Positions 1-34,452 of a stretch of 34,452 nucleotides of DNA are shown here, one piece after another. The notes beneath the pieces are model-generated. The model was not told the DNA's origin. It saw only the letters and a program-made list of their open reading frames with translations, and did not search any database. The position numbers and the translations under genes are program-made. The stretch's first letter is position 1, and every line of letters starts with the position of its first letter. Source of the stretch: a virus; IMG/VR virus record IMGVR_UViG_3300031977_000482, positions 1 through 34,452 of that record; one strand, written 5' to 3'.

Positions 1-68
1 TCAAAGACTGATGCAGGAGCTGTCGGACTACCTACTACCCCAAGACTGAATGTCGGAAGAACAAACAT
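1..68 (-). CDS. Partial unknown protein, N-terminus only
   Basis: An ATG at 68 follows the TAA of the preceding gene (71-73) by two bases and opens a frame that runs off the window edge after 22 codons (starts MFVLPTFSLG). The position, close behind a run of small virion-type genes and facing the missing portal region, suggests another virion or head-region gene. A GGAG lies about 15 bases upstream, which is a weak ribosome-binding site. No family can be assigned from 22 residues. The call rests on frame continuity and spacing only. Confidence 0.4.
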   Translation of the reverse strand, partial: MFVLPTFSLGVVGSPTAPASVF

Positions 69-70
69 TA

Positions 71-556
71 TTAAGAAGCAGTATCTCCAGCAAGAACAAA
101 GGTGTCCGCTGCGTAAGCCACTATACTAGCTACTCCGTACTGAGCGTTGATCTTGGTGTGGGATTGTCTGTTGTTAATTGTAGTACCGGAAGCACTGAAG
201 CTTACTTGACCTGCTCCCTTTTGTACAAAGCTACAATTAAAGCCGGCTCCTAAACCACTTGGTACTGTGACAGTTACAGCAGAAGCATTGTCTAACACTA
301 CTACTTTACCGTTGTCTCCAGCTACTAATGTATAAGCGGTTCCTGTTTGATCGTTAATGGAAGCGTCGAAGTTGCTGATCGCATTACCGTCAAAGTCGTA
401 GCTCGATAAGTTAGAGGCAGATGCTTGCCCCATTAGATTGGTAACGGTTACTTTCTTAGTGGTGGGTGTACCTGCTACATCGTCAACGATTGCTACAATG
501 TCTGCACCTGCTGGTGTCGTCAGCTCGGTAAGTTCTGTAATTTTTTTATTAGCCAT
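71..556 (-). CDS. Small virion-associated beta-rich protein, 161 aa
   Basis: The first 45 residues (MANKKITELTELTTPAG..., then DIVAIVDD and a KKVTVTNLMG stretch) have the form of the short N-terminal segment found on many phage tail or fibre accessory proteins, where a K-I-[ST]-E-L start is followed by an I-V-D turn and a K-V-T-V-x-N-L strand. The rest is rich in Ser, Thr, Gly, Ala and Val with alternating hydrophobic residues, as in a beta-sandwich, including a DNGKVVVLDNASAVTVTVP stretch near residues 80-100. No signal peptide, membrane segment or catalytic motif is seen. It follows the 61-aa gene after a 5-base gap. A structural role is inferred from composition and neighbours. Confidence 0.6.
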   Translation of the reverse strand: MANKKITELTELTTPAGADIVAIVDDVAGTPTTKKVTVTNLMGQASASNLSSYDFDGNAISNFDASINDQTGTAYTLVAGDNGKVVVLDNASAVTVTVPSGLGAGFNCSFVQKGAGQVSFSASGTTINNRQSHTKINAQYGVASIVAYAADTFVLAGDTAS

Positions 557-561
557 GATTG

Positions 562-747
562 TTAAGCTTCGGGTTCAAATAATAATATTTCATCTAGTTC
601 TGTTGTCAATGGTTCACTAGCTTCTGAGAAGATAGCTCCGTCGATAGCATCGAATCCGTAGAGTACTTCAAAAAGCGGGCGAGAGAGTTCACCTGGTAAC
701 GGTATGATGTTACTTGGTTTCTCAATCGTTGTGATTACTAATGACAT
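562..747 (-). CDS. Unknown small protein with shared C-terminal tag, 61 aa
   Basis: The protein is acidic and its function is unknown. Its start overlaps the stop of the upstream gene as TAATG at 745-749, so translation is probably coupled. Its last 15 residues, LTTELDEILLFEPEA, match the last 15 of the unlinked 115-aa gene at 19069-19416 (LTTELGDILIVEPVA) at 11 of 15 positions. Short tags of this kind recur at the ends of phage virion proteins, so a virion or assembly role is likely but not shown. Confidence 0.6.
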   Translation of the reverse strand: MSLVITTIEKPSNIIPLPGELSRPLFEVLYGFDAIDGAIFSEASEPLTTELDEILLFEPEA

Positions 748-1058
748 TACAGAGAGTCAACAGTTCCAGTAGCGTAGACGCTGTGGGTTCCTGCTGTATA
801 TGCACTTACATTAGCTCTTAGCTTTTCGTAGTGTCCCATGTCATCTCGTACCATAACCGATCCTTCGGCTGATACTGATTGACTGTGTACTACATGCCAA
901 GCTCCTCCAATGTAAGCTTCTATATCTACGGTTGCAGCTCCAGCGGACTCAGTGGCTATGACAAATGTCCAGCCTTTGTCTCTCTCAACTTGGAACTCCG
1001 TACCAGAACCAGTACCTGTTGCACTTGAAAGTAATGTCTTCTTATCTAAACTTCTCAT
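747..1058 (-). CDS. Probable virion structural protein, 103 aa
   Basis: This small Gly/Ser/Ala/Val-rich protein has alternating hydrophobic residues and a compact beta pattern: KGWTFVIATE near residues 28-37, ATVDIEAYIGGAWHVV near 42-57, and a final SVYATGTVDSL. It looks like an Ig-like or jelly-roll domain such as those of phage neck, head-decoration or fibre proteins. No membrane segment or enzyme motif is seen. It sits in the run of small genes between the exonuclease and the missing portal region and overlaps the next gene by one base. Structural role inferred; exact function unknown. Confidence 0.55.
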   Translation of the reverse strand: MRSLDKKTLLSSATGTGSGTEFQVERDKGWTFVIATESAGAATVDIEAYIGGAWHVVHSQSVSAEGSVMVRDDMGHYEKLRANVSAYTAGTHSVYATGTVDSL

Positions 1059-1064
1059 AATATA

Positions 1065-1274
1065 TTACCGTGAAAGTTGTACTCCTGCTCCTGTTTGACC
1101 ACCCATACCTAATGTAGGACGACGCACTGTTAACTGACGGGTTCCTCTTCTCTTAGCCATCGTAGCACTAGCTGCTCTAGCTCTTGTAGGCTCTACTCTC
1201 TCAGCTGTTGCCGTTGGAGGCGGTGGCGGAGGAGGAGGAGGAGGAGGAGGTGATGGTACTGATCCGAAACACAT
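1065..1274 (-). CDS. Polyproline small virion-type protein, 69 aa
   Basis: The protein starts MCFGSVPS, continues with 12 consecutive prolines (residues 9-20), then an Arg/Ala-rich stretch, and ends with a basic motif (RRGTRQLTVRRPTLGMGG followed by a QTGAGVQL tail). Small proteins of this form, with a Cys or Gly near the N-terminus, a proline run and a C-terminal R-x-L-x-[IV] plus Gly-rich tail, are common near the portal gene of podoviruses. Their role is not established. The proline run is coded by seven CCT codons followed by mixed CCG, CCA and CCT. Such a run normally needs EF-P to be translated. Confidence 0.65.
   Translation of the reverse strand: MCFGSVPSPPPPPPPPPPPPTATAERVEPTRARAASATMAKRRGTRQLTVRRPTLGMGGQTGAGVQLSR
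1215..1250 (-). repeat. Trinucleotide repeat coding for Pro12
   Basis: On the minus strand seven CCT units run from 1250 down to 1230, followed by CCG, CCA, CCG, CCT and CCA, all in frame as proline. On the plus strand this is a (GGA)n-like tract. Perfect triplet runs can gain or lose whole codons by slippage without breaking the frame, so length variation between related phages is likely. Confidence 0.85.
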
Positions 1275-1276
1275 GG

Positions 1277-1483
1277 CTATTCTAAGTCTTTGGTTATGAT
1301 GTTGTCTTGTAACTGTTCGTCGTAAGTCTGTTGTAAATAATTAATTACACTTCTTTGTCCTACCTTAAACCATACATCTCTATCAGAGTCTGTCAAGAGG
1401 GGACATTTATCGGGGAACAGTTTGTCAAGCTTTTCTATCAAAGACTTACTCAACGCTGGTAATACTATTTCTTGGTCACTCAT
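1277..1483 (-). CDS. Unknown small protein, 68 aa
   Basis: Soluble, acidic and probably helical. No known motif is seen. The central part has aromatic and hydrophobic spacing (VWFKVGQRSVINYLQQTY, about residues 37-54) that suggests a small helical domain. The start overlaps the end of the upstream diphosphohydrolase-like gene by 8 bases, and the next gene begins 3 bases after the stop, so it is co-translated in the same operon. Similar short genes sit upstream of the portal in other T7-like phages, but I cannot name a function. Confidence 0.6.
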   Translation of the reverse strand: MSDQEIVLPALSKSLIEKLDKLFPDKCPLLTDSDRDVWFKVGQRSVINYLQQTYDEQLQDNIITKDLE

Positions 1484-1841
1484 CTCTATAACTTATATCT
1501 GCAAGTTCTTGTGGTAGCTTTCCTTCTTTAATCTTTTGCTCCGTCCATATCCAAGCTGAAGCATTCCATAAGATAGCACCCGCATGGTCTTCAGAGTTGT
1601 CCCCCTCAGCCAGCCCCAACAAATGTCTAAACATCGAATCATATAATCTACTTAGTGGGAATCCTTGTTTCCAGTTGTCGTCTCCGTAAAGCTTTCCGCC
1701 AGCTTCAAATCTTTTGGCGAGACTGCGTAAGGCGACCGGAGGTATAAGGCTGGGTCGTCCCCGTCCATCGTCCCCATCACGCCTTGCCCCAGTGCTGAAG
1801 TTTCTAGTATATCCTTGGTTTGGTAGTTCTTCGGTGTCCAT
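1476..1841 (-). CDS. dATP/dGTP diphosphohydrolase N-terminal-like protein, 121 aa
   Basis: Residues about 15-105 match the pattern of the phage dATP/dGTP diphosphohydrolase N-terminal family (DUF5664-like): a STGARRD motif, a GRGRPSLIPPVALRSLAKRF block, an EAGGKLYGDDNWKQGFPLSR block, then SMFRHLLGLAEGDNSEDHAGAI in separate conserved pieces. In family members linked to 2-aminoadenine phages the enzyme removes dATP or dGTP, but most carriers do not have that pathway. No PurZ-like adenylosuccinate synthetase is present here. The likely role is control of the deoxynucleotide pool during replication. The frame overlaps the exonuclease gene by 190 bases, out of frame. No methionine lies nearer the conserved core. 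No good ribosome-binding site is visible before 1841. Confidence 0.75.
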   Translation of the reverse strand: MDTEELPNQGYTRNFSTGARRDGDDGRGRPSLIPPVALRSLAKRFEAGGKLYGDDNWKQGFPLSRLYDSMFRHLLGLAEGDNSEDHAGAILWNASAWIWTEQKIKEGKLPQELADISYRDE

Positions 1842-2569
1842 AGTTTCTTTATTGTTTTAGTTCTGAAGCAGTAGTTCTCTGCTCGTAGTAATCTTGCCAT
1901 CCATGCATTCATCAAAGCATCTTGTTCTGTGAGTCCTGCATCTTCGTAGCATTTTGCTACAGTCTCCCATGTGTATCCATGTTTATCTAGCAGTCGTTTA
2001 GCAGTAACAGCTCCTACCTTTGGTACACCACTGTATCCATCTGTTGAATCTCCGGTTAGTGTTTGTATCAAGTGGAAGTTATCTGCTTCTTCAGTGGTAG
2101 GTTGGTGGTACTCTCCTCTGTTATAATCGTAGAATATACCTGGTACACTCTTGAAGTCTTTGTCTATGCTAACGATAATCGTCTCTTCATCCATTGCTTT
2201 ATCTGTTGCAAGGATAGATATAACATCGTCTGCTTCTAAGTTATCCCACAGTACACCACCTAGTTCATCGATGATCCACTGCTTTACTTGTCTAAGTATT
2301 ATAGGTAGTCGGGACTTTGCACGGTTTGCTTTGTAGTCAGGGAATAGCTTGCGTCGGAAGTTAGCACGGTCTGATAGACACAGCACTACATTCTCACACC
2401 TCAAGTTATCTCTGAACTCCTGTATACGATTGATAACACGAGCTTTAGCTAATGCCATGTCTGCGTGCACAGTCCACAGTTCTTCCTTCCATTGTATCGG
2501 TTCCTCTGCGACAACAGCTGCCTCGAAAGCGAGAACATCTGCGTCGATTAGTAGTGTAGTTTTACTCAT
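1652..2569 (-). CDS. T7 gp6-like 5'-3' exonuclease, 305 aa
   Basis: This is a FEN/PIN-type nuclease, close in length to T7 gp6 (about 300 aa). Visible motifs are the N-terminal LLIDADVLAFEAA, the EADDVISILATD acidic cluster, a VSIDKDFKSVPG segment, and GDSTDGYSGVPKVGAVTAKRLL, the helix-hairpin-helix with acidic metal ligands. In T7 this enzyme removes RNA primers, degrades host DNA and processes concatemers. It follows the PD-(D/E)XK-like gene with an 8-base overlap. Its last 63 codons overlap the diphosphohydrolase-like frame. The upstream end is well supported by the conserved N-terminal motif. Confidence 0.93.
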   Translation of the reverse strand: MSKTTLLIDADVLAFEAAVVAEEPIQWKEELWTVHADMALAKARVINRIQEFRDNLRCENVVLCLSDRANFRRKLFPDYKANRAKSRLPIILRQVKQWIIDELGGVLWDNLEADDVISILATDKAMDEETIIVSIDKDFKSVPGIFYDYNRGEYHQPTTEEADNFHLIQTLTGDSTDGYSGVPKVGAVTAKRLLDKHGYTWETVAKCYEDAGLTEQDALMNAWMARLLRAENYCFRTKTIKKLWTPKNYQTKDILETSALGQGVMGTMDGDDPALYLRSPYAVSPKDLKLAESFTETTTGNKDSH

Positions 2570-3023
2570 AGAATACGCTCCAGTTGTTTTGATATTTCTT
2601 GTATTTGCTTTTGCTTATGTTCTCAGGGTACAGCTTAATTGTTAACGATGTAACCACTGATTGCGGAATCATCCACCACTCATTAATAGGTGCTAAGTAT
2701 GCTGCTACCACATCAACACTGTCTGGTATATAATCCTTACTTATTCGCCCGCATCCTGTATTAACTACATAACCATTCTGGGTGTTACAAGATGTACTCT
2801 TTACTTGTACCTTTAGATCACCAGCCGGACAAGTTACAATGAAGTCCCAAGGCATAGGAGTCGTTGGTGTGTGTGGTTCAAAGTCCCGCTCTAAACATTC
2901 AGCGATGAATCGAGCCTCTCCTATTGCTCCTATGCGTTGTTGTTTCGATGATGGCATGGTAAGATCTTGTGTATCATAGAGGTATGCAAGGGTAGTGTAG
3001 CTGTCGTATTGTATCTCGTCCAT
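2562..3023 (-). CDS. PD-(D/E)XK nuclease-like protein, 153 aa
   Basis: The core motifs fit a small PD-(D/E)XK endonuclease: a GAIGEARFIAECLE helix at about residues 32-45, then MPWDFIV with the metal-binding Asp, and LKVQVKST with the (E/Q)xK catalytic pair. The spacing resembles small group I-intron-type or resolvase-like members of the fold. The protein ends with a lysine- and aromatic-rich tail. It sits between DNA polymerase (3-base gap) and exonuclease (8-base overlap), a place T7 does not use for such a gene, so a role in recombination or DNA end processing is inferred. A shorter start at 2957 (MPSSKQQRIG) is also possible. Neither start has a strong ribosome-binding site. Confidence 0.75.
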   Translation of the reverse strand: MDEIQYDSYTTLAYLYDTQDLTMPSSKQQRIGAIGEARFIAECLERDFEPHTPTTPMPWDFIVTCPAGDLKVQVKSTSCNTQNGYVVNTGCGRISKDYIPDSVDVVAAYLAPINEWWMIPQSVVTSLTIKLYPENISKSKYKKYQNNWSVFYE

Positions 3024-3026
3024 CTC

Positions 3027-4901
3027 TTAGTGCGTCTCAGCCCAGCTGTCACCTACTTTGTACTCACCGTCTAGCTGTACATTCAGCTTCAGTTCTTTAC
3101 CAGCTACACGAATAGCTTTCACTGCTAACTTACCGAAGTCCTCTGCGTGTTGTGGTATTACTTCTGCTTGGAACTCGTCGTGTATGTTAGCAACAAATGC
3201 GTACTCTCTACCGTGCTGCCACTTACTCTTACCGAGTGCGTGATACAGTTGGATAAGTGCTACCTTCATACACACTGCTCCGGCTGATTGAAGTAACATG
3301 TTCAGTGCTGCGTGACTACTGCGTATGCGTAACACCCGACCGTCTAGTCCTATCAATGTACCACCGTTCTCCACTTTCTTTTGGATAGCATCTTGTAGTC
3401 TCTTCAGTGCTGGTAGGTTATCTAAGAACTTACGCTTCAGTTGCACTCCTTCTTTAGCACCCCCTCCAATGATCTCTCCCATCTTAGCGGGACCAGCTCC
3501 GTATAACAAAGCGTAGATCATAGTCTTAGCTTGGTCTCTGTTGTCTAACCCTGCTCGTTCCATGTTGAATGTATGGATGTCTCCTTCTGTTACGATCTTA
3601 CCGTACTCTCCTCTGTCATAGAATGCTAAGTAATGTGCTAACATCCGCAGCTCCAACCCACTAGCATCACACCCAACCAACTTCTTACCAACACCCGCAC
3701 CGAACAATCCTCGACACTCTTCACCGTAAGGCACGCGACAAGCAGGAACCTGTGCTACATTTGGATTGCTGTGTGTACACCGCCCAGTCACTGCTCCATT
3801 TGTATTCACCGCTCCGTGTATCCGTCCGTTCTGAGCCAGCTTCAACCACGCTTGTTCTCCCTCTGCTAACTGACCAAGTCTTTTCTGTACGAGGAGATAG
3901 TCTAACAACTTCTGTGCGATTGGATGATCTATCTTCTTCAGTACTGCTTCATCTACTTTAGGTGTGGTAGCGTCTGGTTCCTTTGGTAGATCGTATCCAA
4001 GGTCAGCTAATGCTTGTGCTATCTGTTGTCGAGACCCTGGGTTGAACAGTGTGGTCTTTTGTTTGTTACCTTGCTTCTTCGCTTCCTTTAACAGTGTCTG
4101 TTTCAAACCTCTAGCTTTCAGTTGTTCCTTTAGTTTCACCTTGGTCTCAGCACTGAGTATCTCTACTTGGTCTTCACCTTCTATCATCAGTGTCCAACCA
4201 GCTGGACTCTTCATCTCTTCCACCTTTGGTGCTACCATTTGTTGTAGTTCGTCTTTCAACTCAGCACGGATAGAGGTTAACTTAGCGGTTAACTTGTCTG
4301 CTTTATCCAAATCAAAGCTGAATCCGTGTTTCTCCTGTTGAGATATGATGAATGCAAACCAATGTTCAATAGCTATCATCTGATTGCTTGGCTCTTGACT
4401 GAGTAGATAATCGTATAACAACTGTGTTACTATACAGTCACGCTCACAGTACTTCTTCATCTCATCGTTGTAGTGGTCGAATGCACCGTCCTCTTCTCCG
4501 TATGTTAGCTTCGTCTGCTTACCCATCCGGTGTCCCCAAGCTTTAAGCGAGTGACTACCTACAAGTTTAGAATCGAAGTTGTTACGACCGAAGTCCTCGT
4601 TGCGTAGGTCACTGAAGATACACCTAGATAATACTAAGGTATCTACTACTTTAACTAGAGGTGGAGAGAATCCGTACAGCTTCTTCAAAGCAGGAATATC
4701 AAACTTAATAACATTGTGTCCGACGATCCGGTCTGCTTCTGCTAGTGCTGTCAGTCCCCTGTGTATACTATCTCCCGCAAAGGTCACCATCTTCGGAACC
4801 ATTGGATCGTACACAGACAAGCAGTGTACCGTGTGTAAGTCCGTCAGATTAGTGAAGTCCTCAAGAGCATTTGTTTCTATATCAAAGAATAGTGTTCTCA
4901 T
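3027..4901 (-). CDS. Family A DNA polymerase with 3'-5' exonuclease, 624 aa
   Basis: The N-terminal proofreading domain shows FFDIETNA (ExoI, Asp7 and Glu9), HNVIKFDIPAL (ExoII) and YCERDCIVT (ExoIII). The polymerase domain shows motif A DASGLELRMLAHYL (Asp near 411), motif B RDQAKTMIYALLYGAG and motif C IHDEFQAEV. It is shorter than T7 gp5 (704 aa). The residue at the Pol I 762 position is Tyr, as in T7. The start is set at 4901 because an AGGAGG lies four bases upstream and the ATG overlaps the TGA of the preceding gene (ATGA). A frame-open ATG ten codons earlier lies inside that gene and lacks such a site. It acts with the primase-helicase and SSB encoded nearby. Confidence 0.96.
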   Translation of the reverse strand: MRTLFFDIETNALEDFTNLTDLHTVHCLSVYDPMVPKMVTFAGDSIHRGLTALAEADRIVGHNVIKFDIPALKKLYGFSPPLVKVVDTLVLSRCIFSDLRNEDFGRNNFDSKLVGSHSLKAWGHRMGKQTKLTYGEEDGAFDHYNDEMKKYCERDCIVTQLLYDYLLSQEPSNQMIAIEHWFAFIISQQEKHGFSFDLDKADKLTAKLTSIRAELKDELQQMVAPKVEEMKSPAGWTLMIEGEDQVEILSAETKVKLKEQLKARGLKQTLLKEAKKQGNKQKTTLFNPGSRQQIAQALADLGYDLPKEPDATTPKVDEAVLKKIDHPIAQKLLDYLLVQKRLGQLAEGEQAWLKLAQNGRIHGAVNTNGAVTGRCTHSNPNVAQVPACRVPYGEECRGLFGAGVGKKLVGCDASGLELRMLAHYLAFYDRGEYGKIVTEGDIHTFNMERAGLDNRDQAKTMIYALLYGAGPAKMGEIIGGGAKEGVQLKRKFLDNLPALKRLQDAIQKKVENGGTLIGLDGRVLRIRSSHAALNMLLQSAGAVCMKVALIQLYHALGKSKWQHGREYAFVANIHDEFQAEVIPQHAEDFGKLAVKAIRVAGKELKLNVQLDGEYKVGDSWAETH

Positions 4902-5317
4902 GCTTCCTCCTCTTCCTTCCTCTTCTTCCATGCTTTAAATTCAGGGTAAGGAGGTACATGTTTTTTATGTACCATGTGGCAAGATATATCACCCTTAACA
5001 CGACTCATTAATTCTAAGTAGTTATCGTATAAACAATACCACTCGTCCACCAAAAATCCTTCGTCATATATACCTGCGTCCTGCATTCCTGTTATAGTTT
5101 TTACTACCTCTACTAACTGCTCATACACATGGTGAAACTCTAACCTAATTCTCTTCTCATCAGATTCTGTATTGATAGTATTTTGTAGTTTAGCGTCCGT
5201 ATCTAATAACAACTCCTTAGCTAAGTATTTAATTTTTGTTTTATGTTTGTGTAGTAGCTCATCGAGAGAAGCTATATCCATTATCATTAATAGTTTTTTC
5301 TTTATACTCTTACTCAT
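4898..5317 (-). CDS. Unknown replication-operon protein, 139 aa
   Basis: This is a mostly helical, charged protein with a basic N-terminus and a basic then acidic C-terminus (KAWKKRKEEEEA). No recognised domain. It lies between primase-helicase (2-base gap) and DNA polymerase (ATGA overlap), so it is certainly co-expressed with them. The codons for its final Glu run (GAAGAGGAGGAAGC) also supply the AGGAGG ribosome-binding site for the polymerase, which explains part of the tail sequence. T7 has small genes 4.3-4.7 in the same place, but I see no clear homology. Function unknown. Confidence 0.75.
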   Translation of the reverse strand: MSKSIKKKLLMIMDIASLDELLHKHKTKIKYLAKELLLDTDAKLQNTINTESDEKRIRLEFHHVYEQLVEVVKTITGMQDAGIYDEGFLVDEWYCLYDNYLELMSRVKGDISCHMVHKKHVPPYPEFKAWKKRKEEEEA

Positions 5318-5319
5318 AT

Positions 5320-6912
5320 TTAGAATGGTTCATTATTGTTATTTGTTTCTTCAAAGGTACTCGCCCTCTCTTCCTCAGTGCACCTACCTGTATCACAGTT
5401 GTAATACAATGTACTACAGTGTCCAGTCTCACCGCTGAATCGATTCTTCAGTACTCTTACTTTTGTTTCGTTGGATAGCCTGTCGCTTTGTTGGTTGCGT
5501 TCCAATCCGATGACCATGTCACTTAACTGTGCGATTGCTTGTGACCCTCGGAGGTGATGCAGACTTACTCGTCCACCCTCTTCATGTCCAGTATCCACAC
5601 GCTTCAGATGACTGACCAATACCATACCACACCCTGTCTCCTCAACAAGAGATCGTAGCTTGGTCATTGTATTATCTATCAGTCTGCGTTCATCGTCTCC
5701 CTGTATCCCACTAACCACAATCGATAGGTGATCCAGGAATATCCATTTACAATCGAAGCCCTTAATCAGATACCTAATCTTGGATAACAGATTGTCACTC
5801 TCCATACTCCCGAAGTGATCGTAGGTGTAGAACTTACCGTTACCCACAGTCCTATCGAACGCAGGTTTCAGTTCCTTCTCATCTAACATATCATCATCTA
5901 GATGTAGTGGTTTGTTCATGTGTATTCCAAGGATACCCAACGCTGTGCGTCGTACTGATTCTTCAAGAGCTATGTAACCAACAGTCTCGCCCAACCCTAA
6001 CAGATGGTGTGCGATCTCACGACAGAACAGACTCTTACCAATACCACTACCAGCAGTAACAGTTACTAACTCTCCTAGTCTCATACCGTGAGTGATACTG
6101 TTCAACCCGATAAACGGATATGGTTTGCTTTTGTGTTCCTCCTTGTGGCTGATAACATCCCAGAGTTCCTTACCGTTTACGATACCGTCCGGTCTGTACT
6201 CACGAGCGTCGAACAAACAGTCTACTAGTTCCTTTGATCTACCCGCTAATAACATATCGTTAGCATCCTTTAGCGGTAGCTCTGCGATGTGTGCCTTACC
6301 AGGACTAAGCATACCAGCACAACTAGCTGCACCCTTTCTTCCTGTGTCGTCGTTATCAAAACAGAATATTACTTTCTCGTAACGCTCGACCCAATCCAAA
6401 GCATGCTTAAAGTTTTGCATACTACTAGCTGCACCATTCGGTATTGATACCACCGCCCATCGATTGTCTAGGATTTGTGACACAGATAAAGCGTCGATCT
6501 CACCCTCACATATTATTAGACGACGACCTCCATCTCTCCACAAATGCTGACCGTATAGACCTTTGATTGTACCTGTAGTAGCAAAAGACTTGTCAGCAAA
6601 TCGTATCTTTTGACCCATGATAGCACCATCTTTATTACGATAGTTAGCTATCTGTACTCCTTTATTTCTATACTCTCCTCTCCAGTATCCCCACTTCTTA
6701 CAGGTGTCTTCGTTTAATCCTCTCGCAGGTATAGACTCTGGTTTGCCTTGTGCAAAATCACTCGGTGTTGTGTCTGTCACTCTAGCATTCCCTCCATGTC
6801 TACCTCTGTGTTCATTACATGAGAAGCAGTGTGTACTCCCGTCGTCGTTGGTGGAACAGGCATCACTTGCTCCGCAGTCGGGACAGTCATGGTGTGTTTT
6901 GATGAAAGCCAT
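5320..6912 (-). CDS. T7 gp4-like DNA primase-helicase, 530 aa
   Basis: The N-terminus is a zinc-binding domain with Cys10, Cys13, Cys29 and Cys32 (CPDC ... CFSC), needed for primer-site recognition. A TOPRIM primase domain follows (LIICEGEIDALS near 130-142, CFDNDDTG near 185). The C-terminal half is a DnaB-type helicase with Walker A GSGIGKS near 286-293, Walker B in WIFLDHLSIVVSG, and the HLRGSQAIAQLSD arginine-finger region. The protein ends in an acidic, Asn-rich tail with a terminal Phe (EPF), like the T7 gp4 tail that contacts the polymerase. The first 136 bases overlap the endonuclease I frame. Length is close to T7 gp4 (566 aa). Confidence 0.95.
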   Translation of the reverse strand: MAFIKTHHDCPDCGASDACSTNDDGSTHCFSCNEHRGRHGGNARVTDTTPSDFAQGKPESIPARGLNEDTCKKWGYWRGEYRNKGVQIANYRNKDGAIMGQKIRFADKSFATTGTIKGLYGQHLWRDGGRRLIICEGEIDALSVSQILDNRWAVVSIPNGAASSMQNFKHALDWVERYEKVIFCFDNDDTGRKGAASCAGMLSPGKAHIAELPLKDANDMLLAGRSKELVDCLFDAREYRPDGIVNGKELWDVISHKEEHKSKPYPFIGLNSITHGMRLGELVTVTAGSGIGKSLFCREIAHHLLGLGETVGYIALEESVRRTALGILGIHMNKPLHLDDDMLDEKELKPAFDRTVGNGKFYTYDHFGSMESDNLLSKIRYLIKGFDCKWIFLDHLSIVVSGIQGDDERRLIDNTMTKLRSLVEETGCGMVLVSHLKRVDTGHEEGGRVSLHHLRGSQAIAQLSDMVIGLERNQQSDRLSNETKVRVLKNRFSGETGHCSTLYYNCDTGRCTEEERASTFEETNNNNEPF

Positions 6913-7295
6913 GACTTAGGTATTGTTTGGTGTGCATATTTTATTCCTTTCTTTTCGCACCAAGCTGCGTAGGTGGTGTCGCTTCCTTTACGGATTTTGT
7001 TTCTCGCATTCTGAAACACCAATCTAATATCTAGATGTGGATGTTGCTCTCGTACCAACAAATGTTTCTTGCGATCTTCTACTGTCCATACTCCTTTAGC
7101 TTCAATGATAATATCACCAACGATAAAGTCAGGTGTGTAGGTTGCAGTCTTAGTATACTCCAACTTCAAAGTCTCGTACTGAAAGCTGACACCACCACGC
7201 CTAAGCTGTGATGCTAACTTTTCTTCGAAGCCTGATCTGTAATTAGAAGTTCGACGACAGGATTTCTTCTTCCGTTTCTTCCGCATCGAATCCAC
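6777..7295 (-). CDS. T7 endonuclease I-like Holliday junction resolvase, 172 aa
   Basis: This matches T7 gp3. YRSGFEEK carries Glu24 (T7 Glu20), YTPDF carries Asp56 (T7 Asp55), and IIIEAKG carries Glu65 and Lys67, so all four catalytic residues are present. DRKKHLLVREQHPHLDIR follows as in T7. The enzyme cleaves branched DNA during replication and packaging and helps degrade host DNA. It has about 20 more C-terminal residues than T7 gp3 (149 aa), and these lie over the primase zinc-binding domain in another frame. Its very basic N-terminus (MRKKRKKKSCRR) lies over the acidic tail of SSB. Starts at 7295 or 7286 are both possible. Confidence 0.93.
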   Translation of the reverse strand: MDSMRKKRKKKSCRRTSNYRSGFEEKLASQLRRGGVSFQYETLKLEYTKTATYTPDFIVGDIIIEAKGVWTVEDRKKHLLVREQHPHLDIRLVFQNARNKIRKGSDTTYAAWCEKKGIKYAHQTIPKSWLSSKHTMTVPTAEQVMPVPPTTTGVHTASHVMNTEVDMEGMLE

Positions 7296-7878
7296 CCTCT
7301 AAGTTCTCACCGCCATTAACAAATCCTTCTTCTTGTTCAGTGAATCCAAAGGAACTAGCAGCCTTAGCTGACACCCCTCCTTCACCAAGCTTCAAGACTT
7401 GTACAGCTTCCAACTTAAAGGTCACCCCAAAACCAATAGCCGGACTGTTGTAAAAGCTAGGGCGGAAAGCTACTACTACTTCACTACCACTCCATACTTG
7501 TACATCATCTTTTATAGGTTGAGCTTTGGAATCATATAGAGGCATGGATCGGTGATATATTTCACCTGTACTTTTAAGCCTACCTCCGCCTTCCATTTTA
7601 GTTTTAACAAGAAAACCGCCATCAACTTCTTCAATGGGAAACTCCCGCTGAGTTAACTTCTTACCAGGTTTTTCTTGCTGTGCTTCCTGCAACTCCTGCT
7701 CATACAGAGGTCTTAATGTAGCTTTAATAGCATCAGCTTGTTCCTTATCGACAATAACATCACAAGTAAACACGCCAAACTCTGGCTCGAATTTCTTGTA
7801 AGGTTCTGTGACATGTGGATACCTAGCTGTACCTTTTGCTTTTATTATTTGATGTTTGGTTCTACTTTTCAGTGCCAT
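7243..7878 (-). CDS. T7 gp2.5-like single-stranded DNA-binding protein, 211 aa
   Basis: An OB-fold-type protein in the T7 gp2.5 position between RNA polymerase and endonuclease I. The best match to T7 is near residues 125-165, where a W/I-x-G-G/S-[GS]-x-[LV] turn is followed by an aromatic strand and a FGVTFKLEAVQVLKL strand. The C-terminus is acidic and ends in Phe (AEETEEEILSSNF), as in gp2.5, where this tail binds the polymerase and is displaced by ssDNA. It coats ssDNA and stimulates polymerase and helicase. The last 53 bases overlap the endonuclease start. Confidence 0.88.
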   Translation of the reverse strand: MALKSRTKHQIIKAKGTARYPHVTEPYKKFEPEFGVFTCDVIVDKEQADAIKATLRPLYEQELQEAQQEKPGKKLTQREFPIEEVDGGFLVKTKMEGGGRLKSTGEIYHRSMPLYDSKAQPIKDDVQVWSGSEVVVAFRPSFYNSPAIGFGVTFKLEAVQVLKLGEGGVSAKAASSFGFTEQEEGFVNGGENLEGGFDAEETEEEILSSNF

Positions 7879-7899
7879 ATCTATTTTTATTTATCGGTG

Positions 7900-10224
7900 T
7901 TAAGAAAGTAGATACTTACTCCGTAATACTGCGGACACATCTAAGTCTCCAAGTTCCGGCACGGATGGCAGTTCTACTTTCGGGTTCATGTTGATTTGCT
8001 CCATTCGGAACTCTTCAAGGAGATCAACAGAAAATGTTTTAGTGTATGCTTCACGCACCATTCGGTGGATTTGTTTAGCGTTACTTGCGTGAGTCACAAA
8101 GCAGTCATGTATGGTAGCTAAGTCAAAGTCAACTTGATTCGCTACTTGATGTACAATACATGCGTCCAGACTGTGGATAAAGTTAGCAGTCACTGCTTTA
8201 CCGTGTTGCTTTGTATCTATATCATCTGTATCAGTGAAAGTGTTTAGATGTACAGTCGTGTTATCAAATACAGATTCTATAATTAACTTCTTACGCTTAC
8301 GAAAGCTCTGCTTAACTTTAAATCCTGTGGGTGTTGTCCAAGTAATACCGTCCTCGTAAGGCAAGCATCGAATTGTTTCACGCAGATACTTCATCACTCG
8401 GTTAACAGGTTTACATACCTCATCTGCTATCTTGTTAATGATATTACTGATCCAGATAACAGCAGTTAACATCTCTCCTGTACTACTCCACGGATGATTA
8501 AGTCCTATACTCTTAAATAAATCTTGTACTAAGTTATAACTGGTAGCACCGTATGGTCTGTTCATCACTGCCATCTTAGCTATCTTTCTTTTGATACCGT
8601 ACTGCATCCAAGTCTTAGCGATAACACCACCATCTTTAACTAGCTCATCGTGTATGCGATCTGCTACATATTGATACATGTCATTAGCTTGGTCTTCTTC
8701 TACCAGGTTACACATCCTACCCGTGTCTTTGTCCCGTAATAACAAAGATAGTATCTGCATACCATTATTGGAACAGTCCTGACGCACAGGTAAGTAGCTA
8801 ACATATCCATAACCCTCCTCTGTGTACTTCTTGAACTCTAAACAGAACCGCAAGAAACAGAACGGATCACTAGCATCTGTCCACCAATCAGTACCGTGTG
8901 GATCATTCGCAGCTTCCAATATAAAGTTCTGTCGTTTACCTACCCACTCTAGTCGTTCCTCTCGTGTACCCTTCACTCCCCACATGTTAGCACCGTGTAC
9001 TAGTACAGCTTCCAAGTCATCTTCATCTACTACTTGTTGACCGTTCTTAAAGTCCAACAAACTCTTAGCTAAATCAGATCCTTGTGGATGTAAGTAGTAC
9101 GGAATAGCGTACACTCTACCTCGGTAATCACAACGGTACGGAAAGTATATCTTCTCCCACTTCCTGTACATCTTAGCTAAGTGCAGAATACGACAAGCTT
9201 GGAATCTTTTGGAGCTGTTACTGGCGTTGGTAGTTTTTATATCTTTTTGTTTTAACTTCCAGATACTTAGCTCCTGCTCATCACCACCTGTATAGTACGG
9301 TTGCTCAGGTATCTCTCCAAATTGTGGGATGTTACCTACTACTCGTTCATTCTCCCAACACTTCAATGTAATATCTAACATATCCGTATTGATCTGCCAC
9401 TCCACCTGTTGTAATCGGTTAACAGCAGACATGACGTGGTCGTAGTTATTCCCTTCAAACCACTCAACAGGTTTACCCGTGAAGAATTTCTGTGCAGGTA
9501 GCTGTTCAATATCGTATCCACCACCTATCAATCCGTGCCAATCAACAGGACGGTCAGGTAATGCCATCTTAAATACTTGCCCCGCCTCTTTCCACTTATC
9601 AAAGCGATGTATCCAATCTTTAAACTCAGAGGTAGGTAATACGAAGCGTTCAGGTTTTTTTAAATTGTTCTTACCTTCACGGAATCCTATTTCAAAAAGA
9701 CCAGTACAACATCTGATTTCTTCCAACAACCAACAGCCTAGACTGACCTTATTTCTGTGATCCCACAGTTCAAACCGTGTGTCTTCGTACTTATAGAACT
9801 GCTTGATCTTACTTTGTTTCTTGCGGTCAGGTATAGCTAACAGGTCTTGCTTGTTGTGGCTCAAGTTCTCTAGTGCATACTTCCATCTAGCCTCATTCTC
9901 AAATGCTTTACCGATACGGTGTCCCATCCTGGCAACAGCTAAGTTGTTATCTAAGTTATTAAGAAAGGTACGCAAAGCAATAACAGCTATTTCATACGGA
10001 CACATATCCATGACAAAGGTCAGGTAAAGTGGTGTGGTGTATCCTGGACTACTAAATTGATCGATGATGTGCTTTACACGGTCACCTAACTTAGGGGCAC
10101 AACTCTGTAACATACGCTTACACGATGCTGTGTGGCTACTCTCTCCCTCCTGTCTCAGCTTGGCTTGTCGGTTACGATACTGCGTCCGTCCCCACTCCCT
10201 CATCCGTGCTACATGATCACTCAT
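7900..10224 (-). CDS. Single-subunit T7-type RNA polymerase, 774 aa
   Basis: The catalytic residues align with T7. Asp483 in RQDCSNNGMQ corresponds to Asp537. Arg546, Lys550 and Tyr558 in RKIAKMAVMNRPYG keep the exact T7 spacing of Arg627, Lys631 and Tyr639. Asp707 in IHDCFVTHA corresponds to Asp812. YRCDYRGRVYAIPYYLHPQG matches the conserved block before the palm. The enzyme is about 110 aa shorter than T7 RNAP, mostly N-terminal, and the region matching the T7 specificity loop is very different, so it should use its own promoter. It transcribes the middle and late genes. The start overlaps the upstream gene as ATGA. Confidence 0.97.
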   Translation of the reverse strand: MSDHVARMREWGRTQYRNRQAKLRQEGESSHTASCKRMLQSCAPKLGDRVKHIIDQFSSPGYTTPLYLTFVMDMCPYEIAVIALRTFLNNLDNNLAVARMGHRIGKAFENEARWKYALENLSHNKQDLLAIPDRKKQSKIKQFYKYEDTRFELWDHRNKVSLGCWLLEEIRCCTGLFEIGFREGKNNLKKPERFVLPTSEFKDWIHRFDKWKEAGQVFKMALPDRPVDWHGLIGGGYDIEQLPAQKFFTGKPVEWFEGNNYDHVMSAVNRLQQVEWQINTDMLDITLKCWENERVVGNIPQFGEIPEQPYYTGGDEQELSIWKLKQKDIKTTNASNSSKRFQACRILHLAKMYRKWEKIYFPYRCDYRGRVYAIPYYLHPQGSDLAKSLLDFKNGQQVVDEDDLEAVLVHGANMWGVKGTREERLEWVGKRQNFILEAANDPHGTDWWTDASDPFCFLRFCLEFKKYTEEGYGYVSYLPVRQDCSNNGMQILSLLLRDKDTGRMCNLVEEDQANDMYQYVADRIHDELVKDGGVIAKTWMQYGIKRKIAKMAVMNRPYGATSYNLVQDLFKSIGLNHPWSSTGEMLTAVIWISNIINKIADEVCKPVNRVMKYLRETIRCLPYEDGITWTTPTGFKVKQSFRKRKKLIIESVFDNTTVHLNTFTDTDDIDTKQHGKAVTANFIHSLDACIVHQVANQVDFDLATIHDCFVTHASNAKQIHRMVREAYTKTFSVDLLEEFRMEQINMNPKVELPSVPELGDLDVSAVLRSKYLLS

Positions 10225-10463
10225 AGATTCTCAAACCAATCAAAGTTTCCTTTAGGTTTCATGCGTGGTTTATTAGAACGAATAGCAATTAACCTACCAT
10301 CCTCCGTTCGTTTATATGTGCCATCTTTGTTCCGTTCAAACCCGTATATCTCCGTCATCATCCAGAACTGTTGGAAGCCATCGTTAATAGCTTTATGGTC
10401 GATGGTGCTGTAGTTTATGTCGTGCCTAGCACAGCCCTGAACTATATGGTTTTCACTGAACAT
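10221..10463 (-). CDS. Unknown protein upstream of RNA polymerase, 80 aa
   Basis: A soluble protein with an aromatic-rich centre (QQFWMMTEIYGFERN) and a basic C-terminal half ending in NFDWFENL. No known domain. The start is taken as the ATG at 10463. A TTG three codons earlier (10472) is in frame but less likely. It overlaps the RNA polymerase start by four bases (ATGA), so the two are probably translated together. A possible extended -10 promoter lies just upstream. Function unknown. Confidence 0.65.
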   Translation of the reverse strand: MFSENHIVQGCARHDINYSTIDHKAINDGFQQFWMMTEIYGFERNKDGTYKRTEDGRLIAIRSNKPRMKPKGNFDWFENL

Positions 10464-10486
10464 CTCGGTCAAGTAAATCGGTTCGT

Positions 10487-10495
10487 ATTATATCA
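10487..10495 (-). promoter_or_regulatory. Candidate host sigma-70 extended -10 promoter
   Basis: On the minus strand CTGATATAAT at 10496-10487 is a full extended -10 (TGnTATAAT). It lies in the 56-base gap between the 62-aa gene (stop 10520) and the 80-aa gene before the RNA polymerase. The matching -35 region is poor (TTTATT at an 18-base spacing), which is acceptable for an extended -10 promoter. It would let host polymerase transcribe the RNA polymerase operon. Sequence match only. Confidence 0.4.
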
Positions 10496-10519
10496 GCCTC
10501 CGCCTCCCAAAATAAATCA

Positions 10520-10708
10520 CTACTTGAGGTGGTGTTCGATCTCGTAGAAGTCGATCTTGTACGCTTCGCAGTAGTCCCTTTGGTCGTCCTCGTAATCCAT
10601 AGCACGGAGGTTTTCCAAGTGTTCTTCAAGTTCTTCATCCAGTTCATCATCGTATGGGTTGTATCGGTTAAGCCAGTTGTCGTAGTTAGGTAAATCAAAT
10701 TGCCTCAT
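10520..10708 (-). CDS. Unknown acidic protein, 62 aa
   Basis: This strongly acidic, Tyr-rich protein (DDELDEELEEHLENLR near residues 20-35) has the look of a small helical early phage protein. Some such proteins inhibit or mimic DNA-binding partners, but nothing specific can be said here. It overlaps the 81-aa gene upstream by four bases (ATGA). The competing frame at 10453-10698 is Thr-rich low complexity and is treated as a shadow of this gene. Confidence 0.6.
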   Translation of the reverse strand: MRQFDLPNYDNWLNRYNPYDDELDEELEEHLENLRAMDYEDDQRDYCEAYKIDFYEIEHHLK

Positions 10709-10950
10709 TTCATGTACTCCACAGATTCTATCTTAATCTTAACTAATCGTTGGGTACTACTAGGCTCATCGAATCGGTTGTGTTTTACTACTCCTTTGAT
10801 TAAGTCTTCAGCTCTTAAACCCATAGCTGTCTCAATACAGAAAAGATTAGGTTGCAAAGTCTTTAATCGTCTAGTGTCCTCCTCAAACATAGCATACAAT
10901 ACACCTTGTTCTCCTCCTCTAATTTTATAGTCAGTTATCTTCTTACTCAT
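10705..10950 (-). CDS. Unknown protein, 81 aa
   Basis: A small mixed alpha/beta protein that starts MSKKITDYKIRGGEQG and ends with a KIKIESVEYMK strand. No motif is recognised. It overlaps the methyltransferase-like gene upstream by 8 bases and the 62-aa gene downstream by 4 bases, so all three are in one translational unit in the early block leading to RNA polymerase. Function unknown. Confidence 0.6.
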   Translation of the reverse strand: MSKKITDYKIRGGEQGVLYAMFEEDTRRLKTLQPNLFCIETAMGLRAEDLIKGVVKHNRFDEPSSTQRLVKIKIESVEYMK

Positions 10951-11527
10951 AGTTATTATTCTTTTGTTTTTTAGTATTTATTTTATCAAGTACAAGCTCA
11001 AACCAATCAATCAATGCTTCAGGTGTGTACTCTCGTTGATATTGTGTACATCTTGTCGTCCCCTTTACATTACCACAGATGCTTCTTCTCTTACCCTTCT
11101 CACAAACATGAATCGTTTCGTCTTTGGGTGGAAGGTCAGGTAATTCATCACGATCAATACCACAAATGTACAACTTGGTTTTCTTGTGTGCGACATGACC
11201 GAAATCATACTGATCTATCTCGATAACAAATCCTTCGTCAATCCAAAACCAAGAATCATTCCATAACTTACTACCACTCGGATGTTCAACGATACCGCCC
11301 TTCCAAAAGACTTCGTTCAAAGCGTGGTAAGCCAGTTCTTTCTCCCCTTCACGAGGTGATGCCATGTGCGATAATCTACCCCAAGCTCGACAAGGTGGGT
11401 GACAGACGACAGGTAAGTTTCCGTTGTACTTAGTAGCGTCCCGATCAATGTCGTAAACATCCCACGCAGCACGCTTTTTGTAAGCACTATCGGTTCGACA
11501 AAACAAAGCTGTGTACTTCTTATTCAT
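10943..11527 (-). CDS. Degenerate cytosine-C5 methyltransferase-like protein, 194 aa
   Basis: The protein has HPPCRAWG, which resembles motif IV (catalytic Pro-Cys) of cytosine-C5 methyltransferases. It then has GGIVEHPSGSKLW in the place of motif VI, DFGHVAHKKTKLYICGID resembling motif VIII, and REYTPEALIDWF near the C-terminus resembling the last conserved motifs. A clear SAM-binding motif I (FxGxG) is not seen, and the family is short. I recall similar HPPC/EHP proteins in other phages and prophages without a proven function. It may bind or modify DNA or guard against host enzymes; this is inference. The start is placed at 11527 because the family core begins there and the ATGAATAA junction overlaps the upstream stop. 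A start at 11551 is also open. Confidence 0.65.
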   Translation of the reverse strand: MNKKYTALFCRTDSAYKKRAAWDVYDIDRDATKYNGNLPVVCHPPCRAWGRLSHMASPREGEKELAYHALNEVFWKGGIVEHPSGSKLWNDSWFWIDEGFVIEIDQYDFGHVAHKKTKLYICGIDRDELPDLPPKDETIHVCEKGKRRSICGNVKGTTRCTQYQREYTPEALIDWFELVLDKINTKKQKNNNYE

Positions 11528-11660
11528 TCGGTTTAATAGTTTCGTATCCATGTTCTTTTAGAAATTCAATAGCTTCGTTAATCTCTTCTTGAAGTTCTAG
11601 TTCATAGTAGTAAGCTCTTCTTCTTTGTAATTCTTCTTCGGTTATTAAATCAGGATTCAT
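11520..11660 (-). CDS. Small acidic helical protein, 46 aa
   Basis: The frame starts MNPDLITEEELQRRR and is almost wholly helical with many Glu and Tyr. A GGAGG lies seven bases before the ATG, the best ribosome-binding site in this part of the window. The start overlaps the stop of the upstream 54-aa gene as TAATG. The end overlaps the methyltransferase-like gene by 8 bases. Too short for family assignment. Coding is supported by spacing, codon pattern and the ribosome-binding site. Confidence 0.65.
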   Translation of the reverse strand: MNPDLITEEELQRRRAYYYELELQEEINEAIEFLKEHGYETIKPNE

Positions 11661-11824
11661 TATTCTTCCTCCAGTTTCTCAAGGTGTTCTTTGTATAGTT
11701 GCAAGGACAGGTAAAGGTCAAGCCATCTTCCATCCAACTCTCGGTTCATATCGTTGTTAAAAATGTGGAACATCAGTTCCTCGGTCATGTCTATTGGGTC
11801 AAGTAATAGTTCTCGGTTATTCAT
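11660..11824 (-). CDS. Small unknown protein, 54 aa
   Basis: The frame starts MNNRELLLDPIDMTEEL and ends in an amphipathic helix (YKEHLEKLEEE). One exact copy of the GGWCAGGTAA motif (11705-11714) lies inside it, read as Tyr-Leu-Ser. It is joined to the next gene by TAATG. Upstream ribosome-binding signal is weak. The unbroken frame, fully packed neighbours and helical pattern support coding. Function unknown. Confidence 0.6.
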   Translation of the reverse strand: MNNRELLLDPIDMTEELMFHIFNNDMNRELDGRWLDLYLSLQLYKEHLEKLEEE

Positions 11825-11828
11825 AGGT

Positions 11829-11900
11829 TTAATCTCGGTAAAGCACTGCGATTGCTACAAGTACAACAAAGCACAGGCAGAAAAAGGTTAAGGTACTCAT
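11829..11900 (-). CDS. Candidate single-pass membrane microprotein, 23 aa
   Basis: The frame MSTLTFFCLCFVVLVAIAVL followed by YRD is one hydrophobic helix with a short polar end, typical of a tiny membrane peptide. It fits between two small genes with 4- and 11-base gaps. An AGGAG is present about 14 bases upstream, at the far edge of useful spacing. Such peptides can act on membrane enzymes or aid lysis, but the role here is unknown. Confidence 0.45.
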   Translation of the reverse strand: MSTLTFFCLCFVVLVAIAVLYRD

Positions 11901-11911
11901 TTGATATGTTA

Positions 11912-12076
11912 TCACTCCTGGTTAGATCGGTTAAGTAGTTCTTGTTGTAGCTCCACGAGCCTGTCCCTAACAGTTAAGTTATCAGGTAAGCGTTCCTTCA
12001 CGGACAGGTAATGCTGTATCAAAACCTCAAGGCTCTGATCGTCTAGCGTTTCAAGGTGTTCTGGATCAGTGTTCAC
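11912..12076 (-). CDS. Small helical protein with GTG start, 54 aa
   Basis: The GTG at 12076 overlaps the end of the upstream 63-aa gene and is preceded by GGAAAAG at a useful distance. The product is helical and charged, with a C-terminal RLVELQQELLNRSNQE. It holds one exact motif copy (12002-12011) and a second partial copy (11980-11989) 13 bases further along the coding strand. No ATG in this frame gives a longer product. Function unknown. Confidence 0.5.
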   Translation of the reverse strand: MNTDPEHLETLDDQSLEVLIQHYLSVKERLPDNLTVRDRLVELQQELLNRSNQE

Positions 12077-12257
12077 TTGTAATCTTTTCCAATTCAGAAG
12101 CTAAAATTAATTCAGCTCGGTCATTAATCTCATTGTCGGATAGTTCTAACAGGAAACCATCACGGACAGGTAAGCATAGCCTACCATCATCGGTTTCGAT
12201 TACTTTGATTTCGTTGTTGGTGTACCATTGCTTGGCAAGTTGTATAGTAGTATTCAT
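12066..12257 (-). CDS. Unknown early protein, 63 aa
   Basis: A small protein with an N-terminal helix (MNTTIQLAKQWYTNNE), a beta hairpin (VIETDDGRLCLPVRDGFLLEL) and an acidic C-terminal helix. One exact motif copy (12164-12173) lies in the hairpin, read as Leu-Pro-Val. No known family. It lies in the tight early gene array, 8 bases after the preceding gene. Confidence 0.6.
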   Translation of the reverse strand: MNTTIQLAKQWYTNNEIKVIETDDGRLCLPVRDGFLLELSDNEINDRAELILASELEKITSEH

Positions 12258-12265
12258 TATTTTAT

Positions 12266-12556
12266 TTATTTATTAGTAGTAGTTTCGGTTAAACAATCGG
12301 GACAGGTACTTTGACCTTCCATTTTAGGGTTTGTCAATCCGCAAGTGTCGCAAGCTTTACGCTTCTTTAATTCTTTAAGCACAGCCTTTGCACATTCTAT
12401 GAACTCTGATTTGCTCGCACAGGTACCAGAATATTCAGGGTGCTGTTTACATTTCCAGATAAGCTTAGGAACGGCAGAATATCGCTCACTATCTATGTAG
12501 TAAAAGAAAGCAACTTGGTTCCCGTTGTGGTCGGTTAGGTATTCGGTGACGCTCAC
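12266..12556 (-). CDS. Zinc-ribbon early protein, 96 aa, GTG start
   Basis: The C-terminal third has two CxxC pairs (CDTCG about residue 69, CPDCL about residue 84) spaced as a zinc ribbon. The N-terminal part has aromatic strands (VAFFYYIDSERY) and a HPEYSGTCASKSEFI region that may carry more ligands. The start codon is GTG at 12556, overlapping the stop of the upstream 50-aa gene as GTGA. Zinc ribbons of this kind bind nucleic acid or protein partners. The target is unknown. Confidence 0.65.
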   Translation of the reverse strand: MSVTEYLTDHNGNQVAFFYYIDSERYSAVPKLIWKCKQHPEYSGTCASKSEFIECAKAVLKELKKRKACDTCGLTNPKMEGQSTCPDCLTETTTNK

Positions 12557-12705
12557 TCTTGAATATCCTCCGTTACTTCACCATCTTCATCATCGGTACG
12601 CCATCGCTTAACGATAACCTCGCCATCGATTGAATCGTCAAAGTAATAAATATACTTACCAATGGTGACATATAAAGAGTTGTCGCTTGGTTGATGTATT
12701 TTCAT
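12553..12705 (-). CDS. Small acidic protein, 50 aa
   Basis: The frame starts MKIHQPSDNSLYVTIGKYIYYFDD and ends with an acidic tail (DDEDGEVTEDIQE). A beta-rich first half with alternating Tyr and Ile suggests a small folded domain. The stop overlaps the GTG start of the next gene. No good ribosome-binding site is seen upstream. Coding is supported by the fit between neighbours. Confidence 0.6.
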   Translation of the reverse strand: MKIHQPSDNSLYVTIGKYIYYFDDSIDGEVIVKRWRTDDEDGEVTEDIQE

Positions 12706-12729
12706 GTGTCTTGCGGTAAGGTTTGTCGG

Positions 12730-13026
12730 TTAGTAAGATAGTCCTTTATGCTCTAATATATCCCGCAAGCGAATAAGTACTTTGCCAAACTCTAATATTT
12801 CTTGGTCAGGTAAGCTTAACTCTTTAAGAGATTGGAAAACATAAGATTCTTCATCTGCACCTAATGGACTAGCTCTAAATTGCCAATCGTCTGGTACGCA
12901 TTCGTCCGTTTCAAAGGTCAGGTAATCGCAGATTGCAAACAGCCATTGCATACAATTGCCCCATGCGTCCCCGTCATTAGTTGCTCTAAATTCGTGTTTA
13001 AGTGTTTCGTTCATTGGATAGTTCAT
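12730..13026 (-). CDS. Unknown early protein, 98 aa
   Basis: An acidic protein with a Trp/Cys-rich middle (WGNCMQWLFAICDYLTF about residues 22-38) and a C-terminal helix pair. Two exact motif copies lie in this gene (12804-12813 and 12916-12925), in different frames (Leu-Pro-Asp and Tyr-Leu-Thr). A second in-frame ATG at codon 5 is possible. The leader just upstream carries one copy of a 14-base repeat (13026-13039). Function unknown. Confidence 0.65.
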   Translation of the reverse strand: MNYPMNETLKHEFRATNDGDAWGNCMQWLFAICDYLTFETDECVPDDWQFRASPLGADEESYVFQSLKELSLPDQEILEFGKVLIRLRDILEHKGLSY

Positions 13027-13039
13027 TTTGATAGATAGT
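13026..13039. repeat. Intergenic leader repeat, copy 1
   Basis: TTTTGATAGATAGT on the plus strand is identical to 13367-13380. In both cases it lies just after the stop codon of one small gene and before the start of the next, with a similar CCTT..AATTA stretch between the stop and the repeat. It may be a shared translation leader or the trace of a local duplication. Confidence 0.6.
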
Positions 13040-13050
13040 TAATTAAAAGG

Positions 13051-13344
13051 TTAGTTTGCAAGCAATACACAATCAGCAAGCTGTTCAGCTAGATCAATAG
13101 ACAATTCTTCAAGGTCATCGTCTGCACTTAATTCTGTTACAGCCCAGTGCTTATGAAAGTAACAAGCACCAGAAAAAGAGTTGTCGCCAGATTGAAAATT
13201 TAATTCTTCAAGATTATCACAAGTGCTGAAAGTCATTTGTATAGACTCGCTTTCGCCTACTTCATCATAGCTAGGTAAATAATCTTCAAGGATTGAAAAG
13301 ATAGATGTTTGTAATGCTTTTATTTTTTGATCGATGTTTTTCAT
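13051..13344 (-). CDS. Unknown early protein, 97 aa
   Basis: An acidic protein with a conserved-looking centre, SGDNSFSGACYFHKHWAV near residues 52-69. I associate this GDN...HxHW form with small phage early proteins of unknown role. It ends with ADCVLLAN, close to DCVLIAHF at the end of the 108-aa protein at 13567-13893, though the rest does not align. The leader is AT-rich with a run of nine A and no ribosome-binding site. Function unknown. Confidence 0.65.
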   Translation of the reverse strand: MKNIDQKIKALQTSIFSILEDYLPSYDEVGESESIQMTFSTCDNLEELNFQSGDNSFSGACYFHKHWAVTELSADDDLEELSIDLAEQLADCVLLAN

Positions 13345-13366
13345 AGTAGTATAGTTTTTTTTTGAT

Positions 13367-13380
13367 TTTTGATAGATAGT
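13367..13380. repeat. Intergenic leader repeat, copy 2
   Basis: Second copy of TTTTGATAGATAGT (see 13026-13039). It lies between the stop of the 51-aa membrane protein gene and the start of the 97-aa gene. Confidence 0.6.
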
Positions 13381-13392
13381 AAGTAATTAAGG

Positions 13393-13548
13393 TTAAGAGA
13401 TACAAAGCCAGAGGATCATAAGCCAAGACGCAACAGCACTTGCACAGATACAGCACCCGATAAACAAGTTTTCTAGGCGTTGTGAAGCTTTAGGCATTTG
13501 GCAATCGTCAAGGTTGATTAAGCGGTCTTTATCGATGGTAACTTTCAT
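13393..13548 (-). CDS. Small membrane protein, 51 aa
   Basis: The N-terminal half is soluble and charged (MKVTIDKDRLINLDDCQMPK). The C-terminal 23 residues are one hydrophobic, Cys-rich membrane helix (FIGCCICASAVASWLMIL then WLCIS). AGGAGG lies eight bases before the ATG, which is strong for this region. With a cytoplasmic head and one membrane segment it could tether to or inhibit a membrane-linked host function. The role is not known. Confidence 0.7.
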   Translation of the reverse strand: MKVTIDKDRLINLDDCQMPKASQRLENLFIGCCICASAVASWLMILWLCIS

Positions 13549-13566
13549 ATTATGTACCTCCTGTGA

Positions 13567-13893
13567 TTAGAAGTGAGCAATTAAGACGCAATCGTCATCC
13601 CAAGAAATAACAGAGGTATAATCTGAGAAAACATCTCTGTATTCATCTTCTTCTTCACACATCTCAAAAGCGTCAAGGTGTTTAAAGCTGTCGATGCATT
13701 CTTGTTTTGAATCGTACTCTGTGTAGTCACAGCAGAAGGCAATAGGATCAAGCTCCAGTTCAACTCCGCAATCTTCTTCGTACTCTGTGAGATATTGAAA
13801 GAGATGCTTGCGAGCTTTTACACTGAAGTTAGTACCTCTGTTGTATTGATCGAATGAATTAACGAAGTCAGATTCTGTAATGGTTTTTTTCAT
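13567..13893 (-). CDS. Conserved phage early protein with CCDYTEY motif, 108 aa
   Basis: The block YLTEYEEDCGVELELDPIAF followed by CCDYTEY, and a final DYTSVISWDDDCVLIAHF, match a pattern I recognise from many unrelated phages: a short acidic protein with [IV]A-x-CC-[DE]-[YF]-[ST]-E-[YF] and a C-terminal N/D-x-T-x-V-I strand. Its function is not established. It is strongly acidic. It sits in the early block, 22 bases after the preceding gene. The start codon is an ATG with no clear ribosome-binding site. Confidence 0.75.
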   Translation of the reverse strand: MKKTITESDFVNSFDQYNRGTNFSVKARKHLFQYLTEYEEDCGVELELDPIAFCCDYTEYDSKQECIDSFKHLDAFEMCEEEDEYRDVFSDYTSVISWDDDCVLIAHF

Positions 13894-13915
13894 GATGTAT
13901 TTTGTTTTCTAGTGT

Positions 13916-14107
13916 TTATTGATTGTTAGTGGTTTCAAATATCTTTTCGCTCTTTACCCCGTTGTAATGAACTTCAATTGTAAAGCCCCCGAAAAGATTG
14001 TTTGCATATTGCTTTGCTTTCCTAATTGCTTCTTCTTTCTTAAAAGAGAATCCTAATTGCTTGGCAAAGCCGTATTCGTTGCGTTGGTAGATGTAGTAAG
14101 TATTCAT
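13916..14107 (-). CDS. First gene of the early array, unknown, 63 aa
   Basis: A small, basic protein (MNTYYIYQRNEYGFAKQLGF, then KKEEAIRKAKQYANNLFGG) with an alpha/beta look. This is the most upstream gene of the tightly packed early array, preceded by nearly 500 bases of non-coding DNA, so its promoter should lie there. No family recognised. Function unknown. Confidence 0.6.
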   Translation of the reverse strand: MNTYYIYQRNEYGFAKQLGFSFKKEEAIRKAKQYANNLFGGFTIEVHYNGVKSEKIFETTNNQ

Positions 14108-14603
14108 GCCTCACTCATTACAGAGTTTTCTCCAGAGCTCCATCAAAAAAAGTTCAAATGATGATTGTATAAGTGCAACTTATCACCGGTATTAGATTGG
14201 TAGAGAGTAAGCAAAGGCACATTTCAATCTTTTCAATCGTTTCAAAAATAAATGAAAATGGAACATCGAAAGAGAAAAACACATAGACAAGCAATTCATG
14301 CAAATACACTAACAAGGCGACAAGATCAGCAGTTGATCAGTGCCGCAAAAGCTGGGTAATCTCTGTTGATTTGCGAAAATAATTAAGAGCTTTTACTCTG
14401 GAATCTGTGATGTTTGCATAAGTCCTTGATAATCAACAAAAGCTATTAGACATAATGAAGAATGTGCGAATCATATCCCCCTCCCCTATAAAATACTTAC
14501 GGGTATGCGGGGGTAATTAACGCACGCGTATATAGCGTAGGTGTCTCAGATTTTTCTACCAAAACTTTTCTAGGAGGTAGTTCTATATTAGTTAGGAACT
14601 TAG
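14108..14603. other. Non-coding early leader region
   Basis: No convincing gene is seen on either strand. The region is AT-rich and holds three features. A CCCCC/GGGGG dyad lies at 14477-14513 and contains, on the minus strand, ACCCGTAA (14504-14497) and TATAGGGGAGGGGG (14490-14477). A short GCGTA-TATA-GCGTA repeat lies near 14525-14539. A TTTCAA-type triple repeat lies near 14222-14250. It probably carries early promoters and possibly part of the terminal repeat. No strong sigma-70 promoter was found by eye. Confidence 0.55.
14477..14513. promoter_or_regulatory. C-run/G-run dyad with phage-promoter-like elements
   Basis: CCCCC at 14477-14481 and GGGGG at 14509-14513 form an outer inverted repeat. 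Reading the minus strand, ACCCGTAAG is followed by TATAGGGGAGGGGG. The TATAGGGG(A) part resembles the initiation region of T7-type promoters, and ACCCGTAA resembles the end of the Syn5 promoter as I recall it. Either could be chance. It lies upstream of the early gene array in the right orientation. Confidence 0.35.
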
Positions 14604-14819
14604 TCAGAAGCTCGGATCAAACGGCTCTTCATCGTCCTCTACTAGCTCGTCAAAGTCTCCTTCGAATATAACATCATCTGTTTCAGTTAACACCGACAGT
14701 TTAGCGAAGTCCAGGCATCCAGCTATTGTGTAGTCGTTAAGATCGTACTCTCGTTTAAAGCGGTATATAAGCTTTGCTAGTTCGTACTGGAAGGTCTCTG
14801 TTTGTTCATCTATTGTCAT
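14604..14819 (-). CDS. Unknown acidic protein between terminase and early genes, 71 aa
   Basis: The first 50 residues form helices with the pattern ELAKLIYRFKREYDL then IAGCLDFAKLSVL, a form I know from small phage proteins found in many phages without a proven role. The C-terminus is strongly acidic (FDELVEDDEEPFDPSF). It is the only gene in the roughly 1.2 kb between large terminase and the early array, and is flanked on both sides by non-coding DNA. It could therefore be the first early gene or lie close to the genome end. Confidence 0.65.
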   Translation of the reverse strand: MTIDEQTETFQYELAKLIYRFKREYDLNDYTIAGCLDFAKLSVLTETDDVIFEGDFDELVEDDEEPFDPSF

Positions 14820-15309
14820 GTGTTATAAGTATACAGCTATACGAGAATTTTTCATAGGTTAAACTACAACAAGATTCTTGACCAGTGTTTAAGCGGTTCC
14901 TAGAAAATAAGCTTTACAAAGTCCCTTCGGTTTGAGATCGTTATAATATTGATATTAAGATAGTACTTTAGAGTTAGTTTTAAAGTTATTATTTGTATGT
15001 ATAGGTCAAGTGTACAAGCAGTTGGTGTTAGAGTCGTATTAGCTGCTTACTGCTACAGCTTTCCTTTTAACAAAGATTCCTTAGTAGATAGCTTCAGCTA
15101 CATCAGATCAGTAAGACTCTGTTGAGCTGCTCATACATCCGTTCTTTCGCAGCTGCTTTAGAGTGGTGACTGATGCTTGTATTATAGATTCCCTTTTAAG
15201 GATAGGTGTGTTTATAAATAAACCAGCAGCAGTAGCTATAACATACTTAGTGTATTTAAACTAACTACAACAGCACTATATATACAGAGCTAAAGATTTG
15301 TTATAGAAT
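14820..15309. other. Non-coding region, candidate genome-end junction
   Basis: About 490 bases after the large terminase stop hold no supported gene. By position this matches the T7 right end/left end junction. Features seen: minus-strand TAATACGACTC (15041-15031), identical to the first 11 bases of the T7 promoter; three AGCTGCT copies (15041, 15125, 15151); and two similar TTCC(C)TTTTAA elements (15061 and 15189). Only one copy of any terminal repeat would be present in a joined assembly, so its borders cannot be read here. Confidence 0.55.
15031..15041 (-). promoter_or_regulatory. T7-promoter-like sequence
   Basis: Minus-strand TAATACGACTC matches positions -17 to -7 of the T7 promoter exactly. 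The downstream part (TAACACCAACTG) does not match the T7 initiation region. The phage polymerase specificity region differs from T7, so identity with T7 may be chance. The site is non-coding and points toward the early genes. Confidence 0.3.
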
Positions 15310-17004
15310 CTATATCCAAGTTACAGAAGCTTTGTTATTACTTCTTTTATGAAAGCTATCAGTAAACTTTGTTAGTTCTTCTTGAAGCAGTTCTTGTTGT
15401 CTATCAATCATAGATTGGTTAACATCAGCAGCCATCTGCTGCACCCAATAACCAACAGCTATTGATAACGCATCAAGACGGTCATCATGTACTAAGCTAC
15501 CCCTATCTCTTGTTATCCTGGATAACTGATACATCAGCATGTACCTTGTTTGTTGTTCAATAGGATAGCTAAGAGCTGACCTGTAATCGTTATTTATAAC
15601 AGTAGGATCGATGATAAGCCTATGAGAGTTTAACACAGGTTCAAGAGTATCAACAATCCGTAGCTCCTTCTGTTTGTTATGTCTGACTTCTTCTATTGTT
15701 ACAGGGTATGTTGTTCTAAACAGAGGCTTAATCAACTCCATAAACATACCGTCACCAAAGTTAGACTCTATCACTACCTTGTTAACTTTGTTATCCTTAG
15801 CGATAGCTACGAGTTGTTGTAAGGTCTTAGTATCGTAGCCTCCTCTTATCCCACCAGCATCCGGAACAAACAGCTGACCGTTTAACATCTTTACTACAGC
15901 GTACCCTGTTTCATCCTTACCACGACCAGATGGGTCAATAGATAGCACGGAGCCTGTGTACGGTATCATATCCCCAACAGTGTTAGCAGGTCTTCTGTAT
16001 CGATCTCCAGCTAGTCCTACATTAGGTAGTTCTCTATCACAGTTATCAGGGTCAGATGACCACACGATCTTTTCAGGGGCTACATCCACATCAACATCCA
16101 TCACTACTAGATCGTTAATCTTTAGTGGGTATCTATCAGCATCACTCAGCTTCGGATTAAGCATGAACTGTAGAGCGTACCCCGTCCGACCATACGACAT
16201 CTTTCTTTCTTCCAGGTCAAGATCAGTGAACCGTAAGGGTTCTGTAGAAGTACCGATAGTCTCAGGTGTTATGTTATCCGCTATAAGGGGTGCTAGATCG
16301 CCTCCGTAGTTGTTAATAGCTTCTGTATCATCTGGATACTCTGAAGACCATATACGGCTCTTGTATCCCCTCTCTCGCAGTTTGTTGTATATACTGTCCT
16401 CACATTGAGGAGTACCAAGAAAGATGATCCTTGAGGAGTCCAAGGGTTTAATGATAGCGTCGAACTCTTTTACTTGTTCATCCAGCTTATCTCTCATTCC
16501 TTGAGTAGCACTGTTGTTAGCTACCTCCACATCGTCTGCTACAATTATATCAGCACGAGAACCTGTTAGCTGGGATGATATACCTAGCGACTTAACAGAG
16601 GGTGCGTGAGAGGCGGGAGCAGGTCCTACATCAAATGCTATCTTACTGAATCGTTGGTTCTCTGATGGCTTTAATCCTTGTAAAATGGGAATCTCCTGAA
16701 TGATTCGCAAGGTAAATGTAGAGAAGTCATCTGATCTATTCTTACTAGCTGATACAACAAGTATGTTTTTAGATGGGTCCAGCAGTAGCTGATGTACTAC
16801 AAAAGCACTACAGACCCAACTTTTTCCAACGCCCCTAAAAGCCATAATAACAGACCGCTTAGGACCATGTTGTAAATAAGACGCTATGTCATACTGCAGT
16901 TCAGTCGGATCTGGTAAATTCAAATGCTTCCATACTAAGTATAAGAAGTTTCTGAAATCTTTTAGTTGTGGCGGGACTTTTACATTCTTTACAGACCTTG
17001 CCAT
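15310..17004 (-). CDS. terL: Terminase large subunit (T7 gp19-like), 564 aa
   Basis: The ATPase domain has Walker A in FRGVGKSW (residues about 56-63) and Walker B in ADIIVADDVEV (about 150-160). The nuclease domain has LSIDPSGRGKDETGYAVV, a VIESNFGDGMF segment and HDDRLDALSIAVGYW, which supply the acidic metal ligands. Length is close to T7 gp19 (586 aa). It cuts concatemers and drives DNA into the prohead at the portal. The start overlaps the HNH gene by 16 bases. The stop codon is followed by the long non-coding region, as in T7. Confidence 0.96.
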   Translation of the reverse strand: MARSVKNVKVPPQLKDFRNFLYLVWKHLNLPDPTELQYDIASYLQHGPKRSVIMAFRGVGKSWVCSAFVVHQLLLDPSKNILVVSASKNRSDDFSTFTLRIIQEIPILQGLKPSENQRFSKIAFDVGPAPASHAPSVKSLGISSQLTGSRADIIVADDVEVANNSATQGMRDKLDEQVKEFDAIIKPLDSSRIIFLGTPQCEDSIYNKLRERGYKSRIWSSEYPDDTEAINNYGGDLAPLIADNITPETIGTSTEPLRFTDLDLEERKMSYGRTGYALQFMLNPKLSDADRYPLKINDLVVMDVDVDVAPEKIVWSSDPDNCDRELPNVGLAGDRYRRPANTVGDMIPYTGSVLSIDPSGRGKDETGYAVVKMLNGQLFVPDAGGIRGGYDTKTLQQLVAIAKDNKVNKVVIESNFGDGMFMELIKPLFRTTYPVTIEEVRHNKQKELRIVDTLEPVLNSHRLIIDPTVINNDYRSALSYPIEQQTRYMLMYQLSRITRDRGSLVHDDRLDALSIAVGYWVQQMAADVNQSMIDRQQELLQEELTKFTDSFHKRSNNKASVTWI

Positions 17005-17717
17005 ATCTCGGTGTGTTTATCTTGTTTACGCAGGTTCCATTTAGCTGGTACTACTTGTAAGTTTAGTGGGTGATGTAAACCTCCTTTAGCTAAAGGTACT
17101 ATATGGTCTACATGAAAAGGTATCTGAAGTTTTTTAGAGACCCGTTCACAGTGTTTATAAATTTGTTTTATCTCGTCCTCTTGTTCTGTTGTAAGACCTA
17201 CAATAGCTTTTTTTATTTTACTTCTTCGTTTACTACTTGCTGCTCTTAAAGTAATCTTACCTTTATCTGTCTTCCTATATCGCTGTACAGCCTTTTTTCC
17301 TTTTTCAGTTTTGTTATAACGAGCATTAGCTTTGATATTGTTTTTCCTTCCAGCTTCCGTTCTATAATAGCGTGCTACCCCCTCCTTTTTTCTTTTCTTA
17401 TATTTTTCGTCGTTTTTGTAGCGTTCCCTGTCTCTTTTTCTTATACGCTCTTTATTTTTTTGTCTATAAATCTTATCTGATATTTCCCTCCGCTCCAAGT
17501 ACGATAAAACAACCCAGTTCTCCCTGTTACTATCTTTTCTGTAATCAAGATAAAACAAACCTTCTACAGTAGGGTGAGGGTCGCCTCTTTTAAAAGTTCC
17601 TTTAGGTTTTCCAGTTGCTAACAATTTTTGATTGAAGCCTTTACCACGCCTGTACTTATCCAGGCTATCTTCAAACAAATCAAGCTTCAGCTGCATCTCT
17701 CTCGTATTCGTCGCCAA
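16989..17717 (-). CDS. HNH endonuclease between terminase genes, 242 aa
   Basis: The C-terminal domain has HVDHIVPLAKGGLHHPLNLQ and then VVPAKWNLRKQDK, a standard HNH ββα-metal site. The N-terminal part has GDPHPTVEGLFYLDYR. The middle (about residues 85-165) is a very basic array of short repeats of the form RY-x-[KR]-T-[ED]-x-GK, which probably wraps DNA. It overlaps terS by 38 bases and terL by 16 bases. HNH genes beside terminase genes may either be homing enzymes or help packaging. The repeat array favours specific DNA binding. Confidence 0.85.
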   Translation of the reverse strand: MATNTREMQLKLDLFEDSLDKYRRGKGFNQKLLATGKPKGTFKRGDPHPTVEGLFYLDYRKDSNRENWVVLSYLERREISDKIYRQKNKERIRKRDRERYKNDEKYKKRKKEGVARYYRTEAGRKNNIKANARYNKTEKGKKAVQRYRKTDKGKITLRAASSKRRSKIKKAIVGLTTEQEDEIKQIYKHCERVSKKLQIPFHVDHIVPLAKGGLHHPLNLQVVPAKWNLRKQDKHTEIWQGL

Positions 17718-17922
17718 ATGGTACTTGAATTGTTTTGTTTAAGTCTTCTAAAGGTGAACCCATCCCGCTATCCATCAGTACGTTGTTGTCTTTCAAAAAT
17801 TGACGAGCGGAGTTAAGAATCGCAGCATTAAACTCTCCTTCAGCGTGCATAAGCTCGATGCTTTCCTTGTACGCTTTAGCTACCTTGTCATGTAGTTTAC
17901 TTCCCTCTTCGTGACTTAGCAT
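17680..17922 (-). CDS. terS: Terminase small subunit (T7 gp18-like), 80 aa
   Basis: A small helical, acidic protein in the gp18 position before large terminase. The central AEGEFNAAILNSARQFLKDN block resembles the conserved helix of small terminase proteins of marine T7-like phages (A-x-x-x-[IV]-A-R-Q-F-L-K-D-N). Length is near T7 gp18 (89 aa). It recognises the genome junction and recruits large terminase. It follows the strong terminator at 17995-18023, so a promoter is expected in the gap at 17923-17994, though none is clear by eye. The HNH gene overlaps its end. Confidence 0.8.
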   Translation of the reverse strand: MLSHEEGSKLHDKVAKAYKESIELMHAEGEFNAAILNSARQFLKDNNVLMDSGMGSPLEDLNKTIQVPFGDEYERDAAEA

Positions 17923-17994
17923 GGTGTTATATTAATAAAGGTTTGTTATTTGTGCAAGAGTGTTTAGCGACCGTAGGAAGTAAACACCACCAAC

Positions 17995-18023
17995 AAAAAG
18001 AGGCAGCCCGATTGGACTGCCCC
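17995..18023 (-). terminator. Rho-independent-type terminator
   Basis: On the minus strand GGGGCAGTCC (18023-18014), loop AATC, then GGGCTGCCTC (18009-18000) pair fully over ten positions with two G-U pairs, followed by five T. It lies 27 bases after the stop of the 317-aa virion gene and before terS. It should end or reduce transcription of the structural operon, like T-phi in T7 but at a later place in the gene order. Confidence 0.9.
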
Positions 18024-18050
18024 TTGATGGTGATATGAGTAATAAGACTC

Positions 18051-19004
18051 TTAGCTTAAAGCAGCTTCAAACTCAGCAACGGTTCCTAATTCAGTTCCGT
18101 TGTGGTAGATGTTACCGTCGAACTTTGCACGAGCAGCTGAACCGTCAGTCGAAGAGATGTCGGTAGCAGCAGCAGTTGCGGAAGTTGAGAGAACCTTAAA
18201 CATGTCGTCTCCTTCGTCCCAGATGAAAGCAACATTGGATTCAGCAGAACCACGCTCAACGATGAAACCACCGTCATTAGAAGCATTCGTTCCGGAACCT
18301 GCACCTTTAGAAAGGTTCATGATGCTGTCAGCTACATCGATGTTAGTGGTGTTTACGGAAGTCGTAGTACCATTAACAGTCAAGTTACCGCTGAATGTAG
18401 CATTGGCAGCAGAGATGTTACCGGAGAAGGAAGCGGAGTTACCGTCGGAAGCTAGCGATCCAGTTTGAGTTTGCAGATTGCTGATGTCCGTGTCGTTGCT
18501 GGATACATTGCTTTGAAGAGTAGCGATGTCCGAATCATTCGACGAAACATTGGATTGCAAAGTAGCAATATCAGAATCGTTAGAGCTAACATTAGACTGA
18601 AGAGTACTGATGTCAGAGGAGTTAGTCGAAACACTGGACTGAAGGCTGGAGATGTCGCTATCGTTAGAAGATACAGCGTCAGCAACAGTTTTAAGTTGGC
18701 TATCAAGAGCTTCGTCAGCAGCTTTAAGGCTGGTAACAGAACCGAGATAGTTGGTGGAACTGTTAGCACTGTAAGCACCGTTAGAACCAAGACCAGCACC
18801 AGTTTGAGTAGCGTCAAGTTCTGATTGAAGACCAGTAGCTGTAGAAGATACTGAATCAACATAAGCTTTGGTAGCAGCGTGAAGGGATGAGGTAGGAGCA
18901 CCTGAGAGCGTCAAAGCTCCGGTCATTGTTCCTCCTGCGAGGGCAAGCTTCTTATCAAGCTCTACTTTGGTTTTTTGACCCAATTGGGTAAGCAAACTAG
19001 ACAT
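18051..19004 (-). CDS. Fibre-type virion protein with 14-residue repeats, 317 aa
   Basis: The N-terminus MSSLLTQLGQKTK is shared with the next upstream gene. Residues about 24-52 hold GGTMTGALTLSGAPTS then LHAATKAYVDS, a common tail-fibre element. Residues about 110-180 are five near-perfect 14-residue units (SNDSDIATLQSNVS type), forming a coiled coil of two heptads each. The C-terminal part (LTVNGTTTSVNTTNIDV, then NDGGFIVERG and AFIWDEGDD) matches a beta domain seen in fibres of marine phages. It is likely a side fibre or fibre-associated protein. A terminator follows the stop. Confidence 0.8.
   Translation of the reverse strand: MSSLLTQLGQKTKVELDKKLALAGGTMTGALTLSGAPTSSLHAATKAYVDSVSSTATGLQSELDATQTGAGLGSNGAYSANSSTNYLGSVTSLKAADEALDSQLKTVADAVSSNDSDISSLQSSVSTNSSDISTLQSNVSSNDSDIATLQSNVSSNDSDIATLQSNVSSNDTDISNLQTQTGSLASDGNSASFSGNISAANATFSGNLTVNGTTTSVNTTNIDVADSIMNLSKGAGSGTNASNDGGFIVERGSAESNVAFIWDEGDDMFKVLSTSATAAATDISSTDGSAARAKFDGNIYHNGTELGTVAEFEAALS
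18465..18675 (-). repeat. Five 14-residue coding repeats
   Basis: Five successive units of about 42 bases code for the same S-x-N-D-S-D-I-x-x-L-Q-S-x-V pattern. The DNA of the units differs mainly at synonymous positions, so the protein repeat is kept while the DNA repeat is broken up. Limits are approximate. Confidence 0.75.
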
Positions 19005-19068
19005 AATATATAATCCTTTGTTGTGGGTTAGTTGTGTTTAAGAAAGTTATAAGGATAGCTAATAGGTG

Positions 19069-19416
19069 TCAAGCAACAGGTTCAACAATAAGAATATCTC
19101 CAAGCTCTGTTGTTAAGCTATCTCCATCTTCTGCAAGGATATGAGTAACAGTAGGTACATTCCCACCTAGCTCTATAATCTTCCAAGCAGTACCGTCGTC
19201 AATCGCCAGACAAGGACCACCGTTTCCGTCACCATCTGTTACATAGATAACACGACCTGATGTACCGTTGGCAGGCAGAGCAGATGATAGATACGATCCG
19301 AATTGTATAGATTGTGATACAGACAGATCACCGCTTATCAATCCTCCTGACTTATCAAACTTATTATTAAGCTTGGCTTTAACCTTTTGTCCTAATTGTG
19401 TAAGTAAGCTACTCAT
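19069..19416 (-). CDS. Fibre-associated small protein with shared end tags, 115 aa
   Basis: The N-terminus MSSLLTQLGQKVKAKLNNK matches the start of the 317-aa fibre-type protein downstream. The last 15 residues match the end of the 61-aa protein at 562-747. The middle has SGGLISGDLSV and a SGRVIYVTDGDGNGGPCLAI stretch, a short beta domain known from fibre accessory proteins (L-x-Y-V-T-D-x-D). It may be an adaptor that docks to the virion by its N-terminal tag. Function inferred. Confidence 0.7.
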   Translation of the reverse strand: MSSLLTQLGQKVKAKLNNKFDKSGGLISGDLSVSQSIQFGSYLSSALPANGTSGRVIYVTDGDGNGGPCLAIDDGTAWKIIELGGNVPTVTHILAEDGDSLTTELGDILIVEPVA

Positions 19417-19433
19417 ATCGAGGCGATGTTATA

Positions 19434-19667
19434 TTAGGGTGTAGTTAAGCCGTCAAGGAAATCTTGGTAATCACCTACTTCTTCTTCACGAGCGTCAAGG
19501 AAGTAAGGCAGGTCGTTCCAAGCAGTTGATCCGTCACCTATCTTAATTCTGTTTCGTGTAGCATCAATCTCGATTCCAAGTTCACCTTCAAGAAGTACAG
19601 GGTTAGCTGACGACCAGTTGGTTGCGGTATCTCTTCTAAGTTGTATTCTTTTACTAAAAGTAGCCAT
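19434..19667 (-). CDS. Mtd-N-like fibre protein, 77 aa
   Basis: Nearly the whole protein matches the short N-terminal domain of major tropism determinant-like fibre proteins. It has IQLRRDTATNWSSANPVLLE, then GELGIEIDATRNRIKIGDG, then STAWNDLPY. The domain usually sits at the head of longer fibres, where it trimerises or docks. Here it stands alone with a short acidic tail (EEEVGDYQDFLDGL). It probably acts as a fibre adaptor with its neighbours. It starts after a 3-base gap and is followed by the tagged 115-aa gene. Confidence 0.85.
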   Translation of the reverse strand: MATFSKRIQLRRDTATNWSSANPVLLEGELGIEIDATRNRIKIGDGSTAWNDLPYFLDAREEEVGDYQDFLDGLTTP

Positions 19668-19670
19668 TTG

Positions 19671-19925
19671 TTACGCTCCTCCTCCGTTGTAAACATCTAA
19701 ATTATTACTAGCAGTTGCCCCTAACGAATCAATCTGTGGGTCACTCAATGCAGCGTTACCACCACTTAGACCGATAATGTCTGGGTCTGATGTAATAGAA
19801 TCTGTAATAGCTTTAGCTGCTTGTGTAGTAGCGACTGCTTCAGCCACTCCTTTACTAGCAACATTACTAAGTGTCCGGTACTGAGCAGACAGCGGGTGTG
19901 GACGAACTATTTGTCGGATAGGCAT
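19671..19925 (-). CDS. Unknown virion-region protein, 84 aa
   Basis: The N-terminus is basic (MPIRQIVRPHPLSAQYRTL) and the rest is a helix rich in Ala (VASKGVAEAVATTQAAKAI) followed by a Ser/Gly/Asp-rich tail ending NGGGA. No membrane segment or motif is recognised. It lies in the run of small accessory genes between the putative holin and terminase. A structural or assembly role is inferred only from position. Confidence 0.6.
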   Translation of the reverse strand: MPIRQIVRPHPLSAQYRTLSNVASKGVAEAVATTQAAKAITDSITSDPDIIGLSGGNAALSDPQIDSLGATASNNLDVYNGGGA

Positions 19926-19926
19926 A

Positions 19927-20169
19927 TCAGCACTTCCACCTACGCAACGCTAAAGCTTTACGAGTTGGTCTACCTTTGCTGTCTTTCATCGGTCCTTTAA
20001 CTCCAGACATCCGAGCACAAAAGGAACGCTTTCTAGGACCACCACCAGGCTGAGGAGCTTTCAGATTAGAACCAGTAGCACGATTGTATTTAGCTCTACC
20101 TTTAGCAGTTAACCCACCCTTACGGGACTTCTCACCTCTACCGAGGGATAGTGAAACAGACTTAGCCAT
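19927..20169 (-). CDS. DUF6321-like basic protein, 80 aa
   Basis: This highly basic protein has the conserved blocks KGGLTAKGRAKYNRATGSNL, then RKRSFCARMSGVKGPM and a final RKALALRRWKC. The family is common in phages of aquatic bacteria and is listed, as I recall, as DUF6321. No function is proven. Its basic charge and late position suggest DNA contact in the virion or during packaging. It overlaps the preceding small gene as TAATG. Confidence 0.8.
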   Translation of the reverse strand: MAKSVSLSLGRGEKSRKGGLTAKGRAKYNRATGSNLKAPQPGGGPRKRSFCARMSGVKGPMKDSKGRPTRKALALRRWKC

Positions 20170-20297
20170 TACTTCTTCTTCGGAAATCCACGCCTCATAT
20201 TAGCGTAAGCTTTAGCAGATATAGTAGACTTCTTCTTACTACGGCTAATACCTAGTTTTTTCCTTCTGTTTATGTTGTAATATAATCCTTTTGGCAT
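20169..20297 (-). CDS. Conserved small basic phage protein (MPKGLY type), 42 aa
   Basis: The frame MPKGLYYNINRRKKLGISRS followed by KKKSTISAKAY and a lysine-rich end matches a short basic protein found in many phages, often next to DUF6321-like genes as here. Its function is unknown. Basic charge and position suggest contact with DNA or a virion part. It starts 2 bases after the holin-like gene and ends with TAATG into the next. Confidence 0.8.
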   Translation of the reverse strand: MPKGLYYNINRRKKLGISRSKKKSTISAKAYANMRRGFPKKK

Positions 20298-20299
20298 AT

Positions 20300-20551
20300 C
20301 TATTTCCTCACTAATATTTCCATCATACGGTCTAATTTACCGTGAACTTCTTTAATTGCTTCCTCTACCTTAGCTATACGAGATTCAACAGCTATATCTC
20401 TTTCCCGTTGAGCAGCTAACTCTACCTCTATCTGTGTCATCCGTTTCTCACCTAGGTCTAACCGTTCGATCAAGCGTTTAATAATCCAACCGATAATTGC
20501 TAAACCAACAGCTAATACAGTGTTAAGAAGTCCTGATAGAGAATCGATCAT
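20300..20551 (-). CDS. Putative holin-type membrane protein, 83 aa
   Basis: One N-terminal membrane helix (about residues 8-26, GLLNTVLAVGLAIIGWIIK) is followed by a long charged coiled coil (about 30-80) with heptad spacing. It sits directly after the tailspike gene, the place of the T7 holin gene 17.5, and overlaps its stop by one base. A single N-terminal segment fits a class III-like holin, but the long coiled coil is unusual for that, so a spanin-like or other membrane role is possible. No endolysin is adjacent. Confidence 0.55.
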   Translation of the reverse strand: MIDSLSGLLNTVLAVGLAIIGWIIKRLIERLDLGEKRMTQIEVELAAQRERDIAVESRIAKVEEAIKEVHGKLDRMMEILVRK

Positions 20552-23088
20552 TATGAACCTTGTATGAACAGAGCTTCTTGAGTGATGCTATCAGCTGCGT
20601 TTCCACATTCCCCTGTAATTTTTATATCCACAGCTCCTGTAGTATCAGCACTACCAGTTGTGGAAATAGCTCTAATAATTGAACCATTTAAAACAAACTC
20701 AATAATAAGTTTCTGAGACGCTCTTGTACCATCTTGGAATATCCAAATATCTGCAATCCAATCCCCACTCAAAGGCGTTGTTGTAATAAAACTATCTGAT
20801 AGTAATGTCCTTCCTTGAGTTCCAAAATTAAATTCGATTACTTTTGTTCCGTTTGTACCTGTTATTGTACCTAATGCTTTGTAATGTAAAACACCTGTCT
20901 TACCCATCCAATCAGCGGGTAGTGTATAACTTATTAAATCTGTTTGTGTCGTTGAACTACTCGCAACTTCTGTCGTACTAGCAAACAATTTAGACATACT
21001 CCTTTGAGTGCCTGTACCAACATCGTTTATTTCGCCATCTCTTGATAATGAACTAACCCTTGTATTTGATGCGTTAGCTGTTAGATCGATACTTATATCG
21101 TTTGCATCTTCTGTATTTACACAGATAAGATTATCTAAATTAATATTGTCAGCAGAGGTAAGAGTAAGGTTAGGTTTACCACCGTTCACAACACCGCCTA
21201 AAATACTGTTTGTTACTTTTCTATATGTCCCACTAGCACCTAATTGTATAGCGTTAGTTGGAAATGTTTTCCCAGATGGGTAATCAACATTTGCTTGAAT
21301 ATCCCAAGCGTCCCCGCCTTCTATTCTAATAGCAGAATATACTAGCCCGGTGTTAGCTGTTCCTGTGCCTGTGCCTGATCCTGTAGCTGTAAAAATCGTG
21401 CCTTCATTATTATCCGCTGACCCAATCAAAGTAAAGTCAGTAGTACCAGCATCTACTATTTGATAGCTTACTCCAACTTGAAAATTACCAGCAGTAACCT
21501 CAGTATTATAAGAAGGAGCTATGTAATTAGGGTTTACAACTATTGCGTTCAGTTTGTTATTTTTAATTACTGTATTAACATCGTCGTCGTGCCTAAATTC
21601 AACAGCGTGAGTATCAGAATTGTGGGATACTACATTAAAAGTACAAGCTTCCAGTGTTCCGTGGTTTGTTGAATCGTAAGGTGTAACTCTAAGGGCTGCA
21701 TAACTTGAACGATCAAACACACTTACATTTATGTTTCTATAGATTGCACCGTTATTGATAGTAACAGCAGATGTTAGTCCATTTACTCCACAATCATAAG
21801 AATTAACAGTCGCTGTAATATTAAAAATACTATGTTGACCTGTAGCAGTATTGCTCAAACCCATGAATAATGCCCGTGCATTTTCAGAACCACCATTAAT
21901 TTCACCAAGAGAAAAATCATTTATAGTAGCACCATGTGAAATAACAGACACCAAATCATCGTATGTATACCCGCTAAATGTACTAGCTGTTACCTTAGTA
22001 CAATCTTCAAACTGTGGTCCACCACCTCCTGAACCTCCTGCACTTGTAGTTGTAGAATGAATGTGTCTTATAGAAACATCAGAACAACCCATAATTTGTA
22101 CAGTATTACTTTTTGTTTCGTTTACATGGATTGTATCTATTTCGATGTCTGAACAATTCAATAAGTAAACACCGAAGCCTACAAGATCAGGGTCTGTTTG
22201 ATTTGAAGCGTTACCTTCAATACTAAAGGAACCTTTTAAAGAAATCTTACTCTGGCTACTCGATGCAAAGACTACAGCTCTTGTAGAATCAGCTACAGTA
22301 AACTTTGTATTTATACCTGCAAATATTAAAGTACGATTCGATGGAATGGTAAGACCTACATTTACAGTTATAGACGATCTGTAAGTAAGTGTATTTCTAT
22401 TACTTATTAAATAATTACCTTCAGGAAAGTAAATAGAAGAGTTAGCGTCAATAGCAGCTTGAATAGAAGCTGTATCATCGTCCGTGCCGTTTCCTGTAGC
22501 TCCGTAATCCAACACATTAGCAACATCAGCAAAACGATCCGCAAGAGTTCTAGCCGTGGTTGAAAGAGAAGCAGTAACATCGTACCCACCTAGTGATACA
22601 ATAGCAGGACTACCACCAAGAGCTATAGCGTTGTCTATGGTTTGATCAGTGTAGGCTTTGCTAGCAGCATCTCCATCAGCAGTAGGAGTACCAAGGTTTA
22701 TTATCTTGTTACCTTCAGCGTCGTAGTTAGCTCCACCTTTTTTGTTAAGTAGCTCATTACCAGTACCTTCTGATGCTTCTTGTGATACAAATAGATTGTG
22801 TCTGTACGCTTCATCTAGTTCATTCTCTGTAAGTACAGAACCGTCAACAAAATCTACAAGCGGGGAGAAATCACCACGACTATCACGATAGATTCTTATC
22901 TCAGCACCAGCAGAAGGAGCCGTGTTAAAACGAATCTTAGTGGGAGTAGGAGATGTTACGATTGTGTAGTTTGTTACAATAACATCGTCTACCTTGACCT
23001 TGACATGTTCGTCTCTAAGGTATTCAAAAGAAAAGTTGTAGTCAGTCTGAGAGGCGACCGCTGTGTAGTCTACATAGGTGTTTGCCAT
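20551..23088 (-). CDS. Tailspike: T7 gp17-type N-terminus with pectate-lyase-like body, 845 aa
   Basis: Residues 1-155 form the T7 tail-fibre N-terminal domain (YNFSFEYLRDEHVKV, then RIYRDSRGDFSPLVDF and LTENELDEAYRHNLF), which joins the tail. After a short linker, a pectate-lyase-type beta-helix starts with LDYGATGNGTDDDTASIQAA near residue 195. An inserted Gly/Thr-rich domain lies near 533-577 (GTTDFTLIG ... TGSGTGTGTA). The last 200 residues form beta-sandwich modules. The body probably degrades a surface polysaccharide during host binding. The catalytic residues cannot be named. An AT-rich palindrome precedes the gene. Confidence 0.9.
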   Translation of the reverse strand: MANTYVDYTAVASQTDYNFSFEYLRDEHVKVKVDDVIVTNYTIVTSPTPTKIRFNTAPSAGAEIRIYRDSRGDFSPLVDFVDGSVLTENELDEAYRHNLFVSQEASEGTGNELLNKKGGANYDAEGNKIINLGTPTADGDAASKAYTDQTIDNAIALGGSPAIVSLGGYDVTASLSTTARTLADRFADVANVLDYGATGNGTDDDTASIQAAIDANSSIYFPEGNYLISNRNTLTYRSSITVNVGLTIPSNRTLIFAGINTKFTVADSTRAVVFASSSQSKISLKGSFSIEGNASNQTDPDLVGFGVYLLNCSDIEIDTIHVNETKSNTVQIMGCSDVSIRHIHSTTTSAGGSGGGGPQFEDCTKVTASTFSGYTYDDLVSVISHGATINDFSLGEINGGSENARALFMGLSNTATGQHSIFNITATVNSYDCGVNGLTSAVTINNGAIYRNINVSVFDRSSYAALRVTPYDSTNHGTLEACTFNVVSHNSDTHAVEFRHDDDVNTVIKNNKLNAIVVNPNYIAPSYNTEVTAGNFQVGVSYQIVDAGTTDFTLIGSADNNEGTIFTATGSGTGTGTANTGLVYSAIRIEGGDAWDIQANVDYPSGKTFPTNAIQLGASGTYRKVTNSILGGVVNGGKPNLTLTSADNINLDNLICVNTEDANDISIDLTANASNTRVSSLSRDGEINDVGTGTQRSMSKLFASTTEVASSSTTQTDLISYTLPADWMGKTGVLHYKALGTITGTNGTKVIEFNFGTQGRTLLSDSFITTTPLSGDWIADIWIFQDGTRASQKLIIEFVLNGSIIRAISTTGSADTTGAVDIKITGECGNAADSITQEALFIQGS

Positions 23089-23132
23089 GATAATATATTA
23101 TTAACTATTGAGTTAGGAGTTCAAGCACTTAG

Positions 23133-26100
23133 TCACTGACTTATAATTTCAAAAGGAGACATAGGTCTGATCTGAGGTGCTTGTATAGTACCTCTTGCTT
23201 GTAAAATAGTATTTAGATTCTCTTCCTTATCGTTAATGAAACTACTAAGGAATAACTTATCTTTTAAAATATCTTTTCCAGTCTGATTGTAATAATCTCT
23301 CAATAACTGATCTAACTCTTTTAAACCTTCATTAACAAAAGCACCGTCTTTTTCCTGAAAGCCTTTATTGTATTTCTTGTTCCAATCAGCACTAGTGATT
23401 AACTCATTAACAGCTTGGTTTATATTTAACTTACGACCTTTCTTATATAGTGTGGTCATCTTTAACTTTTGATCGAAAGCGTAAGCTAATGTTATTCCCT
23501 CTTCATTTATGAAATCTGTCATCGGTAGTCTATCTGCTATATTACTAGGCTTTCTAGCTATGTTACCGTGTGTGTCAGTTGCTACTATTTCATCAAACAG
23601 AGTCCTATCTAAAGGTTTCCTGGGTGCTTGCCTTACTATCGTTTGAGTAACCCATGTATGTGAACTTTCTAAGTCTTCACCTAATAAGTCCGTTTTTACA
23701 TTAGGAGTGCCTAGACCGAAAGCTGCGTAAGCAAATCTCTCCCAGTACCCTTGTCCTCTTAAATCCGGTACACCGTCCTGAAGTATTGTTTGAGTTATCT
23801 TTCTAGCTTGTGCAGGAATAGGTACATAACTAGCTACTAACCTAGCCACAGCATTCTTTGTTACATCTCCTTCAAATTTAGCTATCTCTTGTGCGGTCTC
23901 TATACCTTGTGCTAACGGCATGGCTTCAGCTAACTTTTTAAAAGAAGCACCAATAACAAAGTCTAGTGTCTGATCTTTAGTAAGTATAGTCTGACCAGTC
24001 TCTCTCTCCATGTTTTTTATCCTAGCCCATGTCATAACATCAGCAGCTAGAGCTATAGGGAACGACCAAGGTAATGCAGCTGAATAGTCTGATCCCATGA
24101 TTTGAAAAGACTCTAGCTTATTCTTCTGTCTTTGGTCCGGGGTCAACCATTCTAATGAACCTGTAGCAGCACCGGATAAAGCAGCTGTACCTCCTATGAA
24201 ATATAAAGAAGTAGATAACAAACTATCAGTTATAATTTCTTCATTATACTTAATACGCCTTGCTTCAGCTTGTGACTTCCTCCGTGCTAGGTCGTCTATT
24301 TCAACTTGTATGTTCTTAGTGGCTTCAGGGTCTGTAGTTTTCCTAAGCCTTTCATACTGTGTTTTTAGCTTACGATCTAATTCTTTTATCTTTTTACTGA
24401 ACGGATTCGCTAGTGATTTAACACCAGGCGTAACGGCTAAAGGAGCTACAGCAGGTGATAACGAAAACCTAGCACCTCTATATACAGCACGAATAGGAAC
24501 ACCTATGTAAGGAAGTAAAGCGTCTATTAAAATAGCTAACTTACCGTCGTCATTACTTAAATCCTTCAACTTTTTAATAAGTTTCTCAGCTGAGTTTATA
24601 GGCATATCTTCTAAATCACCGTCAGCAGCGAATAATAATTCTTCTCTAATTTGGTTTACTGTATCTTCAAAGTCATGCTCATCTGCCAATACAGCCAATC
24701 CATCACTATCTTTCCAAGCGTTATCGTACAACTCATCAGCTTTCGCTTTAGCTTTAACCGGATCATTCGGGAACTCTAGTAAAGCTTTCTTCTGAGACTC
24801 AGCGTATAACCTACCTTTAATTAACTGTCTCTTAAAAACTGAGTCCACAGTCTGTATACCTCTAACACCAAGAGTCCACAACTGAAAGAACTGACCGTTT
24901 TTAATAGCGTTAGTGAACCAGTTAGTTGTATTTTCTAAAGCTTGTACTCTTCTTTCAGCTGACTTATACGCCCTAGCTACTAAAGCATGTTCACCTCTAG
25001 GCATTGATCTTGGGTTTATTTCATCAGAAAGTCTACCTGCTCTACCGTCCACTGCTGATATATTCTCAACGAAAGTACGACGAGCTTCAGCCCATAAACC
25101 TTTTAGGTCAGATATAACTTTAAAAGCACCCGCTGCATCAGTCATTGCTAATCTAGTTCTTACAGGCAGTGTAGAGTTATAAGGATTGTACAGAAATGTA
25201 GATACAGGTCTAAAGAATTGTTTAGCAACCGCTCCTATACCTGTAGGCACACCTGCAAATACAGAAGGAAGCTGGTCGATTAGAGATAGTTGTCTAGCTA
25301 ACCTAATATACCTAATTCCTTTTGTTAACAAACCTGCCCCGTCTGCTTCTAAAGATTTGTAGAAAGCCTCCTCTAATTCTTTAAAGGCTCTAGCTGTTAA
25401 TCGCTCTTCCTCAATTTGTTTCCTAGCTCTATCTAAGTCAGCTAACTTTTGACGCATCCTAGCTTTAGAATCTGCTATCTTCTTTCTAAGCTCTTGTGAT
25501 CCAGCTGGTTTAGTGGGTGCTTTAGGAGTAGGTGTTACTTCAGCTCTTACCTCACCTATAACACTGCGTCCCTCAATATCAGCTACTCTAGCTAGTTCTT
25601 TCTCCAACTCAACAACAGCTAATGCTTCTTTCTCAGCTTCTCTATAGTAAGCTACTTTAGCTTCTAGCTCCGCTATCCTTGGGTCTTTCTTCTTTTTCTT
25701 TTTAACTTTTAAACCAGCAGCTTCTTCAGCAGCATCTATATCAGCAAACCTTTTACGCATTGTTTCGAGTTCGCCTTCTAGTTTACTTCTTTGTTTCTCG
25801 TAAGCTTTTCGCAGTTGTTCTGCTTTATATTCGTCAGACATTTGTACTCGTGCTTTATCGATTTCATTCACACGATTACGCATATTACTACGCAGGAATG
25901 CTATGTCTTTATTTAATTGTTCTACCCTACCTGGTGCTTTCTTTGGTCCTGTAGGTTTAGGTGTTATCTCTTCTCGTTGTCTACCTAGAGGTCCTGTTTC
26001 TATTTCTAATAGTCTAGCCCTTTCAGCTTCTAAGTCTTTTATCTTCTTTATTTCAGCTTGAGCTTCCTTATAGAACTTAATCTTATCTTCTAAATCTTTT

Positions 26101-28451
26101 ACCCGTGGGTCTTTTTCTTTTATTTTAGCAGGTATAAGTTCTTCAGGTTTTTTACCAAATGTAGTACGGAGCCCGTCTAACTCTTGCTGTAAAGTATTAA
26201 GTTTATTGTTTATTACTTTCTCAGCTTGCTCTGCTTGGAACTCTTCGGACATCTCACGCCTAGCTTTATCTATATCAGCCAGCCTTTGCTTAATGTTACT
26301 TTTAACAGCAGCTATTCGTTTTCTAAGTTTAGCAGCTTTAATGTTTACTTTCTTAGGACCTGTAGGTTTAGGAGTAACCGCTGCTCTTTGCTCACCTAGT
26401 GGTGCTACATCTAACTCAGCTACCTTAGCCAACTCAGCTTCAAGCCTCTCTAACTCTAAAGCATCAGCTTCAGCTTGTTCGTAAAACTTTATACGTTGTT
26501 TTAAGTCTTTAATGTCTGGGTCTTCTTTAAGTTCTTTAGCTTGTTTTTTTGTTAACTTAGTAGGATCACCAAAGCGTTGTTGTAGTTCAGTTAGTTTTTC
26601 TTGTAGCTTCTTCTTACGCTTACCTAAACTTTGCTTTACCTCCTTAGTAGGTTTCTCAACATCTATTTCATCCGCTGCTTTTGTTTCTTTAAATACTTCT
26701 ATAAATTCATCTTCCTCAGTTTCTACTGGTTTCCTCTGTCTACCTTTTAACTGATCCGGTATAGCTAAGTACTCATCGAACATAGCTTGTATATCAGCTT
26801 CATCACCATCGACTACACCTCTAGTTTTAGCTTCTAATGTAGCTTGTAATCTAACCAAAGCCTCATCTTGTAAGTTAGCTCTCTCACTGTATTTAGTAGC
26901 CCAAGCATACTGATCTGCGTCACCTCTTTGTGATTGTACAACTCTAGCCCCTAAAGTATTCAACCAATCGACAACCTTAACATTAAGAGTACGCATGAAC
27001 TTTATTTCATTTAATAAAGCATTAGCTATGTTTTTATCTGTAGGGTTTTTAGTGAATACTCTTATTAGACCGTTTACTGTGCCTAAAGTTTGATCGTATA
27101 TTCTTTTACCTTCTCTATTAATTCTAGCTGATTCTTGAGAAGCATTTCCAGTCTCAGGTGTTATGTCTAAATTTTTTATTCTAAGTAACAAACCATCTAA
27201 AGCATCTTCTCTTTTATCCTCTACCGTTCTTTCTCTAGTGGGTGGTTCTTCTACAACAGGTTCTTTTGGTTCCTTAGATTTCTCAGGCTCTAGTTTCTCA
27301 GAGGGTTCTTCAATAGGATCAGCTTCTTCATCCCGTACTACTATCGGACCCTCCTCTTCTAACTTAGCTGTTACATCCTCAACCTCTGGGTCTACTTCTT
27401 CTTTTACTGTAGGGTTAGTTTCCTGTTTAGATAAAGCAGCGTCTGCATCAACAATCTGCTGGATAGAATCATCTAAAGCAGCTTGAGCTTGATTAATATC
27501 TTGTATCTGTTTTAGTGCTTGATGTCTTTGATTTGACTTGGCAGCTTGTACAGCACCGCCTCCAATCCCAAAAGTAACTTCCGTAGGTAAAGGTTGTTCA
27601 GCTTCTTCTACGACTTTCTGTAGTTCCTGTTTCTTTTGTTCTAAATTTTCTTTTGCAGATTCGACAGCTTCTTTAGCCTTACCTCTTCCCCACTTACCTG
27701 TCCTAGCCCATACTGTAAACATGGTATTAAAACTACCACCAGCTACAGACGAGAATATATAATCGTAAGTGTTTCTATCGGTCCCGTTTAGTTGTGCTTC
27801 TATTTCCTGTCTTAAAGCTGACTCAGCTAGACCTAGAGCAGAACCACTCATAAAAGTTTTAACACCGTTTACTACAAGTTCCTTACCCTTCCATGCGTCA
27901 GCTGCTCCAATACCAGGACTCAATCTAAATATTTTATCAGCTGTCTTGGTTACTAACCCTACTCCAAAAACAGAAGCAGCTATAGCTTCACCTGCTGAGT
28001 ATTCATCTTGCAAGCCAAACTCTTTACGAATGCTTTGACCTATGAAATTAGAGGTAGCCCAAATACCAGCCTCTGTTACTCCAAATCCTATTAAGCCTCC
28101 AACAGTACTAGCTGGTTCAGGAGTAGCAATACCGATAGCTGACATCTTTTTAGCACTACTCAACCACTTCAATACCTTCTGTGAGTTATGTAGTTTAGTA
28201 GCTAACAGTCCTGCACCTATTTCACCAGTAGCACCTAACCCAGTTCCTAGTAAATATTTACCCGTGCTTATCTCATCTTCCGCTATAGTGACAGCCTCTA
28301 TAACATCAGCGGGTAACTCTTCTTGTATATTAACAGGAGGAGTTATTGAATTTAAACCTGGCTCGGATTCTTGACCAGCAGGTTCGTACTTAAAAGTTTC
28401 TAGCGTACCTTCTCTATTAGCACGCCTAAGCTCCTCCATGTAACTACTCAT
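23133..28451 (-). CDS. Giant internal virion protein D (T7 gp16 position), 1772 aa
   Basis: Position and size mark this as the gp16 analogue, ejected at infection to help build the DNA conduit across the envelope. It is longer than T7 gp16 (1318 aa). The N-terminal 200 residues hold several hydrophobic or glycine-rich stretches (LLGTGLGATGEIGAGLLA, AIAASVFGVGLV). No lysozyme-type transglycosylase motif like that of T7 gp16 is seen. Residues about 600-1025 are three tandem copies of a roughly 140-residue coiled-coil module with a PLGxxR and TPKPTGPKK hinge. The C-terminal 700 residues have an amphipathic pattern. The start overlaps the upstream stop (TAATG). Confidence 0.85.
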   Translation of the reverse strand: MSSYMEELRRANREGTLETFKYEPAGQESEPGLNSITPPVNIQEELPADVIEAVTIAEDEISTGKYLLGTGLGATGEIGAGLLATKLHNSQKVLKWLSSAKKMSAIGIATPEPASTVGGLIGFGVTEAGIWATSNFIGQSIRKEFGLQDEYSAGEAIAASVFGVGLVTKTADKIFRLSPGIGAADAWKGKELVVNGVKTFMSGSALGLAESALRQEIEAQLNGTDRNTYDYIFSSVAGGSFNTMFTVWARTGKWGRGKAKEAVESAKENLEQKKQELQKVVEEAEQPLPTEVTFGIGGGAVQAAKSNQRHQALKQIQDINQAQAALDDSIQQIVDADAALSKQETNPTVKEEVDPEVEDVTAKLEEEGPIVVRDEEADPIEEPSEKLEPEKSKEPKEPVVEEPPTRERTVEDKREDALDGLLLRIKNLDITPETGNASQESARINREGKRIYDQTLGTVNGLIRVFTKNPTDKNIANALLNEIKFMRTLNVKVVDWLNTLGARVVQSQRGDADQYAWATKYSERANLQDEALVRLQATLEAKTRGVVDGDEADIQAMFDEYLAIPDQLKGRQRKPVETEEDEFIEVFKETKAADEIDVEKPTKEVKQSLGKRKKKLQEKLTELQQRFGDPTKLTKKQAKELKEDPDIKDLKQRIKFYEQAEADALELERLEAELAKVAELDVAPLGEQRAAVTPKPTGPKKVNIKAAKLRKRIAAVKSNIKQRLADIDKARREMSEEFQAEQAEKVINNKLNTLQQELDGLRTTFGKKPEELIPAKIKEKDPRVKDLEDKIKFYKEAQAEIKKIKDLEAERARLLEIETGPLGRQREEITPKPTGPKKAPGRVEQLNKDIAFLRSNMRNRVNEIDKARVQMSDEYKAEQLRKAYEKQRSKLEGELETMRKRFADIDAAEEAAGLKVKKKKKKDPRIAELEAKVAYYREAEKEALAVVELEKELARVADIEGRSVIGEVRAEVTPTPKAPTKPAGSQELRKKIADSKARMRQKLADLDRARKQIEEERLTARAFKELEEAFYKSLEADGAGLLTKGIRYIRLARQLSLIDQLPSVFAGVPTGIGAVAKQFFRPVSTFLYNPYNSTLPVRTRLAMTDAAGAFKVISDLKGLWAEARRTFVENISAVDGRAGRLSDEINPRSMPRGEHALVARAYKSAERRVQALENTTNWFTNAIKNGQFFQLWTLGVRGIQTVDSVFKRQLIKGRLYAESQKKALLEFPNDPVKAKAKADELYDNAWKDSDGLAVLADEHDFEDTVNQIREELLFAADGDLEDMPINSAEKLIKKLKDLSNDDGKLAILIDALLPYIGVPIRAVYRGARFSLSPAVAPLAVTPGVKSLANPFSKKIKELDRKLKTQYERLRKTTDPEATKNIQVEIDDLARRKSQAEARRIKYNEEIITDSLLSTSLYFIGGTAALSGAATGSLEWLTPDQRQKNKLESFQIMGSDYSAALPWSFPIALAADVMTWARIKNMERETGQTILTKDQTLDFVIGASFKKLAEAMPLAQGIETAQEIAKFEGDVTKNAVARLVASYVPIPAQARKITQTILQDGVPDLRGQGYWERFAYAAFGLGTPNVKTDLLGEDLESSHTWVTQTIVRQAPRKPLDRTLFDEIVATDTHGNIARKPSNIADRLPMTDFINEEGITLAYAFDQKLKMTTLYKKGRKLNINQAVNELITSADWNKKYNKGFQEKDGAFVNEGLKELDQLLRDYYNQTGKDILKDKLFLSSFINDKEENLNTILQARGTIQAPQIRPMSPFEIISQ
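25380..26640 (-). repeat. Three tandem coding modules of about 420 bases
   Basis: Three units (about 26640-26220, 26220-25805 and 25805-25380) code for the same order: a helix, a DPR[IV]xxLExK[IV]xFY-type block, a PLGxxRxEVTPKPTGPKK-type hinge in two units and a variant in the third, then a long helix ending in DKAR..MS.E. DNA identity is low; the repeat is clear only at protein level. Borders are approximate. Confidence 0.75.
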
Positions 28452-30628
28452 TAATAAAATACTCGTTGAGCGTTAGCAAATATCTCTAAAGTTTCTTTGT
28501 TAAAAATTCCTAGCTTTTGATATATAGCTCTTATTTCTTTTTCCTCCTCAGTCAACTCTTCTTCTCTAGCTAAGTCTTTTTCTATAATACCATCCCATTC
28601 TAATAGGTATCTATTAAGTTCAGAATTACTGTAAAATAATTTAACATCAGCTCCATCCATGCCTGTTAGCGATAACATGTCAGCACTTTGAGGATCGAAT
28701 CTATCAAAGCCATGTCTAGCAAGAGATAACGCTAAAGAACTAGTGTGATTATATTCCACCATTCTTTTTCTATTTCTATTAATTTCAGCTCTATTTGTTA
28801 CTCTATCTTTCTCTAGTGATGCATACCTAATCCCCTCCACCTCCATTTTTCTAGCTTGTTCAGCTGTATAGGCTGGTTCAGGGTCTCTTGATATAATTAT
28901 AGAAGATGCTTTAGCTATACCCTCATACCTGCGAGATTCCTCATCCATTAACTCAATAGAAAAAGCTTTCAGTTGTTTATCTCTTTCTACAGGTTCTAAG
29001 TCTTTTAACTCTATAGCTTTATCTTTTAATTCAGATAACACATAGGAAATAGATTCAGGTGAATATAAGTCAGCAGTTTGTGATATGTTAAGTTCTTGAG
29101 CTTCTAAAGATTTTGCTTTGGACTTTAATTGTGCTCTTAGAATCATAGGTACATTTTGAAAGTAATCTTTCTTTTGCACATAATTACCAGCTGTCAGTCT
29201 TTCCGACTCTTCCAGTAACTCCTCAAACTTTTCTACACGACCACCCTGAGAAGCAATCCAACCTTTCCAAGGAACTTCTTCATCCGGGTTATCTCTTACA
29301 TACATCCTAAACTTTTCTAGTTCTTCTTCCCTTACTTCAGGATCAGCTATGTTAGCAGGTTTAATAGAAGCACCGACTGCACTTACCTCTTCGTAGTCTT
29401 TAAGAGCACCTTGAGCTATAGGAAAATATAGAGCAGCTGCTGTGTCGCTTGTGCTTCCTAGTTCGTCGAGTATATTTAAAAAGTTCTGACCTAAATCACC
29501 AGGTCGTGTGGATTCAGCGAAAGCTCTATCAATATACGCCTCTACTTCCTCCTTTTTTAATTTAGGCATTATAGTACTTATAGCAGAACGCATAGTATTT
29601 AACTTAGCGTCCGGCATATCATCTTTTTCAGTGATGTTACTAGCTGATATAACAGAGTAAATCTTACCACCAAGTATGCGTCTTTTCTCTGCTGTCGAGT
29701 CTGTGGTTACTCTTGATAATTCTCTATTAATATCACTCAGTATAGGTGTTAATTGTTTAGCTGCTTCTTTAGTACCGAATACCTTAACCTTACCTTTTAA
29801 TTGTATAGCACGCATTGCATCGTACATAGACTTCGCATCACTCGCTCTATCTTGTGCTAATAATAATTTTAGATTAGCAGCAAAACCGTCAACTAGTAAC
29901 TCGTTGCGTCTAAACTTATCAACACCATCTTCTGATAAACGCTCTTCGTAATTGTTGGCTATGTCTGTAAGTATAGCAGTATCAAAACCTTTGTCTCTCG
30001 TTGCTATATTAAGTGTTTGATTTAACTGATCTCCGGTTTCTTGTTCAATTACCCTTTGCCTGTGCTCCTCGTATTGCAGTGCTAATTTATTCTTTACTGG
30101 ATTAGTAACTACACTCCATAGAGCTTTACCTGCTAAACTATTAGCAACATCAGGACCAACTTCTTGAACCAAACCGTCCCACTCAGACTTCAGTAAATTC
30201 TGTAAACCCTCATTAAACTGTGCCTTGTCTTTTGAGTTTAACAAATCAGCAGCTTTATCTGTAAGGCTAGGCAACATAGTGCTATTGATGTGTCGTTTAA
30301 GTAACGCATCTCTGTAAGCTCTGTCTCTGTTGGTAGTAGCTAACAAGCTGAATCCGTCTACATCCTTCTGCTTCTTCAGTTCAGCTATAACATTCTGTTC
30401 TTCTACAAGTGCAGCTTGTTCAGCACCGATCTGTTCTTGTTGTTTCTGTAAAGCACCGTACTGCTGTAGTACCGGATTTATCTGACTAAGAGCACCTGCT
30501 AACTGTTGTAACTTATTAGTCCCAGCCTTCTGCACCTGAATGCCGTACTGACCTGCTCGTTGAATGGTAGGCTGAATACCAGGAGCAACATCCCCTAGTC
30601 CTTGTACTTGTACTCGTTCCTTAGCCAT
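28451..30628 (-). CDS. Internal virion protein C (T7 gp15 position), 725 aa
   Basis: A long, mostly helical, charged protein between the gp14- and gp16-type genes, close in length to T7 gp15 (747 aa). In T7 this protein forms part of the core stack and the ejected channel. The N-terminal part is Gln-rich (KAGTNKLQQLAGALSQINP, LQKQQEQIGAEQAAL) with coiled-coil spacing. No membrane helix or enzyme motif is seen. It overlaps both neighbours by one base. The assignment rests on size, composition and gene order, not on close sequence match. Confidence 0.8.
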   Translation of the reverse strand: MAKERVQVQGLGDVAPGIQPTIQRAGQYGIQVQKAGTNKLQQLAGALSQINPVLQQYGALQKQQEQIGAEQAALVEEQNVIAELKKQKDVDGFSLLATTNRDRAYRDALLKRHINSTMLPSLTDKAADLLNSKDKAQFNEGLQNLLKSEWDGLVQEVGPDVANSLAGKALWSVVTNPVKNKLALQYEEHRQRVIEQETGDQLNQTLNIATRDKGFDTAILTDIANNYEERLSEDGVDKFRRNELLVDGFAANLKLLLAQDRASDAKSMYDAMRAIQLKGKVKVFGTKEAAKQLTPILSDINRELSRVTTDSTAEKRRILGGKIYSVISASNITEKDDMPDAKLNTMRSAISTIMPKLKKEEVEAYIDRAFAESTRPGDLGQNFLNILDELGSTSDTAAALYFPIAQGALKDYEEVSAVGASIKPANIADPEVREEELEKFRMYVRDNPDEEVPWKGWIASQGGRVEKFEELLEESERLTAGNYVQKKDYFQNVPMILRAQLKSKAKSLEAQELNISQTADLYSPESISYVLSELKDKAIELKDLEPVERDKQLKAFSIELMDEESRRYEGIAKASSIIISRDPEPAYTAEQARKMEVEGIRYASLEKDRVTNRAEINRNRKRMVEYNHTSSLALSLARHGFDRFDPQSADMLSLTGMDGADVKLFYSNSELNRYLLEWDGIIEKDLAREEELTEEEKEIRAIYQKLGIFNKETLEIFANAQRVFY

Positions 30629-31236
30629 TATGCTGTCTCTGTAGATTTAGTTGGAAGTCTGCTGCCTATATCAAGTCCTGTACGATAACCGCTAAGACCG
30701 CTACCAATAGCACCTAAAGCAGCACCTAAACCGCTTGGTCTATCTATTGGTTGTGACAATCCGATCATTCGTTGTTGTGTAGCAAAACCTGCTTGTTCAA
30801 GTCCTAAGCCTGTACCTAATGCTCCTAGCTCTTGCTGTCTTAACAAAGCACTACGATACCCCGCTTCCTGTCTCATATAGTCATCCATCAACGCTTGAAC
30901 AGATGCACCTGCTACACCAGCTTCTCCAGCTGATACTCTAGCTCTAGCAAGTGCTGCTTGTGATTTACGACTGACTTGTTCAAGTTCTCGTCCAACAGCT
31001 TCCTGCTCCTGTGCTTGACGCATACGAAGGGAGGTTTGTTCTTGTAGGAATCTCTGACGCTCCGCTGCTTGTGCTTGCTTCTGATACGCTTCTTGTTGTT
31101 TAGCCATGCGTCTTTGACCAGCAAACTGAAGAGCAGACGAACCAACACCGATAGCAGCAGTAGTAGCAGCAATACCTGTAGAAACCGCTGCTGCTTTTGT
31201 AGCACCTAACGCTAAACCTATCGCTGCAAAACACAT
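30628..31236 (-). CDS. Internal virion protein B (T7 gp14 position), 202 aa
   Basis: The N-terminal 40 residues are hydrophobic and Ala-rich (AAIGLALGATKAAAVSTGIA), followed by a long Gln/Glu/Arg coiled coil (RRMAKQQEAYQKQAQAAERQ and on) and an Ala/Gly-rich C-terminal part. This is the usual form of gp14-type proteins, which insert into the outer membrane when ejected. Length is close to T7 gp14 (196 aa). The start MCFAAIG is 5 bases after the gp13-type gene. It overlaps the gp15-type gene by one base (TAATG). Confidence 0.82.
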   Translation of the reverse strand: MCFAAIGLALGATKAAAVSTGIAATTAAIGVGSSALQFAGQRRMAKQQEAYQKQAQAAERQRFLQEQTSLRMRQAQEQEAVGRELEQVSRKSQAALARARVSAGEAGVAGASVQALMDDYMRQEAGYRSALLRQQELGALGTGLGLEQAGFATQQRMIGLSQPIDRPSGLGAALGAIGSGLSGYRTGLDIGSRLPTKSTETA

Positions 31237-31241
31237 AACAA

Positions 31242-31688
31242 TTACTTCCTCTCTAATATAAATGACAGATAGTTATCGTACTGACAATCGTTAAACTCAG
31301 CACCTAACCACTCCAACCATCTAATGCTCAGTGTGTTAGTACGCATAACAAAGTTAGTTAAGTAATCAAATCCTACTAGTAGTTCCTGCATCCGCTCCTT
31401 AGAGTGCTGCAAGAAGAACTTCTTAATCTTTGGTAATCTTCTAGTACCTAATAACCAAGCACTTCCGATGTTAGTACCAGTGATAGGAGCTACTCCAAAG
31501 GAGCAGTACAGATAGTTGCTATCATCCTTTACACTGTAGCACTTGCTGGATGTGGCATACGACATATACACAGCATCTCTAGGGTGGGACATCAATCCAA
31601 GAATCTCTAACATATCTTCCTCCCGTAAGTCTTCGTACAGATCAGGAGCATCCATATCAAGTTGTGCTTCATCTATTCTAAGCTCCAT
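31242..31688 (-). CDS. gp13-like GNAT-fold protein, 148 aa
   Basis: The order of elements fits a GNAT-type fold: an N-terminal strand, LREEDMLEILGL, a central strand pair ending in GVAPI, GSAWLLGTRRLPKI, and a long helix before RTNTLSIRWLEWLGAEF. T7 gp13 and related podovirus proteins share this form and position after gp12. The exact acetyl-CoA pyrophosphate-binding motif is not clear, so enzyme activity is doubtful. T7 gp13 is needed for virion maturation. It overlaps the gp12-type gene by 11 bases. Confidence 0.7.
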   Translation of the reverse strand: MELRIDEAQLDMDAPDLYEDLREEDMLEILGLMSHPRDAVYMSYATSSKCYSVKDDSNYLYCSFGVAPITGTNIGSAWLLGTRRLPKIKKFFLQHSKERMQELLVGFDYLTNFVMRTNTLSIRWLEWLGAEFNDCQYDNYLSFILERK

Positions 31689-34362
31689 ATCTTCTGCTCC
31701 TCGGTATCATCATGGATTCAAACTCTGCAGCTAACAACTTAACGGGCAAGGCAGAACTACTCTTCACTTCGATTGTTACATCGTTTGGTTGTGCTTGTAC
31801 AGGGAATCTGAAGTGTCCGTCTTGTGGGGTGAAACTGTTAAGTGTTAAGTCAGCACCTAGTATATCAGGATTAAATGCGTAGCTGTAGGTGTCTCTAAAT
31901 TTAGGAGTTACTTCCACAACAAAGTGTCCGGTCTCTGCATAGTTTAAGCTACCACTACGGATCGTTTGGAAGGTGTAATCAGATGCACTACGACCTCCTC
32001 TTTCTGTTGGTTGCTTCAGTGTCTGATCGGAGAACTTGTACAACATATTGTACGGGATACCTGCAAAGAATGGAACAGATGTTATATCTCCACTGACTGT
32101 ACCTTCGGTAGCTGATGTTCTAGTGAATGCATACTTGTGTCCGTTTTTACTGAATATCTCAACATCTACTGGATCGTAAGGAAACCCACTGATCGTAGTA
32201 ACACCACCACTAAAGCTAGTGCTTAGTATAGTATCACTGCTATCTATCCTACTGTCTAAACAGATAGTATAAGTTAAGTCCGTGTCCTGTAGATCGTTCT
32301 CTAGTGGTAGTACTTCTAGGTAGGTGGATGTAGCATCGTTAGTTACCAAGTGTAAGTTAGACTCGATAAAGTCCAATCCGATAATATCTCTACTAAGTGT
32401 GAACTTCTGCCAGGCTGATTGTATCTTCTCTTTACCCTGCCAAAAGAACTTGTACACACATATCTCTTTTCTGTTCTGATTGTTAACCAGTGCTAGTACA
32501 TTCTCAACAGCAGTACCAACCATAGCGATAACATCTGATTGTATGTAAGTAGGTACTTGAGCTGTTACTTCTGCTGCGTCGAAGATATTAGTGTCGTTGT
32601 CTACATAGTACTCAGTGACTCCTGCATATTCGTTCCGTTTGAATGGGAAGTATACATAGTTATTCAGTACGATTGGACGAACCTCTGGTGTGGAACTGTA
32701 TTCAGTAGCTGGTGTTATACTTACTGTCTTAGGTGTTAACAAGTCACTCCCTCTAAGTACGAACTGTGTATTCTCAGAGAACAACAACAACTTCTCTTGG
32801 AATGGCACAGCGTGTTTAAGTACTGATACTTTTGTGTGACTGACTCCTACATCTATCCTGGCACTATCTAACAGTTGTAGTACAGTAGCCCTCCAAAAGT
32901 TAAAGTACTCATCTGCTTCACTGAACACAACACTATTGTTAGTCAGTATACCCAGACGATTCTTAAAGAAGAACATATCGTTTATCTTACTGCCTACAAA
33001 TGTAGGAGCTGGATTCGTGTCGTCGTCTCCTACCAATCGGTCTGACCAATCAGCAACATCTAATGTCCAGTTGGTAAATGTAGCATCTGGTATTAACTGT
33101 AGAGGCATAGTGGTAGCGTTGATGCTTACTTTTATACCTTCTGTTTGACTAACCCAACCTACTGTTTCCTCCCAAGTGCCTTCTCCGAAGTCATCACCAT
33201 CTTTAGTCCTAAACTGTACATAGTAATCATCTTGGACTAGCTCGGTGTCTCCTTTTACTTTAACACGAAATTCGTTAAAACACTTGACAGGTAAATCAGT
33301 AATATTAGCTACTTCTTCATATACAGCACCTAAACCTTGATCTGCTAAACCGTCACTAGTTCTAAGTCTAAACGGAGAAGTGTGTGATAGTTTTATAACA
33401 GCATCTTTTCGTTCCACTGTGCCATTAAATGCACTTACTGTTCCTAACACAGCCGTTGCTTCTGCATCATTTCCTCCGGACGGTGGGGCAGCTATAGTAA
33501 TAATAGGTGCAGAAGCATAGTTACTCCCTCCGTTGGTTATAATGACCTCAGTTACTGATCCTCCTGTACTAACAGCAGCAATAGCAGCAGCACCTGAACC
33601 TCCTGTACCTGTATTATTAAAAGTAACAGCAGGAGGATTAGCGGGGTCGTAATTGTTACCAGCGTGTGTAACAGTAGCGGAAGCTACAAAGTCAGCATCA
33701 CCTCCGTTTTGTAATTCATCAAATAACTGACCAGCTATTGTTTCAGTATCCGCATCACTACCTCCGTTAGCTACGCCATCGCCTGATAGAATCTCATAAG
33801 TTTCTTCGACATCGTCACTAGTACCAAATTCTCCGTCAGCACCTGGGTAGTGGGCGTGTATAGCATACTGCTTATCGTAGTCACCTAGTTTAACAAATAC
33901 TAAAGCTTCATACCCAGAGTTACTAAGACTTACAGAATATGTATTACCTAATGATACTATCTGTTCTTTGTTCGCTATGAATGTATAGTCTGCAACGGTC
34001 AGAGCTTTAACATCAGTACGGGGAGTAGTAACATTATTTAAGTAGGTCTGAGCATTGGCTGATATACTAACTGTCTTCTCAGATCCATCACTCAGATCAA
34101 ATAAAGATATATCATTGTTATCTATAACAGCAGCAAACTGATTATCATCATCTCTATCTATAAAGTGTACAAATGCATCGTTGCTTACTTTACTTGTGAA
34201 CAGCTTGCTTGTGTGTCTTGTATTAGGACGCTTTACCAATCCTTCTACAACAGTAGCCCAAGCATTAATCTGCTCATCACACTGTCCAGGATAACGAAGA
34301 TTGTCAGGCTGCTGCGATACGCCCTGTGCTAGGTTAGGTACACTGTTTACTAACAGAGGCAT
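31678..34362 (-). CDS. Tail tubular protein B (T7 gp12-like nozzle), 894 aa
   Basis: The start LVNSVPNLAQGVSQQPDNLR then YPGQCDEQINAWATVVEGL is typical of gp12, whose N-terminus has the same S-x-x-N-L-x-x-G-[IV]-S-Q-Q-P-x-x-x-R pattern. It forms the tail nozzle below gp11. It is 100 residues longer than T7 gp12 (794 aa). Part of this is a Gly/Asn-rich insert near residues 227-310 (VTHAGNNYDPANPPAVTF, then VIITNGGSNYASAPIITI), a beta module seen in other phage structural proteins. The body is beta-rich and ends in MMIPRSRRYGA. It is preceded by the end of a gp11-type gene with a 3-base gap. Confidence 0.92.
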   Translation of the reverse strand: MPLLVNSVPNLAQGVSQQPDNLRYPGQCDEQINAWATVVEGLVKRPNTRHTSKLFTSKVSNDAFVHFIDRDDDNQFAAVIDNNDISLFDLSDGSEKTVSISANAQTYLNNVTTPRTDVKALTVADYTFIANKEQIVSLGNTYSVSLSNSGYEALVFVKLGDYDKQYAIHAHYPGADGEFGTSDDVEETYEILSGDGVANGGSDADTETIAGQLFDELQNGGDADFVASATVTHAGNNYDPANPPAVTFNNTGTGGSGAAAIAAVSTGGSVTEVIITNGGSNYASAPIITIAAPPSGGNDAEATAVLGTVSAFNGTVERKDAVIKLSHTSPFRLRTSDGLADQGLGAVYEEVANITDLPVKCFNEFRVKVKGDTELVQDDYYVQFRTKDGDDFGEGTWEETVGWVSQTEGIKVSINATTMPLQLIPDATFTNWTLDVADWSDRLVGDDDTNPAPTFVGSKINDMFFFKNRLGILTNNSVVFSEADEYFNFWRATVLQLLDSARIDVGVSHTKVSVLKHAVPFQEKLLLFSENTQFVLRGSDLLTPKTVSITPATEYSSTPEVRPIVLNNYVYFPFKRNEYAGVTEYYVDNDTNIFDAAEVTAQVPTYIQSDVIAMVGTAVENVLALVNNQNRKEICVYKFFWQGKEKIQSAWQKFTLSRDIIGLDFIESNLHLVTNDATSTYLEVLPLENDLQDTDLTYTICLDSRIDSSDTILSTSFSGGVTTISGFPYDPVDVEIFSKNGHKYAFTRTSATEGTVSGDITSVPFFAGIPYNMLYKFSDQTLKQPTERGGRSASDYTFQTIRSGSLNYAETGHFVVEVTPKFRDTYSYAFNPDILGADLTLNSFTPQDGHFRFPVQAQPNDVTIEVKSSSALPVKLLAAEFESMMIPRSRRYGA

Positions 34363-34365
34363 CGC

Positions 34366-34452
34366 TTATCTATCTAATACTCTTAGTACGCTGTAGTGGT
34401 CAAAGATAGTTCTGTCTGCATTCTCAGAGTCACTATCGATAGCACGGGCTTT
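34366..34452 (-). CDS. Partial C-terminus, probable tail tubular protein A (T7 gp11-like)
   Basis: An open frame enters from the window edge and ends in TAA at 34366-34368, giving 28 residues (ends YSVLRVLDR). It lies 3 bases before the gp12-type start, the place of gp11 in T7. The residues are consistent with a gp11 C-terminus but too few to prove it. Position is the main evidence. Confidence 0.6.
   Translation of the reverse strand, partial: KARAIDSDSENADRTIFDHYSVLRVLDR

Follow-up and report, generated by a model that had tools for sequence, protein, structure and literature searches.

Two short motifs recur on the mRNA strand of the early operon and RNA polymerase gene of a T7-like phage, where they are selected as nucleotides and concentrated ahead of start codons. 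We put at about one half the probability that both are recognition elements of early mRNA, through which a putative trans-acting factor represses or cuts early messages. The first motif, M1, is TTACCTGWCC on the mRNA strand (GGWCAGGTAA on the plus strand); the second and stronger, M2, is TAACCGA. The analysis covered a window of 34,452 nucleotides, the whole stretch of DNA under study, whose annotated genes all lie on the minus strand, and about 100 related IMG/VR contigs with RNA polymerases 68 to 94% identical. The phage group consists of uncultured T7-like viruses from water.

Two motifs within one early domain

The eight exact M1 copies listed in an earlier note are all present, reading GGWCAGGTAA on the plus strand, with four in a Leu-Pro and four in a Tyr-Leu frame as it had said, and its near copies at 8784, 9825, 11407, 12300 and 33285 were verified. 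That M1 is limited to the early region holds for these eight, which lie in the early operon or the RNA polymerase gene, and fails for a ninth exact copy, missed at the time, on the opposite strand at 27694, which is no more than chance would give. The domain also contains TTACTTGACC, one mismatch away from M1, at 10467 and at 11797. The claimed excess is confirmed, with 9 copies observed and 0.09 expected on both strands from dinucleotide shuffles of the window. M2, also missed previously, occupies the same domain in 10 copies, and its core AACCGA is found 15 to 16 times.

Table 1. Motif sites and the genes that hold them, in window coordinates
Feature	Positions	Strand	Context
Single-subunit (T7-type) RNA polymerase, 774 aa	7900..10224	-	Pfam RNA_pol E=1.1e-70
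Motif-rich part of early operon	10221..13026	-	~12 small genes
M1 TTACCTGACC	9552..9561	-	RNA polymerase gene, site B, Ala-Leu-Pro-Asp-Arg-Pro
M1 TTACCTGACC	10018..10027	-	RNA polymerase gene, site A, Leu-Tyr-Leu-Thr-Phe
M1 TTACCTGACC	11134..11143	-	202-aa early gene
M1 TTACCTGTCC	11705..11714	-	54-aa early gene 11660-11824
M1 TTACCTGTCC	12002..12011	-	early gene 11912-12076
M1 TTACCTGTCC	12164..12173	-	early gene 12066-12257
M1 TTACCTGACC	12804..12813	-	early gene 12730-13026
M1 TTACCTGACC	12916..12925	-	early gene 12730-13026
M1 variant ATACCTGACC	9825..9834	-	
M1 variant TTACTTGACC	10467..10476	-	adjoins AACCGA (10478-10483), ahead of gene 10221-10472
M1 variant TTACTTGACC	11797..11806	-	gene 11660-11824
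M1 variant GTACCTGTCC	12300..12309	-	gene 12266-12556
M1 near copy TTACCTGTCG	11407..11416	-	
M1 near copy TTACCTGTGC	8784..8793	-	polymerase gene
M2 TAACCGA	12726..12732	-	leader ahead of gene 12553-12705, then degenerate M1
M2 TAACCGA	12531..12537	-	
M2 TAACCGA	12285..12291	-	
M2 TAACCGA	11927..11933	-	
M2 TAACCGA	11813..11819	-	start of gene 11660-11824
M2 TAACCGA	11638..11644	-	
M2 TAACCGA	10664..10670	-	gene 10520-10708
M2 TAACCGA	10168..10174	-	RNA polymerase codons 18-19 (Asn-Arg)
M2 TAACCGA	9415..9421	-	RNA polymerase gene
M2 TAACCGA	8398..8404	-	RNA polymerase gene

Strand and domain restriction is strict among the relatives. M1 occupies 193 distinct coding-strand contexts between -4 and +2 kb of the polymerase start, with none outside about -4 to +1.5 kb; the reverse strand and all other regions have 0 each. 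In a profile by kilobase the motif domain ends at the 3' end of the polymerase gene, where AACCGA likewise fades out in the relatives; the 2 kb directly following the terminase gene are almost without M1 or M2 sites, and M1 is absent from the middle and late genes of this phage. In the relatives the variant classes show the same distribution (early/reverse/elsewhere: ATACCTGACC, 26/0/0, enriched on the coding strand only; TTACTTGACC, 26/0/0; GTACCTGTCC, 25/0/0). Within the domain, genes are tagged no more evenly than random placement gives, and a tag for each cistron was rejected on this ground.

Clustering by flank resolves 63 non-homologous contexts for M1 and 95 for M2, and sites of both are gained and lost at new places among relatives. 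Of the M1 sites in the polymerase gene, site B is retained in most relatives at +648..+675 and site A is seen in relatives at +188/+197. The suggestion that M1 marks recent exchange fails, as the flanks of the 63 and 95 contexts are unrelated and the motifs recur between lineages that differ by about 30% in their polymerases; recent DNA exchange or duplication is ruled out by these non-homologous flanks. M2 has no conserved flank, and no conserved base was found within 60 nt of either motif except weak neighbours, on which ground promoters with a fixed second element were rejected. A phage promoter family, sought in the window as near-identical 18-mers, was not found, and positions 7900-15400 gave no Rfam match. 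An antisense RNA of the phage, complementary to M1, was discarded, with no reverse-strand GGWCAGGTAA around the polymerase gene in the relatives scanned. Viral contigs searched for TAACCGA near TTACCTGWCC gave mostly single, chance-like matches outside the clade. A host search in genome contigs returned a single distant relative, at 29% identity, in a Neomarinimicrobiota MAG, and a literature search on the motif strings found no paper.

Nucleotide selection and codon choice

As had been proposed for M1, it is the nucleic acid that is selected and not the peptide: synonymous shuffles of the early genes fail to reproduce the motif (8 copies observed; mean 0.21 and maximum 3 in 2000 trials), and relatives preserve the signal although its positions and codons shift. 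Both outcomes that the earlier note had named as refuting it thus failed to occur. The same holds for TAACCGA in the window, with 10 copies against a mean of 2.1 and 0 of 2000 synonymous shuffles as high. Codons are bent toward making the two motifs. Asn-Arg is written AACCGA in 129/251 early contexts versus 1/87 elsewhere (P=6e-21), with overall use of Asn and Arg codons similar in the two sets, and CGTAACCGA stands at the polymerase Asn-Arg codons 18-19 in 80 of 95 polymerases. The Leu-Pro-Asp of the polymerase uses TTA in 64/67 cases if the next residue permits the 10-mer and in 5/13 if it does not (P=6e-6). A peptide motif is excluded by the reading frames and these codon tests.

Start codons, triplet units and known RNA-level systems

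TTACCTGACC lies 0-9 nt ahead of ATG in 21 of 41 independent contexts, compared with 0.9% of early positions, and in 57% of contexts a start follows within 30 nt, against a background of 9.7% (P=1.6e-12). For M2 the latter share is 22% (P=3e-4). M1 and ATG are 0 to 9 nt apart, with no single optimum, and about half of the M1 sites and most M2 sites are within genes. M1 is built of two ACC-type triplets with a two-base spacer, and leaders often hold three (ACC-TT-ACC-TG-ACC). Counts of ACC-NN-ACC are highest at a period of 5 nt (291 versus 46 on the reverse strand), three units in a row occur 44 times versus 0, and ACC density in early genes rises at -30..-1 and +10..+30. Leader sites tend to be single-stranded: M1 near ATG is less often paired in its own flanks than in shuffled ones (t=5.9), an effect that is slight on the reverse strand, and for M1 inside genes no clear excess of unpaired bases is seen (t=1.4).

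Of the four roles put forward in the earlier note, which had missed the link to start codons and the triplet structure, the best match is to sites in early mRNA, since the copies gather where translation is initiated. A part in replication, as origin or primer sites, is unlikely, given a scatter over ~5 kb at dozens of places, the tie to start codons, and a W that breaks a T7-type GTC primase site.

The proposed control would resemble that of T4 RegB/RegA yet belong to neither. RegB is an early-mRNA endoribonuclease acting at GGAG sites, which are likewise short and found in early translation initiation regions, with some intragenic; most middle and all late messages are non-targets (PMC3014915). 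Of the two M1 forms, TTACCTGACC shares this placement at early genes and TTACCTGTCC, which shows no concentration there, does not. M1 and M2 also differ from RegB sites in lacking a GGAG/U core, in length (10 and 7 nt versus 4) and in having far more intragenic copies. The RegB profile PF10715 had no match in the window, and the control genomes gave none either. Binding sites of TRAP consist of (G/U)AG triplets with 2-3 nt spacers (PMC3913778); like M1 they are spaced triplets, the spacer here being two bases (ACC-NN-ACC), and some overlap translation starts, whereas the triplet of M1 is ACC and its units number two or three rather than eleven (9-11). The TRAP profile PF02081 found nothing in the window and matched its control in Bacillus subtilis; a TRAP encoded by the host could still take part. 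CsrA/RsmA targets have a GGA core, absent from M1 and M2 on the mRNA strand, and the CsrA profile PF02599, which matched its E. coli control, gave no match in the window.

Alternative readings and the early-mRNA reading

Nicking is an unlikely alternative, in which a phage nickase would cut one strand of virion or replicating DNA at each motif, as in phage tf. Known nick motifs, from phage tf, the tf/Rembedalsseter group and phiKMV-like phages, are 9-10 nt long, confined to one strand and present 9-14 times per genome, a number maintained across a group of 61 phages with little nucleotide similarity; they are unevenly spread, mostly within genes and on the coding strand (PMC3517423, PMC11780129). 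M1 resembles them in length, strand, copy number of about ten and conservation despite divergence; phiKMV-like phages are likewise Autographiviridae, and the window holds a weak HNH match (16989-17717) and an endonuclease I gene. The consensus here is nevertheless different from TACTRTGMC or CGACN5CCTACTCCGG, and in the phiKMV control the nick consensus occurs only 3 times, at annotated phage promoters, with no M1. The coding share of tf-group motifs is the same as that of the host genome, whereas TTACCTGACC stands directly ahead of ATG, and two unrelated motifs sharing one strict early domain are not expected of nick sites. The strict early domain, the second motif and the strong start-codon link further set the present case apart from known nick motifs. 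Were M1 and M2 nick sites, an unexplained feature would extend to an abundant aquatic phage group, and the early-gene link could reveal what nicks do.

It is also rather improbable that the motifs are elongation signals of the early operon, recognized either in the RNA or on the non-template DNA strand. They would act in pausing, termination or antitermination, either nut-, put- or ops-like for the host polymerase or as class II-like pauses for the phage polymerase. Strand specificity, an orientation that is always transcriptional, confinement to the early operon plus the polymerase gene, and the presence of other motifs in sister lineages with other polymerases would suit such signals; dozens of scattered copies would be unneeded, however, placement at -20..-1 of start codons is unexpected, and there is neither a T-run nor a second element at fixed distance. 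We consider DNA-level sites quite improbable, whether for a host machine (Chi-like, guarding the entering end) or for a host or phage DNA-binding protein on TNACC pentamers. The direct repeats with 5-bp period and a position toward the left end of the genome, taken in T7 orientation, favor them, but the nearly site-free 2 kb past the terminase gene would be expected to enter first, and the G-rich strand is the template here and the coding strand for the Ayaqvirus motif. Because all genes of the domain run one way, DNA-strand and mRNA effects are inseparable by sequence. Least probable is a translation enhancer in which M1 stands in for Shine-Dalgarno in early genes: early leaders have little Shine-Dalgarno signal and M1 takes the ribosome-binding position in many relatives, but the variable ATG gap, intragenic copies serving no start codon, and the absence of M1 from middle and late genes speak against it.

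Under the early-mRNA reading, RNA would be the recognized molecule, with a phage- or host-encoded putative factor reading M1 and M2 on single-stranded message. A site overlapping the ribosome footprint ahead of a start codon would block initiation, and sites at leaders and within genes would mark the message for cutting or decay, so the effect on messages would be negative. Early messages through the phage RNA polymerase gene, probably made by host RNA polymerase by analogy with the T7 layout, would be shut off as a class, and replication and late gene messages, which carry no sites, would be spared. The intragenic sites count against this reading, being useless to a simple initiation repressor, as do the random-like tagging of genes and the negative window searches for RegB, TRAP and CsrA relatives. 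Early proteins had no match to RNA-binding or nuclease families, and structure models of two widespread early families, of moderate confidence, had no PDB fold match; one of the two is beta-rich in fold and has a cysteine pattern at its C terminus.

Sister marine Autographiviridae carry early-region motifs of their own, ATCGTTGGGC in the Ayaqvirus S45C18 group and AGGGGCGA in Foussvirus S46C10, Sieqvirus S42C7 and Pelagibacter phage Bylgja. Like M1 and M2, these have many early coding-strand copies and almost none elsewhere, although their sequences are unrelated and the copies of AGGGGCGA form clusters, largely within noncoding leaders, instead of being dispersed over genes. Tentatively, several T7-like lineages may each bear a many-copy, lineage-specific mRNA address, by which a co-evolving phage factor would switch early messages off at the polymerase hand-over, at a density perhaps sufficient to steer codon and even amino acid choice in unrelated early proteins. 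The end of the early phase in T7-like phages is known mainly from T7, through inhibition of the host polymerase. If the address reading is true, an address carried by all early messages would add a second switch, at the level of the message, and the phages would offer a rare case of scattered regulatory sites in coding DNA dictating codons and residues of unrelated proteins.

Two motifs in the early region

By gene content, the IMG/VR record is a T7-like podovirus that carries, besides its RNA polymerase, a T7-type primase-helicase, a family A DNA polymerase, an exonuclease, a terminase and tail fibre proteins. The terminase has Ayaqvirus S45C18 as its closest named relative (65%), and the polymerase reaches only about 30% with the best phage records. 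As all genes lie on the minus strand, GGWCAGGTAA reads TTACCTGWCC (M1) in the message. Along the direction of transcription, the early genes come after the late genes and terminase (end 15310) and ahead of the polymerase; compared with T7, the record is thus circularly permuted. Two elements similar to the T7 promoter start, placed before the early region (TAATACGACTC) and before the gene preceding the polymerase (TAATACGAACC), could be phage promoters.

Positions of features in the window and in other phage records
Feature	Record	Position	Strand
Single-subunit RNA polymerase	window	7900-10224	-
TAATACGACTC	window	15040	-
TAATACGAACC	window	10489	-
Early protein, CxxC...CxxC family	window	12266-12556	-
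242-aa protein, HNH match	window	16989-17717	-
AGGGGCGA region, Foussvirus S46C10	AP013545.1	8712-10749	
AGGGGCGA region, Sieqvirus S42C7	AP013541.1	36423-39771	
AGGGGCGA region, Pelagibacter phage Bylgja	MT375520.1	3192-5766	

The eight exact copies reported in the earlier note lie where it placed them. Its claim of a single orientation and an exclusively early location holds for these eight, but not for a ninth exact copy at 27694 on the opposite strand. Dinucleotide shuffles predict 0.09 copies. The codon-preserving control it had proposed also bears the motif out, as in 2000 shuffles of the early region's synonymous codons that left proteins and codon counts unchanged, M1 averaged 0.21 copies and never exceeded 3, against the 8 observed. 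When k-mers of the early region were compared with those in the remainder of the window, a second motif emerged, M2 (TAACCGA, core AACCGA). The core occurs 15 times in the early region versus 2-3 times elsewhere and is absent from the region's reverse strand, while TAACCGA occurs 10 times (codon-shuffle mean 2.1, maximum 7). The repeat finding is real, strong and larger than originally claimed.

Strand, domain and codon use in relatives

Two polymerase scans recovered about 100 related contigs, with polymerases 68-94% identical. M1 lies on the coding strand in nearly every contig holding the early region, typically in two to seven copies, and on the opposite strand in none of the ~100. Pooled by distinct flanking context, which does not amount to phylogenetically independent loci, M1 on the coding strand amounts to 193 contexts, all between -4 and +2 kb relative to the start of the polymerase gene, with 0 on the reverse strand or elsewhere. 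With flank clustering as a control (flanks <55% alike counted as separate), 63 M1 and 95 M2 contexts remain, with no conserved neighbour of M2 among the 95. The variants GTACCTGWCC, ATACCTGWCC and TTACTTGWCC are enriched like M1, and AACCGA declines at the polymerase gene end to chance level beyond. Within the variable small genes, motif positions change between phages.

The earlier proposal that DNA, and not a peptide, is conserved agrees with codon bias at Asn-Arg and Leu-Pro-Asp, and across relatives sites are kept while flanking codons vary. AACCGA is the coding sequence of Asn-Arg in 129 of 251 early contexts but in 1 of 87 contexts from other genes (P=6e-21), with Arg and Asn codon use otherwise similar. 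Tyr-Leu-Ser/Thr (122 versus 7 contexts) and Leu-Pro-Asp/Val (117 versus 16) are far commoner in early proteins. After Ala-Leu-Pro-Asp in the polymerase, a following Arg, Gln or Pro permits the 10-mer and Glu does not; the Leu codon is TTA in 64/67 permitted cases versus 5/13 others (P=6e-6). Site C, an M1 position in the polymerase gene of relatives, is present in the subclade with Tyr-Leu-Thr and missing where the residue is Gln, Tyr then being TAT. Both patterns indicate that codons relax after site loss.

The tabulated early protein belongs to a conserved family (66 of the loci) with a predicted beta-rich N-terminal domain, a C-terminal CxxC...CxxC pattern and, in relatives, a C-terminal linker with interchangeable inserts such as ELLMSEASNG. 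Some relatives carry clusters of larger genes around -1527 to -752 in the early region, which we take to resemble pterin/queuosine-type enzymes; among them is a 118-aa protein similar to QueD. The phages concerned may synthesise modified guanines.

Start codons and proposed recognition of the message

Outside reading frames lie 22 of 41 independent TTACCTGACC contexts, 21 of which end 0-9 nt before ATG, a stretch comprising 0.9% of early positions. With another ORF set, 57% of TTACCTGACC contexts lie no more than 30 nt ahead of a start (background 9.7%, P=1.6e-12), as do 22% of TAACCGA (P=3e-4); TTACCTGTCC shows no significant excess in this test. Mechanical assignment of ORF starts blurs the start-codon signals reported in this section but should not produce them. 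ACC density in early genes is higher before the start codon and also just after, and a typical leader reads TAACCTTACCTGACC-ATG, with three ACC units spaced two bases. The commonest spacing is ACC-NN-ACC: it is seen in 291 contexts, against 46 for the reverse strand and about 49 predicted from the other genes, and for three units in a row the counts are 44, 0 and 0. Predicted single-strandedness at leader sites is 0.675 versus 0.517 with shuffled flanks (t=5.9), is less clear at intragenic sites (t=1.4) and shows hardly any effect on the reverse strand.

Since the element is strand-bound, linked to start codons and confined to the early operon, the message is the likely level of recognition. 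We put at roughly 0.5 the probability of an early-message recognition element, in which a factor would read ACC-NN-ACC and AACCGA and block or cut early messages. The model for this proposal is T4 RegB, which cleaves GGAG within the initiation regions of early messages and at some intragenic sites (PMC3014915); the motifs here similarly lie in early initiation regions and inside genes. Family searches of the early proteins recognised no nuclease or RNA-binding protein.

The strongest rival, in which a phage nickase would cut one DNA strand at the motifs, appears less likely, although phage tf offers a precedent: its 14 TACT/RTGMC sites all lie on one strand, and such nick motifs are kept in 61 related phages (PMC3517423, PMC11780129). 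The start-codon link and the tight confinement to the early region speak against nicking, but not decisively, since every early gene in these phages has the same orientation. Were nicking correct, the tabulated terminase-adjacent protein, with a weak C-terminal HNH match (E 8e-4), would be a possible nickase.

Early motifs in other lineages

Ayaqvirus S45C18 (AP013544.1) and relatives have their own one-strand motif, ATCGTTGGGC, with 4-7 copies on the early-region coding strand and almost none elsewhere. In AP013544.1 these copies fall between -1813 and +1029 relative to the start of the RNA polymerase gene. Foussvirus S46C10, Sieqvirus S42C7 and Pelagibacter phage Bylgja each hold about ten copies of AGGGGCG(A)/AGGGGCGA on the coding strand of the early region; several of these form tandem arrays in noncoding leaders, and one occupies a ribosome-binding position. 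No comparably strong early motif was seen in CRP-171, CRP-361 or LUZ100. In T7, the early region taken as far as +1 kb of gene 1 (679-3684) has 7 copies of AAGCGC and the remaining coding strand one, but the other strand has 8; this excess is probably a composition effect.

What is new is that an early domain, strand restriction, a start-codon link and codon steering occur together; the mechanism is our proposal. From the few lineages compared, lineage-specific early motifs may be a wider feature.
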